Shown here one piece after another: positions 1 to 64,000 of a stretch of 64,000 nucleotides of DNA (position 1 is the stretch's first letter; every line of letters starts with the position of its first letter). The notes under the pieces are model-generated. The model was not told the DNA's origin. It worked only from the letters and a program-made list of their open reading frames with translations, and ran no database searches. The position numbers and the translations under genes are program-made. This DNA comes from Phycicoccus sonneratiae (GTDB lineage Bacteria; Actinomycetota; Actinomycetes; Actinomycetales; Dermatophilaceae): NCBI RefSeq assembly GCF_016887965.1, contig NZ_JAFDVD010000012.1:186001-250000 (forward strand). Direction: 5' to 3'.

Positions 1-194
1 TGCCAGAACCGGCGGGCCTCGGTGGGGTCGACGCCGGCACCCTCGCTGACCTCGGCCCGGGCCATCGAGGCGGAGCGGCCGAGGAGGGCGCGCTCGACGC
101 GGCCGGCGAGGTCGTCGGCGTCGTCGGCCGCCGGGGTGGTGGCCGGGACGTCCTCGTCGCCCGGGGCGGTCCCGCCCGGCTGCTCGTCCGACAT
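1..194 (-). CDS. N-terminal fragment of adenylate/guanylate cyclase-like protein (cut by window edge)
   Basis: Only the first 64 codons are present; the rest lies left of the window. The ATG is at 192-194 on the minus strand. The N-terminus is acidic and low-complexity, followed by a segment (VERALLGRSASMARAEVSEG, then a stretch ending ARRFW) that resembles the helical autoinhibitory N-domain of Rv1264-type pH-sensing adenylate cyclases. In actinobacteria such a cyclase often lies just downstream of birA, as here: the gap to the birA stop is 13 bp, so the two are probably cotranscribed. The catalytic domain is not visible, so the family assignment rests on this short motif and on position. 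It could be another helical regulatory protein. Confidence 0.5.
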   Translation of the reverse strand, partial: MSDEQPGGTAPGDEDVPATTPAADDADDLAGRVERALLGRSASMARAEVSEGAGVDPTEARRFW

Positions 195-207
195 CCCACC
201 TCCTCGG

Positions 208-975
208 TCAGCGCGGCCGGACGTGGACGACGTCCCCGGCGGAGACGCTCGTGCTCGCGCCGTCGGTGCGCACGGTCAGTCTGCCCTCCGCGTCGACCCC
301 TGTCGCCCTCCCCCGTCGGACGGTTCCGTCCGGGGCGTGCACCTCGACGTCGCGCCCGACGGTGGAGCACGCGTCGCGGTAGGCGGCGACCGCCGGCCCG
401 GCCGGGCCGGTGTCCTCGCGCAGCACGAGGGCGAGGTGGTGCAGGTAGGCCTCGAGCAGGGCGGTGCGCTCGACGCCGGGGGCGCCCGCGGCCCGCAGCG
501 AGGTCGCGGTGTCGAGCGGCAGGTCCGCGCGCTCGGTGTCGACGTTGACGCCGCAGCCGACGACGCCCCCCTCCGGCGTCCACTCGCAGAGCAGGCCGGC
601 CAGCTTGCGGTCGCCGTCGCCGGGGACGAGGACGTCGTTCGGCCACTTGAGGGCCGTCCGGGTGCCGGAGACCTCGGTGACGGCGCGGTGCAGCGCCAGG
701 CCGGCGAGGAGCGGCACCCATCCGGCCCCGGACGCCGGCACCGGGACGAGCACCGACACCGCGAGCGCCGTGCCCGGTGTCGTCGTCCACGCCCGGCCGA
801 GGCGTCCGCGCCCGGCCTCCTGGACGTCGGCGACGACGACGCGGCCGGGGCGCGGGTCGCGCCGCAGCTCGTCGTTCGTCGAGCCGAGCCGGTCGAAGAC
901 CTCGACGGGCAGCCACGGGTCTCCGGGTGTGACGGACGCCGCGTCCAGCGGGCGCCGTGGGGGCTTTTCGCTCAC
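208..975 (-). CDS. birA: Biotin--[acetyl-CoA-carboxylase] ligase
   Basis: Makes biotinyl-5'-AMP and transfers biotin to the lysine of the carboxylase BCCP domain (here that of the 28359-30152 gene). The 255-residue protein is of the short type without an N-terminal HTH, so it should be enzymatic only, not a repressor. Visible motifs are STND (32-35), the biotinyl-AMP loop GRGRLGRAW (55-63), KWPND (110-114) and RKLAGLL (123-129), followed by a C-terminal SH3-like domain. It starts with GTG at 975 and diverges from the carboxylase beta gene across only 23 bp. This birA/accD5 head-to-head layout is standard in actinobacteria. Confidence 0.95.
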   Translation of the reverse strand: MSEKPPRRPLDAASVTPGDPWLPVEVFDRLGSTNDELRRDPRPGRVVVADVQEAGRGRLGRAWTTTPGTALAVSVLVPVPASGAGWVPLLAGLALHRAVTEVSGTRTALKWPNDVLVPGDGDRKLAGLLCEWTPEGGVVGCGVNVDTERADLPLDTATSLRAAGAPGVERTALLEAYLHHLALVLREDTGPAGPAVAAYRDACSTVGRDVEVHAPDGTVRRGRATGVDAEGRLTVRTDGASTSVSAGDVVHVRPR

Positions 976-986
976 GGCGCCAAGGC

Positions 987-998
987 TAGGCTCGGAGC
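987..998 (+). promoter_or_regulatory. Leaderless promoter -10 box of the carboxylase beta gene
   Basis: TAGGCT at 987-992 is followed by six bases and then the ATG at 999. With a -10 box at this distance transcription should begin at or within a base of the start codon. No Shine-Dalgarno sequence fits in this gap, which agrees with a leaderless mRNA. Confidence 0.65.
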
Positions 999-2627
999 AT
1001 GGCGACGAGCGACCTGCACGGCATCGGCGGGACGGACGTCCCCGCCGACATCGACACCACCTCCACCGCCGGCAAGCTGGCCGACCTCAAGCGCCGCGTG
1101 GCGGAGGTCGCGAACGCCGGCTCCGAGCGGGCGGTCGAGAAGCAGCACGCGCGCGGGAAGAAGACCGCCCGCGAGCGCCTCGAGCTGCTGCTCGACGAGG
1201 GGTCGTTCGTCGAGATGGACAAGTACGCCCGGCACCGGTCGGTCTCCTTCGGGCAGGACAAGAACCGGCCGTACGGCGACGGCGTCGTCACCGGCTACGG
1301 CACGGTCGACGGCCGCACGGTCGCCGTCTTCGCCCAGGACTTCACCGTCTTCGGCGGCTCGCTCGGTGAGGTCTTCGGCGAGAAGATCGTCAAGATCATG
1401 GACTTCGCGATGAAGGTCGGCTGCCCGGTCGTCGGACTCAACGACTCGGGCGGGGCGCGCATCCAGGAGGGTGTCGTCTCGCTCGGCCTGTACGGCGAGA
1501 TCTTCCGGCGCAACGTCCACGCGTCCGGGGTCGTCCCGCAGATCTCGCTGATCATGGGCCCGTGCGCCGGCGGCGCGGTGTACTCCCCCGCGGTCACCGA
1601 CTTCACGGTGATGGTCGACCAGACGTCGCACATGTTCATCACCGGCCCCGACGTCATCAAGACCGTCACCGGCGAGGACGTCGGCTTCGAGGAGCTCGGC
1701 GGCGCGCGCACGCACAACACGAAGTCCGGTGTGGCGCACTACATGGGCACCGACGAGGAGGACGCCGTCGAGTACGTCAAGGCGCTCCTGTCGTACCTGC
1801 CGAGCAACAACATGGAGGACCCGCCGGTCTTCGGCGACGAGCTCGACCTCGAGGTCACCGACGACGACAGGTTCCTCGACACCGTCATCCCGGACAGCCC
1901 GAACGTGCCGTACGACATGCACGCGGTCATCGAGAAGATCGTCGACGACGGCGAGTTCCTCGAGGTCGCACCGCTGTTCGCGCCGAACATCATCACCGGG
2001 TTCGGGCGCGTCGAGGGCCGCTCGGTCGGCGTCGTCGCGAACAACCCGATGCAGTTCGCCGGCACGCTCGACATCGACGCCTCCGAGAAGGCCGCCCGGT
2101 TCGTCCGCACCTGCGACGCGTTCAACGTGCCGGTGCTCACCCTCGTCGACGTCCCGGGCTTCCTCCCGGGCACCGACCAGGAGTGGGACGGCATCATCCG
2201 CCGCGGCGCCAAGCTCATCTACGCCTACTCCGAGGCGACCGTCCCGCTCGTCACCGTCATCACCCGCAAGGCGTACGGCGGGGCGTACGACGTCATGGGC
2301 TCCAAGCACCTCGGCGCCGACATCAACCTCGCCTGGCCGACCGCGCAGATCGCGGTCATGGGCGCGCAGGGGGCGGTGAACATCCTCTACCGCAAGGAGC
2401 TGAAGAAGGCTGCCGAGAAGGGCGACTCGGTCGAGGAGGCGCGCGCGGCGTTCATCAAGCAGTACGAGGACGCGCTGGCCAACCCGTACGTCGCCGCCGA
2501 GCGCGGGTACATCGACACCGTCATCACCCCGTCGAACACGCGGATGAACGTCACGAAGGCGCTGCGGGCGCTGCGCACCAAGCGCGAGTCGCTGCCGCCG
2601 AAGAAGCACGGGAACATCCCGCTCTGA
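999..2627 (+). CDS. accD5: Propionyl-CoA carboxylase, beta (carboxyltransferase) subunit
   Basis: Carboxyltransferase half of an acyl-CoA carboxylase (542 aa). It moves CO2 from carboxybiotin to propionyl-CoA, giving methylmalonyl-CoA for the TCA cycle or lipid synthesis. The crotonase-fold halves carry two oxyanion-hole glycine motifs: [10 protein letters not shown] (from residue 149) and [11 protein letters not shown] (from residue 187) in the N half, and [13 protein letters not shown] in the C half. Asp431 in the last motif aligns with the Asp that favours propionyl-CoA in Streptomyces PccB; acetyl-CoA-preferring homologues differ there. The stop overlaps the start of the epsilon subunit (TGATG), so the two are translationally coupled. 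Biotin should come from the 28359-30152 subunit. Confidence 0.93.
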
Positions 2628-2842
2628 TGGCCGCCGACGAGCCGGTGACCCCGGCCATCCGCATCACGGGTCCGGCGAGCGCCGAGGACGTCGCGGCGAT
2701 CGTCGCCGTGCTCGCGGCGGCCGGCGGTGGGGGCGACCCCGAGCCGGCCCCCGCCACCTCGACGTGGGCGTCCCGGGTGGCGGCCACCCGCGGCCCGCTC
2801 CCCCACGGCCGCGGCGCCTGGCAGTCCACCTACCGCCACTGA
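2627..2842 (+). CDS. accE: Acyl-CoA carboxylase epsilon subunit
   Basis: A 71-residue protein whose ATG overlaps the accD5 stop (TGATG). Actinobacterial epsilon subunits are small and poorly conserved and stabilise the alpha-beta carboxylase complex. The pattern here is typical: an N-terminal beta strand plus helix (EDVAAIVAVLAAA, 20-32), a Gly/Pro linker, then two spaced tryptophans (W47, W65) in a basic C-terminal tail with GRGAW. Position directly behind accD5 is the strongest evidence. It is too short and divergent for a motif-only call. Confidence 0.85.
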   Translation: MAADEPVTPAIRITGPASAEDVAAIVAVLAAAGGGGDPEPAPATSTWASRVAATRGPLPHGRGAWQSTYRH

Positions 2843-2880
2843 CCCCCTCCCGGCTCCTCGCCACCTGACGCCCCGGGGAC

Positions 2881-3009
2881 GACATCAATCGACGAAAGTG
2901 TCGATTGATGCTCCCCGACCACCCGGGACACGACATCAATCGACGAAAGTGTCGATCGATGCTCCCCCACCACCCGGGACACGACATCAATCGACGAAGG
3001 TGTCACTTG
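2881..3009. repeat. 51-bp tandem repeat, three copies, each with a hairpin
   Basis: Copies start at 2881, 2932 and 2983, an exact 51-bp period; the third is cut short and decayed. Copy 1 holds a perfect stem: CATCAATCGAC (2883-2893), loop GAAAGT, GTCGATTGATG (2900-2910). Copy 2 has the same stem with one change (2934-2944/2951-2961). In copy 3 the 3' arm has diverged. The spacer between stems is rich in CCCGG. The array lies between the epsilon-subunit stop and the DUF559 gene. It could act as a terminator or RNA-stability element, or be a REP-like element. It has no T-run. Confidence 0.85.
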
Positions 3010-3017
3010 TCGTCGTC
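2991..3017 (+). repeat. Left inverted repeat flanking the DUF559 gene
   Basis: A 27-bp sequence beginning TCGACGAA and ending TTGTCGTCGTC recurs in inverse orientation at 4085-4111 with 25 of 27 positions identical. It overlaps the third copy of the 51-bp tandem repeat. Together the two copies bracket the gene at 3093-4022. Confidence 0.75.
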
Positions 3018-3092
3018 CACAAGACCCTTGACCGGGCGAATGGACCTGTGGATGACCCGGGCCGACCCCCGGCGGAGTGCCACAGTGCTCGG

Positions 3093-4022
3093 ATGGAGGA
3101 CCCGACTCGGCCGACCTGGCCCTTCCTCGGCACCGAGGCGCCGGCGTTCGCGATCACTCCCGGTCAGCTCCGAGGGACGCGGTTCAGAGCGATCTTCCGG
3201 GGGGTCTTCGTCGATGCCCGCGTCCCCGACACCGTCGTGACCCGGGCCCGCGCCGCCCTGTTGCTTGCCCCCGAGGGGGCCGTCGTCAGCCACTGGACCG
3301 CCGCGCGCCTCTGGGGAGGGCGTGTCCCCGACAACGACTTCGTCCACGTGTCGTTCATGCGCCGGGTGAGGTGGCGAGTTCGGGGCATCAAGCCCCACTG
3401 CTTCACCCACCGACTCGACGTCCTCCGGCGGCACGGACTGCCCGTGACCTCCCCGGGTCAGACCTTCTGTCACCTGGCGCGCTTCCTCGGTCTCGTCGAC
3501 CTCGTCGCCCTCGGCGACAGCCTCGTGCGCAAGAGCCGCATCACCACCGAGGAGCTGGTCGCGTACGCCGAGGACTGGCCGGGTCAGTGCCGGGCCGAGG
3601 CCCTCGACGCCGCGCGCCTGGTGCGTGCGGGCGTCGACTCCTCACCCGAGACCGCGCTCCGTCTGCTCCTGATGCTCGCCGGTCTCCCCGAACCGACCGT
3701 GGACGTCCGGATCCGGCGTGCGGACGGGAGCGTGCGGTTCAGGATCGAGCTCGCCTTCGAGGAGGTCCTGGTGGCCATCGAGTACGACGGACGCTGGCAC
3801 GCCGACCCGGAGCAGAGGGTGCGCGACGCGGCCAGACGCGACGAGCTGACCCGGTCGCAGGGCTGGACCTTCGTCGTGGTCACGTCGGACGAGCTGTACG
3901 GCGACCCCGAGGAGCTGCTGGTTCGCGTGTGGGACGAGCTGCGAGCCGCCGGGATGGCCGTGCCGCCTCGGCCGTCGGATGCCTGGCGCGCTCACTTCCG
4001 TGTGCAACGCGTCGCGGCGTGA
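3093..4022 (+). CDS. DUF559-type endonuclease-like protein (PD-(D/E)XK fold predicted)
   Basis: A 309-residue protein of a family common and often amplified in actinobacteria. The N-terminal half resembles AbiEi-antitoxin-like winged-helix regions (TPGQLRGTRFRAIFRGVF, then the AALLLAPEGAVVSHWTAARLWG segment). The C-terminal third resembles very short patch repair/DUF559 nucleases: an acidic strand (RIELAFEEVLVAIEYDG, with IEYDGRWH from residue 229) followed by a helix and a strand (TFVVVTSDEL). No partner toxin gene is present. CACAGT lies six bases before the ATG, so a leaderless start is likely. Inverted repeats at 2991-3017 and 4085-4111 flank the gene. DNA cleavage and a defence role are inferred from fold only. 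Confidence 0.75.
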   Translation: MEDPTRPTWPFLGTEAPAFAITPGQLRGTRFRAIFRGVFVDARVPDTVVTRARAALLLAPEGAVVSHWTAARLWGGRVPDNDFVHVSFMRRVRWRVRGIKPHCFTHRLDVLRRHGLPVTSPGQTFCHLARFLGLVDLVALGDSLVRKSRITTEELVAYAEDWPGQCRAEALDAARLVRAGVDSSPETALRLLLMLAGLPEPTVDVRIRRADGSVRFRIELAFEEVLVAIEYDGRWHADPEQRVRDAARRDELTRSQGWTFVVVTSDELYGDPEELLVRVWDELRAAGMAVPPRPSDAWRAHFRVQRVAA

Positions 4023-4084
4023 GGGCTCCCGGCCGCGCCGTGTCCGCGTTGCGGTGACCCTGGCTCCGGTTGTTCCCGAGGACC

Positions 4085-4111
4085 GACGACGACAACTGAC
4101 ACATTCGTCGA
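4085..4111 (-). repeat. Right inverted repeat flanking the DUF559 gene
   Basis: Inverse copy of 2991-3017 (two mismatches in 27 bp). It lies between the DUF559 stop (4022) and the convergent MOSC gene stop (4126). No gene explains it. Confidence 0.75.
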
Positions 4112-4125
4112 ATACTGCGGTCCGG

Positions 4126-4791
4126 TCAGGGGGTGCGGCGGCGGGCGACGACGCGTTCGAGCTCGGCGAGGTCCGGGCCCTCCAGGGCCCCGGAGTCCAG
4201 CGCCGCGCGCGCGGCCGCGACGTCTCCGAACCACGCCGCGAGGACGACCGGCACCGCCAGGCCGTGCCCGGGTCGGTGCACGACCTCCACCCCGTCGCCG
4301 GGCCGGATGGTCCCCGGCTCGACGACCGCGAGGTAGGCCCCGGAGCGCCCGTGCGCGACGAACCGCTTGACCCAGCCCTTCTCGCCCATCCACGCCGCGA
4401 AGTTCGCGCAGGGGACGCGCGGCCCGGTCACCTCGAGCAGCGTCTCCCCGACGCGCCAGCGTTCGCCGACGAGCGCGGCGTCGACGTCGAGCCCCTCGGT
4501 GGTGAGGTTCTCGCCGAAGCAGCCGTCGGGCAGCTCGCGCCCGAGCTCGCGCGACCAGTGGTCGAGCTCCTCGCGCGCCACCGCGTAGAGCGCCTGCCGA
4601 CTGCCCCCGTGGTGCCGACCGTTGAGGACGTCGTCGCCGACGACGCCGCTGCCGAGCCCGGTGCCCTTGGGTCCGGGGTCGCGGACCTCGACCGACCCGA
4701 CCGGTCGCTTGTCGATGCCGGTCCTCCGCCCCTTGACCCCGATCCCCGTCCGCCCCGCCCCGACGTTGACCGACCGCACCTGCGCACCCAT
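4126..4791 (-). CDS. MOSC domain-containing protein
   Basis: A 221-residue protein with a molybdenum-cofactor sulfurase C-terminal (MOSC) domain of the YiiM-like stand-alone type. Visible features are the N-terminal strand AQVRSVNVG, the DGCFGENLTT segment, a conserved cysteine in PRVPCANF (the residue thought to handle sulfur or the Mo centre), and GAYLAVVEPGTIRPGD. Family members reduce or bind N-hydroxylated or sulfurated substrates; the substrate here is unknown. The start was set at 4791 because TACCCT sits six bases upstream on the minus strand (leaderless pattern) and the sequence upstream of this Met looks unconserved. Confidence 0.85.
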   Translation of the reverse strand: MGAQVRSVNVGAGRTGIGVKGRRTGIDKRPVGSVEVRDPGPKGTGLGSGVVGDDVLNGRHHGGSRQALYAVAREELDHWSRELGRELPDGCFGENLTTEGLDVDAALVGERWRVGETLLEVTGPRVPCANFAAWMGEKGWVKRFVAHGRSGAYLAVVEPGTIRPGDGVEVVHRPGHGLAVPVVLAAWFGDVAAARAALDSGALEGPDLAELERVVARRRTP

Positions 4792-4861
4792 CCCCCGAGG
4801 GTAGACATCCCGCGGAGGAATCCGGAGGAGAGCGACGGGGCCCTCCGGTAGCGTCCCGCGG
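4792..4861. promoter_or_regulatory. Divergent leaderless promoters, MOSC and DUF885 genes
   Basis: Minus strand: TACCCT (plus-strand 4798-4803), six bases before the MOSC ATG. Plus strand: TAGCGT (4849-4854), seven bases before the DUF885 GTG. No shared palindrome was seen. Confidence 0.55.
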
Positions 4862-6550
4862 GTGAGTGAGACCACCAGCCGCCAGCCCACCGCCGTCGAC
4901 GCCGTGGCCGACGCCCACTTCGACGCCGTCGTCGCCCTGAGCCCCATCGAGGCCACCTACCTCGGCGTCCCGGGGCACGACCACGAGCTCGACGACCTCT
5001 CCCCCGAGGGCTACGCCGCCCACGCCGCGCTGGCCCGCGACACCCTCGCCCGGCTCGACGCCGCCGAGCCGGTCGACGCCGTCGACCGGGTCACGGTCGC
5101 CGCGATGCGCGAGCGGCTCGGCCTCGTCGTCGAGACCCACGAGGCCGGCTACGACCGGATGGAGCTCAACGTCATCGCCTCCCCGCTCCAGGGCTGCCGC
5201 GACGTCGTCGACCTCATGCCCACCGACACCCAGGAGCAGTGGGCGACCATCGCCGCCCGCCTCGCCGAGGTGCCCCGCGCCCTCGGGCAGTACGCCGCCA
5301 CGCTGCGCGAGTCGGCCGAGCGCGGGATGGTCACGCCGCGCCGCCAGGTCGAGTCGTGCATCCGGCAGTGCGAGGACCTCACGACCCCCGACGGCTACTT
5401 CGCGACCTTCCTCGCCGGGGCCCGCGCCGGCGACGCCCCGCTCGACGACGCCGTCGCCGCCGACCTGCGCCGGGGGGTCGAGGCCGCGGCCGCCGCGTAC
5501 GCCGACGCCGCGCAGTGGCTGGCGCGCGACCTCCTCGACCGCGCGCCGGAGTCCGACGCCGCCGGCCGCGAGCGGTACCAGCTGGCGTCGCGGTCCTTCC
5601 TCGGGGCCACGGTCGACCTCGAGGAGACCTACGCCTGGGGCCAGGCCGAACTGGCCCGCATCACCGGCGAGATGGAGGCCACCGCGCGCCGCATCGTCCC
5701 CGACGGCACGGTCGCCGACGCCGTCGCCCACCTCGACCGCGACGAGGCCTACCTCCTGCACGGCACGGACGCCCTCCGCGAGTGGATGCAGGTCAAGGCC
5801 GACGAGGTCATCGCCGACATGGCCGGCCGGCACTTCGACATCCCCGACCCCGTGCGCGCCATCGAGTGCCGCATCGCCCCGACCCAGACCGGCGGCATCT
5901 ACTACACCGGCCCGAGCGACGACTTCTCCCGACCCGGGCGGATGTGGTGGTCGGTGCCCAAGGGCGTCACCGAGTTCGGCACCTGGAAGGAGCTGACCAC
6001 CGTCTACCACGAGGGCGTCCCGGGCCACCACCTCCAGGTCGCGCAGACGGTCTACCGCCGCGAGCTGCTCAACCGGTGGCGCCGGATGATGTGCTGGGTC
6101 AGCGGCCACGGCGAGGGCTGGGCGCTCTACGCCGAGCGCCTCATGGGCGAGCTGGGCTACCTCGACGACCCCGGCAACCTCCTCGGGATGCTCGACGCGC
6201 AGTCGCTGCGGGCCACCCGGGTCGTCATCGACATCGGGGTGCACTGCGGCTTCGAGGCCCCCGCCGAGGTCGGTGGCGGCGCGTGGACGTACGACAAGGC
6301 CTGGGAGCTGCTCACCCGTCACGCGAGCAACGACGAGGCGACGCTGCGGTTCGAGCTCGACCGCTACCTCGGCTGGCCGGGGCAGGCCCCGAGCTACAAG
6401 GTCGGCGAGCGGCTCTGGCTGCAGATGCGCGACGAGGTCGCCGCTCGCGACGGAGATGCGTTCTCGCTCAAGGACTTCCACCGCCGAGCTCTCGACGTGG
6501 GGTCTGTGGGTCTCGACGTCCTCCGCGAGGCCGTGCTCGCCGAGGACTGA
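4862..6550 (+). CDS. DUF885 family metallohydrolase-like protein
   Basis: A 562-residue soluble, mostly helical protein of the DUF885 family. The diagnostic motif HEGVPGHH is at residues 383-390, followed by a second acidic site (GHGEGWALYAERLM) about 30 residues later. This HExxGHH/E arrangement resembles gluzincin-like metallopeptidases, so a zinc hydrolase or carboxypeptidase role is probable but unproven. There is no signal peptide, so it should be cytoplasmic. It starts with GTG seven bases after TAGCGT. It is followed by an unrelated TetR regulator in the same direction, 154 bp away. Confidence 0.88.
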   Translation: MSETTSRQPTAVDAVADAHFDAVVALSPIEATYLGVPGHDHELDDLSPEGYAAHAALARDTLARLDAAEPVDAVDRVTVAAMRERLGLVVETHEAGYDRMELNVIASPLQGCRDVVDLMPTDTQEQWATIAARLAEVPRALGQYAATLRESAERGMVTPRRQVESCIRQCEDLTTPDGYFATFLAGARAGDAPLDDAVAADLRRGVEAAAAAYADAAQWLARDLLDRAPESDAAGRERYQLASRSFLGATVDLEETYAWGQAELARITGEMEATARRIVPDGTVADAVAHLDRDEAYLLHGTDALREWMQVKADEVIADMAGRHFDIPDPVRAIECRIAPTQTGGIYYTGPSDDFSRPGRMWWSVPKGVTEFGTWKELTTVYHEGVPGHHLQVAQTVYRRELLNRWRRMMCWVSGHGEGWALYAERLMGELGYLDDPGNLLGMLDAQSLRATRVVIDIGVHCGFEAPAEVGGGAWTYDKAWELLTRHASNDEATLRFELDRYLGWPGQAPSYKVGERLWLQMRDEVAARDGDAFSLKDFHRRALDVGSVGLDVLREAVLAED

Positions 6551-6704
6551 CCCGGCCGGCGCGCCGGACGCCATGTCCCCACTCGGGCCCGCGGGGCATC
6601 CCGAGGCCCTAGGGTGGTGCCCGGCGCAGGGGGGTGACGCCGGACCGTCGCGGGAGGATACTCGTCCCGGGAGCCGTGGCCGGATCGGACACGGAGGAGG
6701 ACGG

Positions 6705-7310
6705 GTGCCGAGAGCACGAGGCCGACGACCCGCGGGCAGCAACACGCGGGAGGCGATCGTCGCCGCCGCGAAGCACCAGTTCGCCGAGCACGGGTACCCC
6801 CGCACCACGCTGCGCGCCGTGGCCCGCGAGGCCGACGTCGACACCCGGCTGGTCACCCACTACTTCGGCACCAAGCAGAACCTGTTCATCAGCGTCGTCG
6901 ACTTCCCGTTCGACCCCGACACCCTCGCCGAGGGCGTCCTCGCCCAGGGCCCGGACCACGCCGGGCGGCGCCTGGCCGACCTCACGATCCGCACCCTCGA
7001 GGACGCCGCCACCCGCCAGCCGATGACCGGGCTGCTGCGGGCCGCGGCCTCCGAGGACGAGGCGGCCGTGCTCGTCCAGCGGATCCTCACCGAGCGGATG
7101 CTCAGCCCGCTCGCCCGCCTGCTCGGTGGCGACCGACCCGACCTGCGGGCCGCCCTCATCGGCGCGCAGCTCACCGGCTACCTCTTCGCGCGGTACGTCG
7201 TGGCCCTCCCCGGGCTGGCCGACGCCGACACCGACGAGCTCGGCGAGGTGGTCGGACCGGTGCTGCAGCACTACCTCACGGGGCGCCTCGGGTCGTCCGG
7301 ACCCGTCTGA
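6705..7310 (+). CDS. TetR/AcrR family transcriptional regulator
   Basis: A 201-residue TetR regulator. The N-terminal HTH is clear: NTREAIVAAAKHQFAEHGYP, then TTLRAVAREADVDTRLVTHYFGTKQNLF. The C-terminal ligand domain (AASEDEAAVLVQRILTERM, then GAQLTGYLFARYVVALPGL) fits the TetR_C_17 group. The GTG at 6705 was chosen because a strong GGAGGAGG (6693-6700) precedes it. A TAGGGT box at 6610-6615 could be the promoter, leaving a leader of about 80 nt. The likely target is the antiporter gene 49 bp downstream or its own promoter, but no clear palindrome was found. Confidence 0.88.
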   Translation: MPRARGRRPAGSNTREAIVAAAKHQFAEHGYPRTTLRAVAREADVDTRLVTHYFGTKQNLFISVVDFPFDPDTLAEGVLAQGPDHAGRRLADLTIRTLEDAATRQPMTGLLRAAASEDEAAVLVQRILTERMLSPLARLLGGDRPDLRAALIGAQLTGYLFARYVVALPGLADADTDELGEVVGPVLQHYLTGRLGSSGPV

Positions 7311-7359
7311 CCGGCGCCCGGCCCCCGTCCGACCTCGGGGGTGGGACACAATCGGCCAC

Positions 7360-9252
7360 GTGCAGCCCGCCGCGCTCGTCGTCGCCCTCGTGCTCGTCGT
7401 CATCGTCGTCAGCCGACTCGCCGCCCCCCGCGGTGTGCCGGTCCCCATCGCCCTGCTCGGTGTCGGCGCCGTCCTGTCGGTCATCCCGCAGGTCCCGGAG
7501 GTCCGCCTCTCCCCCGACGTGGTCCTCTACGGCCTGCTCCCCCCGTTGCTCTACTCCGCGGCGCTGTCGAGCTCGCTCGTCGACATCCGCACCTACCGCT
7601 CGAAGATCCTCAGCCTGTCCGTCGGCCTGGTGCTCTTCACGGCCGTCGGGGTGGCCCTCGTCGTCTCGGCCCTCATGGACGTCGACTTCGCCCTCGCCCT
7701 CGCGCTCGGGGCCATCGTCGCCCCGCCGGACGCCGTCGCCGCCACCGCGGTCGCCCGGCGGATCGGCCTGCCCCGCAAGATCACGACGATCCTCGAGGGC
7801 GAGTCGCTCCTCAACGACGCGACCGCGCTCGTCACCCTCCGGACCGCGCTCGCCGCCGCCGGCCTCGCCGCCCACGGTGCCGGCGCACCGGCGGCGGGCA
7901 TCAGCCTCGGCTCGGTCGGGCTCGACCTCCTCGTCGCCGCCGTCGGCGGGGTGGCGGTCGGGGTCGTGGCCTACCTCGTCGTCGGGTGGCTGCGACGCCG
8001 CCTCACCGAGGTGCCGGCCGACACCGCCCTGTCCTTCATCGCCCCCTTCGTCGCGTACGCACCCGCCGAGGTCGTCGGCGCCTCGGGCGTCCTCGCCGTC
8101 GTCACCGCCGGCCTGCTGCTCGCCTACCGCGCGCCGGTCCTCCAGTCCGCCCCGTCGCGCCTCGCCGAGCGGATCAACTGGTCGAGCGTCACTTTCGTCC
8201 TCGAGAACGCCGTCTTCCTCCTCATCGGCCTCCAGGTGTGGAGCCTCGTCGGCGACACCCGCGACGGCGAGCTCGGCACCGGGCGCACGCTGGCGGTCGC
8301 CGGGGCCGTCCTCCTCACCGTCCTCGTGCTGCGCCCGGTGTGGCTCGTGGCGCAGTCCGCCCTCCAGGTGCTGCGCGGGAAGGCCGACCGCCGGGCGATG
8401 CTCGGGTGGTCGCTCGTCAGCGGCTGGGCCGGGATGCGGGGCGTCGTCACGCTCGCCGCCGCCCTCACCCTCCCCGAGGACACCCCGATGCGCCCCGAGC
8501 TCGTCCTCATCGCGCTCGTCGTCACGGTCGGCACCCTCGTGCTCCAGGGCACGACGCTCCCGGCCCTGGCCCGGTGGCTCGACGTCCGCGGACCGGACCC
8601 GCGCGAGGACGCCCTCCAGGAGGCTACGGTGCTCGGCGCGACGACCGGCGCCGGCCTGCGGGCCCTCGAGGACGACCCCGACGCCGACCCCGACGTCGTC
8701 CGGGTCATCCGTCAGCAGGCCGACGACCGGGTCAACCGCAGCTGGGAGCGGCTCGGCACCCTCGGCCCCGGCGACCGGGAGAGCCCGGCGGAGGCCCGGG
8801 CCCGGCTGCGGGTCGAGATGATCCACCACGAGCGCGAGGAGCTGCTGCGCATCCGGGCCGCCGGCCAGGTCGACCACGCGGTCCTCACGAGCGTGCTCGG
8901 GCAGCTGGACGCCGAGGAGACCGCGCTCGCGTGGTCGGCGACCCGGACGGCCGGCGTCCGCGAGTCCGAGCTGCGACCCCCCGAGCGGGTGGCCGGCGCG
9001 TGCGACCACCTCGCCGACGACGGTGCACCCCATCCGCCCTCGGAGACCGACGGCTGCCCCGAGTGCCGGGCGGAGGGCCTCACCTGGGTGCACCTGCGCT
9101 CGTGCACGACGTGCGGTCACGTCGGCTGCTGCGACTCCTCGGTCGGCAAGCACGCGACCGCCCACTTCCACGGGTCCGGCCACCCGGTGATGCGCTCGAT
9201 CGAACCGGGCGAGGCCTGGCGCTGGTGCTTCGTCGACGAGGTCCTCGGCTGA
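7360..9252 (+). CDS. Na+/H+ antiporter (CPA1 family) with C-terminal UBP-type zinc finger
   Basis: A 630-residue fusion. Residues 1 to about 415 form a CPA1/NhaP-type membrane antiporter with some 12 hydrophobic segments, the signature GAIVAPPDAVAATAV and the ESLLNDATALV motif whose acidic residues carry cations. A hydrophilic helical region follows. From about residue 548 to the end is a UBP-type zinc finger: CDH, then CPEC, SCTTCGHVGCCDSS, KHATAHFHGSGHPV and a final WRWCFVDE. This finger binds the ubiquitin C-terminal diglycine in eukaryotes; bacteria lack ubiquitin, so the ligand is unknown. GTG start with CACAAT seven bases upstream. It should export Na+ in exchange for protons at the membrane. 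Confidence 0.9.
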   Translation: MQPAALVVALVLVVIVVSRLAAPRGVPVPIALLGVGAVLSVIPQVPEVRLSPDVVLYGLLPPLLYSAALSSSLVDIRTYRSKILSLSVGLVLFTAVGVALVVSALMDVDFALALALGAIVAPPDAVAATAVARRIGLPRKITTILEGESLLNDATALVTLRTALAAAGLAAHGAGAPAAGISLGSVGLDLLVAAVGGVAVGVVAYLVVGWLRRRLTEVPADTALSFIAPFVAYAPAEVVGASGVLAVVTAGLLLAYRAPVLQSAPSRLAERINWSSVTFVLENAVFLLIGLQVWSLVGDTRDGELGTGRTLAVAGAVLLTVLVLRPVWLVAQSALQVLRGKADRRAMLGWSLVSGWAGMRGVVTLAAALTLPEDTPMRPELVLIALVVTVGTLVLQGTTLPALARWLDVRGPDPREDALQEATVLGATTGAGLRALEDDPDADPDVVRVIRQQADDRVNRSWERLGTLGPGDRESPAEARARLRVEMIHHEREELLRIRAAGQVDHAVLTSVLGQLDAEETALAWSATRTAGVRESELRPPERVAGACDHLADDGAPHPPSETDGCPECRAEGLTWVHLRSCTTCGHVGCCDSSVGKHATAHFHGSGHPVMRSIEPGEAWRWCFVDEVLG

Positions 9253-9281
9253 CGCGCCCGGCCGCCGTCTACGGTGACGCC

Positions 9282-9938
9282 ATGCCGCCGGTCACCCTGC
9301 TCCTCGCCTCCGCCTCCCCCGCCCGCCTCGCCACCCTGCGCTCGGCCGGGGTCGAACCGGTCGTCGTCGTCTCCCGGGTCGACGAGGACGCGGCCGTGGC
9401 CGCCGCCGAGGCCGAGCACGGGTCGCTGGCGCCCGAGGACGTCGCGCTGCTCCTCGCCCGCGCCAAGGCCGACGACGTCGCCGCGCGGGTCGGGTCGGAG
9501 GACGGGCCGGACACCGACCTGCTCCTCGGGTGCGACTCCGTCCTCGAGCTCGACGGCGAGGTGCACGGCAAGCCCGCGGACGCGGCCGAGGCGGTCGCCC
9601 GCTGGCGCCGGATGCGGGGACGGTCGGGGGTCCTCCACACCGGCCACTGGCTGCTCGACCTGCGGGGGCCCGACAACGGCGGCACCGGCGGGATGGTCGG
9701 GGGGACGGCCTCGACGACCGTGCACTTCGCCGACCTCTCCGACGCCGAGGTCGCGTCCTACGTCGCGACGGGTGAGCCGCTGCGGGTCGCCGGCGCCTTC
9801 ACGATCGACGGGCTCGGGGGTCCGTACGTCCGGGGCATCGAGGGCGACCCGGGGACGGTCGTCGGCGTCTCCCTGCCGCTGCTGCGCGAGCTCGTCGGCG
9901 AGCTGGGGGTGGCGTGGCACGACCTGCGGACCGACTGA
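9282..9938 (+). CDS. maf: Maf-family nucleoside triphosphate pyrophosphatase
   Basis: A 218-residue Maf/Ham1-superfamily house-cleaning enzyme that hydrolyses non-canonical or dTTP/UTP-type nucleotides to monophosphate and pyrophosphate. Motifs: the N-terminal LLASASPARLATLRSAG (the usual S-x-S-P-R-R is relaxed to SPARL), LLLGCDSVLELDG with the catalytic Asp, HGKPAD, and VASYVATGEPLRVAGAFTID. Leaderless pattern: TACGGT (9270-9275), six bases, ATG. In actinobacteria maf normally lies between accE and accA3; here the order is kept but accA3 is 18 kb further on. Confidence 0.93.
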   Translation: MPPVTLLLASASPARLATLRSAGVEPVVVVSRVDEDAAVAAAEAEHGSLAPEDVALLLARAKADDVAARVGSEDGPDTDLLLGCDSVLELDGEVHGKPADAAEAVARWRRMRGRSGVLHTGHWLLDLRGPDNGGTGGMVGGTASTTVHFADLSDAEVASYVATGEPLRVAGAFTIDGLGGPYVRGIEGDPGTVVGVSLPLLRELVGELGVAWHDLRTD

Positions 9939-9955
9939 GCTCAGCGCGCGACTGG

Positions 9956-9998
9956 CAAGTACTTGACACTATGGAAAGTACTTGCCTACGGTAGGGGT
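9956..9998 (+). promoter_or_regulatory. Promoter with two palindromic operators for the membrane protein/HTH pair
   Basis: CAAGTACTTG (9956-9965, perfect palindrome) and AAAGTACTTG (9975-9984) are 19 bp apart. TTGACA (9963-9968) and TACGGT (9987-9992), with an 18-bp spacer, form a near-consensus promoter whose start would fall at the ATG (9999). Operator 1 overlaps the -35 box and operator 2 lies in the spacer, so a bound regulator would block RNA polymerase. Confidence 0.75.
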
Positions 9999-10484
9999 AT
10001 GGACACCACCGAGGGGACCACGACCGACGACCTGACGCCGCAGGAGGCCCGCGAGCGCCTGGCCCGGGCCGAGGAGGCGAGGGAGCGCCGCAGCGGCGAC
10101 CGCCACGTGCACGGCCTCGCCACGGCCGGGTTCGGGCTGCTCATGGGCGCCTACCTCACCCTCTCGCGACTCGGGCAGGGAACCGGTTGGGAGACACCAC
10201 TGCTCGCGGCCTACGCGGGATTCCTCGTGCTGCTGACCCTCTGGCAGACGCGGGCGACCCGCAGCTGGCCGCGCCGGGCCCGGGCCGTCTGCTACAGCGG
10301 CCTCGCCGGCTCCGTCGTCCTCTTCATGGCCGGGATCATGACCTTCAACTACCGCGAGCACCAGCGCGAGCTGGCCGGGCTCGCGGCCGGTGAGGACCCG
10401 GTCCTCCTCGTGCTGGCCGGCGTGCTGGCCGCGCTGCCGATGGTCCTCGCCGGCATCGTCGTCCGCCGCGGGCCGCGGGCATGA
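9999..10484 (+). CDS. Small membrane protein, probable target of the adjacent HTH regulator
   Basis: A 161-residue protein not recognised as a named enzyme. A charged N-terminal helix (TPQEARERLARAEEARERRS) precedes four hydrophobic segments (roughly residues 42-60, 67-82, 93-115 and 132-150). It starts leaderless six bases after TACGGT. Its stop overlaps the start of a winged-helix regulator by ATGA, so the two form a coupled bicistron, and the promoter carries two operator copies. Such membrane-protein/HTH pairs are frequent in actinobacteria, but the stimulus and role are unknown. Confidence 0.8.
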   Translation: MDTTEGTTTDDLTPQEARERLARAEEARERRSGDRHVHGLATAGFGLLMGAYLTLSRLGQGTGWETPLLAAYAGFLVLLTLWQTRATRSWPRRARAVCYSGLAGSVVLFMAGIMTFNYREHQRELAGLAAGEDPVLLVLAGVLAALPMVLAGIVVRRGPRA

Positions 10485-10798
10485 GCGCTGACGGCGCGAC
10501 CCGTCCGGTCCACGCGCGGCACCGGCTCGACGAGGTGATCCACGCACCCGTGCGGTTCAGCATCGTCGCCACCCTCGCCGCCGTCGACGAGGCCGAGTTC
10601 GCCCTCGTGCGTGACGAGGTCGAGGTCTCCGACTCGGTGCTCTCCAAGCAGGTCTCGACCCTCGAGCAGGCCGGCTACGTCCGGGTCCGCAAGGGGTACG
10701 TCGGCAAGCGTCCGCGCACGTGGCTGTCGCTGACCCGGCCCGGCCGCGCGGCGTACGACGCGCACCTGGCGGCGCTGCGCGAGATCGCCGGCGCCTGA
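10481..10798 (+). CDS. Winged-helix transcriptional regulator (HTH_34 type)
   Basis: A 105-residue, single-domain winged helix. LDEVIHAPVRFSIVATLAAV is the signature N-terminal helix; DSVLSKQVSTLEQAGYVRVRKG is the recognition helix and wing, followed by RPRTWLSLTRPGRAAYDAHL. It belongs to the MarR/ArsR-like HTH_34 group, which lacks metal-binding cysteines here. ATGA overlap with the preceding membrane protein gene suggests it represses its own bicistron through the CAAGTACTTG sites at 9956-9984. That link is inferred from position and symmetry. Confidence 0.88.
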   Translation: MSADGATRPVHARHRLDEVIHAPVRFSIVATLAAVDEAEFALVRDEVEVSDSVLSKQVSTLEQAGYVRVRKGYVGKRPRTWLSLTRPGRAAYDAHLAALREIAGA

Positions 10799-10800
10799 CC

Positions 10801-10865
10801 CCGTCGAGAGTACAGAACACGCCGTGCGAGCCAGGGCCCGACGGCGTGTTCTGTACCTTCGACGG
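10801..10865. repeat. Long intergenic hairpin between convergent genes
   Basis: A 25-bp stem with two mismatches: left arm 10801-10825, right arm 10841-10865, 15-nt loop. The core arm is GTACAGAACACGCCGT. It fills the space between the HTH stop (10798) and the convergent carboxyltransferase stop (10868), so it could terminate both transcripts. The left arm recurs as a 24-bp identical sequence at 30167-30190, also at a convergent gene end, so it is a dispersed element. Confidence 0.85.
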
Positions 10866-10867
10866 GT

Positions 10868-12451
10868 TCAGACCGGGGGGACGTCCCGGCGCTTGGTCGC
10901 GAAGTGCCGGTCGCGCCGGGCCGCGTACCGCAGCCGGTGCAGCAGCTCGGCACGCAGCTCCTCGGGCTCGACGACGTGGTCGACGACGAGGTCGGCGGCC
11001 AGCCGCTCGAGGTCGACGTCCTCGAGGTACTCGGCGCGGCGCGCCGCCACAAACGCGTCGCGCGCCTCGGCTCCCTCGGCGGCCTCGACCTCGGCGATCT
11101 TGTTGGCGTACACCGCGTTCACCGCGGCCTCCGGACCCATGACCGCGATCCGGGCCGTGGGCAGCGCGATCGTGGCGTCCGGCGCGAACCCCGGTCCGCC
11201 CATCGCGTACAGCCCTGCGCCGTAGGCCTTCCGGACGACGACGCAGAACTGCGGGACGGTGGCGGAGGCGACGGCGGACACCATCTTCGCCCCGTGCCGG
11301 ATGATGCCGCCGCGCTCGACCTCGGAGCCGATCATGAAGCCCGGGACGTCGGCAAGGTAGACGAGCGGGATGGAGAAGGCGTCACACAGCCAGATGAAGC
11401 GGGCGGCCTTGTCGGCGGAGTCGGTGAACAGCACCCCTCCCTTGACCGCCGAGTTGTTCGCGACGACGCCGACCGTCTCGCCCGCCATCCGGCCGAAGCC
11501 GACGACGAGCTCAGGGGCGAAGAGCGGCTTGAGCTCAAAGAAGCTGTCGTCGTCGACGAGCCCCTCGATGAGGTCGTGGACGTCGAACGGCTGGCTCTCG
11601 CGCTCGGGGACGCTGGCCCGGGTGAGCGGCTCGGCCGGCTCCTCGGCGTGGTAGCTCGGCGGGGTGCTGCGCCACGAGTCCGGGACGTACGAGAAGTACA
11701 GGCGGGCCAGCTCGATGGCCTCGGTGTCGTCGGCGGCGAGCAGGTCGCCGACGCCGGAGACGGTGCAGTGCATCCGCGCGCCGCCCATCTCCTCGAGCGA
11801 GACCTTCTCGCCGACGACCATCTCGGCCATCCGGGGGCTGCCCAGGTACATCGACGCGTTGCCCTCGACCATGATGACGAGGTCGCAGAAGCTCGGGATG
11901 TACGCGCCGCCGGCCGCCGACGGGCCGAAGAGGCAGCAGATCTGGGGCACCTTGCCGGACAGCGCCACCTGGTTGTGGAAGATGTGCCCGGCGCCGCGCC
12001 GGCCGGGGAACATCTCGACCTGGTCGGTGATGCGGGCTCCCGCCGAGTCGACGAGCCAGAAGACCGGCAGCTCCTCGCGCAGGGCGGTCTCGGTGGCCCG
12101 GACGATCTTCTCGACGGTGCGCGCACCCCACGACCCGGCCTTGACGGTGGGGTCGTTGGCGATGACGACGACCGGTCGGTCGTCGACCGTCCCGCGGCCG
12201 GTGACGACGCCGTCGGCGGGCAGGCCGGCGGCCAGCGCGCTGGCGTACCGGCCGTCCTCGACGAACGAGCCCTCGTCGAGCAGGAGGGCGAGGCGGTCGC
12301 GGACGTAGAGCTTGCCCTGGCTCGCGAGCTTCGCCGCGGCCTTCTCGGTGGGTGCGGCCGAGGCGGCCCGGGCCGCCTCGAGGCGGGCGCGGACGTCGGC
12401 GACGCGCGGGTCGGTGCCCTGGGCGTCCGGGGTCACGGAGTCGGTGGTCAT
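10868..12451 (-). CDS. Acyl-CoA carboxylase beta subunit (methylcrotonyl-CoA-type candidate)
   Basis: A 527-residue biotin-dependent carboxyltransferase. N half: VDSAGARITDQVEMFPGRRGAGHIF and GPSAAGGAYIPSFCDLVIMV. C half: RKAYGAGLYAMGGPGF, where the Asp that marks propionyl-CoA enzymes is Leu. The DQVEMFPGR insertion resembles methylcrotonyl-CoA carboxylase beta. It is coupled (ATGA) to an upstream acyl-CoA dehydrogenase, and a LiuR-like MerR regulator diverges from the pair. This fits leucine/isovalerate breakdown. No biotin carboxylase, enoyl hydratase or HMG-CoA lyase gene adjoins it, so it must borrow an alpha subunit, perhaps the one at 28359. The substrate is inferred. Confidence 0.8.
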   Translation of the reverse strand: MTTDSVTPDAQGTDPRVADVRARLEAARAASAAPTEKAAAKLASQGKLYVRDRLALLLDEGSFVEDGRYASALAAGLPADGVVTGRGTVDDRPVVVIANDPTVKAGSWGARTVEKIVRATETALREELPVFWLVDSAGARITDQVEMFPGRRGAGHIFHNQVALSGKVPQICCLFGPSAAGGAYIPSFCDLVIMVEGNASMYLGSPRMAEMVVGEKVSLEEMGGARMHCTVSGVGDLLAADDTEAIELARLYFSYVPDSWRSTPPSYHAEEPAEPLTRASVPERESQPFDVHDLIEGLVDDDSFFELKPLFAPELVVGFGRMAGETVGVVANNSAVKGGVLFTDSADKAARFIWLCDAFSIPLVYLADVPGFMIGSEVERGGIIRHGAKMVSAVASATVPQFCVVVRKAYGAGLYAMGGPGFAPDATIALPTARIAVMGPEAAVNAVYANKIAEVEAAEGAEARDAFVAARRAEYLEDVDLERLAADLVVDHVVEPEELRAELLHRLRYAARRDRHFATKRRDVPPV

Positions 12452-13635
12452 GCCGGGAGGCCGAGGCCCTTCGCGAGGACCATCCGCTGCACCTCGGAGG
12501 TGCCCTCGCCGATCTCGAGGATCTTCGCGTCGCGGTAGAACCGGGCCACGGGGTACTCCTCCATGAAGCCGTTGCCCCCGAAGACCTGGGTGGCGATTCG
12601 GGTGGCGGTCACGGCGGCCTCGGAGGTGTACAGCTTGGCCTTCGCGGCGGCCTGCTTGACCTCCTCGACCGAGCGGCGGCCGGCCTCGTGCTCGTCCTTG
12701 AGCCAGGCGGCGCGGTAGGTGAGCAGCCGCGCGGCGTCCTCCATGACGGCGAGGTCGGCGACGGGGAACGCGACCCCCTGGTTCACGCCGATGGGGCGGC
12801 CGAACGCGGTGCGCGTCTTCGCGTAGGCGGCGGCCTCCTCGCGCATCCGGGTGATGAGGCCGAGGGCGAGCGCGCTGATCGCGATGCGCCCGTCGTCGAG
12901 GGTCTTGAGGAACTGGTGGAAGCCCCGCCCACGCTCGCCGAGGAGGTTGGCCTCCGGGACGCGGCACCCGGCGAACGAGAGCCCGTGGGTGTCGGAGATG
13001 TTCCAGCCCATCTTCCGGTAGGCCGGCTCGACCGTGAAACCCGCTGTGCCGGACGGGATCATGATGGCGCTGATCTCGGGGCGGCCGTTCTCGAGGGTGC
13101 CGGTGCGCGCCGTGACCGTGACGACCGAGGTGATGTCGGTGCCGGAGTTCGTGATGAACGCCTTCGCCCCGTCGACGACCCAGTCGCCGCCGTCGAGCAC
13201 CGCCTTGGTGCGGGTGGCGCCCGCGTCCGACCCGGCGTCCGGCTCGGTGAGGCCGAAGCCGGCGAGCGCGCGACCGGCGACGAGGTCGGGCAGGAAGCGC
13301 TCCTTCTGCTCCTCGCTGCCGTAGGTGAGGATCGGGTTGATGCCGAGGCCGACGCCGGCCGAGAGCGTGATGCCGATGGACTGGTCGACCCGGCCGAGCT
13401 CCTCGATGGCGATGCACAGGCTGGTGAACGCGCCGCCGTCGGCGTCCTCGAGCGAGCCGCCGAAGGCCTCCGGCACGACGAGCCCGAAGAGCCCGAGCTC
13501 GCCCATCCGCGGCACGAGGTCGGCCGGGAAGTGGTGGTCCTCGTCCCACTGCGCGACGTGCGGCTCGACGGCCTCGGTGGCGAACTCGCGGACGACCGAC
13601 CGGAAGTCCTCGTGGTCCTTGCTCAGCTCGTACAT
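12448..13635 (-). CDS. Acyl-CoA dehydrogenase (isovaleryl-CoA-type candidate)
   Basis: A 395-residue FAD-dependent acyl-CoA dehydrogenase that forms the alpha-beta double bond of an acyl-CoA and passes electrons to ETF. Visible motifs: FGLTEPDAGSDAGATRT (FAD/substrate loop), WNISDTHGLSFAGCRVP, TRTAFGRPIGVNQGVAFPVADL, QVFGGNGFMEEYPVARFYRDAKILEIGEGTSE. The last stretch carries the usual short-chain enzyme pattern; the catalytic base could not be placed with certainty. First gene of the operon with the carboxyltransferase (ATGA overlap). Divergent to a MerR regulator with a strong palindrome between them. Isovaleryl-CoA is the most likely substrate, by context. Confidence 0.85.
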   Translation of the reverse strand: MYELSKDHEDFRSVVREFATEAVEPHVAQWDEDHHFPADLVPRMGELGLFGLVVPEAFGGSLEDADGGAFTSLCIAIEELGRVDQSIGITLSAGVGLGINPILTYGSEEQKERFLPDLVAGRALAGFGLTEPDAGSDAGATRTKAVLDGGDWVVDGAKAFITNSGTDITSVVTVTARTGTLENGRPEISAIMIPSGTAGFTVEPAYRKMGWNISDTHGLSFAGCRVPEANLLGERGRGFHQFLKTLDDGRIAISALALGLITRMREEAAAYAKTRTAFGRPIGVNQGVAFPVADLAVMEDAARLLTYRAAWLKDEHEAGRRSVEEVKQAAAKAKLYTSEAAVTATRIATQVFGGNGFMEEYPVARFYRDAKILEIGEGTSEVQRMVLAKGLGLPA

Positions 13636-13698
13636 GGGCGCCCCTTCGCGCTCGTGGCTCCGGCCCCGGGTCGCGGTGGCCGGCTGGTGGTCACGTTC

Positions 13699-13735
13699 TT
13701 GACGTTGACGTCAACGTAAAGCAATACTCGGCCCC
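13699..13735. promoter_or_regulatory. LiuR-like operator and MerR promoter
   Basis: ACGTTGAC/GTCAACGT (13702-13717) is a perfect 16-bp palindrome, extended by TTG on the left and AAA on the right. It resembles the ACGT-spaced sites of LiuR, the MerR-family repressor of leucine and branched-chain acid degradation. It lies between divergent starts at 13635 and 13736. AATACT (13723-13728), seven bases before the MerR GTG, is a likely leaderless -10. Confidence 0.7.
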
Positions 13736-14158
13736 GTGACAAGCCCGAGCACCACCGCCGCACCCGGCGCCGTCGACCCCGCGAGCCCCACGTGGACCAT
13801 CGCCGAGGTCGCCGAGGAGTTCGGGGTCACCCACCGCACGGTCCGCCACTACGAGGACCTCGGGCTCATCTCCCCCGAGCGCCGCGGCACCACCCGGGTC
13901 TACCACCGCCGCGACCGCACCCGGCTGGGGCTCATCCTGCGCGGCAAGCGGCTCGGCTTCCCGCTCGAGGAGATCCGCACGATCATCGACCTCTACGACG
14001 CCCCGCGCGGCCGGCGCAGCCAGCTCGAGTACGTCCTGGCGCAGATCGACGAGCGCCGCGAGGACCTCGAGCAGCGGCGTCGCGACCTCGAGGCGGCCCT
14101 CTCCGAGCTCACCGAGTTCGAGCGCCGCTGCCGCTCCGACCTCGAGCGGATGGCCTGA
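13736..14158 (+). CDS. liuR: MerR family regulator, LiuR-like
   Basis: A 140-residue MerR regulator. The winged HTH is plain: TWTIAEVAEEFGVTHRTVRHYEDLGLISPERRGTTRVYHRRD. It is followed by the dimerisation coiled coil (QIDERREDLEQRRRDLEAAL). There are no metal-binding cysteines, which separates it from metal sensors. LiuR proteins sense branched-chain acyl-CoA intermediates and repress acyl-CoA dehydrogenase/carboxylase operons; the divergent operon here is exactly that pair, and the intergenic palindrome resembles the LiuR site. The symbol is given on context and motif; the ligand is not shown. Confidence 0.8.
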   Translation: MTSPSTTAAPGAVDPASPTWTIAEVAEEFGVTHRTVRHYEDLGLISPERRGTTRVYHRRDRTRLGLILRGKRLGFPLEEIRTIIDLYDAPRGRRSQLEYVLAQIDERREDLEQRRRDLEAALSELTEFERRCRSDLERMA

Positions 14159-14173
14159 CCGTCCCGGGACCGC

Positions 14174-15100
14174 TCAGGACGGGGCGCCGAGGAAGGCGTC
14201 GATCTCGGCGCGGGTCGGGGCGGTGTCGGGGCCGCGCCGGGTGACCTTGAGGGCCCCCGCGGCGTTGGCCCGGGCCGCGGCGTCGGCCCACGGGAGCCCC
14301 GCCGCCCGCTCGGCGAGGAGCACGCCGGTGTGCGTGTCGCCCGCCCCGTTGGTGTCGACCGGTCGGCGCGGGTGGCCGGGGACGAAGACCTGCTCGTCCC
14401 CCTCGCGCACGAGGCATCCGCGCGGTCCGTCGCGGACGATGGTGACGGCGCCCGGCCGGAGCATCGCCGCGACGACCTGGGCGGCCTCGCGGATGCCACG
14501 GACGCCGGCGAGTGCGTCGGCCTCGTCGGCGTTGCCGGTCCACACGTCGGTACGGTCGAGGACGGCGTCGCGCACCCGCGCCTCGACCTCGACGAGGGCC
14601 GCTCCGGGGTCGAGCACGACGACCACCTCAGGGCCGAGGGCGCCGAGCCACTCGACGAGGGGGTCCCGCGTCCGGCCGAGGAGGCTGTAGCCGCTGACGC
14701 ACACGAGGTCGCCGGGGCCGGGGTCGCTCGTGGCGAGCGAGGCGATGCTGATCTCGCGCTCGGCGCCCTGCGTCGTCACGAAGGTCCGCTCGGCCGTCGG
14801 CTCGACGAGGACGACGCAGACGCCGGTGTCGAGGTCGGGCACCGGCGGTGCGGAGAGCTCGACGCCCTCGGCGGCCAGGGCGGCCCGGACGAGGTCCCCG
14901 TTCGGGCCGGTACCGACCGCGCCGGCGTGCACGGCACGGGCCCCCGAGCGGGCGGCCGCGAGGAGGATGGTGACCGCTCCCCCGGCGTACCGGTGGTACG
15001 AGCCGGCCATGACGTTGCCGCCACGAGCGGGCAGCACCGGCACCTCGAGCACCGCGTCGACGAGCGCCTGGGCGGTGTGGATGACGCGGGGGGCGGCCAT
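14174..15100 (-). CDS. PfkB-family (ribokinase-like) carbohydrate kinase
   Basis: A 308-residue ribokinase-fold sugar kinase. Evidence: the N-terminal glycine-rich MAGSYHRYAGGAVTILLAAARSGA segment that contacts the sugar, VVVLDPGAALV, TGNADEADALAG, and the ATP/catalytic motif DTNGAGDTHTGVLL with its base Asp. Substrate unknown; the fold covers ribose, adenosine, fructose phosphates and others. It is monocistronic, with TAGGGT six bases before its ATG on the minus strand (plus-strand 15107-15112). Confidence 0.85.
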   Translation of the reverse strand: MAAPRVIHTAQALVDAVLEVPVLPARGGNVMAGSYHRYAGGAVTILLAAARSGARAVHAGAVGTGPNGDLVRAALAAEGVELSAPPVPDLDTGVCVVLVEPTAERTFVTTQGAEREISIASLATSDPGPGDLVCVSGYSLLGRTRDPLVEWLGALGPEVVVVLDPGAALVEVEARVRDAVLDRTDVWTGNADEADALAGVRGIREAAQVVAAMLRPGAVTIVRDGPRGCLVREGDEQVFVPGHPRRPVDTNGAGDTHTGVLLAERAAGLPWADAAARANAAGALKVTRRGPDTAPTRAEIDAFLGAPS

Positions 15101-15123
15101 GCGCCGACCCTAGTGCCGCTCGG

Positions 15124-15984
15124 TCAGCCCACCGCCGTGCGGACCTCGTAGAGCTCGGGGAAGAAGGTGAGGTCGAGCGCCCTGCGGAGGAAGTCGACCC
15201 CGCTCGAACCGCCGGTACCGGTCTTGTGCCCGATGGTGCGCGTGACGACCTGCAGGTGCCGGAACCGCCACTGCTGGAACAGGTCCTCGACGTCGACGAG
15301 CTCCTCGCAGGTCTCGTACACGCCCCAGTGCTCGTCGGGCGCGGCGTACACCGAGGCGATCACCTCGACGAGCTCGGGCACCAGCCGGTAGGGCTGGCGG
15401 ACGTCCCGCTCGAGGACCGCGGCCGGCACCGGGTAGCCGCGTCGCGCCAGCAGCCGGAGGAACTCGTCGTAGAGCGTGGGCTCGGCGAGCAGCGTCTCCA
15501 GCCCCGTCCTCGCGCGCTCGTCGTGCTCGAAGACCCGCACCATCTCGGCGTTCTTGTTGCCGAGGAGGAACTCGACCGCGCGGTACTGGTCGCTCTGGAA
15601 CCCCGAGCTCGTCGCGAGGAACGGCCGGATGAGCGCGTACTCGCTGGGCGTCAGGGTGGCCAGCACGTCCCACATCTCGACGAGCTGGCGCTGCACGTGC
15701 TTGACCCGGGCCAGCCGCTTGAGGGCCGGCGCCAGCTCGTCGGCGGCGAGCAGCGCACGGGCCGACCGCAGCTCGTGGAGCAGCAGCTTGAGCCACAGCT
15801 CCGACACCTGGTGCTGGACGATGAACAACAGCTCGTCGTGCTGCACCGGCTCGCTGCGCGGGTGCTGCGCCGACAGCAGCGTGTCGAGGTCGAGGTAGGC
15901 GCCGTAGGACATCGCCGACCCGAAGTCGCGCGAGATGCCCTCCTCCAGCGCCCGCTGGGCCCGGTCGACCGCGTCGTCGCTCAT
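15124..15984 (-). CDS. kynA: Tryptophan 2,3-dioxygenase
   Basis: Haem enzyme that opens the indole ring of L-tryptophan to N-formylkynurenine, the first step of the kynurenine route. The 286-residue sequence shows the family hallmarks: YGAYLDLDTLLSAQHP near the start, DELLFIVQHQVSELWLKLLLHE, SSGFQSDQYRAVEF, then GHKTGTGGSSGVDFLRR with the haem-ligand region, and a C-terminal FFPELYEVRTAVG. The start is set at 15984 because CACGAT lies seven bases upstream; an in-frame ATG at 15993 is possible. No kynurenine formamidase or kynureninase gene is nearby, so the rest of the pathway must be elsewhere or absent. Confidence 0.93.
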   Translation of the reverse strand: MSDDAVDRAQRALEEGISRDFGSAMSYGAYLDLDTLLSAQHPRSEPVQHDELLFIVQHQVSELWLKLLLHELRSARALLAADELAPALKRLARVKHVQRQLVEMWDVLATLTPSEYALIRPFLATSSGFQSDQYRAVEFLLGNKNAEMVRVFEHDERARTGLETLLAEPTLYDEFLRLLARRGYPVPAAVLERDVRQPYRLVPELVEVIASVYAAPDEHWGVYETCEELVDVEDLFQQWRFRHLQVVTRTIGHKTGTGGSSGVDFLRRALDLTFFPELYEVRTAVG

Positions 15985-16007
15985 GGCGGCCATCGTGCCA
16001 CCGCCCC

Positions 16008-16562
16008 TCAGGGACGCGCCGACCACCCGGCGAGCACCCGCGCGACGAGGTCGTCCGGGCCCGCGCCCGCCGCGTCGACGAGCAGGTCCACGGACGCGGG
16101 GGCCACCGTGGCGGCGGGGACCGGCGCGCCGGCCTTGGCGAGGTCACGGGCCAGACCCCTCGCCCGGACCCGCGTGGCGAGCAGGTCCGCCGGCACGTGG
16201 AGCCAGCAGGTCGTGACCGAGGTCGCGCCGGCCGCCGCGCCCCACGCCGACCACGACCCGTCCGCGGCCTCGCGGGTGAACGGCGCGACGGCCACGACGT
16301 CGACCCCGGACCGGACGCAGTCGGCGACCACCGCTGCGAGACAGGCGTACCGGGCCTCGCGCAGTGCAGCGAACCGGGGGGAGTCGAGGTCGACCGGCAG
16401 GCCGTCCGCAGCGGCCACGGCCTCGAGGAGCGGCGTCGTCACGCTGTCGAGGTCGACGAGCGCGACGCCGGCCGCCCGCGCGACGAGGGCGCCGACGGTG
16501 GTCTTCCCCGACCCCGGAGGGCCGCCCACGCAGAGCAGCCGCCCCGGTCCGTCGGCGGCCAT
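16008..16562 (-). CDS. P-loop kinase-like protein of the sugar regulon
   Basis: A 184-residue P-loop NTPase with Walker A GGPPGSGKTT (13-22) and LVDLDSVTTPL as the likely substrate-binding segment; it resembles gluconate/shikimate-kinase-type small-molecule kinases. The rest is a compact alpha/beta domain with CWLHVPADLLATRVRARG as the lid region. It lies 7 bp downstream of the divergent aldolase and is probably in its operon, so a sugar or sugar acid may be phosphorylated. The substrate cannot be read from sequence. Confidence 0.72.
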   Translation of the reverse strand: MAADGPGRLLCVGGPPGSGKTTVGALVARAAGVALVDLDSVTTPLLEAVAAADGLPVDLDSPRFAALREARYACLAAVVADCVRSGVDVVAVAPFTREAADGSWSAWGAAAGATSVTTCWLHVPADLLATRVRARGLARDLAKAGAPVPAATVAPASVDLLVDAAGAGPDDLVARVLAGWSARP

Positions 16563-16569
16563 CACCGGC

Positions 16570-17604
16570 TCACGAGGGCGAGCCGACCGCGCCCCGGTAC
16601 CAGTCGGGGCCGACGAGTGCGGCGACCTCACCGGGGTCGACCGGCGTCCACGCCGGCGCCCCACGCCCCTCGAGGACCTCGGCGAGCTCGTCGAGGCGGC
16701 GGGCGGCGAGCTCGGCACCTGCGGCGCGGGCGGCGGCGTCCATCCGGCCGACGGCGTCGCCCCAGATGGCCCGGCCGGCCATGAAGCCGCTGCAGCCGTG
16801 GTCGGCGGCGACGTCGAGCTGGGTGCGGAAGCCCTCGAAGGTGACCCCCGCCGAGAGCAGCACCCACGGTCCGTCGATGGCGGAGTCCAGTGCGGCACAG
16901 GCCTCGTGGGCCGCGTCGAGGTCGTCGAGGTCGAGCACGGGGAACTCGACCTTCATGATGTCGGCGCCCGCCTGGCGGAACGACCGGGCCGACGCCAGCA
17001 CGCTGCTCCGACGCACCGCCCGCACGGCGGGGTCGGCGGTGTCCTCGTCCCCGACCGGGAACCACAGTGGCTCGACGACGAGGGGCATCTGCTGGGCGCG
17101 GCACTGCGCGGCCGCCTCGGCGACGACGGCGTGCTGCTGGGCGACGACCGCCTCGTCCTGGTCCTCGCGGTGGAAGACGACGAGCTTGGCGGCGTCGACC
17201 CCCAGCGTGGCGAGGACCGCGGGGTCCCAGCCCTCCTTGAGCCGCAGCCCGGTGTCGAAGCCGACGGCGCTGTCGGGCCGGTAGTAGAGGTCCTCGATTC
17301 CGCTGATCACCCCGACGTCGCCGGGCACCGCTCCGGCGGCGACGGACTGGCCGAGGCTCCAGATCGGGTCGAGGAGAACGGAGGTCGCGTGCCGCGACAG
17401 GACGCGCACCATGTCGAGCTTGGACTCGACGACCTCCTCGAAGGAGACGGCGTCGAGGTCGGCGTCGAAGAGTTTCAGGTAGTTCTCGGGGTGGTCGATG
17501 GCCATGGTACGGATGTGGCCGGCGGCGTCGCACAGGCGGGACATCCGCCGGTGCAGGCCGATCGTGGACGGAGTCGGGACTCGGGGTGTTGACAGCGCTG
17601 TCAT
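16570..17604 (-). CDS. LacD/YihT-like class I aldolase (divergent copy)
   Basis: A 344-residue TIM-barrel aldolase that should cleave a ketose bisphosphate, or a related phosphosugar, to dihydroxyacetone phosphate plus an aldehyde. It resembles tagatose-1,6-bisphosphate aldolase LacD and sulfofructose-phosphate aldolase YihT: TMAIDHPENY (33-42), SVLLDPIWSL, LVVEPLWFP, then IMKVEFPVL with Lys218 as the predicted Schiff-base lysine, and the phosphate-binding WVLLSAGVTFEGF and CSGFMAGRAIWGD. It is a paralogue of the aldolase at 21052. A LacI-type operator covers its first codons. Promoter: TTGTCG and TAAGGT (minus strand) with a 17-bp spacer, eight bases before ATG. Confidence 0.82.
   Translation of the reverse strand: MTALSTPRVPTPSTIGLHRRMSRLCDAAGHIRTMAIDHPENYLKLFDADLDAVSFEEVVESKLDMVRVLSRHATSVLLDPIWSLGQSVAAGAVPGDVGVISGIEDLYYRPDSAVGFDTGLRLKEGWDPAVLATLGVDAAKLVVFHREDQDEAVVAQQHAVVAEAAAQCRAQQMPLVVEPLWFPVGDEDTADPAVRAVRRSSVLASARSFRQAGADIMKVEFPVLDLDDLDAAHEACAALDSAIDGPWVLLSAGVTFEGFRTQLDVAADHGCSGFMAGRAIWGDAVGRMDAAARAAGAELAARRLDELAEVLEGRGAPAWTPVDPGEVAALVGPDWYRGAVGSPS
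17590..17603. promoter_or_regulatory. LacI-type operator O1, inside the aldolase start
   Basis: TGACAGCGCTGTCA is a perfect 14-bp palindrome with the central CG typical of LacI-family sites. It coincides with codons 1-5 of the minus-strand aldolase. Its near-identical partner is 66 bp away. Confidence 0.8.
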
Positions 17605-17612
17605 ACCGCCAT

Positions 17613-17641
17613 ACCTTACGAGACAGCAGGTTCGCCGACAA
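17613..17641 (-). promoter_or_regulatory. Promoter of the divergent aldolase-kinase operon
   Basis: On the minus strand TTGTCG (plus-strand 17636-17641) and TAAGGT (plus-strand 17613-17618) are separated by 17 bp. Transcription would start just before the ATG at 17604, next to operator O1. Confidence 0.5.
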
Positions 17642-17655
17642 GAGTCGGCATGAGT

Positions 17656-17669
17656 TGACAGCGCTGTCG
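17656..17669. promoter_or_regulatory. LacI-type operator O2, upstream of the main sugar operon
   Basis: TGACAGCGCTGTCG matches O1 at 13 of 14 positions. It lies about 20 bp before the kinase TTG start and overlaps a TTGACA (17655-17660). With O1 it allows looping by one tetramer or two dimers of the regulator encoded at 18636. Confidence 0.75.
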
Positions 17670-17688
17670 CAGGGCGAGGAGGCCCCCG

Positions 17689-18639
17689 TTGCTGGTCGTG
17701 ACCCCCAACACGTGCATCGACGTGACGACGTGGCTCGCCACGCTCGCGCCGGGCACCGTGAGTCGCTCGACCCGCACGCTCTCGACCGCCGGCGGCAAGG
17801 GCGTCAACGTCTGCCGCACGCTGCGGACCCTCGGCGGGACGCCCCGCCTCGTCGGCCTCTCGCCCGTCGAGGACGGTCGCCTCGAGCAGCTGCTCGCCGC
17901 CGAGGGCACCGCCTTCGTCCCCGTCGCGCACCGCGGCCAGGGCCGGATCGCGATGATCTTCCTCGAGGAGGGCGGTCGGGTCACCGTCGTCAACGGCCGC
18001 GGCCCCTCCCCCGAGGACTGGGACCCCACGACCCTCCTCCCCCGGGTGCGTGCCGAGCTCGACGGCGCCCCGGCCGTCGCCTGCTCGGGCTCGCTGCCCC
18101 CCGGGCTCCCGGACACCACCTACGCCGAGGTCGTCGCGGCGGCCCACGAGCACGGTGTCGAGGCCTACGTCGACGCCGCCCCCGCCGTGCTCGCCGCCAC
18201 CCTGTCGAGCGGCCCGGACCTCGTGAGCCCCAACGTCGGCGAGGCCGAGGCGCTGCTCCACGGCCGCACCGACGAGCACGTCGAGGAGTCCGGCGACGAC
18301 CTCGCCGAGCGCTGCCTCGGGGCCGCCCTCGAGCTGCACGCCCGCGGCGCCCGGCGCGCCGTCGTCACCGCCGGCTCGCACGGCGCGGCCCTGGCCACCG
18401 CCGACGGCACCTGGTGGCTGGGGGCCGCCCGGGTCCCCGTCGCCAACCCGATCGGGGCGGGCGACTCGTTCCTCGCCGGCACCTCCTCCGCCCTCGTCGG
18501 GGGCGCCACCGACGTCGACGCCGTCCGCTACGGGATGGCCGTCGCCGCGGCGGCCGTCCAGCACGAGCAGGGCGGAATGCTCGACCCCGCGCTCGTCGCG
18601 CCCGCCCTCGCGGCCCTCCCCGAGGCGGTGCCCGCATGA
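17689..18639 (+). CDS. 1-phosphofructokinase/tagatose-6-phosphate kinase-like (LacC-type) PfkB kinase
   Basis: A 316-residue PfkB kinase of the LacC/FruK branch. Features: VTPNTCIDVT near the start, STAGGKGVNVCRTLRTLGG (GGKGVN at 35-40), ACSGSLPPGLPDTTYAEV, SPNVGEAEALL, and NPIGAGDSF with catalytic Asp259. This branch adds the second phosphate to a hexulose phosphate, making the 1,6- (or 1,x-) bisphosphate that a LacD-type aldolase cleaves. TTG start with AGGAGG seven bases upstream; operator O2 lies just before. It overlaps the LacI gene by ATGA. First gene of a seven-gene operon. Confidence 0.82.
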   Translation: MLVVTPNTCIDVTTWLATLAPGTVSRSTRTLSTAGGKGVNVCRTLRTLGGTPRLVGLSPVEDGRLEQLLAAEGTAFVPVAHRGQGRIAMIFLEEGGRVTVVNGRGPSPEDWDPTTLLPRVRAELDGAPAVACSGSLPPGLPDTTYAEVVAAAHEHGVEAYVDAAPAVLAATLSSGPDLVSPNVGEAEALLHGRTDEHVEESGDDLAERCLGAALELHARGARRAVVTAGSHGAALATADGTWWLGAARVPVANPIGAGDSFLAGTSSALVGGATDVDAVRYGMAVAAAAVQHEQGGMLDPALVAPALAALPEAVPA

Positions 18640-19643
18640 GCCGCCCGACGATCTACGACGTCGCCCGCGAGTCCGGCTTCTCCATCAAGACCGTCTCGCG
18701 CGTCATCAACGAGGCGCCGAACGTCCGCAAGGAGACCGTCGACCGGGTCCGGGCCGCCATCGAGCTGCTCCAGTACCACCCGGACCCCGCGGCGCAGCGC
18801 CTCGGCGGCGGCAAGCTGCCGACCATCGGCGTCCTCGTCGACTCCATCGACGACCCGTTCTTCGCCCAGGTCGTCGCGGTCATCGAGGCCCGCGCGATGG
18901 ACGTCGGGATGGACGTCCTCGTCGCCTCCACCGGCATGGACGAGACGCGCATGCGGATGCAGATCCAGCGCCTCGCCCGCCGCGGCGTCGCCGGCCTCGT
19001 CGTCGCACCGTTCGGCGACCCCGGGACCGTCGCGGCCGCGCTGCCCGACGACGTCCCGGTCGTCGTCGTCGACCGCAAGTGCGGCGTCACCGACAAGGAC
19101 GTCGTCCGGGTCACCGACGAGCAGGGGGCCACCGACGCCGTGCGCCACCTCGTCGCGCGGGGCCACCGGCGCATCGGGTTCCTCGGCAAGACCTCGGCGT
19201 TCAACACCCTCCAGGACCGGTACACCGGCTACGAGAAGGCGCTCGCCGAGGCCGGCATCGAGGTCGACGCCCGGCTCGTCGAGACGCGCGCGTGGACCGC
19301 CGACGAGGCCTACCCCTACGCCCTCGCGATGCTCGCCACCGCCGACGCCCCCACCGCCGTCTTCGCCGCCAGCCCGATGATGGGCCTCGGGGTGCTGCGC
19401 GCCCAGCAGCGGCTGCACCGCCAGGACGTCGCCCTCGTCATCTTCGGCGACTACCCCGTCGCCGAGCTGATGACCCCGCCGACCACGGTCATCGACCAGC
19501 GGCCGACCGCGTTGGCGGACACCGCCTTCGACCTGCTGGCGCGTCGCATCCAGGACCCGGGCGCCGAGGTCCTCGACACCGTCCTGCCCACCCTGCTCGT
19601 GCCGCGCGGCTCGGGCGAGCTCGCCCCGAGGGCCGAGTCGTGA
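18636..19643 (+). CDS. LacI family transcriptional regulator of the sugar regulon
   Basis: A 335-residue LacI-type repressor. The HTH and hinge are PTIYDVARESGFSIKTVSRVINEAPNVRKETVDRVRAAIE with the minor-groove hinge AAQRLGGGK. The periplasmic-binding-protein-like core follows: TIGVLVDSIDDPFFAQVVAVIE, GLVVAPFGDPG, RHLVARGHRRIGFLG, and TTVIDQRPTALADTAFDLL. It lies inside the operon, overlapping both neighbours by four bases, and should bind the two palindromes at 17590 and 17656. The effector is probably the imported sugar or its phosphate. Confidence 0.92.
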   Translation: MSRPTIYDVARESGFSIKTVSRVINEAPNVRKETVDRVRAAIELLQYHPDPAAQRLGGGKLPTIGVLVDSIDDPFFAQVVAVIEARAMDVGMDVLVASTGMDETRMRMQIQRLARRGVAGLVVAPFGDPGTVAAALPDDVPVVVVDRKCGVTDKDVVRVTDEQGATDAVRHLVARGHRRIGFLGKTSAFNTLQDRYTGYEKALAEAGIEVDARLVETRAWTADEAYPYALAMLATADAPTAVFAASPMMGLGVLRAQQRLHRQDVALVIFGDYPVAELMTPPTTVIDQRPTALADTAFDLLARRIQDPGAEVLDTVLPTLLVPRGSGELAPRAES

Positions 19644-21055
19644 GCGTCGTCGACCTCGGGTTCGACCTCGGCACGACGGTCACCAAGGTCAGCGCGGTCG
19701 CCGACGACGGCCGGCGGCTGGCCGACCACTCCGTCGCCACCGACTGGCGCGAGACCGGCGAGGGCCGCGTCGACCGGAGCCCGGCATCCGTCGTCGAGGC
19801 CGTCGAGCTCCTCCTCGCCCGGGCCGTCGCCGACCTCGGACCGGGCACGACCGTCCGCTCCGTCGGCTTCACCTCGATGGCCGAGGCCGGCGTCCTCGTC
19901 GACGCCGCCGGCCGCGAGCAGTCGCCCGTCATCGCCTGGTACGACCCCCGCGGCACCGAGCAGGCCGCAGCCCTCCCCGCCGCCCTGCGCGACGAGTTCC
20001 CCGCCCGCACAGGGCTCCCGGTCAGCCACGTCGCCTCCCTCTTCAAGCTGCTGCACCTGCGCGACGCAGGCCTCGACCTGCGCGGGCTCCAGTGGCTCTC
20101 GGTGCCCGAGTTCGTCGTCCTGCGCCTCGGTGGCCGGCGGGTCGCCGAGCTCTCCCTCCTCGGGCGCACCGGCCTCCTCGACGTCCACACGAACCGCCCG
20201 TGGCTCCCGGCCCTCGAGCACCTCGGGGTCGGCCCCGACCTCCTCCCCGAGGTCGTGGCCGCCGGCTCCCCCGCCGGCACGGTCCGCGCCGACCACCCGG
20301 TCGCCGCCCTGCGCGGCGCCGTGCTCACCGTCGCCGGTCACGACCACGCGGTCGCGGCCGCCGCGACCGGTTGCGGCGCACCGGGATCCGCGCTCGACAG
20401 CTTCGGCACCGCCGAGGCCTACCTCGCGTCCGCGTCCCACGTCCCCGACCCCGCCGTCGTGCGCGACCTCGCGGTGCGCGGCATCTCCGTGTACCCGCAC
20501 ACCGTGCGGGGGGCCACCGGGTTCATCGGCGGCACGCGCACCGGCCTGGTCCTCAAGCGCGTCCAGCAGGTGCTCGGCGCCGAGCACGACCCCGCCCGCT
20601 CCGCCCTCGACGCCGCCACGCTGGCCCTCGCCCCCGGCGACACCGCCGACGTCAGCGTCACGGGCTACGCGATGGAGGACCACGCGGTCGACATCCACCT
20701 CGGGTCCGAGGCCCACACGCCCGCCCACGTCTGGCGCGCGGCCATCGACGGCGGCACGGCCCGCGGCCGGGCCCTGCTCGGCACGCTCCGCGAGGCGGGC
20801 GTTCCCGTCGAGCGGCTCGTCGTGGCGGGCGGCTGGACCCGGATGCGCTCGGTCCTCGCCGCCCGCCAGGACCTCGCCCCCGTCGTCGAGGTGTCGGCCG
20901 TCGACCAGCCCGGCACGTGGGGCGCGGCCCGCTTCGGCGCCTGGGCGGCCCAGCACGCCGACCCCACCGACCCCGACCCCCGACCCCCCGCGGGGTGGTT
21001 CACCGCCCACCTCGCCCCCGTCCCCCCGCAGCCCACCCAGGAGGCACCCGCATGA
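19640..21055 (+). CDS. FGGY-family carbohydrate kinase
   Basis: A 471-residue FGGY sugar kinase. The N-terminal ATPase fold shows DLGFDLGTTVTKVSAV and IAWYDPRGTEQ; the GHDH motif (233-236) supplies the catalytic Asp region; DSFGTAEAYLAS and VVAGGWTRMRSVLAARQ belong to the C-terminal ATP domain. It would make the first phosphorylation of an incoming ketose, before the LacC-like kinase. GTG start overlapping the LacI stop; ATGA overlap with the aldolase. Members act on xylulose, ribulose, fuculose, tagatose and others; the exact sugar cannot be told. Confidence 0.85.
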   Translation: MSVVDLGFDLGTTVTKVSAVADDGRRLADHSVATDWRETGEGRVDRSPASVVEAVELLLARAVADLGPGTTVRSVGFTSMAEAGVLVDAAGREQSPVIAWYDPRGTEQAAALPAALRDEFPARTGLPVSHVASLFKLLHLRDAGLDLRGLQWLSVPEFVVLRLGGRRVAELSLLGRTGLLDVHTNRPWLPALEHLGVGPDLLPEVVAAGSPAGTVRADHPVAALRGAVLTVAGHDHAVAAAATGCGAPGSALDSFGTAEAYLASASHVPDPAVVRDLAVRGISVYPHTVRGATGFIGGTRTGLVLKRVQQVLGAEHDPARSALDAATLALAPGDTADVSVTGYAMEDHAVDIHLGSEAHTPAHVWRAAIDGGTARGRALLGTLREAGVPVERLVVAGGWTRMRSVLAARQDLAPVVEVSAVDQPGTWGAARFGAWAAQHADPTDPDPRPPAGWFTAHLAPVPPQPTQEAPA

Positions 21056-21954
21056 CCACCACCGGACTCGACGCCATCGCCACCGACGCAGGGACCTTCG
21101 CCGTCCTCGCGATGGACCAGCGCGGCACCCTGCGCCGCATGCTCGCCGCGGTCGACCGCGCCGACACCCCCGACGAGGAGATCGTCGCCTTCAAGCGCGA
21201 CAAGATCGCCTCGCTCGCCGGCAGCGCCTCGGCCTTCCTCGTCGACCCGACCTTCGGCCTCCCGGGCGCCCGCGCCGCGGAGACCACCGAGCACTTCGGC
21301 CTGCTCCTCGCGGCCGAGCCGCCGAACCGGCTCACCCACGACGGCGAGCCGGTCGTCACCCTCGACCCCGCCCAGGACGCGGCGTGGGTGCGCGACAGCG
21401 GCGCCCACGCGATGAAGTTCCTCGTCCAGGTGCGGGCCGACCGCCCCGCCGGCGCCGACGGCCGGGACACGACGGCCGAGGCCGTCGAGGTGATGCGCAC
21501 CCTCGTCGCCGACTGCGCCTCGGTCGGCATCCCGTCGGTCGTCGAGAACCTCGTCTTCCCGCTGTCCGGCGAGGAGCCCCTCTCCCCCGAGGCCCGGGCC
21601 GACGCCATCATCGAGGCCGCGGTGCTCATCGACCAGCTGAACCCGAGCCTGCTGAAGCTCGAGTACCCGGGCAGTCCCGAGGCGTGCCGCCGTCTGGCCG
21701 AACGCATCTCGGCCCCCTGGGCGGTGCTGTCGGCCGGCGTCTCCTCCGACGAGTTCGCAGACGTCCTGCGCGTCAGCTGCGACGAGGGAGGCGCCAGCGG
21801 CTTCATCGCCGGCCGCTCCGTGTGGCGCGAGGCCGTCGCGATGGACCACGCCGAGCGCGTCGCCTTCCTCTCCGACACCGGGCGCCGCCGCCTCGACGAG
21901 TACCGCTCGATCATCGAGGGCCGGGCCCGCTCGTACCGGGAGGCGGCGGCATGA
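21052..21954 (+). CDS. LacD/YihT-like class I aldolase (operon copy)
   Basis: A 300-residue class I aldolase close to YihT/LacD in length and motif order: GTFAVLAMDQRGTLRRML (15-31), SASAFLVDPTFGLPG, HAMKFLVQVRAD, SVVENLVFPLSG, LLKLEYPG with predicted Schiff-base Lys202, WAVLSAGVSSDEF and GASGFIAGRSVWREA. It should split a phosphorylated hexulose to triose products. GGAGG precedes its ATG; ATGA overlaps couple it to both the kinase upstream and the ABC ATPase downstream. Having two aldolase paralogues in one regulon is unusual; they may act on C4 epimers or different sugars. Confidence 0.85.
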   Translation: MTTTGLDAIATDAGTFAVLAMDQRGTLRRMLAAVDRADTPDEEIVAFKRDKIASLAGSASAFLVDPTFGLPGARAAETTEHFGLLLAAEPPNRLTHDGEPVVTLDPAQDAAWVRDSGAHAMKFLVQVRADRPAGADGRDTTAEAVEVMRTLVADCASVGIPSVVENLVFPLSGEEPLSPEARADAIIEAAVLIDQLNPSLLKLEYPGSPEACRRLAERISAPWAVLSAGVSSDEFADVLRVSCDEGGASGFIAGRSVWREAVAMDHAERVAFLSDTGRRRLDEYRSIIEGRARSYREAAA

Positions 21955-22715
21955 GCCCCCGCTTCGAGGCCACCGGCCTGAGCCGGAGGTTCGGCCGGGT
22001 GCAGGCCCTCGACAACGCCGACTTCGACGTCGACGCCGGCGAGGTCGTCGCCCTCATCGGCGACAACGGCGCCGGCAAGTCCACGCTCGTCAAGGCGCTC
22101 ACCGGCAACCTCGACCTCGACGCGGGCGAGGTCCGCTTCGAGGGCGAGCCGGTGCACTTCGCCACGCCGCAGGACGCCTCGCGGCTCGGCATCGAGGTCG
22201 TCCACCAGGACCTCGCGCTCGCCCCCCACCTCGACGCGGCGCAGAACATGTTCCTCGGCCGCGAGGTGATGCGCCCCGGCGTGCTCGGTCACCTCGGTTT
22301 CATGGACACCCCGCAGATGCGCAGGCGCTCGGCCCAGGCCTTCACCGAGCTCGGGTCCGCGGTGCGCAGCGTCGTCGTCCCCGTCGGGTCGATGTCCGGC
22401 GGCCAGAAGCAGACGGTGGCCATCGCCCGGGCCGTCGCGTGGGCCGACAAGGTGCTCTTCCTCGACGAGCCCACCGCCGCCCTCGGTGTCGTGCAGACCC
22501 GCAACGTCCTCGACACCATCAAGAAGGTCCGCGACCGGGGCATCGCGGTCGTCCTCATCTCGCACTCGATGCCCCACGTGCTCGAGGTCGCCGACCGGGT
22601 CCAGGTGCTCCGCCTCGGCCGGCGCGTCGCGACCTACCGCGGCGCCGACACCAGCGTCGAGGAGCTCGTGGGCGCCATGACCGGAGCCCTGGACCCGAAG
22701 GAGGGAGCCGCATGA
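21951..22715 (+). CDS. Sugar ABC transporter, ATP-binding protein (FrcA-like, single domain)
   Basis: A 254-residue ABC ATPase energising sugar import. Walker A GDNGAGKST (37-45), Q-loop EVVHQDLALAPHLDAAQNMFLG, signature SGGQKQ, Walker B VLFLDEPTAALGV and the H-switch LISHSMPHVLEVADRVQVLRLG. Only one nucleotide-binding domain is present, unlike the double-domain RbsA/XylG; this matches the FrcA group that works as a homodimer in fructose/mannose/ribose uptake. Four-base overlaps on both sides. Confidence 0.9.
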   Translation: MSPRFEATGLSRRFGRVQALDNADFDVDAGEVVALIGDNGAGKSTLVKALTGNLDLDAGEVRFEGEPVHFATPQDASRLGIEVVHQDLALAPHLDAAQNMFLGREVMRPGVLGHLGFMDTPQMRRRSAQAFTELGSAVRSVVVPVGSMSGGQKQTVAIARAVAWADKVLFLDEPTAALGVVQTRNVLDTIKKVRDRGIAVVLISHSMPHVLEVADRVQVLRLGRRVATYRGADTSVEELVGAMTGALDPKEGAA

Positions 22716-23764
22716 GCACCAGCACCGGAGCCGGTACCGGCACCAGCACCGCCCCGACGGCGTCGACCATCGAGACGACGGCCGCCCACGGCAACCTCAC
22801 CGACCGCGTCAAGGCGATGCAGTCGGTGTGGATCCTCGGGGTCCTCGTCGTCATCGTCGCCGTCTTCGGGGTGATGTCGCCGAGCACGTTCCTCACGACC
22901 GGCAACCTGACGAACATCGCGCAGAACGTGTCCATCTGGGCCGTGCTCGCCGTCGGGATGACGTTCGTCATCATCACCTCCGGCATCGACCTGTCGGTCG
23001 GCTCGGTCCTCGTCGTCTCGTCCGTCGTCTCGGCCAAGGTCATGGAGTCGATGGGCGACAGCGGGTGGACGACGGCGCTCGTCGGGCTCGCGCTCGCGGT
23101 CGTCGTCGGCATCTTCTGGGGCGCCCTCAACGGCTTCCTCGTCGCCAGGGCCAAGGTGCCGCCGCTCATCGTCACGCTCGGCACCCTGTCGGTCGCGCTC
23201 GGCGTGGCCCAGATCCTCACCGGCGGGCTCGACATCCGCTCGGCGCCGCAGGTCCTCCAGGACAACATCGGCTACGGACGGCTCGCGGGCATCCCGGCCA
23301 TCACGATCATCGCGCTCGTGGTCGTCGTGCTCGGCGGGATCATGCTGCACCGCACCCGGTTCGGTCGCTACACCTACGCGATCGGGTCGAACGAGACCTC
23401 GGCGCGCCGGGTCGGCATCAACGTCGACCGCAAGCTCGTCCAGATCTACGCGCTGTCCGGCTTCCTCGCCGGCATCGCCGGCATCCTCTCCCTCGCCCAG
23501 TACGGGACGACGACGATCGCCGGCCAGTCCCTGACCAACCTCAACGTCATCGCGGCGGTCGTCATCGGCGGCACGTCCATCTTCGGCGGCCAGGGGTCGA
23601 TGTTCGGCTCCATGGTCGGTCTCTTCATCCCCGCGGTCCTGCAGTCCGGGTTCGTCATCGTCGGCGTCTCCCCGTACTGGCAGACCGTGGCGGTCGGCTC
23701 GATCCTCATCACCGCCGTCTACGTCGACCAGCACCGGCGGGCCGCCGCCGTGCGGGGCGGCTGA
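22712..23764 (+). CDS. Sugar ABC transporter permease (FrcC/RbsC-like)
   Basis: A 350-residue membrane permease of the ribose/xylose class (BPD_transp_2). A Thr/Ser-rich cytoplasmic N-terminus leads into about nine hydrophobic segments. Family motifs: NLTNIAQNVSIWAVLAVGMTFVIITSGIDLSVGSV, GALNGFLVARAKVPPLIVTLGT, RFGRYTYAIGSNETSARRVGINV with the ATPase-contact loop, and NVIAAVVIGGTSIFGGQGS. It probably forms a homodimer in the membrane with the 22 kb ATPase. Start codon overlaps the ATPase stop. Confidence 0.92.
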   Translation: MSTSTGAGTGTSTAPTASTIETTAAHGNLTDRVKAMQSVWILGVLVVIVAVFGVMSPSTFLTTGNLTNIAQNVSIWAVLAVGMTFVIITSGIDLSVGSVLVVSSVVSAKVMESMGDSGWTTALVGLALAVVVGIFWGALNGFLVARAKVPPLIVTLGTLSVALGVAQILTGGLDIRSAPQVLQDNIGYGRLAGIPAITIIALVVVVLGGIMLHRTRFGRYTYAIGSNETSARRVGINVDRKLVQIYALSGFLAGIAGILSLAQYGTTTIAGQSLTNLNVIAAVVIGGTSIFGGQGSMFGSMVGLFIPAVLQSGFVIVGVSPYWQTVAVGSILITAVYVDQHRRAAAVRGG

Positions 23765-23820
23765 CGGTCCTCTCGACCCTGCACCACCCGACAACGAAGT
23801 CACCCAGAAAGGCACGACCC

Positions 23821-24810
23821 ATGCGAAGCAACCTCAGGTTCACCGCTGCCGGGCTCGGAGCGGCGCTGGCCCTCGCGGCCTGCTCCACCGGAGCGCCGTC
23901 GTCCGACTCCTCGGGCGGCTCCAGCGGCGGCGGCAACGACAACAAGAACATCGCCTTCGTCCAGGGCGTCGCCGGCGACGAGTTCTACATCACCATGCAG
24001 TGCGGCATCGAGGCCAAGGCCAAGGAGCTCGGGTACACGGTGACGACGCAGGGCCCGCAGAAGTTCGACCCGACCCTGCAGAAGCCGATCGTCGACTCGG
24101 TCACCGCCTCCAAGCCCGCCGCGCTGCTCGTCGCCCCCACCGACGTCCAGGCGATGCAGGCCCCGCTGCAGCAGGCGGCCGCGGCGGGCATCAAGGTCGT
24201 CCTCGTCGACACCACCGTCAACGACCCGTCCTTCGCCGTCTCCGAGATCAGCTCGGACAACGTCGGCGGCGGGAAGGCCGCCTTCGACGCCATCAAGCAG
24301 GCCAAGCCCAGCGGCGGCAAGGTGCTCGTCATCTCGACCGACCCGGGTGTCTCCACCGTCGACGCGCGCGTCAAGGGCTTCGAGGACGCCGCCAAGGCCG
24401 ACAGCGCGTTCAACTACCTCGGCGTGCAGTACAGCCACAACGACCCGGCGACCGCGGCGAACCTCGTCTCCTCGGCCCTCCAGAAGGACCCGGACATCGT
24501 CGGCATCTTCGCGACGAACCTGTTCTCCGCCGAGGGCTCGGCGACCGGTGTGCGCCAGGCCGGGGCCAAGGACCTGACCATCGTCGGCTTCGACGCCGGT
24601 CCCAACCAGATCAAGGCCCTTGAGGACGGCACCGTCCAGGCCCTCGTCGCCCAGCAGCCGGGCACCATCGGCACCGACGGTGTCGAGCAGGCCGTCGCCG
24701 CCCTGACCGGCGGCTCGGTGGAGAAGAAGATCCAGACCGGCTTCACCATCATCACCAAGGACAACCTGTCCGGTGAGGGTGGCCAGGCGGCCTACAAGTC
24801 GACCTGCTGA
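23821..24810 (+). CDS. Sugar ABC transporter substrate-binding lipoprotein (FrcB/RbsB-like)
   Basis: A 329-residue lipoprotein with signal peptide and lipobox LALAAC (Cys21), then a Ser/Gly-rich tether. The mature part is a periplasmic-binding-protein fold of the ribose/fructose type: IAFVQGVAGDEFYITMQCGIEAKAKELGY, ALLVAPTDVQAM, VVLVDTTVNDPSFAVSEISSDN, KVLVISTDPGVSTVDARVKGFE, DIVGIFATNLFSAEGSATGV. Last gene of the operon; the 56-bp gap from the permease and a strong terminator hairpin after it allow separate tuning. It captures the sugar outside the membrane. Confidence 0.92.
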   Translation: MRSNLRFTAAGLGAALALAACSTGAPSSDSSGGSSGGGNDNKNIAFVQGVAGDEFYITMQCGIEAKAKELGYTVTTQGPQKFDPTLQKPIVDSVTASKPAALLVAPTDVQAMQAPLQQAAAAGIKVVLVDTTVNDPSFAVSEISSDNVGGGKAAFDAIKQAKPSGGKVLVISTDPGVSTVDARVKGFEDAAKADSAFNYLGVQYSHNDPATAANLVSSALQKDPDIVGIFATNLFSAEGSATGVRQAGAKDLTIVGFDAGPNQIKALEDGTVQALVAQQPGTIGTDGVEQAVAALTGGSVEKKIQTGFTIITKDNLSGEGGQAAYKSTC

Positions 24811-24826
24811 CGCGGGTCCCCCGACC

Positions 24827-24867
24827 GCGGGGCCGCCACGTGCCGTGAGGGGCCGTGGCGGCCCCGC
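24827..24867. terminator. Strong hairpin terminator between convergent genes
   Basis: A perfect 14-bp stem: GCGGGGCCGCCACG (24827-24840) pairs with 24854-24867, 13-nt loop. There is no T-tract, which is common in high-GC actinobacteria. It lies between the substrate-binding protein stop (24810) and the convergent gene stop (24881) and could serve both. Confidence 0.75.
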
Positions 24868-24880
24868 TGCGCGTCCGGGG

Positions 24881-25372
24881 TCAGCCGGTGGCGACGCCGA
24901 CGAGGGCCGCGTTCCCGCGGGCGTCCACGCGCACGGTCGCGACCGCCGTCCCGGCCTGCACCGCGGAGGTCACCGCGGCCGCCTCGTCCTGCGGGAGCCA
25001 GAGGCTCTCGATGCCGCAGCGCAGCCGCCATCCGGAGTCGTCGCAGCGCAGGTACGTCCCCCCGGTCGGCGCGCGGCGCAGCACCTCGCCGCCGACCCAG
25101 ACCGCACCCTGCCGGGTGAGCGGGACGTAGGCGGTACCGCGCTCGTCCTCCCCCACCGGCACCGAGTCCCCGGTGCCGGAGCTGCCGGGCAGGTCGGGGT
25201 AGGACAGGTCGACGTAGGCACCGCGCCCGGGGTCCACGGGGTCGACGGCGGCCACCCGCAGCCGCACCTCCTCGCCGGTGAGCCGGGCCGACAGCGGTGC
25301 CCAGACGGCCACGCCGACGAGGACGAGCTGGGCCGCCGCCGCGGCGACGACACGGGTGGTGCGGGGCGTCAT
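24881..25372 (-). CDS. GDYXXLXY domain-containing protein
   Basis: A 163-residue protein with an N-terminal membrane anchor (VVAAAAAQLVLVGVAVWAPL) and an extracytoplasmic domain. The name motif GDYxxLxY appears as RGAYVDLSY (Asp replaced by Ala), preceded by RLRVAAVDPVDP. Later blocks are GTAYVPLTRQGAVWVGGEV and CGIESLWLP. It overlaps the DUF2157 gene by ATGA, the standard partnership of this family. Function is unknown; a membrane complex with the DUF2157 protein is likely. Confidence 0.85.
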   Translation of the reverse strand: MTPRTTRVVAAAAAQLVLVGVAVWAPLSARLTGEEVRLRVAAVDPVDPGRGAYVDLSYPDLPGSSGTGDSVPVGEDERGTAYVPLTRQGAVWVGGEVLRRAPTGGTYLRCDDSGWRLRCGIESLWLPQDEAAAVTSAVQAGTAVATVRVDARGNAALVGVATG

Positions 25373-26640
25373 GACGCGCCCTCCTCCCGCTCGGCGAGCA
25401 GCCGGCGGCGACCGCGGTCGGCGAGCACGCCCGTGCCGAGGAGCACCACGCCGACCGCGAGGAAGAGCACGGCGCCGGAGAGGATCGGAACGAAAACCGC
25501 GAAGGCCTGGGTCGTCGTGAAGAGGACGAGGGCTGCGGTGGCCGCCCAGGTGAGCCGGTCGGAGTCGCGCGCGCCGCCGAGCACGGCGTACCCGCTCGCG
25601 ACGCCGAGGTAGACGGCGACCGCCACGACGGCCCGGACCCAGTCCCCGGGGGCGAGGTCGGACGCGACGCTCGGGTCGGCCTCCGGTCGCCACAGCGCCA
25701 GCAGGACGACGAGGACCAGACCGAGCGCGGCCAGGCCAACCTCGAGCCGGTCGAGGCGGTGCCCCGTGACCACCGCGGCGGCGGCCAGCACGACGGCCAG
25801 GCCCAGCACGACCCACAGCAGCGGGCTGCCCGCCCGGGTCTCCTGCGCGAACGGCAGGGCGGCCCCGAAGAGCGCCCCGAGGGTCAGCAGCCCGCCGACC
25901 TCGCGCCACGGGACGCCGAGGGGTCGCCAGGCGTCGGCACGGGCGCGCAGCCGCAGGTGGAGCACGCCGACGGAGACCGCGGCGAGGGCGGCGGTCGCGA
26001 AGGCCAGGGTGACCGAGAGGACGTCGTTCGAGGCGTCGGCGGTGTGCCGGACGAGCCAGGAGGCCCCGAGGGCGATGCCGACGACGGCGGGTCCGACCCC
26101 CGCGACGGCGTAGGCGTAGAGGAGCGCGCCGAGGGCCCAGACGCCGAGCAGCGCGGGCTCGTAGGCCGCCACCTGGAGGCTCTGGGCCGCCTGGAAGACG
26201 ACCGCACCGAACGCGGCCGCGACGAGCAGCCGGACGGCGCCCACCACGGGCGAGGCGACGTCGCCGAGCCGCTCACGCCGGGTCGCCAGCACCTCGGCGG
26301 TGACGAGCAGCCCGACCCAGAGCGCCACGACGACGACGAACCGCACGAGGGGCGACAGCTCGTCGAGGTTGGCGGCGACGGTCCACAGCAGGCCGACGCC
26401 GACGAAGAGCGCCCCGAGGGTGAGGACGATGCTGGCCAGCGTGACGCGGCGGTGTGCGACGTAGCGCGCGCGGACCGCCGCGGCCGTGGCGTCGTCGAGG
26501 AGGCCCTCCGCCCGCCAGGCCTCGATCTGGGCGTCGAGCCAGGCGAGCTGGCCGGGCGTGGCCGGGATCGGGACGGCGGGGGGAGGTCCGTCAGGAGCGG
26601 GCGAGGGGTGGGAGGGGGCGGAGGTGGGTGGCGCGGACAT
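25369..26640 (-). CDS. DUF2157 multi-spanning membrane protein
   Basis: A 423-residue protein. A Pro-rich N-terminus is followed by a soluble DUF2157 helix region (QLAWLDAQIEAWRAEGLLDDATAAAVRARY) and then some 12 hydrophobic segments to the C-terminus. GAGGAGG precedes the ATG at 26640. Cotranscribed and coupled with the GDYXXLXY gene downstream. No biochemical role is established for this family. Confidence 0.85.
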   Translation of the reverse strand: MSAPPTSAPSHPSPAPDGPPPAVPIPATPGQLAWLDAQIEAWRAEGLLDDATAAAVRARYVAHRRVTLASIVLTLGALFVGVGLLWTVAANLDELSPLVRFVVVVALWVGLLVTAEVLATRRERLGDVASPVVGAVRLLVAAAFGAVVFQAAQSLQVAAYEPALLGVWALGALLYAYAVAGVGPAVVGIALGASWLVRHTADASNDVLSVTLAFATAALAAVSVGVLHLRLRARADAWRPLGVPWREVGGLLTLGALFGAALPFAQETRAGSPLLWVVLGLAVVLAAAAVVTGHRLDRLEVGLAALGLVLVVLLALWRPEADPSVASDLAPGDWVRAVVAVAVYLGVASGYAVLGGARDSDRLTWAATAALVLFTTTQAFAVFVPILSGAVLFLAVGVVLLGTGVLADRGRRRLLAEREEGAS

Positions 26641-26781
26641 CGCGTCCTCCTCGGTGCGAGAGGGCACCCCGGTGGGGCCACCTCCAGTCTCCCGCAGCGG
26701 TGCCCGGCACGCCATGAGCACCGCTACCCAGGTCCGCCACGCGCGCGGCGGAACGACGACGCCACCGGACCCGTCGCCTCC

Positions 26782-27777
26782 TCAGCCGCGGCGCGCGGCC
26801 GCCGTCGAGGTCGCGAGGCGTGCGGACGGAGGGGGCGCGACCTCCGCGTGCCGCGGGATCTCGTCCGGCGCCGATGTCCGCACGGTGGGCGGCCGGAGCC
26901 GTCCGAGGACGGCTCCGCGGACCGGGGCCTGCGCGGCGAGGACGCTGCCGAGCACGAGCATCATCGCGACGAGGTGCACCGGGCCGAACGTCTCCCCCAG
27001 GAGGACGACGCCGAGCACGGTGCCGACGACCGGGTTGAGGAGACCGACGACGGCGACGGCGCCGGCGTCCATGCGGGTCAGGCCCCGGAACCAGACGACG
27101 TACCCGACGACCGAGCCCACGAGCCCGAGGTAGGCCAGGGCGAGGACGGCGGGCAGGTCGAGCGCGGGCGGCCCGCCCTCGGCCACGGCCGCGACCGGCA
27201 CGAGCAGCACGCCGCCGACGACCAGCTGCCAGGCCGTCGTCACGAGCACCCGGCCGGGCTCGGTCCAGCGCTTGACGAGCACGAAGCCGACCGATGCCGA
27301 CACGACGGCGCCGACCGACGCCGCGACCCCGACCGGGTCGACCGGGCCGGAGCGGTCGTTCTGCCAGACGAGCAGGACGACCCCGCCGATGCCGACGACC
27401 GCGGCCAGCACGGTGACCAGCGGCTGGCGCTCGCCGAGCGCCATACGGGCGACCGCCATGACGACGAGCGGCGAGACGGCGGTCAGGGTCGCTCCTAGGC
27501 CGCTCGGGAGGCGGTAGGCGGCGACGTACAGGAGCCCGAAGAAGACCGCGTGGTTGAGCGTGCCGAGGACGAGGGACCGGCCCCACCAGCGGCCGCACGG
27601 GAGCTCGCGGAGCCAGAGCAGCATGAGCAGCCCGGCCGGCAGGATGCGCATCGCGGCGCTGAACAGCGGTCGACCCGGCGGCAGCGAGAGCTGGGTCACG
27701 GCGTAGGTCGACCCCCAGGCGACCGGGGCGACCGCGGTGAGGAGGACGGTCCGCACGGTGGTGGAGTTGGCTTCCAT
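26782..27777 (-). CDS. EamA-family drug/metabolite exporter
   Basis: A 331-residue DMT-superfamily transporter with ten hydrophobic segments in two EamA repeats: VAPVAWGSTYAVTQLSLPPGRPLFSAAMRIL begins the first, and LALAYLGLVGSVVGYVVWFRGLTRMDAGAVAVVGLLNPV is in the second. The C-terminal tail is Pro/Arg-rich and cytoplasmic. Such proteins export amino acids, nucleosides or drugs; the cargo is not known. Start set at the second Met (27777) because TAATAT on the minus strand lies seven bases before it, the leaderless pattern. Divergent from a MarR gene, with operator copies over both starts, so export is probably induced by the MarR ligand. Confidence 0.87.
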   Translation of the reverse strand: MEANSTTVRTVLLTAVAPVAWGSTYAVTQLSLPPGRPLFSAAMRILPAGLLMLLWLRELPCGRWWGRSLVLGTLNHAVFFGLLYVAAYRLPSGLGATLTAVSPLVVMAVARMALGERQPLVTVLAAVVGIGGVVLLVWQNDRSGPVDPVGVAASVGAVVSASVGFVLVKRWTEPGRVLVTTAWQLVVGGVLLVPVAAVAEGGPPALDLPAVLALAYLGLVGSVVGYVVWFRGLTRMDAGAVAVVGLLNPVVGTVLGVVLLGETFGPVHLVAMMLVLGSVLAAQAPVRGAVLGRLRPPTVRTSAPDEIPRHAEVAPPPSARLATSTAAARRG

Positions 27778-27810
27778 GGAAGACATATTATCTTCCGAGG
27801 AAGATATAGT
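27771..27810. promoter_or_regulatory. Twin MarR operators and divergent -10 boxes
   Basis: CTTCCATGGAAG (27771-27782) and CTTCCGAGGAAG (27792-27803) share the form CTTCCnnGGAAG, 21 bp apart (two helical turns). The second extends to an 8-bp arm on each side (27789-27806). The minus-strand -10 TAATAT (plus-strand 27785-27790) lies between them; the plus-strand -10 TATAGT (27805-27810) adjoins the second. The first operator includes the exporter start codon. Confidence 0.8.
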
Positions 27811-27816
27811 TCAGCC

Positions 27817-28302
27817 ATGGACCACGTGAGCACCGTCCACGAGCAGTGGCTCGCCGAGAGGCCGGACCTCGACACCACGCCTGTCCTCGTCATCGGGCGC
27901 ATCCACCGACTGGCCGCGGCCCTCACCCCGGAGCTGACCGCCGTGTACGCCGAGTTCGGCCTCGGAGAGGGCGAGTTCGACGTCCTGGCCACGCTCCGGC
28001 GCCACGGCGAGCCCTTCACCCTGACGCCCGGCGAGCTGTCCGAGCGGACGATGGTCACCTCGGGCGCGGTGAGCAAGCGGCTCGACCGCCTCGAGGCGCG
28101 GGGCCTCGTCGCGCGTCACGCGAGCGCTGCCGACGGGCGCTCCCGTCCGGTGACCCTGACCGCGGCGGGGCGCGAGCTCATCGACCGCGCGATGACCGCG
28201 CACGCGGCGAACGAGGCGCGGCTGCTGGCCGGCCTCCCGGGGCGCGACCGCGACACCCTCGCCCGCCTCCTGGGACGGCTGGCCGGCTCGCTCGGGGTGT
28301 GA
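27817..28302 (+). CDS. MarR family transcriptional regulator (exporter repressor)
   Basis: A 161-residue MarR regulator. Dimer helix region TPVLVIGRIHRLAAALTPELTAVYAEFGLGEGEFDVLATLRRHG, recognition helix MVTSGAVSKRLDRLEARGLVARH, wing SAADGRSRPVTLTAAGRELID. The leaderless start lies six bases after TATAGT. Divergent from the EamA exporter and flanked by twin CTTCCnnGGAAG sites, so it most likely represses both genes and releases on ligand binding. Confidence 0.92.
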   Translation: MDHVSTVHEQWLAERPDLDTTPVLVIGRIHRLAAALTPELTAVYAEFGLGEGEFDVLATLRRHGEPFTLTPGELSERTMVTSGAVSKRLDRLEARGLVARHASAADGRSRPVTLTAAGRELIDRAMTAHAANEARLLAGLPGRDRDTLARLLGRLAGSLGV

Positions 28303-28358
28303 GCGAGGACTCGCCGCGGCGCGGGCGGCCCCCCGGGGCGGACCGATAGGCTCGAAGC

Positions 28359-30152
28359 ATGCCGATCAGCAAGGTCCTCATCGCGAACCGCGGCGAGATC
28401 GCCGTTCGCATCGCCCGCGCCTGCAAGGACTCGGGCATCGCGTCCGTCGCCGTCTACGCCGACCCCGACCGCGACGCCCTACACGTCAAGGTCGCCGACG
28501 AGGCACACGCCCTCGGCGGCTCGACCCCGGGCGAGTCCTATCTGCTGCAGGACAAGCTCATCGAGGTCGCGAAGGCCGCCGGAGCCGACGCCGTCCACCC
28601 GGGCTACGGCTTCCTCGCCGAGAACGCCGACTTCGCGCAGAAGGTCATCGACGCCGGCCTCACCTGGATCGGCCCGGGTCCCGAGGCCATCGACTCGCTC
28701 GGCGACAAGGTCAAGGCGCGCCACATCGCCCTCGCCGCCGACGCGCCGCTCGTCCCCGGCACCAAGGACCCCGTCGAGGGCCCCAACGAGGTCGTCGCCT
28801 TCGCGCAGGAGCACGGCCTCCCGGTCGCCATCAAGGCCGCGTACGGCGGCGGCGGTCGCGGTCTCAAGGTCGCCCGCACGCTCGAGGAGATCCCCGAGCT
28901 CTTCGACTCCGCCGTCCGCGAGGCGGTCACGGCGTTCGGCCGCGGCGAGTGCTTCGTCGAGCGCTTCCTCGACCACCCGCGGCACGTCGAGACCCAGTGC
29001 CTCGCCGACCAGCACGGCAACGTCGTCGTCGTCTCGACCCGCGACTGCTCGCTCCAGCGCCGCAACCAGAAGCTCGTCGAGGAGGCGCCGGCGCCGTTCC
29101 TCACCGAGGAGCAGCACACCGAGCTGCTCCGGGCCTCCAAGGAGATCCTCCGCAAGGCCGGCTACGTCGGTGCCGGCACCTGCGAGTTCCTCGTCGGTCC
29201 GCAGGGCGACATCAGCTTCCTCGAGGTCAACACCCGCCTCCAGGTCGAGCACCCGGTCTCCGAGGAGGTCACCGGCATCGACCTCGTCCGCGAGCAGTTC
29301 CGCATCGCGAACGGCGAGACCCTCGACTACCCGGACCCCGAGCCGCACGCGCACTCCATCGAGTTCCGCATCAACGGCGAGGACGCCGGCCGGGGCTTCC
29401 TCCCGGCGCCGGGCACGGTCAGCCGGCTCGAGGTGCCCCACGGCCCCGGCGTGCGCTGGGACTCCGGCATGGTCGAGGGCGACACCGTCGCCGGGGCCTT
29501 CGACTCGATGATCGCCAAGCTCGTCGTCACCGGGCGGACGCGGCAGCAGGCGCTCGAGCGTTCGCGCCGCGCCCTCGCCGAGCTCGTCATCGAGGGCATG
29601 CCCACGGTCGTGCCGTTCCACCGCAAGGTCGTCGCCGACCCGGCCTTCGCCCCGGCCGACCCCGCCGAGGCGTTCACCGTCCACACCCGCTGGATCGAGA
29701 CCGAGTTCGACAACGACATCGAGGCCTACTCGGGCCCGTCCGGCGACGCCCCCGAGGCCGAGGAGCGCCAGACCGTCGTCGTCGAGGTCGGCGGCAAGCG
29801 CCTCGAGGTCTCCGTCCCCGGAGGCCTCTCCTTCGGAGGTGGCGGTGGCGGCCACGCGACGAAGAAGAAGGCCCCGCGCCGCTCCGGTGGCGGGGGCGGC
29901 GGCGCCGCGGCGTCCGGCGACTCCCTCACCGCCCCGATGCAGGGCACGATCGTCAAGGTCAGCGTCGAGGAGGGCGCCACCGTCGCGGCCGGCGACCAGG
30001 TCGTCGTCCTCGAGGCGATGAAGATGGAGCAGCCGATCACCGCGCACAAGGCGGGCGTCGTCACCGGGCTCAAGGCCGAGGTCGGCGCGACCGTCACCAA
30101 CGGCGCGGTCATCTGCGACATCACGGACGCCGAGGCCCCCGCGGAGGCCTGA
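28359..30152 (+). CDS. accA3: Acyl-CoA carboxylase alpha subunit (biotin carboxylase + BCCP)
   Basis: A 597-residue protein joining biotin carboxylase (about 1-450) to a biotin carboxyl carrier domain (about 525-595). Motifs: [20 protein letters not shown], the ATP-grasp glycine loop [33 protein letters not shown], and the biotinylation site EAMKMEQP with Lys555. An Ala/Gly/Lys-rich linker ([14 protein letters not shown]) separates the domains. It supplies carboxybiotin to the beta subunits at 999 and perhaps 10868; BirA at 208 would load the biotin. TAGGCT lies six bases before ATG (leaderless). Symbol by homology with mycobacterial accA3. Confidence 0.93.
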
Positions 30153-30472
30153 GCGACCGCGACGAGCCGTCGAGAGTACAGAACACGCCGCGTGAGCACT
30201 GGGGGGCCCCGCGGGGGGGGGTGTCGCGCCCGGGGTGTGCCCCCGCCGAGGTCGCGGCGGGGCTGGGGGTCGTCGCCCGTCCCGGGGGCCGGGTTCGGCG
30301 CGACCGGCGACGGGTCGGCGGGGTCGTGGGGGTGCCACGGCTCGACGGGGTCGGGGTCGAGGGTGTCGGGCGCGTCCGGGTCCACGGGGTCGGGGACCTC
30401 GGGCGAGCGCGGCAGGTCCTCGTCGGGGGGCTGTGGCCGGTCGGGTCCCGGCTCGCTGTCGGTCGTGCTCAT
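29726..30472 (-). CDS. Acidic, proline-rich hypothetical protein with uncertain 3' end
   Basis: From ATG 30472 the first 75 or so residues are low-complexity and acidic ([17 protein letters not shown], then repeated DPxxP), so it looks like a disordered tail protein. The start overlaps the stop of the upstream small gene (ATGA), which supports translation. The frame then crosses a nine-C tract (plus-strand G run 30213-30221) and continues antisense into accA3 for more than 400 bases, which is improbable. One base less in the tract would end the protein at 30121, nearly tail-to-tail with accA3. The 3' end is therefore doubtful; function unknown. Confidence 0.4.
30167..30190 (+). repeat. Second copy of the dispersed hairpin arm
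   Basis: Twenty-four bases identical to 10801-10824. Here the right arm is missing and a G/C-rich run follows. Again it lies just past the stop of a plus-strand gene (30152) where a minus-strand gene converges. Confidence 0.8.
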
Positions 30473-30753
30473 GACGTCGGCCCCGACGACGGCGGCGGCG
30501 GGGGCGGCGGCACCTGGCCACCGCCGGACGTGCCCGATGCGCCGGTCGAGCCACCCGACGGGGGCAGACCGAGGCCCTTGCGCAGCGCGGCCCCGCCCTT
30601 GCCGACCTTGTCGGCGTGCTGCGGTCCGGCCTTGGAGCGCACGAAGCCCTCGACCTTCCCGATGGCGTCCGCCGCCCTGTCCGGGTTCTCGCGCACGTAC
30701 TTCTTCAGCGTGGTGGCCGCCGCGACGAGCGCGGCAGCGCGGCCCTTGGCCAT
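30469..30753 (-). CDS. Small basic protein, MT0933-like antitoxin family candidate
   Basis: A 94-residue protein. The helical body (AAALVAAATTLKKYVREN, then ADAIGKVEGFVRSKAGPQHADKVGKGGAALRKGLGL) resembles MT0933/Rv0909-type 'antitoxin' proteins, and a Gly/Pro tail follows. GAGGAGA precedes the ATG. It overlaps the acidic hypothetical gene downstream. No recognisable toxin partner is present: the neighbour is a disordered acidic protein. A toxin-antitoxin role is therefore not supported; a DNA-associated or stress role is possible. Confidence 0.65.
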   Translation of the reverse strand: MAKGRAAALVAAATTLKKYVRENPDRAADAIGKVEGFVRSKAGPQHADKVGKGGAALRKGLGLPPSGGSTGASGTSGGGQVPPPPPPPSSGPTS

Positions 30754-30830
30754 GTCGTCTCCTCGAGTCGGTGTCCGGTGAAGGGACAACCCACTCTGCC
30801 CCGCCGAGGTTCCCGACGGGGCCGCAGCAG

Positions 30831-32234
30831 TCAGGCGATGGGGTGCAACCGGCGGGCGGCCTCGGCGATGGAGCCGGACAGCGACGGGTAGACGGTGAAG
30901 GTCGAGGCGACCTGGTCGACGTTGAGCCGGTGCTGCACCGCGAGGGTCACCGGGAAGATCAGCTCGGAGGCCCGGGGCGCCACGACCACTCCGCCGACGA
31001 CGGCCCCGGAACCCTTCTGCGCGAACAGCTTGACGAACCCGTCGGTGATGCCGAGCATCTTGGCCCGCGGGTTGCGCGAGAGCGGCAGCATCAGCACCTC
31101 GGCGTCGACCCGCTCCTCGTCGACGTCCTTCTGGGTGATGCCCACGGTCGCGATCTCGGGGTCGGTGAAGATGTTGGCCGACACGACCCCGAGCTGCAGC
31201 GGGGCCACGGCGTCGCCGAGCGCGTGCGACATCGCGATGCGTCCCTGCATGGCCGCGACGGAGGCGAGCGGCAGCACCCCGGTGCAGTCGCCCGCCGCGT
31301 AGACGCCGCGGACCGACGTGCGCGACACCCGGTCGACGGCGACGTGCCCGGACGGCTGCAGGTCGACCCCGACCTCCTCGAGCCCGATGCCCCGGGTCAG
31401 CGGAACCGACCCGACGGCGAGCAGCGCGTGGGTGCCGGTGACCTCGCGGCCGTCCTCGAGCCGGACGACGACGCCGTCGGCGGTGCGCTCGACGGCCGCC
31501 ATCCGCGAACGCCCGAGCACCTCCATCCCGCGCTTGCGGAAGACGTCCTCGATGACGGCGGCGGCGTCGGGGTCCTCGCCGGGCAGCACCCGGTCGCGCG
31601 AGGAGACGAGGACGACCTCGGAGCCGAGCCCGAGGTAGGCCTGGGCGAGCTCGGCACCCGTGACGCCCGACCCGACGACGACGAGCCGCTGCGGCAGCTC
31701 GCGCAGGTCGTAGATCTGCTGCCAGGTGAGGATGCGCTCGCCGTCGGGGACCGCGGTGTCCATCACCCGTGGCGAGGCGCCGGTGGCGACGAGCACGACG
31801 TCGGCGGTCAGCTCCTCGGCCGCGCCGGCGCCCTCGACCCGCACCGACGTCGGAGACACGAGGGAGCCGGCACCGTCGAGCACCCGGACCCCGACCTCTC
31901 CGAGCCGGGTGCGGATGTCTGCGCTCTGCGCGCGGGCGAGCGTGAGGACCCGGCGGTTGACCTCGGGGAGGTCGGCGACCGCGTCGGAGACCTCGTCGCC
32001 CTCGTGGTCCTCGAGGTGCACGCCGAGGTCGGCGGCGGTCTCGAAGTCGCTCATGTAGTCGGCGGTCGAGATGAGGGCCTTGCTCGGGACGCAGTCGGTG
32101 AGGACAGCCGCCCCGCCGATGCCGGTGCGCTCGACGACGGTGACGTCGGCCCCGAGGTGGGCGGCGACGAGGGCCGCCTCGTAGCCCCCGGGACCCCCGC
32201 CGAGGATAACGACTCTGCTCGACCGCGCGTTCAC
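30831..32234 (-). CDS. lpdA: NAD(P)H-quinone dehydrogenase, LpdA-type flavoprotein
   Basis: A 467-residue FAD/NAD(P) oxidoreductase of the disulfide-reductase family: FAD motif VVILGGGPGGYEAA at the N-terminus, NAD motif VVVGSGVTGAELAQ, YAAGDCTG, and the dimer domain. The redox pair CxxxxC is lost: the site reads GGAAVLTDCVPSK, with Ala43 in place of the first Cys and Cys48 kept. This matches mycobacterial LpdA (Rv3303c), which reduces quinones, not lipoamide. GTG at 32234 chosen because TTGGAT lies seven bases upstream; an in-frame ATG at 32243 is possible. Part of the conserved accA3-lpdA-pnp locus. Confidence 0.88.
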   Translation of the reverse strand: MNARSSRVVILGGGPGGYEAALVAAHLGADVTVVERTGIGGAAVLTDCVPSKALISTADYMSDFETAADLGVHLEDHEGDEVSDAVADLPEVNRRVLTLARAQSADIRTRLGEVGVRVLDGAGSLVSPTSVRVEGAGAAEELTADVVLVATGASPRVMDTAVPDGERILTWQQIYDLRELPQRLVVVGSGVTGAELAQAYLGLGSEVVLVSSRDRVLPGEDPDAAAVIEDVFRKRGMEVLGRSRMAAVERTADGVVVRLEDGREVTGTHALLAVGSVPLTRGIGLEEVGVDLQPSGHVAVDRVSRTSVRGVYAAGDCTGVLPLASVAAMQGRIAMSHALGDAVAPLQLGVVSANIFTDPEIATVGITQKDVDEERVDAEVLMLPLSRNPRAKMLGITDGFVKLFAQKGSGAVVGGVVVAPRASELIFPVTLAVQHRLNVDQVASTFTVYPSLSGSIAEAARRLHPIA

Positions 32235-32296
32235 GGCCCCCATCCAACCACCCACCGACCGGCGGCCTCCGACGCACCCGCAGGTCACGGTGTGGC

Positions 32297-32342
32297 AAAG
32301 GTCCCTTTCCGAACCACATGGGTTGCGCCTAGGGTGCGACCG
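32297..32342 (+). promoter_or_regulatory. Promoter region of the second ABC importer, with two small palindromes
   Basis: AAAGGTCCCTTT (32297-32308) and AACCACATGGGTT (32312-32324) precede a TAGGGT -10 (32330-32335). The start would be near 32342, leaving a leader of about 50 nt that ends in GAGGAGG before the ATG at 32393. No riboswitch consensus was seen. The palindromes are candidate operators. Confidence 0.45.
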
Positions 32343-32392
32343 GAGCCGTCATCGGCCCCCGGCGCACGCCGTCCCTCGTCGAGGAGGTCCTC

Positions 32393-33535
32393 ATGTCCCG
32401 TCCCTTCGGCAGCCGAGCCGGTGTGCTCGCCGCGGCCGGCCTGACCGCTCTCGCCCTCGTCGCCTGCTCCCCGCCCTCCGACAGCGGGTCGGACGACTCC
32501 TCGTCGAGCGGTGGGTCGTCGGCCAAGACGGCCACCAGCGCCGAGGACCTGGGCGGCATGGACGCCCTCGTTGCGGCGGCGAAGAAGGAGGGTGCGCTCA
32601 ACGTCATCGCGCTCCCGCCGGACTGGGCGAACTACGGCGAGGTCATCAAGGCCTTCCAGGCCAAGTACCCGGAGATCAAGGTGACGAGCGACCAGCCGGA
32701 CGCCAGCAGCGCCGACGAGATCGCCACCGCCAAGCGGCTCAAGGGCCAGTCCGGCGCCCCGGACGTCTTCGACCTCGGGGCGGCGGTCGCCCTCGCGAAC
32801 ACCGACATGTACGCCAAGTACAAGGTCGCGACGTGGGGCGACATCGGCGACGACTTCAAGGACGCCGACGGCGCGTGGGTCAACGACTACGGCGGCTACA
32901 TGAGCATCGGCTACGACTCGGCCAAGGTGCCGGCCCCCACGAGCGTCAAGGACCTCATGAAGGCCGACTACAAGGGCAAGGTCGCGCTCAACGGCAACCC
33001 CACCGAGGCCGGCGCCGCGTTCGCGGGCGTCCAGATGGTCTCGATCGCCGAGGGCGGCAGCGCCGGTGACCTCACCAAGGGCGTCGACTTCTTCAAGCAG
33101 CTCAAGGCGGCCGGCAACTTCCTGCCCGTCGACCCCACCGCGGCCACCGTCGAGTCGGGGCAGACCCCGCTCGTCATCGACTGGGACTACCTCAACGCCG
33201 CCTACTCGGCGAAGCTGCCGTCCTGGAAGGTCGTCGTGCCGAAGGAGGCGGTCGTCGCGGGCTACTACTACCAGGCGATCAACGCCGACGCCCCGCACCC
33301 GGCCGCGGCCCGCCTCTGGCAGGAGTTCCTCTACGGCGACGACGGCCAGAACCTCTGGCTCAAGGGCGGCGCCCGCCCGGTGCGCTTCGACGCGATGAAG
33401 ACCGCCGGCACGCTCGACGAGGCCGCCGCCGCAGCCCTGCCGGCCGTCGAGGGCACCCCGGTCGTCCCGACCCAGGCCGACTCCGACAGCGGCAAGAAGT
33501 ACCTCGCCGACAACTGGGCCAACGCCGTTGGCTGA
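32393..33535 (+). CDS. ABC transporter substrate-binding lipoprotein (PotD/AfuA-like)
   Basis: A 380-residue lipoprotein: signal peptide with lipobox ALVAC (Cys25), a Ser-rich tether, then a type II binding-protein fold. Blocks include LNVIALPPDWANYGEVIKAFQAKYPEIKV, VDFFKQLKAAGNFLPVDPTAATVESGQTPLVIDWDYLNAAY and AAARLWQEFLYGDDGQ, which resemble the putrescine/2-aminoethylphosphonate/ferric-iron group. The substrate cannot be fixed. First of a four-gene importer operon; its stop overlaps the TTG start of the first permease. GAGGAGG before the ATG. Confidence 0.85.
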   Translation: MSRPFGSRAGVLAAAGLTALALVACSPPSDSGSDDSSSSGGSSAKTATSAEDLGGMDALVAAAKKEGALNVIALPPDWANYGEVIKAFQAKYPEIKVTSDQPDASSADEIATAKRLKGQSGAPDVFDLGAAVALANTDMYAKYKVATWGDIGDDFKDADGAWVNDYGGYMSIGYDSAKVPAPTSVKDLMKADYKGKVALNGNPTEAGAAFAGVQMVSIAEGGSAGDLTKGVDFFKQLKAAGNFLPVDPTAATVESGQTPLVIDWDYLNAAYSAKLPSWKVVVPKEAVVAGYYYQAINADAPHPAAARLWQEFLYGDDGQNLWLKGGARPVRFDAMKTAGTLDEAAAAALPAVEGTPVVPTQADSDSGKKYLADNWANAVG

Positions 33536-34421
33536 CACGGCGGACGCACGCCCCACGGGGGCGTCGCGACGGCTGCGGCCGTCCGGCGCCCTCCTGGGGG
33601 TCGTGCCGTTCTTCGCCTACACGACCGTCTTCCTGCTGATCCCGACGCTCGTCGTCGTCATCGGCGCCTTCCTCGACGGCGACAACCGGTTCACGCTCGG
33701 CAACCTCGACGGCCTCACCTCGCCGTCGGTCGTGCGGGGCCTCGTGCAGTCGCTCGTCCTCTCGGCCGTCACGGCGGTCGGCGGGGCGGTGCTCGGCGGC
33801 CTGCTCGCCTACGCCGTGAGCACCGCGCGCGACGGGTCGGTCACGAAGCGGTTCGTCACCTCGCTGTGCGGTGTGCTCGCCCAGTTCGGCGGTGTCGCAC
33901 TGGCGTTCGCGTTCATCGCCTCCTTCGGCGGCACCGGGCTGCTCACCCTGCTGCTCGGGAAGGTCGGCATCAGCACCGGTACCGGGTTCTGGCTCTACGA
34001 GTGGGACCGCGGGCTGATGCTCGTCTACCTCTACTTCCAGATCCCGCTGATGCTCATCGTCTTCCTCCCGGCGGTCGAGGGGCTGCGCCCGCAGTGGCGC
34101 GAGGCCACCGAGACCCTCGGCGGCACGACGTGGACCTACTGGCGCCGGGTCGCGGCCCCCATCCTCCTCCCGTCGTTCGTCGGCGCGATGCTCCTGCTCT
34201 TCACGAACGCGTTCTCCGCGTACGCGACCGCGAAGGCGCTCGTCTCGCAGGGCTCGCCGCTCATCCCGCTGCAGATCGGCGGCACCTTCACCTCCGAGGT
34301 GCTCCTCGGCCAGGAGAACCTCGGCAAGGCGATGGCCCTCGAGATGGTCGTCGTCGTCGCGGTCGTCATGGCGCTCTACGCCTGGCTCGACAAGCGGGCC
34401 AGCCGCTGGATGCAGCGATGA
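33528..34421 (+). CDS. ABC transporter permease (PotB-like)
   Basis: A 297-residue permease with six hydrophobic segments. The EAA-type ATPase-contact loop is EATETLGGTTWTYWRRVAAPILLPSF. It begins with TTG inside the last codons of the substrate-binding gene (overlap GTTGGCTGA), which points to translational coupling. It pairs with the next permease to form the channel. Confidence 0.88.
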   Translation: MADTADARPTGASRRLRPSGALLGVVPFFAYTTVFLLIPTLVVVIGAFLDGDNRFTLGNLDGLTSPSVVRGLVQSLVLSAVTAVGGAVLGGLLAYAVSTARDGSVTKRFVTSLCGVLAQFGGVALAFAFIASFGGTGLLTLLLGKVGISTGTGFWLYEWDRGLMLVYLYFQIPLMLIVFLPAVEGLRPQWREATETLGGTTWTYWRRVAAPILLPSFVGAMLLLFTNAFSAYATAKALVSQGSPLIPLQIGGTFTSEVLLGQENLGKAMALEMVVVVAVVMALYAWLDKRASRWMQR

Positions 34422-35269
34422 CCGGCCAGCGCGCCCGGTTCCGGCGCCGGCAGCGGCTGCTGCGCTGGGTCGTCCTCACCGTGGTCCTCGTCTTCTTCGT
34501 CCTCCCGCTGCTGGGCATGCTCGACTTCACGACCCAGGGCCCGGGCGGCCAGGGCCGCACCCTCGAGACCTGGCGCACGCTCGCGAACGTCGACACGATC
34601 TCCACCGACTACCCGGCGCTGCGCGAGGGCTTCCTCGCCTCGGTCGGGCTGGCCGTCATCACGCCCGTCGTCATGCTGCTCGTCCTCGTGCCGACGATGA
34701 CGTGGGTGCGGCTGCGGCTGCCGGGCCTGTCCCGCACCGTCGAGTTCATCTGCCTCCTGCCGCTCACCGTGCCGGCCATCGTCCTCGTCGTCGGCCTGAC
34801 GCCGGTGTACGCGTGGGTGTACTACCTGCTCGGCTCCTCGACGCTGTGGCTCTCGCTGGCCTACGTCGTCCTCGTCCTCCCGTACGCGTACCGCTCGCTC
34901 GACGCCGGGCTGCGCGCCATCGACGTCCGGACCCTGTCCGAGGCCGCGCGTTCGCTCGGGGCGTCGTGGTTCACGGTGATGTGGCGGGTCGTGCTGCCCA
35001 ACCTGCGCACCGCCGTGCTGTCGGCCTCGTTCCTCTCCGTCGCGCTCGTCCTCGGCGAGTTCACCATCGCGAACCTGTTCTCCAAGAAGAACCTCCAGGT
35101 CGCGATGTACGAGCTCGGCAAGTCCGACGCGAAGATCTCGGTCGCCGTCGGACTCGCCTCGCTCGTGTTCGCCTTCGTCGTCCTCTTCGCGATGTCCTTC
35201 GTCGGCAGCGGTCGGGCCGGCACCTCCCCCCTCGCCCGCCTCCGCCGCCGCAAGGAGCCGTCCGCATGA
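34418..35269 (+). CDS. ABC transporter permease (PotC-like)
   Basis: A 283-residue permease with six hydrophobic segments, starting RRRQRLLRWVVLTVVLVFFVLPLLGM. EAA loop: SEAARSLGASWFTVMWRVVLPNLRTAV. A LFSKKNLQVAMYELGKSDAK loop lies near the C-terminus and a basic tail follows. It overlaps the previous permease (ATGA) and the ATPase gene, forming the second half of the channel. Confidence 0.88.
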   Translation: MTGQRARFRRRQRLLRWVVLTVVLVFFVLPLLGMLDFTTQGPGGQGRTLETWRTLANVDTISTDYPALREGFLASVGLAVITPVVMLLVLVPTMTWVRLRLPGLSRTVEFICLLPLTVPAIVLVVGLTPVYAWVYYLLGSSTLWLSLAYVVLVLPYAYRSLDAGLRAIDVRTLSEAARSLGASWFTVMWRVVLPNLRTAVLSASFLSVALVLGEFTIANLFSKKNLQVAMYELGKSDAKISVAVGLASLVFAFVVLFAMSFVGSGRAGTSPLARLRRRKEPSA

Positions 35270-36339
35270 GCGCCACCGCCACCGCGCAGGGCACGCCCGT
35301 CCAGCTGACCGACCTGCGCCGGGTCTACGGGGGCGTCGCCGCCCTCGACGGCCTGACCCTGCACCTCGAGCCCGGCGAGCTCGTCGCCCTGCTCGGTCCC
35401 TCGGGGTGCGGCAAGACCACCGCCCTGCGCTGCCTCGCCGGTCTCGAGGACCCCGACTCCGGCACCATCGAGGTCGGCGGCCGCGACGTCACGGGCGTCC
35501 CGACGAACAAGCGCGACATGGGGATGGTCTTCCAGGCCTACAGCCTCTTCCCGCACATGACCGCCCGGCAGAACGTCGAGTTCGGCCTCGAGCTGCGGGG
35601 CCGCGACAGGGCGGCCCGCCGGGCCCGGGCCGCCGAGATGCTCGACCTCGTCGGCCTCTCCCAGCACGCCGACAAGTACGCGCACCAGATGTCCGGCGGC
35701 CAGCAGCAGCGCGTCGCCCTGGCCCGCGCGCTGGCCATCGAGCCGCAGGTGCTGCTCCTCGACGAGCCGCTCTCGGCGCTCGACGCCAAGGTCCGCGTGC
35801 AGCTGCGCGACGAGATCCGGCGCATCCAGCTCGAGGTCGGCACGACGACCCTCTTCGTCACCCACGACCAGGAGGAGGCACTCGCCGTCGCCGACCGGGT
35901 CGGGGTGATGTCGGTCGGACGCCTCGAGCAGCTCGCCGCGCCCGCCGACCTCTACACCTCGCCGCGCACCCCGTTCGTCGCCGACTTCGTCGGGCTGACC
36001 AACCGCCTGCGGGCCACGGTGTCGGAGGGGCGGGCGCAGGTGCTCGGGGGCAGCGTCCCGCTCCTCGAGGGCTCGGCGGGTGGGCCGGAGGTCGTCGTGC
36101 TCGTCCGTCCCGAGGGGGTCACCGTGGGGCCGGCCGGCGACGCCGAGTCGGGCGCCGGCTCGGCGACGGTGGTCAGCGCGAGCTTCCTCGGCGGGCACGG
36201 GCGGGTCGTCGCGCGCACCGGGTCCGACGAGCTGGTCACCGTGCAGGTGCCGAACACCGACGTCACCCGGTACCGCCCCGGTGACCGGGTCGTCCTCGGA
36301 CCCCGAGGGGACGCCGCGCTCGCCGTCTCGGCCGACTGA
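35266..36339 (+). CDS. ABC transporter ATP-binding protein (PotA/FbpC-like)
   Basis: A 357-residue ABC ATPase: Walker A GPSGCGKTT (44-52), Q-loop MVFQAYSLFPHMTARQNV, signature SGGQQQR, Walker B VLLLDEPLSALDAK, H-loop LFVTHDQEEALAVADRVGVM. A C-terminal TOBE domain (from about 265) contains VVVLVRPEGVTV and is typical of spermidine, iron and phosphonate systems, where it may sense substrate. It overlaps the permease by four bases and ends the operon; a minus-strand gene converges 26 bp further on. Confidence 0.9.
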   Translation: MSATATAQGTPVQLTDLRRVYGGVAALDGLTLHLEPGELVALLGPSGCGKTTALRCLAGLEDPDSGTIEVGGRDVTGVPTNKRDMGMVFQAYSLFPHMTARQNVEFGLELRGRDRAARRARAAEMLDLVGLSQHADKYAHQMSGGQQQRVALARALAIEPQVLLLDEPLSALDAKVRVQLRDEIRRIQLEVGTTTLFVTHDQEEALAVADRVGVMSVGRLEQLAAPADLYTSPRTPFVADFVGLTNRLRATVSEGRAQVLGGSVPLLEGSAGGPEVVVLVRPEGVTVGPAGDAESGAGSATVVSASFLGGHGRVVARTGSDELVTVQVPNTDVTRYRPGDRVVLGPRGDAALAVSAD

Positions 36340-36365
36340 GGGTCCCTCGCACGCCGATCCCGCCC

Positions 36366-37466
36366 TCAGGGCACGTCGACGTCGTGGCTCGTCCCGCTCC
36401 GGTCGGTCCACGTGAGCCCGGTCAACGGGCGCACGCTGCTGTCGTCCATCCCGGTCAGCTGGACGGCCGTCGCCCACAGGCCCTCGTCGAGCCGGACCGT
36501 CGCGAACTCCCAGCCGCCGGCGAACCGGGACGCGGTGTCGCCGTGCGGGGTCACCGACACCGGCTCGCTCGTCGTCAGCCCGTACACGGCGGCATAGTTG
36601 CCTCCGTCGCCCTGCACGAAGGCCTGGGTGGCGCCGCGACCGAGGGTCAGCGTCGCCGACGGGCGCATGCCGCCCTCGGCGTGCTCGACGGTGACGACCG
36701 ACCCACCCGCGCTCGGTCGTGAGGTGAAGCGGACGTGGATCGGCGCCCACCCCTGGTCGCCATCCTTGGCCGGCACGTCCGTGGTCACGGACACCGGGGC
36801 CGGCGCGTGGCCCGGCGTGCCCTGCGGCCCGGTCCAGTACAGGTCCGGCCAGGGGTCGAGCCAGTCGGGGGAGAGCAGCGCGAGGGTCATCCACCGGTCC
36901 GTGCCCGGGACCCGCGCCGACGCGCTGTCCGCGAGGAGGGGCCCGCCCTCGCCCAGCCGGAGGTCGTAGGCCGGTGCCGTGGTCAGGAGCACCGCGAGCG
37001 GCCCGCCGGTGTCGACGACGTCGACCACGGGACCGGCCCCGTCCACCGGGAGGCCGGAGACGACGAGACCGTCGGACGAGAAGAGCACGGCGAAGGATCG
37101 TCCGCTGATGTCCCTCCCGCGCACGGTGTACGCCACGTCGCCCCCGGTCGGCCGGACGGTCGCCGCGGAGCCGAAGGTCCCCGGGTCGTCGGTGGGCGTC
37201 GCCGACGGTGCGCTGCTCGCGTTCGTCCGGAGCGGGCCGGCCGGGAGGCTCGTGGGGCCGGCGTCGTCGCGCAGGCCGACACCGACACCGACGGCCAGCG
37301 CCACCGTGCACAGTCCCGCCAGCGTCGTCGCGCGCCGCCGCCGACGGCGGCGCGCCGCCCGCTCGGCGGCACCGATGGCCGCGGCGGTGTCGAACCAGTC
37401 GCCCGTCTCCCCCGCCACGGCGGCGTGCAGCTCGGCCCGCAGGGTGTCCTCGAAGGCGGTGCTCAT
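36366..37466 (-). CDS. Membrane-anchored sigma-factor partner (anti-sigma-like)
   Basis: A 366-residue protein. A short acidic cytoplasmic part (DTLRAELHAAVAGETGDWFDTAAAIGAAERAARRRRRRR) with a stop-transfer Arg run leads to one transmembrane segment (TLAGLCTVALAVGVGVGL) and an extracellular Thr/Ser/Pro-rich, beta-strand domain. It overlaps the SigE-type sigma gene by ATGA, the usual anti-sigma position. No zinc-binding HxxxCxxC motif is present, so it is not a classical ZAS anti-sigma. The outer domain may sense the signal. Confidence 0.7.
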   Translation of the reverse strand: MSTAFEDTLRAELHAAVAGETGDWFDTAAAIGAAERAARRRRRRRATTLAGLCTVALAVGVGVGLRDDAGPTSLPAGPLRTNASSAPSATPTDDPGTFGSAATVRPTGGDVAYTVRGRDISGRSFAVLFSSDGLVVSGLPVDGAGPVVDVVDTGGPLAVLLTTAPAYDLRLGEGGPLLADSASARVPGTDRWMTLALLSPDWLDPWPDLYWTGPQGTPGHAPAPVSVTTDVPAKDGDQGWAPIHVRFTSRPSAGGSVVTVEHAEGGMRPSATLTLGRGATQAFVQGDGGNYAAVYGLTTSEPVSVTPHGDTASRFAGGWEFATVRLDEGLWATAVQLTGMDDSSVRPLTGLTWTDRSGTSHDVDVP

Positions 37467-37978
37467 CGCAGGCTCTCCTCGCTGGGGTCCGGGCTGGGGT
37501 GGGCGGCACGCAGCGTCGCCAGGCCGCGCGAGGCCGCGCTCTTGACCGTGCCGACCGAGATACCGAGCAGCTCGGCGACGGCCTGCTCGGAGAGGTCGTG
37601 GTAGTACCGCAGGACGACGACGTACCGCTGGCGCTCGGGCAGGGTCGCGAGGAGCCGCACGATCTGGTCGCGGTCGTCGGACCCGGTGCCGTCGTCGTGC
37701 ACGCGGTCCGGCGGCTCGGCGACGACCACCTCGCCCCGCGTCCGGCGCCAGCGGTCGGTGCGCTGGTTGACGAGGATGCGTCGCGCGTAGGGCAGGGCGT
37801 CCTCGTCGCGCACCCGGTGCCACGCGAGGTAGGTCTTGACGAGCGTGGCCTGGACCAGCTCCTGCGCCGCATCCCTCGACCCCGTCAGCAGCCGCGCGGT
37901 GCGCAGGAGTGACGGGGTCGAGGCCGCGACGAACCGCGCGAAGTCGGCGTCACGCCGTGCCTTGCCCTCGCTACCCAT
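37463..37978 (-). CDS. SigE-family ECF RNA polymerase sigma factor
   Basis: A 171-residue ECF sigma factor. Region 2: DFARFVAASTPSLLRTARLLTGSRDAAQELVQATLVKTYLAWHRV. Region 4 HTH: LATLPERQRYVVVLRYYHDLSEQAVAELLGISVGTVKSAASRGLATLR. Start at ATG 37978 because GGAGG sits seven bases before it; a GTG at 38002 is in frame but lacks such a site. It directs RNA polymerase to a small regulon. Cotranscribed with a membrane partner, suggesting control by an external signal. Confidence 0.92.
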   Translation of the reverse strand: MGSEGKARRDADFARFVAASTPSLLRTARLLTGSRDAAQELVQATLVKTYLAWHRVRDEDALPYARRILVNQRTDRWRRTRGEVVVAEPPDRVHDDGTGSDDRDQIVRLLATLPERQRYVVVLRYYHDLSEQAVAELLGISVGTVKSAASRGLATLRAAHPSPDPSEESLR

Positions 37979-38069
37979 CGGCACCCCTCCGGTCGACGGC
38001 ACATGGTCTCACCGGGAAGTACGCAGCGCGGGGCCGGAAGGTTGCCTCGGGGGTGTCGGCGGATGGGGG

Positions 38070-38552
38070 TCAGGCCGGGACGGCGGCCGCCCGCCGGGCG
38101 AGCCGGTCGCCGACGAGCACGAGGACGACCACCGTGGCGGCGACGCAGGCGAGGGCCAGGGCGGCACCGAGGGGCTCGTCCACCGCGAACGTCGGGAGCA
38201 TCCGGGACGGCACCGCGAGCGCGAAGACCATCGCGATCGCCGACCCGAGCCAGCTGCCGACCATGTTGCCGCGGTGCCCCTGGACGTCGCCGCTGCGGAT
38301 CCGCCAGACGCCGAGGGAGACGGTGACGAGCGTGACGAGGCTGAGGATGTGCAGCCAGCTGAACGCGCCGTCGCGCAGGTGACGGATCCAGAACGAGGAG
38401 AACGCGGTCCAGAGCATGAGGACGACCCAGACGCGGCCGAGCAGCCGGTGGCGGGCGTCGCCCTTGCGGCGGACGAGCTGGACGACGCCGAGCGACACGG
38501 AGACGAGGGCGGCGACGACGTGCGAGGCGATGAGGAGGGTCCAGGCGTGCAC
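38070..38552 (-). CDS. DUF2306-like membrane protein
   Basis: A 160-residue protein with five predicted hydrophobic segments. It begins HAWTLLIASHVVAALVSVSLGVVQLVRRKGDARHRLLGRVWV, matching the DUF2306 pattern with conserved His residues (HRLLGR, HLRDGAFSWLHILS, HRGNMVGSW) that might bind haem or metal. GTG start two bases after the upstream MarR stop. The two genes form an operon, so expression probably follows the MarR ligand. Confidence 0.85.
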   Translation of the reverse strand: MHAWTLLIASHVVAALVSVSLGVVQLVRRKGDARHRLLGRVWVVLMLWTAFSSFWIRHLRDGAFSWLHILSLVTLVTVSLGVWRIRSGDVQGHRGNMVGSWLGSAIAMVFALAVPSRMLPTFAVDEPLGAALALACVAATVVVLVLVGDRLARRAAAVPA

Positions 38553-38554
38553 GG

Positions 38555-38968
38555 TCAGTCCTTCCGGAGAGCGGTCGTGAGGGTGGTGACGGTGTGCAGG
38601 AGGTCGGCCGGGTCGGCGCCGACGGACCGCACGGCACGGTCGAAGCGGTCGCCGAGGACGTGGCCGGCCTCGGCCAGCCGGCGTCCGCCCTCGGCGGTGA
38701 GCCGCAGCTCGCGGCGGTTGCCGACGCCGCGCCCGACGTCGAGCAGGCCGTCGGCGGCGAGCCCGGCGACCATCCGGCTCGTGGCGGCCTCGCTGCCCCC
38801 GGCCCGGTCGGCGAGCTCGCGCTGGGTCGGGCCGTCGAGGTCGGAGACGTGGAGGAGGACGAGGAAGCGGCGGTAGGTCAGGCCCACGCCGGAGGCGGCG
38901 AGCAGCGCCTCGGCGCGGCGGTCCATCAGGGCGACGAGGACGTGGAGCTCGTGGGCGAGGCTGGGCAC
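38555..38968 (-). CDS. MarR family transcriptional regulator
   Basis: A 137-residue MarR protein: LAHELHVLVALMDRRAEALLAASGVGLTYRRFLVLLHVSDL, recognition helix RAGGSEAATSRMVAGLAADGLLDVGR, wing NRRELRLTAEGGRRL. GTG start six bases after AAGTAT on the minus strand (leaderless). Two TTGCAnnTGCAA palindromes adjoin this promoter and are the likely self-binding sites. Controls itself and the DUF2306 gene behind it. Confidence 0.92.
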   Translation of the reverse strand: MPSLAHELHVLVALMDRRAEALLAASGVGLTYRRFLVLLHVSDLDGPTQRELADRAGGSEAATSRMVAGLAADGLLDVGRGVGNRRELRLTAEGGRRLAEAGHVLGDRFDRAVRSVGADPADLLHTVTTLTTALRKD

Positions 38969-38974
38969 GTCCCC

Positions 38975-39003
38975 ATACTTGCACCTGCAACTTGCAGATG
39001 CAA
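38975..39003. promoter_or_regulatory. Twin MarR operators over the minus-strand promoter
   Basis: TTGCACCTGCAA (38979-38990) and TTGCAGATGCAA (38992-39003) are perfect apart from the two central bases, spaced 13 bp. The -10 AAGTAT (plus-strand 38975-38980) overlaps the first. Binding would block the MarR-DUF2306 operon. Confidence 0.8.
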
Positions 39004-39025
39004 CCTGCGCCCCTCGCGCTCCGAT

Positions 39026-39090
39026 CGCGCACGTGCGGGGTTATCGCTGTCGCAACCGAGAACGGACAGCGATAACCCCGCACGTGCGCG
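39026..39090. repeat. Perfect 26-bp inverted repeat, intergenic
   Basis: Left arm 39026-39051 and right arm 39065-39090 pair without mismatch; loop of 13 nt (39052-39064). The arm contains ACGTGC, then GGGGTTATCGCTGTC. It lies between divergent genes (starts at 38968 and 39148), so a terminator role is unlikely. It could be a REP-like element, a protein-binding site or a cruciform. Confidence 0.9.
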
Positions 39091-39147
39091 GAACAGGCCG
39101 GGGCGGGGGCCGTGCACGCCTGCCGCGGCCGTCGCTAGGCTGCGCGC

Positions 39148-39987
39148 GTGACCGACACCGCCGCCGCCCACGACCTGTCCGACCCCGCGACCGACCCGTT
39201 CGAGGTCGCCCGTGCCGCCGCCGCCGTCATCGCCGAGCGCACCGGGGTCGAGCGCCACGACGTCGCCCTCGTCCTCGGCAGCGGCTGGGGCCAGGCCGGC
39301 GACCTCATCGGCGAGACCCTGGCGACCATCGAGAACACCGACGTCCCCGGGTTCGGGAGGGCCGCGGTCGCCGGGCACAGCGGCTCGATGCGCTCGGTCG
39401 CGATCGGTGACACCGGTCGCCGGGCGCTCGTCTACGGCACGCGCACCCACTTCTACGAGGGCCGCGGCGTGCGGGCCGTCGTCCACGGCGTGCGCACCGC
39501 CGCGGCGGCCGGCTGCTCGACGATCGTCATCACCAACGGCTGCGGCGGGCTGAACCCCGACTGGGCGCCGGGTACCCCGGTGCTCATCAGCGACCACATC
39601 AACCTCACGGCGCACTCCCCCATCGAGGGCGCGAACTTCGTCGACCTCACCGACCTCTACAGCCCCCGGCTGCGCGCGCTCGCCCAGGAGGTCGACCCGA
39701 CCCTCGACGAGGGCGTCTACGTCCAGTTCCGCGGCCCGCACTACGAGACCCCGGCCGAGGTCCGGATGGCCAAGGTGCTCGGCGGCGACCTCGTCGGGAT
39801 GTCGACCTCGCTCGAGGCGATCGCCGCCCGGCAGAGCGGGCTCGAGGTGCTCGGCGTCTCGCTCGTGACGAACGCGGCGGCCGGCATCTCGCCCGACCCG
39901 CTGAGCCACGAGGAGGTCCTCGAGGCCGGGCGCGCCGCTGCCGAGCGCTGCGGACGCCTCCTCGCCGACGTCGTCGGGCGCATCTGA
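39148..39987 (+). CDS. deoD: Purine-nucleoside phosphorylase
   Basis: A 279-residue trimeric-type (PNP/MTAP family) phosphorylase that splits inosine and guanosine (or deoxy forms) to base plus (deoxy)ribose-1-phosphate. Motifs: VALVLGSGWGQAGDL, VAGHSGSM (phosphate), GTRTHFYEGRGVRAVVHGVR, ITNGCGGLNPDWAPGTPVLISDHIN, and the signature FRGPHYETPAEVRMAKVLGGDLVGMST with catalytic residues. Leaderless: TAGGCT, six bases, GTG. Followed after 11 bp by a phosphosugar mutase, making a nucleoside salvage unit. Symbol follows M. tuberculosis usage. Confidence 0.93.
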   Translation: MTDTAAAHDLSDPATDPFEVARAAAAVIAERTGVERHDVALVLGSGWGQAGDLIGETLATIENTDVPGFGRAAVAGHSGSMRSVAIGDTGRRALVYGTRTHFYEGRGVRAVVHGVRTAAAAGCSTIVITNGCGGLNPDWAPGTPVLISDHINLTAHSPIEGANFVDLTDLYSPRLRALAQEVDPTLDEGVYVQFRGPHYETPAEVRMAKVLGGDLVGMSTSLEAIAARQSGLEVLGVSLVTNAAAGISPDPLSHEEVLEAGRAAAERCGRLLADVVGRI

Positions 39988-39998
39988 GGACTCCCGCG

Positions 39999-41675
39999 AT
40001 GAGCACGACGACCGACCTCGACACCCTCCTCGCCGCCGCCCGGGCCTGGGCCGCCGACGACCCCGACCCCGTCACCCGTGCCGAGCTCGAGGGCCTCGTG
40101 GAGGGTGCCGTCGCCGGGGACGCCGCGGCCGCCGACGAGCTCGCCGACGCGATGTCGGGGATGCTCGCGTTCGGCACCGCCGGCCTGCGCGGCAGGCTCG
40201 GGGGTGGCCCGAACCGGATGAACCGGGCCGTCGTCATCCGGGCCGCGGCGGGCCTCACCGCGTACCTGAAGACCCTCGACCCCGAGCCGTTCGTCGTCGT
40301 CGGGTACGACGCCCGGACCAACTCCGACGTCTTCGCCCACGACACCTGCGCGGTCGTCGTCGGGATGGGCGGGCGCGCCGTCGTCCTGCCCCATCCCCTG
40401 CCGACCCCGGTGCTGGCGTACGCGATCCGGTACCTCGGAGCCGACGCGGGCGTCATGGTCACCGCCTCGCACAACCCGCCGCAGGACAACGGGTACAAGG
40501 TCTACGTCGGCGACGGGTCGCAGATCGTGCCGCCGGTCGACGGCCTCATCGCCGCCGAGATCGCCGGCGTGGCGTCCGTGGCCGAGGTGCCGCGCGCCGA
40601 CGACGGCTGGGACACCCTCGGCGACGACGTCCTCGAGGCCTACCTCGCCGACGTCGTCACCGTCGTGTCCGCCGACGCCCCGCGCGAGCTGACCGTCGTC
40701 CACACCGCGCTGCACGGCGTCGGGTCCGAGACGGTCCGGCGGGCGTTCGCGGCGGCCGGCTTCGCCGAGCCGCTGCCCGTCCCGTCGCAGGCCGAGCCCG
40801 ACCCGATGTTCCCCACCGTCTCGTTCCCGAACCCCGAGGAGCCCGGCGCGATGGACGCCGCCCTCGAGCTCGCCGAGCAGACCGGGCCCGACCTCGTCGT
40901 CGCCAACGACCCCGACGCCGACCGCTGCGCCGTCGCCGTCCCCGGCCCGGGCGGCTGGCGGATGCTGCGCGGCGACGAGGTCGGTGCGCTGCTCGGCTCG
41001 TACGTCCTCGAGCGCGGTGTCGAGCCGGACTCCCCCGACGCGGTCTTCGCCAACTCCATCGTGTCCTCGCGCCTGCTCGCGGCGATGTGCCGGGCGGCCG
41101 GGGTCCGCCACGAGGAGACGCTCACCGGCTTCAAGTGGATCGGCCGCGTCCCGGGGCTGCGCTACGGCTACGAGGAGGCGCTCGGCTACTGCGTCGACCC
41201 CGGCCACGTCCGCGACAAGGACGGCGTCTCGGCCGCCCTGCTCGTCGCCGAGCTCGCCGCGACCCTCAGGGCGCAGGGCCGCACCCTCGTCGACCGGCTC
41301 GACGACCTCGCCCGCGCGCACGGCGTGCACGCCACGGACGCCCTCTCGGTGCGCGTCGAGGACCTCTCGCTCATCGGACGCGTCATGGAGCGGCTGCGCT
41401 CGGCCCCGCCGTCGACGGTCGCCGGGGTCGAGGTCACCCGCGTCGACGACCTCGCGCGCGGTGACGGCGGACTGCCGCCGACGGAGGGCCTGCGCTGGTA
41501 CCTCGCCGACGACTCGCGCGTCATCGTCCGGCCGTCCGGCACCGAGCCGAAGCTCAAGGTCTACCTCGAGGTCGTCGAGCCGGTGACCGGCGAGGACCTG
41601 CGCGGCGCCCGCGAGCGCGCGGCGACCCGGCTCGCGGCCCTCAAGGCCGACCTCGAGGTCGCGACCCGCCCCTGA
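39999..41675 (+). CDS. pmmB: Phosphosugar mutase (phosphoglucomutase/phosphopentomutase type)
   Basis: A 558-residue alpha-D-phosphohexomutase. Active-site Ser157 in TASHNPPQDNGYKVY, metal loop NDPDADRCAVAVPG, sugar loop GYCVDPGHV/EEALGYCVD and phosphate loop RPSGTEPKLKVYLEVVEP are all present. In this context, between PNP and deoC, conversion of (deoxy)ribose-1-phosphate to the 5-phosphate is the likely role, as for other bacterial homologues of this length. Symbol by homology with the actinobacterial locus. Confidence 0.9.
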   Translation: MSTTTDLDTLLAAARAWAADDPDPVTRAELEGLVEGAVAGDAAAADELADAMSGMLAFGTAGLRGRLGGGPNRMNRAVVIRAAAGLTAYLKTLDPEPFVVVGYDARTNSDVFAHDTCAVVVGMGGRAVVLPHPLPTPVLAYAIRYLGADAGVMVTASHNPPQDNGYKVYVGDGSQIVPPVDGLIAAEIAGVASVAEVPRADDGWDTLGDDVLEAYLADVVTVVSADAPRELTVVHTALHGVGSETVRRAFAAAGFAEPLPVPSQAEPDPMFPTVSFPNPEEPGAMDAALELAEQTGPDLVVANDPDADRCAVAVPGPGGWRMLRGDEVGALLGSYVLERGVEPDSPDAVFANSIVSSRLLAAMCRAAGVRHEETLTGFKWIGRVPGLRYGYEEALGYCVDPGHVRDKDGVSAALLVAELAATLRAQGRTLVDRLDDLARAHGVHATDALSVRVEDLSLIGRVMERLRSAPPSTVAGVEVTRVDDLARGDGGLPPTEGLRWYLADDSRVIVRPSGTEPKLKVYLEVVEPVTGEDLRGARERAATRLAALKADLEVATRP

Positions 41676-41694
41676 CCTGTGCTTTCCTCGGGGC

Positions 41695-42303
41695 GTGACC
41701 TCGCAGGGTGGCACCACCCCGGCGAACCGCGCCCCGCGCCCGGTCAGCTGGCGGACCCTCGCGGCCGGGGCGGCGTGGAGCGTCCCGGTCATCGCCGTCG
41801 GTGCGGCAGCCCCCGCGATGGCCGCCTCGATCTGCGGTCCGCTGCCCGCCTTCGCCGCCCCCGCCTGGACGATCACGACGAGCGGCTCGAGCGTCACGGG
41901 CACCGGTGCCGCCTCGTTCGGCGGCGGCAACTTCGAGCAGACCCACGACGCCTCTCGCGGGTCGACCTTCGTCGCGACGGCCTCCTCGTCGCTCGCCGTC
42001 GTCGCCGGTGTTGTCTACACCTTCGTCCTCAGCTTCCGGGCGTACGTCACGAACACCCAGCCGATGCGCACCTACCTCGACGTGGGCGGCTCGCCCCTCA
42101 CCGGCCTGCCCCTCGTGGACACCTCCCTGCTCGCCGTCAACTCCGGGTCGACCTACCACGTGTCGTCCCGCACGGCGGCCTACGTGGCGACGAGCACCGG
42201 GACGGTGGCCGTCGCGGTGCGCACGAGCATCAGCACCCCCGTCGGCGGGGTCACGAGCGGCGACGACATGCTCGTACACCCGCTCGTCCTCACCTGCGCG
42301 TGA
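41695..42303 (+). CDS. Secreted hypothetical protein with Tat-like signal
   Basis: A 202-residue exported protein. The N-terminus RPVSWRTLAAGAAWSVPVIA, then VGAAAPAMAAS is the signal pattern (GAAWSVPVIA) of an actinobacterial secreted family, cut after AMA. The mature part is Thr/Ser/Gly/Val-rich with beta-strand periodicity, like a cell-surface beta-sandwich. Function not recognised. GTG start; a weak TTTCCT lies six bases before it. Its 3' end overlaps the convergent DDN-family gene by 14 bp. Confidence 0.75.
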   Translation: MTSQGGTTPANRAPRPVSWRTLAAGAAWSVPVIAVGAAAPAMAASICGPLPAFAAPAWTITTSGSSVTGTGAASFGGGNFEQTHDASRGSTFVATASSSLAVVAGVVYTFVLSFRAYVTNTQPMRTYLDVGGSPLTGLPLVDTSLLAVNSGSTYHVSSRTAAYVATSTGTVAVAVRTSISTPVGGVTSGDDMLVHPLVLTCA

Positions 42304-42766
42304 CCCGGAAGACCGGGAACTCCGGCGCGACCGCGGCGAAGTCCGCGAGCGGGGCGCCGACCCGCACGGGCACGTGCGGGCGTCCGCCCGGCACCTTCTC
42401 GACGTAGCGCCGCAGCACCGGCGCGCGCTCGGCCACCGGCACCTCGACGAACCGGACCGGCCCCCAGCCCCGCCCGCGGAGGACGACCTCACCGCTCGCG
42501 GCCCGGACGTTGCGGGTCCAGGCGCACTCCCCGAGCATCGAGACGGCGTACCAGTCCTCCCCCACGTCGGCGAGCCCGAGCGGGAAGCGGCGGACCTCGC
42601 CGGACCGCCGGCCGAGCACCTCGAGGGTGGCCCAGCGCCGGGGTCCGAGGCCGCTCCCGATGAGCCGGACCCAGGCGCGGGACCAGCGTCGGGCGGCCGC
42701 GTTGCCGCGTCCGCCGACGTACATCGCCCGTAGTCGGCGGGCCTGCCGTTCCTGCCACCGGCCCAC
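42290..42766 (-). CDS. Deazaflavin (F420)-dependent nitroreductase-family protein
   Basis: A 158-residue DDN/split-barrel family protein: RWATLEVLGRRSGEVRRFPLGLADVGEDWYAVSMLGECAWTRNVRA is the signature core, followed by LRGRGWGPVRFVEVPVAERAPVLRRYV. Members bind F420 or, in other clades, FMN/haem/fatty acids and reduce varied substrates. GTG start at 42766; the start could be the Met at 42724. Overlaps the convergent secreted protein gene. Confidence 0.82.
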   Translation of the reverse strand: MGRWQERQARRLRAMYVGGRGNAAARRWSRAWVRLIGSGLGPRRWATLEVLGRRSGEVRRFPLGLADVGEDWYAVSMLGECAWTRNVRAASGEVVLRGRGWGPVRFVEVPVAERAPVLRRYVEKVPGGRPHVPVRVGAPLADFAAVAPEFPVFRVTRR

Positions 42767-42891
42767 GTCCCCAGCGTCCCGCAGGCCCTGCGGGGCGGTG
42801 GCAGAACGTGACAGGGCTCGCGTCCCGGAGTCGTCCGGAGGTGCCCGCTCCGGGGTCGGTCGGCCCCCCGCGACGCCCGTACACTCTCGGG

Positions 42892-43881
42892 GTGAGCACC
42901 GCGACCGACCTCGACCCCACGGCGCGCGCCCGCGACATCCTCGGGGTGTCCCGCCTGACGAACTCCGCCCTCACCGGCTGGCTGCACGGCCTGCCCGGGG
43001 TGGACCAGGTCGGCTGCGAGGCCCGCGCGGCGGCGCTGTCCACCCGCTCGATCAAGACGACGAGCAAGGCGTGGGCCATCGACACCGCCATCTCGATGAT
43101 CGACCTGACGACCCTCGAGGGCGCCGACACCCCGGGCAAGGTCCGCGGCCTGGCCACGCGCGCCCTCGTCCCCGACCCCAGCGACCTGTCGACCCCCAGC
43201 CCGGCCGCGGTCTGCGTCTACGGCGACATGGTGCCGTTCGCCCGCGAGGTCATCGGCGACCGGGGCGTCAACATCGCCGCCGTCGCCACGGCGTTCCCGA
43301 GCGGGCGCGCCAGCCGGGCCGTCAAGCTCGCCGACACCCGCGACGCGGTCGAGAACGGCGCCGACGAGATCGACATGGTCATCGACCGCGGGGCCTTCCT
43401 CGCCGGCGACTACCTCTCGGTGTTCCGCGAGATCGCCGAGACCAAGGAGGCCTGCGGCGACGCGCGCCTCAAGGTGATCATGGAGACCGGCGAGCTCGTC
43501 ACCTACGACAACGTCCGCCGCGCCTCGTGGCTCTCGATGCTCGCCGGCGGCGACTTCATCAAGACCTCGACCGGCAAGATCTCCCCCGCGGCGACCCTGC
43601 CCGTCACGCTCGTCATGCTCGAGGCGGTCCGCGACTGGCGCGACGCCACGGGCGAGATGGTCGGCGTCAAGCCGGCGGGCGGCATCCGCACGAGCAAGGA
43701 CGCCATCAAGTTCCTCGTCACCGTCTCGGAGGTCGCCGGCGAGGACTGGCTGACCAACGAGTGGTTCCGGTTCGGTGCCTCGAGCCTGCTCAACGACCTC
43801 GTGCTCCAGCGCCAGAAGATGACGACCGGCGCCTACTCCGGCGCCGACTACGTCGCCGACGACGCCCCCAGCGGCTACTGA
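42892..43881 (+). CDS. deoC: Deoxyribose-phosphate aldolase
   Basis: A 329-residue class I aldolase splitting 2-deoxyribose-5-phosphate into acetaldehyde and glyceraldehyde-3-phosphate. Motifs: IDLTTLEGADTPGKVRGLA, VCVYGDMVPFAREVI, AVATAFPSGRASRAVKLADTRDAVENGADEIDMVIDRGAF, LKVIMETGEL (Schiff-base Lys), FIKTSTGKISPAATLP and GVKPAGGIRTSKDA. TACACT lies six bases before the GTG (leaderless). It is followed at once by two aldehyde dehydrogenase genes that can oxidise the acetaldehyde. Confidence 0.94.
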   Translation: MSTATDLDPTARARDILGVSRLTNSALTGWLHGLPGVDQVGCEARAAALSTRSIKTTSKAWAIDTAISMIDLTTLEGADTPGKVRGLATRALVPDPSDLSTPSPAAVCVYGDMVPFAREVIGDRGVNIAAVATAFPSGRASRAVKLADTRDAVENGADEIDMVIDRGAFLAGDYLSVFREIAETKEACGDARLKVIMETGELVTYDNVRRASWLSMLAGGDFIKTSTGKISPAATLPVTLVMLEAVRDWRDATGEMVGVKPAGGIRTSKDAIKFLVTVSEVAGEDWLTNEWFRFGASSLLNDLVLQRQKMTTGAYSGADYVADDAPSGY

Positions 43882-43907
43882 CCCACCCCGACCGGCAAGG
43901 ACATCCG

Positions 43908-45356
43908 ATGCCCACCTTCGAGTACGCGCCGGCCCCCGAGTCCCGGGCGGTCGTCGACATCGCGAGCAGCCACGGCCTGTTCATCGGCGGCGAGTTCGTC
44001 GAGGCCACCGGCGGCAAGCCGTTCAAGACGGTGAACCCCGCCACCGAGGAGGTCCTCTCCGAGGTCTCCGAGGCGACCGCCGACGACGTCGACGCCGCCG
44101 TCCGCGCGGCCCGCAGCGCCTACACCCGCGTCTGGTCGCGGATGAGCGGCGCCGACCGCGGCAAGTACCTCTACCGGATCGCCCGCATCCTCCAGGAGCG
44201 GGCCCGCGAGTTCGCCGTCCTCGAGACGCTCGACAACGGCAAGCCGATCAAGGAGAGCCGCGACGTCGACATCCCGCTCGTCGCAGCGCACTTCTTCTAC
44301 CACGCAGGCTGGGCCGACAAGCTCGGCTACGCAGCGCTCGGCGAGAACCCCCGCCCGCTCGGGGTGGTCGGGCAGGTCATCCCGTGGAACTTCCCGCTCC
44401 TCATGCTCGCGTGGAAGGTCGCGCCGGCCCTCGCGTGCGGGAACACGGTCGTGCTCAAGCCCGCCGAGACCACGCCGCTCACCGCGCTGCTCTTCGCCGA
44501 GGTCTGCCAGCAGGCCGAGCTGCCCCCGGGTGTCGTCAACATCGTCACCGGCGCCGGCGCCACCGGGCAGGCCATCGTCGACCACCCCGGCATCGACAAG
44601 CTCGCCTTCACCGGGTCGACCAACGTCGGCAAGATGATCGCCCGCTCGATCGCCGGCACGCGCAAGAAGGCCACCCTCGAGCTCGGCGGCAAGGGCGCCA
44701 ACATCATCTTCGACGACGCCCCGGTCGACCAGGCCGTCGAGGGCATCGTCAACGGCATCTTCTTCAACCAGGGCCACGTGTGCTGCGCCGGCAGCCGGAT
44801 CCTGGTGCAGGAGAACGTCGCCGACGAGGTCGTGCGCCGCCTGAAGCGCCGCCTCACGACGCTGCGCGTCGGCGACCCGATGGACAAGAACACCGACGTC
44901 GGGGCCATCAACAGCCGTGCGCAGCTGACCCGCATCGAGGAGCTGACGGCGGCGGGTGCGGCCGAGGGCGCCGAGCGCTGGGACTCGGGCTGCGAGCTCC
45001 CGGGCACCGGCTTCTGGTTCCGCCCCACCGTGTTCACCGACGTGTCGCAGTCGCACCGCATCGCCCAGGAGGAGATCTTCGGGCCGGTCGTGTCGGTCCT
45101 GACCTTCCGCACGCCCGGCGAGGCGGTGGCCAAGGCGAACAACACGCCGTACGGGCTGTCGGCCGGCATCTGGACCGAGAAGGGCAGCCGCATCCTCTGG
45201 ATGGCCGACCAGCTGCGCGCCGGTGTGGTGTGGGCCAACACGTTCAACAAGTTCGACCCCACCTCGCCGTTCGGCGGGTACAAGGAGTCCGGGTACGGCC
45301 GCGAGGGCGGCCGCCACGGGCTCGAGGCCTACGTGAAGACCGGTGGTGACCAGTGA
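43908..45356 (+). CDS. Aldehyde dehydrogenase (ALDH16-like N-domain)
   Basis: A 482-residue NAD-dependent aldehyde dehydrogenase. Complete catalytic set: Asn in GQVIPWNFPLLMLAWKVAPAL, Glu258 in LELGGKGANII, the catalytic Cys292 in FFNQGHVCCAGSR, and EEIFGPVVSVLTF. It probably oxidises acetaldehyde from deoC to acetate. Its stop overlaps the GTG of a truncated second ALDH gene (GTGA). Size and pairing resemble the two halves of ALDH16. Confidence 0.92.
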   Translation: MPTFEYAPAPESRAVVDIASSHGLFIGGEFVEATGGKPFKTVNPATEEVLSEVSEATADDVDAAVRAARSAYTRVWSRMSGADRGKYLYRIARILQERAREFAVLETLDNGKPIKESRDVDIPLVAAHFFYHAGWADKLGYAALGENPRPLGVVGQVIPWNFPLLMLAWKVAPALACGNTVVLKPAETTPLTALLFAEVCQQAELPPGVVNIVTGAGATGQAIVDHPGIDKLAFTGSTNVGKMIARSIAGTRKKATLELGGKGANIIFDDAPVDQAVEGIVNGIFFNQGHVCCAGSRILVQENVADEVVRRLKRRLTTLRVGDPMDKNTDVGAINSRAQLTRIEELTAAGAAEGAERWDSGCELPGTGFWFRPTVFTDVSQSHRIAQEEIFGPVVSVLTFRTPGEAVAKANNTPYGLSAGIWTEKGSRILWMADQLRAGVVWANTFNKFDPTSPFGGYKESGYGREGGRHGLEAYVKTGGDQ

Positions 45357-46261
45357 GCGCCCGCGTGGACGTCCGCAAGACGTACAAGCTCTACATCGGC
45401 GGGAAGTTCCCGCGCTCCGAGAGCGGCCGTTCCTACGAGGTGATGGCCGCGCCGTCGGGGCGTCGCGCCACCCCGCGCTTCCTCGCCAACGCGGCGATGG
45501 GCTCGCGCAAGGACGCCCGCGACGCCGTCGTGGCCGCGCGCAAGGCGCAGCCCGGGTGGGCCGGCGCGACCGCCTACAACCGCGGTCAGGTGCTGTACCG
45601 CGTCGCCGAGGTGATGGAGGGCCGCCGCGCGCAGCTCGTCCAGGACGTCCGCGACTCCGAGGGCCTGACGCCCGCGCGCGCCGAGGCCGTCGTGTCCGCC
45701 GCCATCGACCGGTGGGTCTGGTACGCGGGCTGGTCCGACAAGTACGCGCAGGTGCTCGGCGGGCTGAACCCCGTCGCCGGGCCGTACTTCGACATCTCCG
45801 CGCCGGAGCCGACCGGGGTCGTGGCCGTGCTCGCGCCGCAGGCGTCCTCGCTGCTCGGGCTGGTGTCGGTCGTCGCGCCGGTCGTGGTGTCCGGCAACAC
45901 GTGCGTGGTGCTGGCGTCGGAGGACCGGCCGCTGCCGGCCATCGATCTCGCCGAGTGCCTGGCGACGTCCGACGTGCCGGGTGGCGTGGTCAACGTCGTC
46001 ACCGGGCGCACCGCCGAGGTCGCCCCGTGGCTGGCCTCGCACCGCGACGTCAACGCCATCGACCTCACCGGCGCTGCCGGTGCCGACGGGGTCGAGTGGG
46101 GCGACCTCGAGCTCGCCGCCGCCGACAACCTCAAGCGGGTGCTGCGGCCGGGCGGGTCGGGGACCGAGGCGGTCGAGCCCGACTTCGAGGCCACGCCGGA
46201 CCTGGGCCGGATGACCGCCTTCCTCGAGACCAAAACCGTCTGGCACCCCAAGGGCCGCTGA
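45353..46261 (+). CDS. Truncated aldehyde dehydrogenase-like protein without catalytic Cys (ALDH16 C-domain-like)
   Basis: A 302-residue ALDH paralogue. It keeps the N-terminal cofactor-domain layout (LYIGGKFPRSESGRSYEV, GWAGATAYNRGQVLYRVAEVM, EPTGVVAVLAPQASSLLGLVSVVAPVVVSGNTCVVLAS) but has no ELGGK Glu site, no Cys region and no C-terminal oligomerisation segment. It ends at a natural stop with no frameshift scar, and overlaps the full ALDH by GTGA. It is not random decay: the gene is intact and GC-typical. It probably forms a structural subunit, as in ALDH16, where the second domain is also catalytically dead. Confidence 0.82.
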   Translation: MSARVDVRKTYKLYIGGKFPRSESGRSYEVMAAPSGRRATPRFLANAAMGSRKDARDAVVAARKAQPGWAGATAYNRGQVLYRVAEVMEGRRAQLVQDVRDSEGLTPARAEAVVSAAIDRWVWYAGWSDKYAQVLGGLNPVAGPYFDISAPEPTGVVAVLAPQASSLLGLVSVVAPVVVSGNTCVVLASEDRPLPAIDLAECLATSDVPGGVVNVVTGRTAEVAPWLASHRDVNAIDLTGAAGADGVEWGDLELAAADNLKRVLRPGGSGTEAVEPDFEATPDLGRMTAFLETKTVWHPKGR

Positions 46262-46330
46262 CCCGACCGCTCGCCGCGCAGGCCGATTGCTAACCCCTCG
46301 AGGGGGGTCGTCCGGTTGTACGGTCCGAGG

Positions 46331-46855
46331 ATGGCTGACACCGGCACCCTCTCGACCGCCCTCGACCAGCTCGTCGACCTCGTGGGCGAGGTCGACGACG
46401 ACACCGCCGCCCGCCCGACCCCGTGCGCGGACTGGACCGTCTCCGAGCTCGTCGACCACGTCGTCGGCGGGGTGGGCAACTTCGCCCGTGGGGTCCGGGG
46501 CGAGGAGGTCGACTGGTCGGCCGCTCGCGCGCCCGTCGAAGGTGACCGGGCCGCGGCGCTGCGGTCGGCCGCCGACGACCTGCTCGCGGCCTGGGCCGAG
46601 GCGCCCGAGGACGCCGAGGCACCGCCTCCGGAGTGGCAGTGCTCGGAGCTCGCCGTGCACACGTGGGACCTCGCGACCGCCCTCGGCAAGGACACCGCCG
46701 ACCTCGACCAGTCGGTGGCCGAGAAGGGCGCGGCGTTCATGGAGCAGGGCCTGACCGACGAGAACCGCGGCGCGGCGTTCGGCCCGGCGCGGGAGGCCCC
46801 CGAGGGCGCCGACGCCTACACCCGGCTGGCCGCGTTCGCCGGCCGTGAGGTCTGA
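46331..46855 (+). CDS. TIGR03086/DinB-like mycothiol-dependent family protein
   Basis: A 174-residue four-helix DinB-fold protein of the maleylpyruvate isomerase N-terminal type (TIGR03086). TPCADWTVSELVDHVVGGVGNF holds the first metal His; ELAVHTWDLATAL has the second. Members bind zinc or nickel and use mycothiol as cofactor. Substrate unknown. Leaderless: TACGGT, six bases, ATG. Confidence 0.87.
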   Translation: MADTGTLSTALDQLVDLVGEVDDDTAARPTPCADWTVSELVDHVVGGVGNFARGVRGEEVDWSAARAPVEGDRAAALRSAADDLLAAWAEAPEDAEAPPPEWQCSELAVHTWDLATALGKDTADLDQSVAEKGAAFMEQGLTDENRGAAFGPAREAPEGADAYTRLAAFAGREV

Positions 46856-46938
46856 ATCGTCTGCTAATTCTTTGCGCCGCAGCCGAATTGGTCTCTGGTG
46901 ACTCTTGATGATCGTACGCCTGTTCGGTAGGATGAGGC

Positions 46939-48390
46939 ATGGACAGGGGGACGATCTCGAGCCGCATCGCGGTACTGCGTGAGGAGTGCGCTGCGCTGGG
47001 TCGTGAGCTCGCCGACGGGGGTCGGGGGCTGTCGGCGGAGGAGGCGTTCGGGCTCGCGGGTGAGGCGCAGGGGTTGGCGAACGCTGCTGATGCGCTGGTG
47101 GCCGTGGCGGGGGCGTGGGGTGCGCGGGTGGAGACGACGCTGCGGGAACCGGGGCCGTGGGAGCGGGTGCACCCGGTCGGGTTCGTCGACGCGATGGCCG
47201 GCACCGAGATGAGCCTGGCGTGCGGCCTGACCGAGGGTGTGGCGGGGCGCAAGGGCGCGCTCGGTGCGGCCCTGGGTGAGCGCTTCCCGGCGATCCGCGA
47301 CCTGCTGGTCTCCGGTGAGGTGGCAGCGGTGACCGCGCAGAAGGTCGTCGACGCGTGCGCCGGCCTCGACGTCGACGCGTGTGTCCGGGTCGATGCCGAG
47401 CTCGCGGGCCGGCTTCCCGCGATGGACCCGGCTCGGGTCACCGGGGAGGCACGCCGGGTCGCGGGGCGGGTGGCCGCGGACCAGGTGGCCGCGCACGCCG
47501 CGAGGACCCGCCGTGGTCGGTGCGTCGAGACCCGGGCCGGGGTGGACGGGCTGACCGACTGGTTCGCGTCCCTGCCGACCGCCACCAGTGCGGCGATGTG
47601 GTCCGCGGTCGAGCAGCTCGCGGGCGAGTACCGAGGCCTCGACGACACCCTGACGACGGCCGAGTCCCGCGCTGATGCGCTGACCGACCTCGTCCTGCGC
47701 AACGTCACCGTGTCGGCGCAGGTCACCCTCGGGGTGCCGGTCGTCGCCGACCGGCTGACACCCGAGGTGCCCGGGGAGCGGTTCCGGGTCGAGTGGGACG
47801 ACGACGACACCCTGTTCGACGCGGTCACCGGTGAGGAGGTCCGCTACGGCGACCTCGACCCCGCCTCCCGCGAGGAGCTGTCCTGGATCGAGGAGCCGCC
47901 CGAGCTCCATGGTGACTGCGCCGACATGGCCGAGGTGACCCCCGGCTGGGCGGTCTCCGGCACCCACCTTCCCGGCCTCGGCTGGGTCGACCCGGCCACC
48001 CTCGCCAACCTCCTGAATCTGTTGCCCTTCGAGGTCTCCCGGGCCGTGCTCGCGGCCGACACCGGCACCCTCGCCAGCCTGACCACCAGTGCCTACCGCC
48101 CACCCAAGACCATCAGCGACTTCGTCAAGACCCGCGACGGCACCTGCCGCATGTGGGGCTGCACCAGACCCGCTGAACGCTGCGACCTCGACCACGCCAG
48201 ACCCTGGCCCGACGGCACCACCACGGCGGACAACCTCGAGTCGCTCTGCCGGCACCACCACCGCTTCAAGCAGACCCAACGCTGGCGACCCGCCCTGTCA
48301 CCTGACGGCACCCTCACCTGGCACGGCCCCGACGGTCAGACCCGCACCACCGAACCCCAGCACCGCATCGACCCACCGGGAGCGCCATGA
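46939..48390 (+). CDS. DUF222/HNH endonuclease domain protein (13E12 type)
   Basis: A 483-residue protein of a family highly repeated in actinobacterial genomes. The DUF222 helical domain spans about 30-330; the C-terminal HNH nuclease (about 402-446) reads CRMWGCTRPAERCDLDHARPW, then NLESLCRHHHRFK, with the metal and catalytic histidines intact. Targets are unknown; some members lie in mobile or repeat-rich regions. TAGGAT is five bases before the ATG. Its stop overlaps the peptidase E gene (ATGA). The upstream 80 bases are AT-richer than the surroundings. Confidence 0.9.
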   Translation: MDRGTISSRIAVLREECAALGRELADGGRGLSAEEAFGLAGEAQGLANAADALVAVAGAWGARVETTLREPGPWERVHPVGFVDAMAGTEMSLACGLTEGVAGRKGALGAALGERFPAIRDLLVSGEVAAVTAQKVVDACAGLDVDACVRVDAELAGRLPAMDPARVTGEARRVAGRVAADQVAAHAARTRRGRCVETRAGVDGLTDWFASLPTATSAAMWSAVEQLAGEYRGLDDTLTTAESRADALTDLVLRNVTVSAQVTLGVPVVADRLTPEVPGERFRVEWDDDDTLFDAVTGEEVRYGDLDPASREELSWIEEPPELHGDCADMAEVTPGWAVSGTHLPGLGWVDPATLANLLNLLPFEVSRAVLAADTGTLASLTTSAYRPPKTISDFVKTRDGTCRMWGCTRPAERCDLDHARPWPDGTTTADNLESLCRHHHRFKQTQRWRPALSPDGTLTWHGPDGQTRTTEPQHRIDPPGAP

Positions 48391-49049
48391 AGCTGCTGCT
48401 CACCTCGGGCGGCGTCACGAACGCCTCCCTCCATGCGTCCCTCGTCGAGCTGCTGGGCAAGCCCGTCGAGGAGTCCCGCGCCCTCTGCATCCCGACTGCG
48501 CAGTGGGGCCACCCGCTGTGCGGTCCCGCCTCGCTGCAGCGGGTCGTGTCCGGTGGAGCGGGGTCGCCGCACCTCACCGGGCTCGGCTGGGGGTCGCTCG
48601 GCGTCCTCGAGCTCACCGCCCTGCCGACCGTCGCTGGGCAGCGGTGGGTGCCGTGGGTGCGAGAGGCCGACGTGCTCCTCGTCGACGGCGGCGACGCCAC
48701 GTACCTCGCCCACTGGCTGCGCGAGTCCGGGCTGGCCGACCTCCTGCCGACGCTCACCGACACGGTCTGGGTCGGCGTCAGCGCCGGGAGCATGGTGCTG
48801 ACGCCACGGATCGGGGACCTGTTCGTCGAGTGGCCCGGCGCCGCGGACGACCGCACCCTCGGCCTCGTCGACGTCGCGATCTTCCCGCACCTCGACGCGT
48901 TCCCGTCCAACACGATGGCCGACGCCGAGCGCTGGGCGGCGTCGATCGACGTCCCCGCCTACGCCCTCGACGAGCAGAGCGCCCTGCGCGTCGTCGACGG
49001 AGAGGTCGAGGTCGTGTCCGAGGGCCGCTGGCGGTTTTTCGAGCGCTGA
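48387..49049 (+). CDS. Peptidase E-like protein (S51, class I glutamine amidotransferase fold)
   Basis: A 220-residue S51-type peptidase. The nucleophile elbow GVSAGS has predicted catalytic Ser132; LLVDGGDATYLAHWL precedes it and VDVAIFPHLDAFP supplies the likely His. PepE enzymes cut Asp-Xaa dipeptides. It is coupled to the HNH gene by ATGA, a pairing with no obvious functional logic. Confidence 0.87.
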   Translation: MKLLLTSGGVTNASLHASLVELLGKPVEESRALCIPTAQWGHPLCGPASLQRVVSGGAGSPHLTGLGWGSLGVLELTALPTVAGQRWVPWVREADVLLVDGGDATYLAHWLRESGLADLLPTLTDTVWVGVSAGSMVLTPRIGDLFVEWPGAADDRTLGLVDVAIFPHLDAFPSNTMADAERWAASIDVPAYALDEQSALRVVDGEVEVVSEGRWRFFER

Positions 49050-49089
49050 CCCGCGCGCGGACCTGCGACCCGGTCGACCGCGTCGACGG

Positions 49090-49719
49090 TCAGCGCCGCA
49101 GGGCGTCGACCCCGGGGCCGGTCAGCTCGTCGAGGACCACCGCGCGCCCGGTGACACCGAGGGTGAGCGCCTCGAGCGTCCCGACGACCTCGGCGCCGTC
49201 CCCCCATCGCCACTCGGCGTCGGTCGCACGCAACGAGACATCGGACAGCCGGCTCCCGGAGAGGAGGCCCGGGGTCGGAGCCGGACCGGTGAGGTGGTCG
49301 AGCACCGCCACCCAGTCCTCGCGGGGGACGTCCGCCTCCAGCCCGAGCGGCCGGGCGAGGTCGCGCAGGTGGATGCAGGTGTCCGCGAACGGGCCGACCG
49401 GACCGACCCGCGGCGGGTCGACCTCGTCGCCGGCGTGCGAGCGGAGCAGTCGGACGAGCTCGTCCGGCTCGCGGCGGGCCAGCCGGCGGGCGACGGCGTC
49501 GACGGTGGCGTCGGTGTCGCCGCGGTGGCGCAGGGCGACGAGCAGGAAGCGACCGAAGCCGACGAGCATCGGCTGGAGGAGGTGGCCCGCGAGGTCGCGC
49601 ACCGTCCATCCCTCGCAGAGGGTGTCGGCCTCCCACTGGGCCGGGGTCAGGCCATCGAGCACGTCGGCGAGGAGGAGCCGGTTGCGCGTGGTCCGTCCGA
49701 AGAGGTCGCGGCGGTCCAT
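49090..49719 (-). CDS. DinB/maleylpyruvate isomerase-like family protein
   Basis: A 209-residue DinB-fold protein (mycothiol-dependent type): LTPAQWEADTLCEGWTVRDLAGHLLQPML and PFADTCIHLRDLARPLGL carry the putative metal ligands (His in GHLLQ, HxxD). Start at 49719 after a GAGGAGA ribosome site; upstream in-frame Met is less likely. Divergent from a MarR gene with two palindromes between, so it is probably the regulator's target, perhaps a thiol-dependent detoxifier. Confidence 0.82.
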   Translation of the reverse strand: MDRRDLFGRTTRNRLLLADVLDGLTPAQWEADTLCEGWTVRDLAGHLLQPMLVGFGRFLLVALRHRGDTDATVDAVARRLARREPDELVRLLRSHAGDEVDPPRVGPVGPFADTCIHLRDLARPLGLEADVPREDWVAVLDHLTGPAPTPGLLSGSRLSDVSLRATDAEWRWGDGAEVVGTLEALTLGVTGRAVVLDELTGPGVDALRR

Positions 49720-49758
49720 GGCTCTCCTCCTCGTCGCGGCACCGGGTCCGGCGCTTGA

Positions 49759-49810
49759 TGACACCCAAGGTGTCACATGCCGGTGAGGATGACAACTGGG
49801 GTGTCAGAAT
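49759..49810. promoter_or_regulatory. Twin MarR operators between divergent genes
   Basis: TGACACC-CAA-GGTGTCA (49759-49775) is a perfect 7-bp-arm palindrome. TGACAAC-TGG-GGTGTCA (49790-49806) has one arm mismatch. Centres are 31 bp apart (three helical turns). The MarR -10 CAGAAT (49805-49810) overlaps the second site and lies six bases before the GTG. Confidence 0.82.
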
Positions 49811-49816
49811 GGGCGA

Positions 49817-50290
49817 GTGACCACCCCCCTGCCGCCCGACCGCCTCGGCTCCCGCCTCGCCGAGGTCTACCACCTGCTCGGCACCGTGTACCGGCAGGTG
49901 CACCGCCGGGTCGAGACCGACGAGCCCGCGATGGGGATGTCGGTCGGCATCCGGGCGGTCCTCGACGCCCTGCACCGGCGCGACCGACCGTCCACGGTGC
50001 CCCGGCTCGCCACCGACCTCGAGCTCAGTCGACAGTTCGTCCAGCGGATGGTCAACGACGCGCTCGACCGGGGATGGGTCGAGCGGCGGGACAACCCGGA
50101 GCACCGCCGCTCGGTCCTCCTCGTGCTGACGCCGGCGGGGCGCGCGGCCATCGACGCGGTCGTCGCTCGCGAGCACGCGCTGATGGGTGCCACACCCGGC
50201 GGGCTGACCGAGGACGACGTGACGACGACGCTGCGGGTCCTCGGCGCCATGCGCACCGCCCTCGACCGGCTGGACCGGGCTCCGTCCTGA
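49817..50290 (+). CDS. MarR family transcriptional regulator
   Basis: A 157-residue MarR regulator: LAEVYHLLGTVYRQVHRRVETDEPAMGMSVGIRAVLDALHRRD, HTH LELSRQFVQRMVNDALDRGWVERR, wing PEHRRSVLLVLTPAGRAAID. GTG start, leaderless pattern. Likely represses itself and the divergent DinB-like gene through the TGACA-type palindromes. Confidence 0.92.
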   Translation: MTTPLPPDRLGSRLAEVYHLLGTVYRQVHRRVETDEPAMGMSVGIRAVLDALHRRDRPSTVPRLATDLELSRQFVQRMVNDALDRGWVERRDNPEHRRSVLLVLTPAGRAAIDAVVAREHALMGATPGGLTEDDVTTTLRVLGAMRTALDRLDRAPS

Positions 50291-50342
50291 CCCTTCCGGC
50301 CGCGTCGCCGGGCACCGCACCGCGCGCCTAGGATGGTCGCCC

Positions 50343-50978
50343 GTGGAGGACCCGGACGACGCCCGCGCGGCCACCGGCCTCCCCGCGACCCGGCGCCGCG
50401 TCGTCGTCCTCGCCGGTCCGAGCGGTTCCGGCAAGTCGCGCCTCGCCGACCGGGTGCACGCGGCCCGGGGCTGGCCGGTCTTCCGGCTCGACGACTTCTA
50501 CCGCGACGAGGACGACCCCGCGATGCCCCGCCAGGCCGACCTCGGGATCGTCGACTGGGACCACCCCGACAGCTGGGACGCCGAGCGCGCCCTCGCGGCG
50601 CTGCGCGACCTACTCGACACCGGCCGGGCGGAGCTGCCCGTCTACGACATCTCCCGCAGCCGGGCCGTCGGCACCCACGAGGTGACCGCCCGGCCGGACG
50701 ACCTCGTGCTCGCCGAGGGGATCTTCGCCGCGGAGGTCGTGGGCCGGCTCGACGCCGAGGGGATGCTGCACAGCGCCTGGTGCGTCCACCACCGACCCGC
50801 GGTCACCTTCGTCCGCCGGCTGCTCCGTGACCTGCGCGAACGTCGCAAGCCGCCGACCGTCCTGCTCCGCCGCGGCTGGGGGCTGATGCGCGAGGAGCCC
50901 GGCATCGTCGCCCGGCAGACCGCCCTCGGGGCCGTGGGTTCCCGCGCCTCGGCCGTGGAGCGGGACCTGCTCGGTTAG
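50343..50978 (+). CDS. Uridine kinase-like P-loop kinase
   Basis: A 211-residue P-loop kinase: Walker A GPSGSGKS (25-32), then FRLDDFYRDEDDPAMP, typical of the uridine kinase/PRK group, VDWDHPDSWDAERALAAL, and LVLAEGIFAAEVV (Walker B). Substrate may be uridine or another nucleoside/sugar. GTG start with TAGGAT eight bases upstream. Confidence 0.85.
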   Translation: MEDPDDARAATGLPATRRRVVVLAGPSGSGKSRLADRVHAARGWPVFRLDDFYRDEDDPAMPRQADLGIVDWDHPDSWDAERALAALRDLLDTGRAELPVYDISRSRAVGTHEVTARPDDLVLAEGIFAAEVVGRLDAEGMLHSAWCVHHRPAVTFVRRLLRDLRERRKPPTVLLRRGWGLMREEPGIVARQTALGAVGSRASAVERDLLG

Positions 50979-50993
50979 GGTGGCGCCGTGGTG
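50976..50993 (+). promoter_or_regulatory. Leaderless promoter driving a mini-ORF
   Basis: TAGGGT (50976-50981) is followed by six bases and then GTG GTG (50988-50993). In a leaderless mRNA translation would begin at this GTG, not at the gene ATG at 51011. Confidence 0.6.
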
Positions 50994-51014
50994 AGCACGG
51001 GGGTACGCGGATGA
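50988..51014 (+). CDS. Eight-codon upstream mini-ORF overlapping the membrane-protein start
   Basis: GTG GTG AGC ACG GGG GTA CGC GGA TGA. The stop overlaps the ATG of the next gene (ATGA at 51011-51014). Since the -10 box points to the GTG as the 5' end, ribosomes would translate this peptide and restart at the ATG. It is too short for a function as a protein; a coupling role is inferred. Confidence 0.5.
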   Translation: MVSTGVRG

Positions 51015-52177
51015 CCGACCAGCCGTGGGTGGCCCCCGGTTCGCAGCCGGCCGGCCCCCCGCCGGGCCCTCCCCCGCCCCCCACCGCACCGCCGGGTGGC
51101 GCACCGCCGGCCGGCGGGCCTCCCCCGACCCCGCCGCCCCCGGGCGTCCCGCCGGCCCCGTACCGCTCGATGGAGTTCCGGCCGGGCATCATCGCCCTGC
51201 GCCCGCAGCAGATCGGTGACGTCTACGGCGCCGTCCTCAAGGCGGTGCGCGGCAACCCCGCGGCCACCATCGGCCTCGCCGCGCTGACCACCTTCGCCTT
51301 CCTCCTCCCGACGACCGCGCTCGGCGCCTGGCTCTCGGGGCAGAGCGCGCTGACGGTCGTCGAGAACTCCGCGTCGAGCTCCGACACCCTGCCCGACGGC
51401 CTCGGCGTCGGCATCATCGGTGTCTACCTGCCGACCATCGGGCAGCTGCTCTCGGCCATCCTCCTCGCGGGCTTCCTCGCGCAGGTCGTCGGGCAGGCCG
51501 TCCTCGGGCGCAAGGTGTCGATGGGCGAGACGTGGCGTGCCACCCGCGGTCGGGTGCCGGCGCTCGCCGGGGCCGTGCTGCTCACCGCCCTGGCCTTCCT
51601 CCTCGTCCTGCTCGTGACGGCGGGCATCCCGACGGGGCTCATCGTCTACTCGTACGAGGCCGGCGGCGACAGCATCGGGCTCACCGTGCTGCTCGTCCTC
51701 GTCGCCGTGCTCGCCACCGTCGTGGCCCTCGTCCTCCTCGCGACGAAGTGGGCCTTCGCGACCCCGGCCATCGTCCTCGAGCGGGTCGGGGTCATCGGCG
51801 GCCTCCGGCGGTCGTGGACCCTCGTCGGCAGCCCCCTGCGCGGGCCGTTCTGGCGCATCTTCGGCATCCGCGCGCTCACCGGGCTCATCGTCGGCGTCGC
51901 GTCGTACGTCATCACGCTGCCGATCACCCTCGTGCTCTTCCTCGTCGGCATCGCCTCCATCGGCGACTCCTCGAGCGGGGCGGAGGCACTCGTCCTCCAG
52001 ACCGTCAGCGCGGGCATCGCCGGGCTCATCACCGGGGCCCTCACCACGCCGTTCACCGCCGGCGTCGACGCACTGCTCTACGTCGACGCCCGCATCCGCA
52101 CCGAGGGCCTCGACGTCCGCCTCATCCAGGCCACGCAGGGAGCCGCGCCGCCGCCGTGGCCGCTCACCACGCCGTGA
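51011..52177 (+). CDS. Proline-rich multi-spanning membrane protein of the MoxR cluster
   Basis: A 388-residue protein. The first 50 residues are Pro/Gly-rich and disordered. Then RSMEFRPGIIALRPQQIGDVYGAVLKAVRGNPAATIGLAALTTF opens a domain with six or seven hydrophobic segments, like the glycerophosphodiester phosphodiesterase membrane domain proteins. It sits first in the DUF4129-DUF4350-MoxR-DUF58 operon and overlaps the next gene (GTGA). Confidence 0.82.
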   Translation: MTDQPWVAPGSQPAGPPPGPPPPPTAPPGGAPPAGGPPPTPPPPGVPPAPYRSMEFRPGIIALRPQQIGDVYGAVLKAVRGNPAATIGLAALTTFAFLLPTTALGAWLSGQSALTVVENSASSSDTLPDGLGVGIIGVYLPTIGQLLSAILLAGFLAQVVGQAVLGRKVSMGETWRATRGRVPALAGAVLLTALAFLLVLLVTAGIPTGLIVYSYEAGGDSIGLTVLLVLVAVLATVVALVLLATKWAFATPAIVLERVGVIGGLRRSWTLVGSPLRGPFWRIFGIRALTGLIVGVASYVITLPITLVLFLVGIASIGDSSSGAEALVLQTVSAGIAGLITGALTTPFTAGVDALLYVDARIRTEGLDVRLIQATQGAAPPPWPLTTP

Positions 52178-52836
52178 CCCCGTTCGACGCACCGCTGGAC
52201 CCCTCGTCGGACGAGGCCCGCCGCTGGCTCGAGGACGAGCTGAGCAGCCCGCGCTACCACGCCCAGCCGAGCCTCATCGAGCGGCTGCGCGAGTTCCTCG
52301 ACGACCTGCTCAACTCCTCGCCCTCGGGCGGGCTGCCCTCGTTCGTCGTGCCGATCGCCGTCGGGCTGGTCCTCGCCGTCCTCGCCCTCGTGCTCTGGCG
52401 CGTGCTGCGGCGCGAGGTCGGCCGCACCGGCGGCGGGCCCGGCACCGGCGTCCTCGACGTCCCCGACGTCCCGGCCGCCACCCTGAGGGCCTCGGCGCGC
52501 GCCGCCCTCGCCCGCGGCGACTGGGACACCGCGGTGCTCGACGGTGTCCGGGCGGTGGCCCGCGGGGCCGTCGAACGCGTCGTGCTCGACGACGCCCCCG
52601 GGCGCACGGCGCACGAGGTGGCGGTGGCGCTGGCCGTCTCGTTCCCGGCGGAGGATGCCGCCCTGCTCGCGGCCGCCGACGCCTTCGACGCCGTCCGCTA
52701 CGGGCACCGCGGCGCCGGCGAGGAGACCGCCCGCGCCGTCCTCGCGCTCGACGACCGCCTCGTGGCCGCCCGGCCGGCCCGCCCGGGCGCGCCCGCCGAG
52801 CCGGCGGCCGACCCCACCCCGGAGCCGGTGGCATGA
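52174..52836 (+). CDS. DUF4129 domain membrane protein
   Basis: A 220-residue protein: short N-terminal amphipathic part, one transmembrane segment (FVVPIAVGLVLAVLALVLWRVL), and a cytoplasmic DUF4129 domain (ASARAALARGDWDTAVLDGVRAVARGAVERVVLDDAPGRTAHEVAVALAVSFP). Usual partner of MoxR/DUF58 clusters. Overlaps both neighbours. Confidence 0.88.
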   Translation: MTPFDAPLDPSSDEARRWLEDELSSPRYHAQPSLIERLREFLDDLLNSSPSGGLPSFVVPIAVGLVLAVLALVLWRVLRREVGRTGGGPGTGVLDVPDVPAATLRASARAALARGDWDTAVLDGVRAVARGAVERVVLDDAPGRTAHEVAVALAVSFPAEDAALLAAADAFDAVRYGHRGAGEETARAVLALDDRLVAARPARPGAPAEPAADPTPEPVA

Positions 52837-54061
52837 CGACGACGGTCGCGACCAGCGCCACGGATGCCTCCCCCGTCTCGGCCTCCGGTGTCGACGGCCG
52901 CCGGGCCCTGCGCCGCGGACGCACGGTCGTCCTCTGGGTCGTGGCGCTCGTCGTCGGGGGCGCGCTCATCGCCGTCGCCGCGGGGAGCCCGCCGCCCGAG
53001 GACTACCTCCACCCCGACGGCACCGGCCAGTCGGGCACCCGGGCCCTCGTCGAGGTCCTGAGAGAGCAGGGCGTCGACGTCGACGTCGTGAGCACCGCGC
53101 AGGAGGCCGTCGACGCGGCGGGCGACGGCCGGGGCGCCACCGTGGTCGTCGGCAACTCCGACCTGCTCACCGACTCGGCCGGCCGCCGGCTCCTCGAGGG
53201 CACGCGGCGCGCGGACCGGGTCGTCCTCCTCGACGGCGCCCCGGGGATGCTCGACGCGCTCGGGCTCGGCCTCACGCTGGGGGTGCCCGCGAAGGAACCG
53301 GCCGCCGCCGACTGCTCGCTGCCCTGGGTCGAGGGCGGCGACCGCGTCTCCCGGCTCTCGTGGTCCGTCGTCCCCTCGGCCGCGGCCCGGGCCTCCGGCG
53401 CCCGGGGGTGCTTCCCCACCGGCTCGGCCGGGCCCGACCTCCCCGCGGGCTTCGCCGCGGTCGAGCTGCCCGCCACCTCCGACCACACCGTCGTCACCGT
53501 GCTCGGCATCCCCGACGCCGCGACGAACCGGTTCGTCACCGAGGCCGACCACGCCGGCCTCGTCGTCCGCCTGCTCGGGGGCTCCCCGCACCTCGTCTGG
53601 TACCACCCGGACTACGAGGACGCCGCCGCCAACCCGCCGACCACCGACGACTCGGTGTGGCCCGAGTCAGTCGGCCCGGGCCTCGTCGTCCTCGCCCTGG
53701 CCTTCGTCGCGTTCGCCCTCGCGCGCGGCCGCCGCCTCGGCCGGCTCGTCCCCGAACCCCTGCCCGTCGTCGTCCGCGCCGCCGAGACCACCGAGAGCCG
53801 CGCCGAGCTCTACCGCGCCGCGGCCGACCGGCACCGCGCGGCCGCCGTCCTGCGCCGCGCGTCGGCGGCCCGCCTCGCCACGCGCGTCGGCCTGCCGCCC
53901 ACCGCCTCCGTCGACGCGCTGGCTCCCGCCGTCGCCGACGCGGCCGGCGTCCCCGCCGTCGACGTCGACCTGCTCCTGCAGGGCGGGGTCCCCGCCGACG
54001 ACGCCGGCCTCGTCACGCTCGCCCAGCAGCTCGCCCACCTCGAGGAGAAGGTCCGCACGTC

Positions 54062-54065
<4 letters not shown>
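52833..54065 (+). CDS. DUF4350 domain membrane protein
   Basis: A 410-residue protein with an N-terminal transmembrane segment (TVVLWVVALVVGGALIAVAAG), an extracytoplasmic DUF4350 region (DGTGQSGTRALVEVLREQGVDVDVV ... HLVWYHPDY), a second membrane segment (LVVLALAFVAFALARGRRLG) and a helical cytoplasmic end. Part of the coupled MoxR operon. Confidence 0.87.
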
Positions 54066-55059
<994 letters not shown>

Positions 55060-55060
<1 letters not shown>

Positions 55061-56352
55061 TGGCCCTGACGACGCGCGCCGCCGCGCTGCTGCTCCTCGG
55101 CCTCGTCCCCGTCGTGCTGCGGCCGGCGGGGTCGACGGTCTGGGCGTGGCTGCTCGTGTGGCTCGTCGTCGTCGGGGCCGACCTGCTGCTCGCGGCCTCG
55201 CCCAGCCAGGTCCGGATGACCCGGGAGGGCGAGGCGCTCCAGGTGCGGCTCGGCGAGTCGGTGCCGACGTCGCTGGTGCTCGAGAACACCTCGGGGCGGA
55301 CCGCCCGCGGGCTGGTGCGTGACGGCTGGCCGCCCTCTGCCGGAACGCGACCCGCGAGGCACCGGGTGTCGGTCCCGGGCCACGAGCGACGACGGGTCAC
55401 CACCACGCTCGTCCCCACCCGCCGCGGCGACCGCGTCGCCGACCGGGTGACGCTGCGGCTCGCCGGCCCGCTGGGGGTCGCCGCCCGGCAGCGCTCGGTC
55501 GAGGTGCCGGGTCGGGTCCGGGTGCTGCACGCCTTCCCGTCGCGCAAGCACCTGCCGAGCCGGCTCGCCGTGCTCCGCGAGCTCGACGGCCGGGCCGCCG
55601 TGCGCACCCGCGGGCAAGGAACCGAGTTCGACAGCCTCCGCGACTACGTCGACGGCGACGACGTCCGCTCCATCGACTGGCGGGCCACCGCCCGGCGCCG
55701 CCACCTCGTCGTGCGCACCTGGCAGCCCGAGCAGCACCGGCGCATCGTCATCGTCGTCGACACCGGGCGCACGAGCGCCGGCCGGGTCGACGACGCCCCG
55801 CGCCTCGACGCCGCGATGGACGCCGCCCTCCTCCTCACCGCGCTCGCCGGGCACGCGCGCGACCGGGTGCAGGTCGTCGCGGGCGACCGGCGCGTGCACG
55901 CGCGCATCACCGGCGCCGACCGGGCGACGCTGCTGCACGACGTCATCAGCACGTTGGCGCCGGTGGACCCGCAGGTCGTCGAGACCGACTGGGGCGTGCT
56001 GGCGTCGGAGGTCACCCGCTCGACGCACCGCTCGCTCGTCGTCCTGCTCACGCCTCTGGAGCCGGCCGCCGTCGAGGAGGGGCTGGTGCCCGTCCTCCCG
56101 GCCCTCGTCGCGCACCACCGGGTCGTCGTGGCGTCGGTGTCCGACCCCGCGCTGGAGCGGATGCGCACCTCGCGCGACGGGTCCGAGGAGGTGTGGGGCG
56201 CGGTCGCCGCCGAGCGCACGACGGCGCTGCGCCGCGGCGCGGCCGACGCGCTGGGCCGCCTCGGCGTCGACGTCCTCGACGCCCCGCCCGAGGACCTGCC
56301 CGTCCGGCTCGCCGACCACTACCTCGCCCTCAAGCGCGAGGGCCTGCTCTGA
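55060..56352 (+). CDS. DUF58 domain protein (VWA-like MoxR partner)
   Basis: A 430-residue protein: two N-terminal membrane segments, then the DUF58 signature GTEFDSLRDYVDGDDVRSIDWRATARR and a von Willebrand A-like domain (RIVIVVDTGRTSAGRVDDAPRLDAAMDAALLL). ATG overlaps the MoxR stop (TGATG). It ends the contiguous part of the cluster; the SpoIIM and RDD partners are found 6.8 kb further on. Confidence 0.9.
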
Positions 56353-56380
56353 GCCGCCCAGGCCGTCGGAGGGGTCGCGC

Positions 56381-57160
56381 GTGAGCTCGTGGACCGGTGC
56401 CGCAGAGGCCTACCGGCGTTCCTTCGGCACCCTCTGCGCAGGGCCGGTCGACCGGATGCTGGCCGATCTTCCGGAGGGGCGCCACCTCGACGTCGGGTGC
56501 GGGCCGGGCGTGCTGGCCCGTCGTGCCGTGGACCGGGGACGGGCCGTGGTCGCCGTCGACTCCGACCCCGGGATGGTGGCCCTGTCGAGCACCGCCGTCC
56601 CGGGTCGGACCGTGCGCGCGGAGCTGCCGGCGCTGCCGTTCGGCGACGGGGTGTTCGACGCCGTGACGGCCAACTTCGTCGTCAACCACGTGGGCGACCC
56701 GCGGGCCACCGTGCGTGAGCTCGCGCGGGTGCTCGGGCCCGGCGGGTCCGTGGCCCTCACCGTGTGGCCGGCCGGGCCGACCGCGTGGGCCCGCCTCGTG
56801 GCGACGGCCTTCACCGCAGCCGGCGTCGACCCCCCGGTGGGGCGGCCGCTGCCCTCCGACCTGGACTTCGACCGGTCCGTGGTGGGGCTGAGCAGCCTCG
56901 TGACGGACGCCGGACTGGCCGTCAGCGCCGCGACGCAGCTCGGGTGGGACTGGGAGGTCGACCCCGACGACCTCTGGGCCGGCGTCACCGGCGGCGTGGC
57001 CACGGCGGGACGCGCCTACCGGTCACACCCCCGGTCCGTCCGCCTCCGCATCGACGACGCGTTCCGGTCGGCAGCCCGGGCCGCGACTCACGACGGCCTG
57101 CTCCGGCTGCCCAGTGTCGCGGCGTACGTGGTCGCGGGGCGCGGCGCGCGGTCATCCTGA
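56381..57160 (+). CDS. SAM-dependent methyltransferase (class I)
   Basis: A 259-residue Rossmann methyltransferase: SAM loop HLDVGCGPG (35-43), VVAVDSDPGMVAL, LPFGDGVFDAVTANFVVNHVGDPRATVRELARVLGPGG. Substrate unknown (methyltransf_11 type). GGAGGGG precedes the GTG. First gene of the insert that separates DUF58 from SpoIIM. Confidence 0.88.
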   Translation: MSSWTGAAEAYRRSFGTLCAGPVDRMLADLPEGRHLDVGCGPGVLARRAVDRGRAVVAVDSDPGMVALSSTAVPGRTVRAELPALPFGDGVFDAVTANFVVNHVGDPRATVRELARVLGPGGSVALTVWPAGPTAWARLVATAFTAAGVDPPVGRPLPSDLDFDRSVVGLSSLVTDAGLAVSAATQLGWDWEVDPDDLWAGVTGGVATAGRAYRSHPRSVRLRIDDAFRSAARAATHDGLLRLPSVAAYVVAGRGARSS

Positions 57161-57209
57161 CTGCGCCTCCGTCCGATGAGTCCGGCCGCCTCCGGCAGTC
57201 TGTCGGGGT

Positions 57210-57812
57210 ATGGCAACGGTGATCATGCACGCAGTGGTGTCGGTCGACGGCTACATCGCCGACGAGCACGACGAGGTCGGCCCGCTCTTCAACGGCGAGC
57301 ACCCGCTCGTCGACGAACCCGGCGAGGAGCAGCACGCGCCCTTCCGCGTCGGGAGCGCGTCGGTCGACTACGTCCGGACCTTCTGGGGCCGCATCGGGGC
57401 CACCATCCAGGGCCGGCACCTCTTCGACCTGACGAACGGCTGGGAGGCGAGGCCGCCGGCGGGCGACCACCTGCTCGTCGTGTCGCACCGCCCGAAGCCG
57501 GACGGCTGGCACCCCGAGGCCGACGTGCCGTTCTTCGACGACGTGGCGGCCGCGGTCGAGGAGGCGAAGCGCCGGGCGGGTGACCGGGTCGTCGCCGTGT
57601 GCGCGGGCGAGGTCGGGGGGCAGGCGCTCGCGCTGGGGCTCGTCAACGTCGTCGCGATGGACGTCGTCCCCGTCGTGTTCGGTTCGGGGAAGCGCTACTT
57701 CGGCTCGACCGACGGGCAGCGGCTGCTCGAGGACCCGGAGGTCGTCATCGCCGGCGACCGGGTGCTGCACCTGCGCTACCCCGTCCGGCGCGACGAGTCG
57801 GCGTCGTCGTGA
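57210..57812 (+). CDS. Dihydrofolate reductase-fold family protein (RibD C-terminal type)
   Basis: A 200-residue protein: MHAVVSVDGYIADEHDEVGPLFN at the N-terminus is the classic start of RibD_C/DHFR-like proteins; VVAVCAGEVGGQALALGLVNVVAMDVVPVVFGSGKRYFGSTD is the nucleotide-binding end. Probably NADPH-dependent; substrate unknown. Stop overlaps the next gene's GTG. Confidence 0.87.
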   Translation: MATVIMHAVVSVDGYIADEHDEVGPLFNGEHPLVDEPGEEQHAPFRVGSASVDYVRTFWGRIGATIQGRHLFDLTNGWEARPPAGDHLLVVSHRPKPDGWHPEADVPFFDDVAAAVEEAKRRAGDRVVAVCAGEVGGQALALGLVNVVAMDVVPVVFGSGKRYFGSTDGQRLLEDPEVVIAGDRVLHLRYPVRRDESASS

Positions 57813-58618
57813 CCCGGCCGTTCCGCTTCGGCGTCGTCACCCCGGTGTCGACCGACGTCGCCGCCTGGCGCGACGACGTCCGTCGGGTCGCCGACGCGGG
57901 CTTCGACACGGTCCTCGTCCCCGACGTCCCGCAGTGGCAGCCGTCGCCGACCGCCCTCCTGGCGACCGCCGCCGCGCTGGCCGACGTCCGGGTCGGCAGC
58001 TGGGTGCACGCCACGCCGTTCCGCCCGGCGTGGGAGCTGGCCTGGGAGGCGCACTCGCTGACGGTCGTCACCGAGGGCCGCTTCGAGCTGGGCATCGGCA
58101 CCGGGCGCCCCGGCCTCGAGGACGAGCTCGCCTCCTACGGGATGCCCGCCGTCCCGGCCGGCGAGCGCCTCGACCGGGCGCGCGAGACGGTCGCGCGCCT
58201 GCGCGAGCTCGACGGGCCGTCGGTGCACACCCCGGTCGTCATGGCCGTGCGCGGTCCGCGCGCCCGGGCCCTCGCCGCCGAGGTCGCCGACACCGTCACC
58301 ATCGCCTCCTTCGCCACCGACACCCGTGCCGACGTCGTGGCGCTGGCCCGCTCGGTCCTCGACGTGCGGGACGTCGAGATCGCCCTGCACGTCCCCGTCG
58401 TCGGCGACGAGGTCGCGCCGTTCATGGCCTCGGCCCGCGAGACCGACCCCGTCGCGCTGCGCGAGGCGGACTCACTCCTGGTCCTCCCCGGCGACCCCGC
58501 CGCGGCGGTCGAGGAATTGCTCCGCCGGCGCGAGGAGCTCGGGGCGACGTACGCGGTCGTCGGCCTGCACTCCGTCGACCGGCTCGCCCCGGTCGTCGCC
58601 GAGCTCGCCGGTCGCTGA
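57809..58618 (+). CDS. LLM class flavin-dependent oxidoreductase
   Basis: A 269-residue luciferase-like TIM barrel: FRFGVVTPVSTDVAAWRDDVRRVADAGFDTVLVPD, LLATAAALADVRVGSWVHATPFRPAWELAWEAHSLTVVTEGRFELGIGTGR. May use F420 or FMN. GTG overlaps the DHFR-like stop (GTGA). Its last 147 bases are also covered antisense by the membrane protein gene on the minus strand. Confidence 0.88.
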   Translation: MTRPFRFGVVTPVSTDVAAWRDDVRRVADAGFDTVLVPDVPQWQPSPTALLATAAALADVRVGSWVHATPFRPAWELAWEAHSLTVVTEGRFELGIGTGRPGLEDELASYGMPAVPAGERLDRARETVARLRELDGPSVHTPVVMAVRGPRARALAAEVADTVTIASFATDTRADVVALARSVLDVRDVEIALHVPVVGDEVAPFMASARETDPVALREADSLLVLPGDPAAAVEELLRRREELGATYAVVGLHSVDRLAPVVAELAGR

Positions 58619-59254
58619 CCCGGGCGTCGACTGGCGGCGCGTCCACGCCGTCCAGAGCCGCGCCAGCACACCGAGGACGCCGACGAGCACCCAGAGCCGC
58701 ACGAGGATGATGCTCAGCCCGACGAGGGGGCTCGACGAGCGGGCCGGTCGGGTCCAGCCCAGTGACCCCGGGATGTCGAGCCCGGGCACGACGTCGGCCG
58801 CGTTCCACGCGAGCAGCCCGAGGACGTCCCGCCCCACCGCCACCCCCGAGCACACCGCGCCACGGCACGCCTCGATGCGGACACCCCAGTCCCGCGACAC
58901 GTCGAGCATCGCGGTCAGGAGGATCACCAGGAATCCGAAGAGCAACAAGCTGCGGGAGACCACCCAGGTGACCGGCATTCCCTCCCATCGTCGCAGCAGG
59001 ACCCACAGCCCGAAGCCCAGCCACACCACGAACCCCACCGTGAGGGCCCCGACGTAGGAGAGGCTCAGGGCCCCGTCACCTGGGCCCGTGGCCGGCAGGC
59101 TCTGGTCGAGGACCCCGAGGGTTGTCAGACCTGCGAGCACGACCCAACCGACGGCGTGCATGACGATGCTGACGGCCAGCTGCTGCCCCTCGGGCGGCTG
59201 CGTGCCCACCTTCTCGCGGTACTGCCCGATCCCGGAGGCCTGGCCACTCGACAC
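58472..59254 (-). CDS. Hypothetical four-helix membrane protein (tail overlaps LLM gene)
   Basis: A 260-residue frame with four clear hydrophobic segments (for example SIVMHAVGWVVLAGLTTLGVL, YVGALTVGFVVWLGFGLWVL, SRSLLLFGFLVILLTAML) and two cysteines in EACRGAVCSG. Such segments are unlikely by chance. The last 49 residues run antisense through the LLM gene and are probably not conserved. GTG start with CACCAT six bases upstream. Function unknown. Confidence 0.6.
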   Translation of the reverse strand: MSSGQASGIGQYREKVGTQPPEGQQLAVSIVMHAVGWVVLAGLTTLGVLDQSLPATGPGDGALSLSYVGALTVGFVVWLGFGLWVLLRRWEGMPVTWVVSRSLLLFGFLVILLTAMLDVSRDWGVRIEACRGAVCSGVAVGRDVLGLLAWNAADVVPGLDIPGSLGWTRPARSSSPLVGLSIILVRLWVLVGVLGVLARLWTAWTRRQSTPGSATGELGDDRGEPVDGVQADDRVRRPELLAPAEQFLDRRGGVAGEDQE

Positions 59255-59306
59255 GCCTCGATGGTGCTCCCGTCATCGGGGCGGGGGGAAGGCCCGATCG
59301 AGCCCC

Positions 59307-59870
59307 TCAGCCGTCGACGGCCTCGAAGGCGGGGTGCCGGCTGCCGACGTCGCGCGCCGTCGAGAGGTGCCCCCCGAGGTAGGCCGCGACGCCCATCGCC
59401 GAGGCACCTGCGAGCCCGAGCCCGGCACCGGCCGCGTGCCGGCCACGCCGCCGGGCGAGCCAGGACGCCGCGTAGAGACCGATCGCCGCGCCGTTGGTCA
59501 CCGCGTGCACGAGGCCGACCCGCTGCTCGCGCGGCCCCGAGTCCGACCACTCCGCCCAGCCGCTCCAGGCCGTCGGCCCCACCGCCGCGAGGCCCACCCC
59601 GACCAACGTGCGGGCGGCCCCGCGGCCCTCCTCGCCGCCGACGACGTCGAGCACGGACGCCGAGGTCCACGAGCCGATGACGACGTCGGTGAGCAGCGGG
59701 TGCAGGGCGTGGCCGAGCCACTCGCCGCGCAGCAGCCGGCCCCGCCACCCGGTGGCGAAGGCCGCGCCGACGACGGGCGCGACCGCGGCGACGGCGCCGT
59801 CGAGGGCGTCCAGCTCCTCGAGGCGCAGCGTCCAGGCCACCTGCGGCGGCACGTTCTCGATCGAGCTCAT
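59307..59870 (-). CDS. DUF2231 family membrane protein
   Basis: A 187-residue protein: LRGEWLGHALHPLLTDVVIGSWTSASVLDVVGG is the DUF2231 signature with its conserved His; four hydrophobic segments follow. Family members may bind haem or cofactors; role unknown. Start at 59870 preceded by GAGAGGGG. Confidence 0.85.
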   Translation of the reverse strand: MSSIENVPPQVAWTLRLEELDALDGAVAAVAPVVGAAFATGWRGRLLRGEWLGHALHPLLTDVVIGSWTSASVLDVVGGEEGRGAARTLVGVGLAAVGPTAWSGWAEWSDSGPREQRVGLVHAVTNGAAIGLYAASWLARRRGRHAAGAGLGLAGASAMGVAAYLGGHLSTARDVGSRHPAFEAVDG

Positions 59871-59971
59871 CGTGGTCCCCTCTCGACGGCGGCGCCGTGG
59901 CTCCCGGCTACCCGCTCGATCCTCGCCCCAACCCGGTGCCGCGGCAACCGGCACGACGGCCCGTGCGCCGG

Positions 59972-61144
59972 CTACGGGTCGGCCAGCCCGCCGGCGACGA
60001 GGAACCGCCGGACGAACGGTGTGACCTCGACCGGGGCCGGGACGAGGATGGCCACCGACGCCTTCCGGTCCGGGAGGACGGCCAGCACCGTGCGGTAGAC
60101 GATCGCGTCCCCCAGGTGGCCGACTCCCTGGAGGCCGCGGCGTCCGCCCTCGACCGCCGCGAGGTCCATCGTCCCGAGGCCGTAGCCGTCGCCGTCGGAG
60201 AAGTCGGTCATCTGCGCCACGGACTCCGGCGACAGCACCTGCGCGCCGTACAGCGCGTACCCCCAGCGCGCGACGGTCTCGGCGTCACCGGCCATCCCCC
60301 CGGCCGCCCCGAGGTAGGTGGACACCGCCCGGCACGGGAGGTAGGGGCCGGGACCGGAGCAGCGGTCGAGGTCGGCCTGTCCGGTGTCCGGCGCGGGGGC
60401 GATGGCCAGCGGGGGCGGGAGGCCGTCGGTGCGCTGGGCGGACAGGCGCGCCAGCCCGGCCGGTCGCCAGAGGTCCGCGGCCATCGCCTCGTCGATGCTG
60501 CGCCCCCCGGCCACCTCGACGATCCGCCCGAGCAGGACGAAGTTCGTGTTGTCGTACCGGTACGTGTCCCCGGGTGGGTCAGTTGCCGGCCGCACGAGGT
60601 CGAGGTACCGGTCCGGGGTCCAGGCCGAGTCCGGGTCGCCGAGCGTCGCGTCCCGTCCGAGGCCGACGCTGCTGCGCTGGGCGAGCAGCTGGCGGACCGT
60701 CACCCCGTTGGCGACCTGCGGGATGTCGAGGTAGGTCGACGCCGGTGCGTCGAGGTCGACCTTCCCCTGCTCGGCGAGCAGCATCACCTCGGCCGCCGTG
60801 AACGTCTTCGTGATGCTGGCCAGCGCCATCCCCGACGTGGGCACGAGCCGCGTGCCGCGTCCGTCGGCACCGGCCGCTCCGGCCCACGCGCCCTGCGGCG
60901 TGACGACCGCGGCCGTGACGCCCGACATGAGGCCGGACGAGACCCAGCCGTCGATCTCCCGCTGGAGACCCGTCACCTGCTCCGCGGGCAGCGCGGCGTC
61001 CGGCACGGCCGGCCAGACCCTCGGGTCCGACGCGCTCGTGGCAGGGGACGGCGACCCCGTGGGCTCGACGGGCGGGTCGGACGAGCATCCCACCACGAGG
61101 ACGAGCGCCACCGGGACCCACGCGACCCGACGCAGCACCGACAT
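59972..61144 (-). CDS. Serine hydrolase lipoprotein (class C beta-lactamase family)
   Basis: A 390-residue exported lipoprotein: lipobox LVVGC (Cys20), a Pro/Ser/Thr tether, then a beta-lactamase/D-Ala-D-Ala peptidase fold. SITK (Ser110, Lys113) is the nucleophile motif and YDN (197-199) the second; GHLGDAIVYRT near the end is in the place of the third. May be a cell-wall peptidase or esterase. No strong promoter found; monocistronic. Confidence 0.87.
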   Translation of the reverse strand: MSVLRRVAWVPVALVLVVGCSSDPPVEPTGSPSPATSASDPRVWPAVPDAALPAEQVTGLQREIDGWVSSGLMSGVTAAVVTPQGAWAGAAGADGRGTRLVPTSGMALASITKTFTAAEVMLLAEQGKVDLDAPASTYLDIPQVANGVTVRQLLAQRSSVGLGRDATLGDPDSAWTPDRYLDLVRPATDPPGDTYRYDNTNFVLLGRIVEVAGGRSIDEAMAADLWRPAGLARLSAQRTDGLPPPLAIAPAPDTGQADLDRCSGPGPYLPCRAVSTYLGAAGGMAGDAETVARWGYALYGAQVLSPESVAQMTDFSDGDGYGLGTMDLAAVEGGRRGLQGVGHLGDAIVYRTVLAVLPDRKASVAILVPAPVEVTPFVRRFLVAGGLADP

Positions 61145-61221
61145 GGAGGCCTCCGGTCCTCGACGGTACGCCCGTCACACCTCGCCCGACCAGCCCCGAC
61201 GGACGACTCGCGCCGGACCGG

Positions 61222-62184
61222 CTAGGACGCCGGGGCGCCGGCCTCGGCGGGGACGAGGTCGACCGGGCAGGCGCGCTGCAGCCCGCCGCCCGGGAACCGC
61301 ACCAGCCGGCCACGGCGCGACCCGGCGCGCAGGGCCTCCAGGGGAGCAGTCCGCGCGAGCATCAGCCCGGCCTCCAGGTGCAGCACGTCGTCGGCGACGA
61401 ACGAGCGGAGGGTCCGGCCGTCGGGGTACTCGGTCGCGACGACGGCCGCGAGGCACCCGGCCACCAGGAGGACGAAGAGCACCAGGGACGCGAGGGTCAG
61501 ACCCACCTGCCACGTCCACGGAGCCGCACGGGTCAGGGCGAGGTCGGCCGCCGCCAGCAGCACCCCCGCGAGGACCACCCGGACCCCGAGCAGCTGTCGC
61601 AGGGCGTGACGCCGCACGTCGCGACGGAGCCGGGCGTCGACGACCGTCTCCCGGGCCGGACCCGTCCGTGCGGGGTGGCCCAGCAGGAAGTCCTCGTCGT
61701 CGACGGTCACGAGGTCCCCCACGACGACGACCACCCCTGCTCGAGCCCGGCGTGGATGGAGCCGCACGACCCCGTCGCGGCGGACGGCGCGTCGGGCCCA
61801 GCCCCGACCCATCGGACGCGCACCCGCCCCCGCGACGACGAAGGAGCCGGAGACGTCGTACCCCGTCGCCCGCTCGGCGCCCGGGACCACCGGCCGGCGG
61901 ATCCGCAGGATCGCGGTGACCACGCGGCCCCCGAGGACGACGGCCAGGAGCAGGCCCACGACGCACCCGGTCGCGGGCCCGACGGCCCAGCCGACCGCGA
62001 CCCCGGCCGCCAGGGCCAGGACGAGCGAGGCCACGACGACCGGTCGGAGCGCGGAGGACACCGCGGCACGCACCGCGATCGCCTGGGCCTGCGTGAGGCG
62101 GACGGTCCGTGGCGGCCGCGGCGACTCGGCCCACCCGCTGGGCGGCTCGAGGGGCGCCGTCGGGTGGTCCGCGCCGGACGTCAT
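61222..62184 (-). CDS. Hypothetical membrane protein
   Basis: A 320-residue protein not recognised. A Pro-rich N-terminus precedes two hydrophobic segments (VVASLVLALAAGVAVGWAVG and VVGLLLAVVLGGRVVTAIL), a soluble PH-like stretch (ATGYDVSGSFVVAG ... VVVVGDLVTVDDEDFLLG), and two more segments. Only 10 bp downstream of the SpoIIM-like gene, so probably in its operon. Confidence 0.7.
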   Translation of the reverse strand: MTSGADHPTAPLEPPSGWAESPRPPRTVRLTQAQAIAVRAAVSSALRPVVVASLVLALAAGVAVGWAVGPATGCVVGLLLAVVLGGRVVTAILRIRRPVVPGAERATGYDVSGSFVVAGAGARPMGRGWARRAVRRDGVVRLHPRRARAGVVVVVGDLVTVDDEDFLLGHPARTGPARETVVDARLRRDVRRHALRQLLGVRVVLAGVLLAAADLALTRAAPWTWQVGLTLASLVLFVLLVAGCLAAVVATEYPDGRTLRSFVADDVLHLEAGLMLARTAPLEALRAGSRRGRLVRFPGGGLQRACPVDLVPAEAGAPAS

Positions 62185-62194
62185 CGCGCGTCCC

Positions 62195-63190
62195 TCACGC
62201 GGCGACGGGGAGGGCGTCCCCGGCGTCGCGTGAGGCGACGTCGCCGGTCGCGCCGCGGGCGGCCGCCGCACGGCCGACGACGAACACGTAGAGGAGGAAG
62301 GCCGTCTCGGCGGTGATGCCGATGGTGATGCGCGCCCACGTGGGCAGCCCCGAGGGCGTGACGAACCCCTCGATGACGCCGCTGACGAAGAGCACGACGA
62401 CGAGCCCGAGGGCCACCCCGACGGCCGTCCGCGCCTCGCGGGCGAGCGACTGGCCGCGCGGCACCGGACCCGGGCTGATCCACGCCCAGCAGATGCGCAG
62501 ACCGACGGCGCCGGCGACGAAGATCGCGGTCAGCTCGAGGAGCCCGTGCGGCAGGATCAGCCCGAAGAACAGGGCCGTCCGGTCGTGGTAGGCCATGAGG
62601 GCTCCGGAGATCCCGACGTTGAGCACGTTCTGGGCGAGGATGTAGATGACCGGCAGCCCGAGGATCCCGAGCGCGATGACCTGCGCCGACACCCACGCGT
62701 TGTTCGTCCAGACGAGCCCGGTGAAGTCGAGGTGCGCGTACTCGGAGTAGTACCGCTCGAAGTCGGTGCCGACGAAGGAGTCGATCTCCTCGGGCGTCAT
62801 CCGGCTCGTCCAGACCTGCGGGTGCCGGTACGCGTACCAGCCGACGACGAACGCGACCGCGACGTTGGCCAGGGCGGTGCTCACCCACCACCAGCGCAGG
62901 CGGTAGAGCGCCGCCGGGAAGGTCGTGGTGAAGAACCCGAGCAGCGCCGTCCACGTGCCGGTGCGGCGCCCCGCCGTCGCGAGCCGGGCTCGCGCCACGA
63001 GCGAGGACAGGTGCGCGACGACGGCCGGGTCCGGGCTCGAGGACCGCACGACGGACAGGTGGGTGGAGACCCGCTGGTAGAGGTCGAGGAGCTCGTCGGC
63101 CTCCGCCCCGGTGTGCCGCCGCTGGCCGACGAGGGTCTCCAGGCGGTTCCACTGCGCCTGGTGGGCGGCCACGTAGGCGTCGAGGTCCAC
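62195..63190 (-). CDS. Stage II sporulation protein M-like (SpoIIM) membrane protein
   Basis: A 331-residue DUF95/SpoIIM family protein. Soluble helical N-terminus (LDAYVAAHQAQWNRLETLVGQRR), then about six hydrophobic segments with FFGLILPHGLLELTAIFVAGAVGLRI, the conserved family core. In non-sporulating actinobacteria it travels with RDD and MoxR/DUF58 genes. Leaderless GTG: TAGGCT seven bases upstream on the minus strand. Divergent from the RDD gene. Confidence 0.88.
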   Translation of the reverse strand: MDLDAYVAAHQAQWNRLETLVGQRRHTGAEADELLDLYQRVSTHLSVVRSSSPDPAVVAHLSSLVARARLATAGRRTGTWTALLGFFTTTFPAALYRLRWWWVSTALANVAVAFVVGWYAYRHPQVWTSRMTPEEIDSFVGTDFERYYSEYAHLDFTGLVWTNNAWVSAQVIALGILGLPVIYILAQNVLNVGISGALMAYHDRTALFFGLILPHGLLELTAIFVAGAVGLRICWAWISPGPVPRGQSLAREARTAVGVALGLVVVLFVSGVIEGFVTPSGLPTWARITIGITAETAFLLYVFVVGRAAAARGATGDVASRDAGDALPVAA

Positions 63191-63243
63191 GGGAAGCAGC
63201 CTAGGCGACCCGCGCGGCCGGGGTCGCCGGTTAGCCTGTGCCC
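63191..63243. promoter_or_regulatory. Divergent leaderless promoters, SpoIIM and RDD genes
   Basis: Minus strand: TAGGCT (plus-strand 63198-63203), seven bases before GTG 63190. Plus strand: TAGCCT (63232-63237), six bases before GTG 63244. Confidence 0.6.
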
Positions 63244-64000
63244 GTGGACAGCACCGGGGGCACCGCCTACCGCGCCTACGCCTCCGAGGACGTCGTCACC
63301 GGGGAGGGCGTGGCCGTCGAGCTGCCGGTCGCCGGCACGATGGTGCGGGCCGCCGGCGGGATCATCGACCTCGTCGTCGCCGTCGTCCTGCTCATCGCGT
63401 CCGTGTGGGGGGTCGGGTTCCTCGTCGCGGAGTCGAACGAGGCCGTCGCGACCGCCCTGTCCCTCGTCGTGGTCGTCGCCGTCACGGTCGGCGTCCCCGC
63501 CACCGTCGAGACCCTCACCCGAGGCCGCACGCTCGGCAAGCTCGCCCTCGGGTTGCGGGTCGTCCGCGACGACGGCGGGCCGATCACCGCCCGGCACGCC
63601 ATCACCCGCGCCCTCGTCGGGTTCGTCGAGCTCTGGCTGCCGCCGTTCGTCGGCATCCCGGCCCTCGTCAGCTCGGTCGTCAGCTCGCGCAGCAAGCGGC
63701 TCGGCGACTACGCGGCCGGCACGTACGTCATCAGCCAGCGCTCGCGGATGCGCCTGCTGCCCCCGCCGCAGATGCCGCCGCCGCTCGCCGCGTGGGCCGT
63801 GTCCGCCGACGTCGCCGCCCTTCCCGCGGGGCTGACGGTCGCTGTGCGCCAGTTCCTCTCCCGCGCAGGCTCGCTCGTGCCCTCCTCGCGCGAGCCCCTC
63901 GGCCGCGAGCTGCTCGGCGAGGTGCTGCGCCACGTGGCGCCGGCTCCCCCGCCGGGCTTCCACGCCGAGTACGTCCTCTCGGCCGTCATCGCCGAGCGCC
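63244..64000 (+). CDS. RDD family membrane protein (cut by window edge)
   Basis: The first 252 codons of a gene that runs off the right edge. RDD pattern: VAGTMVRAAGGIIDLVVAVVLLI with the Asp, TLTRGRTLGKLALGLRVVRDDGGPITARHAITRALVG, and SSRSKRLGDYAAGTYVI. Three hydrophobic segments, then a soluble C-terminal part (GRELLGEVLRHVAPAPPPGFHAEYVLS). Usual neighbour of SpoIIM and MoxR genes. Function unclear; some RDD proteins are Na+/H+ antiporters. Confidence 0.85.
   Translation, partial: MDSTGGTAYRAYASEDVVTGEGVAVELPVAGTMVRAAGGIIDLVVAVVLLIASVWGVGFLVAESNEAVATALSLVVVVAVTVGVPATVETLTRGRTLGKLALGLRVVRDDGGPITARHAITRALVGFVELWLPPFVGIPALVSSVVSSRSKRLGDYAAGTYVISQRSRMRLLPPPQMPPPLAAWAVSADVAALPAGLTVAVRQFLSRAGSLVPSSREPLGRELLGEVLRHVAPAPPPGFHAEYVLSAVIAER

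Follow-up and report, generated by a model that had tools for sequence, protein, structure and literature searches.

The closest described systems each share features with the locus reported here. In the LacABCD tagatose-6-phosphate pathway (Lactococcus, L139), a PfkB-type kinase and a class I aldolase of the LacD family likewise act on a ketohexose phosphate. In Klebsiella and Bacillus licheniformis, D-tagatose is used via a PTS, TagK and a GatY-type class II aldolase. The sulfo-EMP pathway (YihS, YihV and YihT; E. coli, L137) also combines a class I aldolase of this family with a PfkB-type kinase, and the FGGY kinases FucK and RhaB place their phosphate on C1. The component enzymes of the locus belong to known families, and a search of the literature, including passages of PMC11968277, PMC5816610, PMC3454389 and PMC8938411, gave no recognisable description of this gene set.

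The window analysed, a stretch of 64,000 nucleotides from a Phycicoccus-like genome, includes nine open genes at 16008–24810 that form one divergon. It is probably a dedicated, LacI-controlled divergon for ketohexose catabolism by import, two phosphorylations and aldol cleavage. The leftward arm (minus strand) consists of genes for a small AAA_33 P-loop kinase-like protein (16008–16562; PF13671, 51.3 bits) and a class I aldolase of the LacD/YihT family, ald1 (16570–17604; PF01791). The rightward arm (plus strand) begins with the gene for PfkB1, a PfkB-family hexose(-phosphate) kinase of the 1-PFK/LacC type (17689–18639; TIGR03168, 204.5 bits against a cut-off of 216.4; PF00294), for which a TTG start codon was assigned. 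It is followed by genes for a LacI-family regulator (18636–19643; PF00356, PF13377), an FGGY carbohydrate kinase (19640–21055; PF00370 and PF02782) and a second LacD/YihT-family class I aldolase, ald2 (21052–21954; PF01791). The remaining genes encode an importer ATPase of 254 aa with a single ABC domain (21951–22715; PF00005, 114 bits), presumably Frc-like, a CUT2-type permease (22712–23764) and a sugar-binding protein with a lipoprotein-like leader recognised by eye (23821–24810; PF13407, 176 bits). The permease was assigned from NCBIfam models alone (197 bits with the ribose and 181 bits with the allose permease model, under the cut-offs of 398 and 396), and the other genes of the divergon also by Pfam. 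With the chosen starts, neighbouring genes of the rightward arm share 4 bases in five cases. All genes named for the divergent unit in the preliminary description are thus present and open by gene calls and Pfam/NCBIfam models.

The leftward strand continues to 14174 via a tryptophan 2,3-dioxygenase-like gene (15124–15993, minus strand; TIGR03036, 386.8 bits against a cut-off of 390.7; PF03301), which probably lies outside the sugar pathway, and a gene for a second PfkB-family sugar kinase (14174–15100, minus strand; PF00294, 139 bits; under the cut-off for all NCBIfam models listed). The latter is the final gene of the leftward run, in an order conserved in L018–L020 and L024 among 21 loci compared, and its membership of the regulon is uncertain. 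A scan of 13600–25500 gave no terminator-like sites, and the sole promoter-like site found in the same interval, at 13699, is outside the divergent region.

The region between the arms contains GACAGCGCTGTC twice, at 17591–17602 (candidate LacI operator O1) and 17657–17668 (O2), where 0.01 copies were expected in the window; the pair therefore exceeds chance. With up to one mismatch, TGACAGCGCTGTCA occurs across the genome (98.8% complete) only at the O1 and O2 places. The pair is present in all four close relatives (L018, L019, L020 and L024) with a spacing of 66–68 bases. Of 20 related loci checked, nine carry it, including the five distant loci L026, L028–L030 and L035. The 12-mer is absent from the other 11, which include the module loci L021, L022, L036, L037, L088 and L089. 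These data bear out the operator pair proposed earlier. A wider LacI regulon is unsupported, with zero further sites at 0–1 mismatch in the genome, and sites with two mismatches were not trusted, as they occur at six more places against five for a backward control pattern. By eye, a TTGACA running into O1 fits a rightward -35 element (TTGACA-N17-TACCTT), at which the promoter scan was silent.

From this gene content we infer the following route. The ABC importer would take up a ketose, for which D-tagatose or a closely related sugar is the likeliest candidate. This sugar would receive its first phosphate, probably at C1, from the FGGY kinase and its second from PfkB1. The resulting ketose 1,6-bisphosphate would be cleaved by ald2, via a Schiff base on Lys202, to dihydroxyacetone phosphate and glyceraldehyde 3-phosphate. 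LacI bound to the two identical palindromes would shut both arms and be released by the sugar or a sugar phosphate. The ald1 aldolase and the P-loop kinase would form a side arm, possibly acting on a monophosphorylated substrate or product. The order of import, FGGY kinase, PfkB kinase and cleavage suggested in the preliminary description remains the preferred interpretation, and the same partners accompany the module where it recurs.

The substrate was approached through the binding protein, which matches PDB 5dkv (1.7e-55) with 42% identity overall. Its pocket agrees with that of 5dkv at 12 of 12 compared positions and with that of the ribose-binding protein RbsB at seven of 12. The ligand of 5dkv is presumably D-tagatose; a literature search for 5DKV found no paper. 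Rhizobial homologues 80–86% identical to 5dkv are encoded one gene away from LacD-like aldolases. On the basis of the pocket match and this presumed ligand, D-tagatose is favoured as the leading, if unproven, substrate, with fructose or mannose as alternatives. However, the pockets encoded in L034 and L143, both of which contain mannose-isomerase-like genes, agree with 5dkv at 12 of 12 and 11 of 12 positions, respectively, and hence the pocket residues compared cannot tell tagatose from mannose.

If D-fructose or D-mannose were the substrate, the FGGY protein would be a fructokinase, PfkB1 would give fructose 1,6-bisphosphate, ald2 would be a fructose-bisphosphate aldolase, and relatives would isomerise mannose to fructose. 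This is somewhat unlikely, although several neighbourhoods point to it. PMI-type genes occur in eight of the nine best FGGY loci (L088–L096) and in L021, L022 and L037, their family matches being weak (manA 53–58 bits against 116.2 where tested). The D-mannose-isomerase-like genes of L034 and L143 score 442 and 480 bits (cut-off 600), FGGY locus L095 includes GH38 and GH2 genes, and in Deinococcus GH125 and GH38 genes adjoin a relative of the binding protein. Furthermore, PfkB1 is the only strong 1-PFK/LacC-type match in the genome (204 bits; runner-up 63), which also counts for the preferred route. On the other hand, the genome carries a manA gene above cut-off, a match to a fructokinase model (134.5 bits; cut-off 450, reached by none of 14 control genomes) and two class II aldolases, which would make a dedicated aldolase redundant, and an isomerase is missing from the window locus. 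The binding proteins of Embleya and Deinococcus have D where the window protein and 5dkv have N, but D is also found in L090 and N in L034.

The FGGY kinase exceeds the cut-off for FGGY_N (72.8 bits against 28.8) and falls just short of that for FGGY_C (PF02782; 26.6 against 27). No NCBIfam cut-off was reached for the named subfamilies (xylulo-, fuculo-, rhamnulo-, ribulo-, glycerol and AI-2 kinases), the best being XylB with 79.6 against 380.25 bits. In the tree it falls in a clade of 19 rows (support 100/98) that excludes all six named E. coli kinases compared and is present in several families of Actinomycetota. The tree did not separate C1 from C6 as the site of the phosphate, and since the protein fits no named subfamily, either assignment is a guess. 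PfkB1 scores 197 bits with the 1-phosphofructokinase model TIGR03828 (cut-off 292) and 101.7 bits with the lacC model TIGR01231 (cut-off 409.55); among solved structures its closest relatives are tagatose-6-phosphate kinases (89.7 bits), with fructose-1-phosphate kinase close behind (85.9 bits). The PfkB1 tree, with long branches and four of 16 inner branches starred, gave no typing.

The preferred two-kinase route also has to be weighed against direct cleavage of a ketose 1-phosphate made by the FGGY kinase, as with fuculose and rhamnulose, PfkB1 having another purpose. The C1 specificity of FucK and RhaB is in keeping with this, as are the single kinase-like gene beside members of the ald1 clade in L142 and L163, the single ROK kinase beside DQR aldolases in L113–L115, and L023 and L034, in which no PfkB1 match was found within the stretch examined. 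But PfkB1 is encoded first in the rightward arm, and ten of the 12 loci having the FGGY kinase, ald2 and importer contain a match to it; the two exceptions include L027, a contig of 6.5 kb. Direct cleavage is considered unlikely.

Both aldolases exceed the PF01791 cut-off of 23.8 bits (ald1 65.2, ald2 70.4), and neither reaches the LacD model TIGR01232 (54.1 and 60.5 bits; cut-off 432.2). Lys202 of ald2 and Lys218 of ald1, named earlier as Schiff-base lysines, fall in the same alignment column as the lysine of the equivalent motif of YihT and LacD. Aldolases in unrelated clades with no sugar-phosphate pocket, the outcome set beforehand as contrary to the proposal, were not observed, both proteins retaining two lysines, a glutamate and a GR motif. 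They are not recent paralogues: a recent duplication is rejected by their 33% identity (residues 11–292) and by their placement in two old, diverged clades, one of 14 rows for ald2 (99/97) and one of five ald1 rows plus L163 for ald1 (99/93). Among solved structures YihT is the closest to ald2 (4.9e-22), and the YihT clade is sister to that of ald2 (94/82, below the starred level), which would suit a sulfosugar locus with sulfofructose-1-phosphate aldolases. This option is very improbable: the YihT clade (100/100) is separate from that of ald2, no sulfoquinovosidase, sulfoquinovose isomerase or sulfolactaldehyde enzyme is present among the 11 genes scanned at the locus, and a pair of FGGY and PfkB kinases does not fit sulfo-EMP.

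A DQR motif in ald2 is replaced by DHP in ald1, a simple motif difference that is a candidate mark of aldolase substrate type. As a clean marker of bisphosphate substrates DQR fails, as it occurs beside one ROK kinase with no second kinase there in L113–L115 and with PfkB1 only in L026. Because some DQR aldolases also adjoin a single kinase, the suggestion that ald1 acts on a monophosphate is weak. The P-loop kinase, possibly a sugar or glyceraldehyde kinase, gave two marginal matches to solved structures and is also encoded in module loci L021, L023, L034, L036, L037 and L089. Under one repressor, the ketose 1-phosphate made by the FGGY kinase might enter a fork, passing either to PfkB1 and ald2 or to ald1, which would cleave it directly to dihydroxyacetone phosphate and free glyceraldehyde, the latter phosphorylated by the P-loop kinase. 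If true, bacteria would have an equivalent of the fructolysis of liver, together with glyceraldehyde kinases of a new family, but this is distinctly improbable, and less likely still for the single-kinase DQR aldolases of L113–L115, which weaken the argument from DQR and DHP.

Of the 21 loci examined, 12 combine the FGGY kinase, an ald2-type aldolase and the importer, four of these 12 being from close relatives, and the preliminary description thus overstated the mismatch to any textbook operon. The set was seen again in L088 and L089. The module extends to distant Actinomycetota, in some with a mannose-isomerase-like gene. Partial sets were found in L026 (importer, PfkB1 and ald2, with no FGGY match) and L023 (FGGY kinase and ald2, without an importer of this kind or PfkB1). 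In L096, which gave no ald2 match, the same importer is accompanied by a ketose-bisphosphate aldolase of class II (TIGR00167, 221.9 bits; cut-off 215.6); its binding protein is 74% identical to that of the window in one comparison and 67% over the aligned length in another, and its PfkB1-like kinase clusters with reference kinases in the poorly resolved PfkB1 tree. FGGY matches were found in 27 genomes, the regions examined being the window's own and 16 others, and aldolase matches in 14 genomes, nine matches in eight genomes being examined together with G789, G829 and G021. Loci L031–L033, L038 and L039 (weak aldolases, no module), L097–L103 (lower-scoring FGGY loci) and L104, L105 and L111 (aldolase matches) were left out of further use.

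The locus offers a compact, testable protein set for a ketose pathway in Actinomycetota. As the FGGY clade spans several families and lacks the six named kinases, assaying a single member would aid annotation across many genomes, and kinases and aldolases for rare ketoses are also of use in the production of tagatose and similar sugars.

LacABCD employs PTS import and the LacAB isomerase, whereas the window locus has ABC import, an FGGY kinase and LacI control; neither a LacAB isomerase nor PTS import was found among the 11 genes scanned at 14174–24810, and unlike in LacABCD, the aldolases and PfkB1 are far under the lacD and lacC cut-offs. Conversion of tagatose 1-phosphate via the 1,6-bisphosphate to trioses would be chemistry in common with the PTS/TagK/GatY route, which relies on PTS phosphorylation and a class II aldolase in place of the FGGY kinase and class I aldolase found here. 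From sulfo-EMP the locus differs in the separate clade of ald2 and in having no sulfosugar enzymes. The rhizobial loci with 5dkv-like proteins have a ROK kinase, whereas the window has FGGY and PfkB kinases. The importer, with its one-domain ATPase, RbsB-like binding protein and a pocket that agrees with 5dkv at all 12 compared positions, resembles CUT2 systems of the Frc/Rbs type and 5dkv.

The region 14174 to 24810 carries eleven open, high-GC genes, all 11 of which were covered by family assignments when scans with Pfam and NCBIfam were combined. The rightward arm (17689 to 24810, + strand) encodes, in order, the PfkB-family kinase PfkB1, LacI, the FGGY kinase, the aldolase ald2, and the importer ATPase, permease and binding protein; with the chosen starts, five rightward gene pairs overlap by 4 bases. 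The leftward arm (- strand) starts with the aldolase ald1 (17604 to 16570), continues with genes for an AAA_33 P-loop kinase-like protein and a tryptophan-2,3-dioxygenase-like protein, and closes with a further kinase gene of the PfkB type, ending at 14174. The last two (14174 to 15993) come after the P-loop gene and share its strand; four close relatives keep this order, the Nocardioidaceae locus L021 does not. The regulon recognised in the preliminary description is real, and the route proposed there, import and two phosphorylations before cleavage of a ketohexose, is sensible. Of the named records that carry the aldolase, the closest come from Phycicoccus and Nostocoides. In Phycicoccus sp. 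HDW14 (L024, 4086 to 12689), four genes (dioxygenase, FGGY, ald2 and permease) appear as fragments in tblastn, a pattern suggestive of frame errors in the record.

The sequence GACAGCGCTGTC is present at 17591 and 17657, against an expected count of 0.01 in the window, and these are the only places in the genome (4.1 Mb, 33 contigs) where TGACAGCGCTGTCA occurs with no or one mismatch. Two mismatches gave six further places, compared with five for the backward control. The exact 12-mer was found twice in nine of 20 related loci checked and was absent from the other 11, one of which (L027) begins inside its lacI gene. The pair is spaced 66–68 bases in the close relatives L018, L019, L020 and L024, and lies 13 bases apart in the distant loci L026, L028, L029, L030 and L035. 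Inspection by eye of five aligned sequences revealed, in all five, TTGACA at the operator O1, then 17 bases, then TACCTT or TACGGT; O1 would therefore overlie the rightward -35 element and sit at the ald1 start. The TTGACA site at O1 was not reported by a promoter scan. Elsewhere in the genome (C33, 14646 to 14738), two LacI-like palindromes, TGACAACGTTGTCA and TGACATCGTTGTCA, are 79 bases apart and are perhaps operators of another regulator.

The FGGY kinase, an ald2-type aldolase and a window-type importer occur together in 12 of the 21 loci compared (L018–L024 and L026–L039), 10 of these 12 with a PfkB1 match. Four loci hold variants, lacking a matching FGGY gene (L026 and L035) or the window-type importer (L023), or having an aldolase of another clade (L034), and five of the 21 have no module. 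Counting the own genome, ald2-like genes are rare, at 11/248 genomes of the order and 7/296 of the class (E 1e-30) and, by profile search at 1e-40, 14/396 of the phylum, where the FGGY profile (E 1e-50) matched 27/396. In the nine best FGGY loci outside the window (L088–L096, stretches of 7.8–20 kb), a PMI-type gene is present in eight, one or more matching importer genes in seven, a PfkB1-type match in five and an ald2-type aldolase in two. In L095 and L096 the ald2 type is replaced by a class II aldolase (PF01116), which is over the ketose-bisphosphate aldolase cut-off in L096 and narrowly under it in L095 (210.4 vs 215.6). The L096 binding protein is 74% identical to that of the window (67% over the aligned length). 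Given this class II enzyme beside the same importer, the role of ald2 appears to be filled in L096 by an aldolase of an unrelated family. The P-loop gene is found again in L021, L023, L034, L036, L037 and L089, adjoining ald1 in L021 and L089. Because the module core recurs across the phylum, the regulon is less odd than first claimed.

The binding protein shares 42% identity with 5dkv, a sugar-binding protein presumably solved with D-tagatose, and equals it at 12/12 positions lining ribose in RbsB; RbsB and 2ioy equal it at 7/12. Among 17 module binding proteins, the window's included, 12 match 5dkv at 12/12 positions and five at 11/12. Rhizobial proteins 80–86% identical to 5dkv are encoded one gene away from a LacD-like aldolase, followed by a ROK kinase. 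A literature search found no paper showing 5dkv with D-tagatose. We tentatively favour D-tagatose as the substrate; another ketohexose is possible but somewhat unlikely. Fructose or mannose is rather improbable for the window, but mannosidase-family genes (L095, Deinococcus) and PMI-type genes point to these sugars in some relatives. This weighs against a single answer, as does the occurrence of the 5dkv-like pocket in loci with mannose-isomerase-like genes (L034, 12/12; L143, 11/12). The latter, an Embleya plasmid locus (2622 to 9873), combines a relative of the window importer with D-mannose-isomerase-like, LacI and fructokinase-like genes. Elsewhere the own genome has manA, two class II aldolases and a fructokinase-model match that is below cut-off; a dedicated fructose 1,6-bisphosphate aldolase would therefore be redundant.

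DQR is present in ald2, LacD, YihT and all 14 ald2 rows, and DHP in ald1, 5/5 ald1 rows and L163. The ald2 clade (99/97) and the ald1 plus L163 clade (99/93) are both supported in the tree, and both are old. The ald1 profile (E 1e-45) matched 4/394 genomes of the class; true members of the clade occur in just two of these, the own genome and G108 (L163), the G456 match being its ald2 gene and that of G882 (L164) grouping elsewhere. The aldolases of L107, L109 and L110 have DHR. The L110 locus is one for inositol, in which IolD (835 bits) and IolB (211.6 bits) each pass their cut-off, and the aldolase substrate of the inositol pathway carries one phosphate and a carboxylate. The LacD-family DHR aldolase of this locus (8745 to 13422) may perform its last cleavage step. 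Relatives of ald1 adjoin a single kinase-like gene in L142 and L163, with a weak family match in L163. Together with DHR in L110, this weakly suggests that DQR would mark a second anionic group and that ald1 would act on a monophosphate. However, the DQR aldolases of L113–L115 lie beside one ROK kinase, and L026 has one kinase. The genome's third PF01791 gene (42808 to 43881), outside the regulon, encodes a deoxyribose-phosphate aldolase (159 bits, over cut-off). L108 (7424 to 16161), from a genome belonging to the window's family, is possibly a sulfosugar locus; alongside a YihT-clade aldolase and a PfkB-type kinase it has an L-fucose-isomerase-like gene and a GH31 enzyme whose nearest model is that of alpha-xylosidase.

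The regulon is ready for assays, and the FGGY clade and the second aldolase receive no assignment from the tools used. FGGY was under every cut-off in the NCBIfam scan. PfkB1 scored 197 bits with the 1-phosphofructokinase model and 102 with that of LacC, each below the cut-off, and solved relatives of either type give similar scores (89.7 vs 85.9 bits). No other match of its type in the own genome is strong, although PfkB1 itself falls short of the subfamily cut-off (203.9 vs 216.4). The tree places FGGY in a 19-row clade (100/98) separate from E. coli XylB, FucK, RhaB, GlpK, LsrK and AraB. Motif comparison showed that ald1 and ald2 both retain the Schiff-base lysine, glutamate, second lysine and GR motif, which we take, after work on LacD and YihT, to be the catalytic residues.
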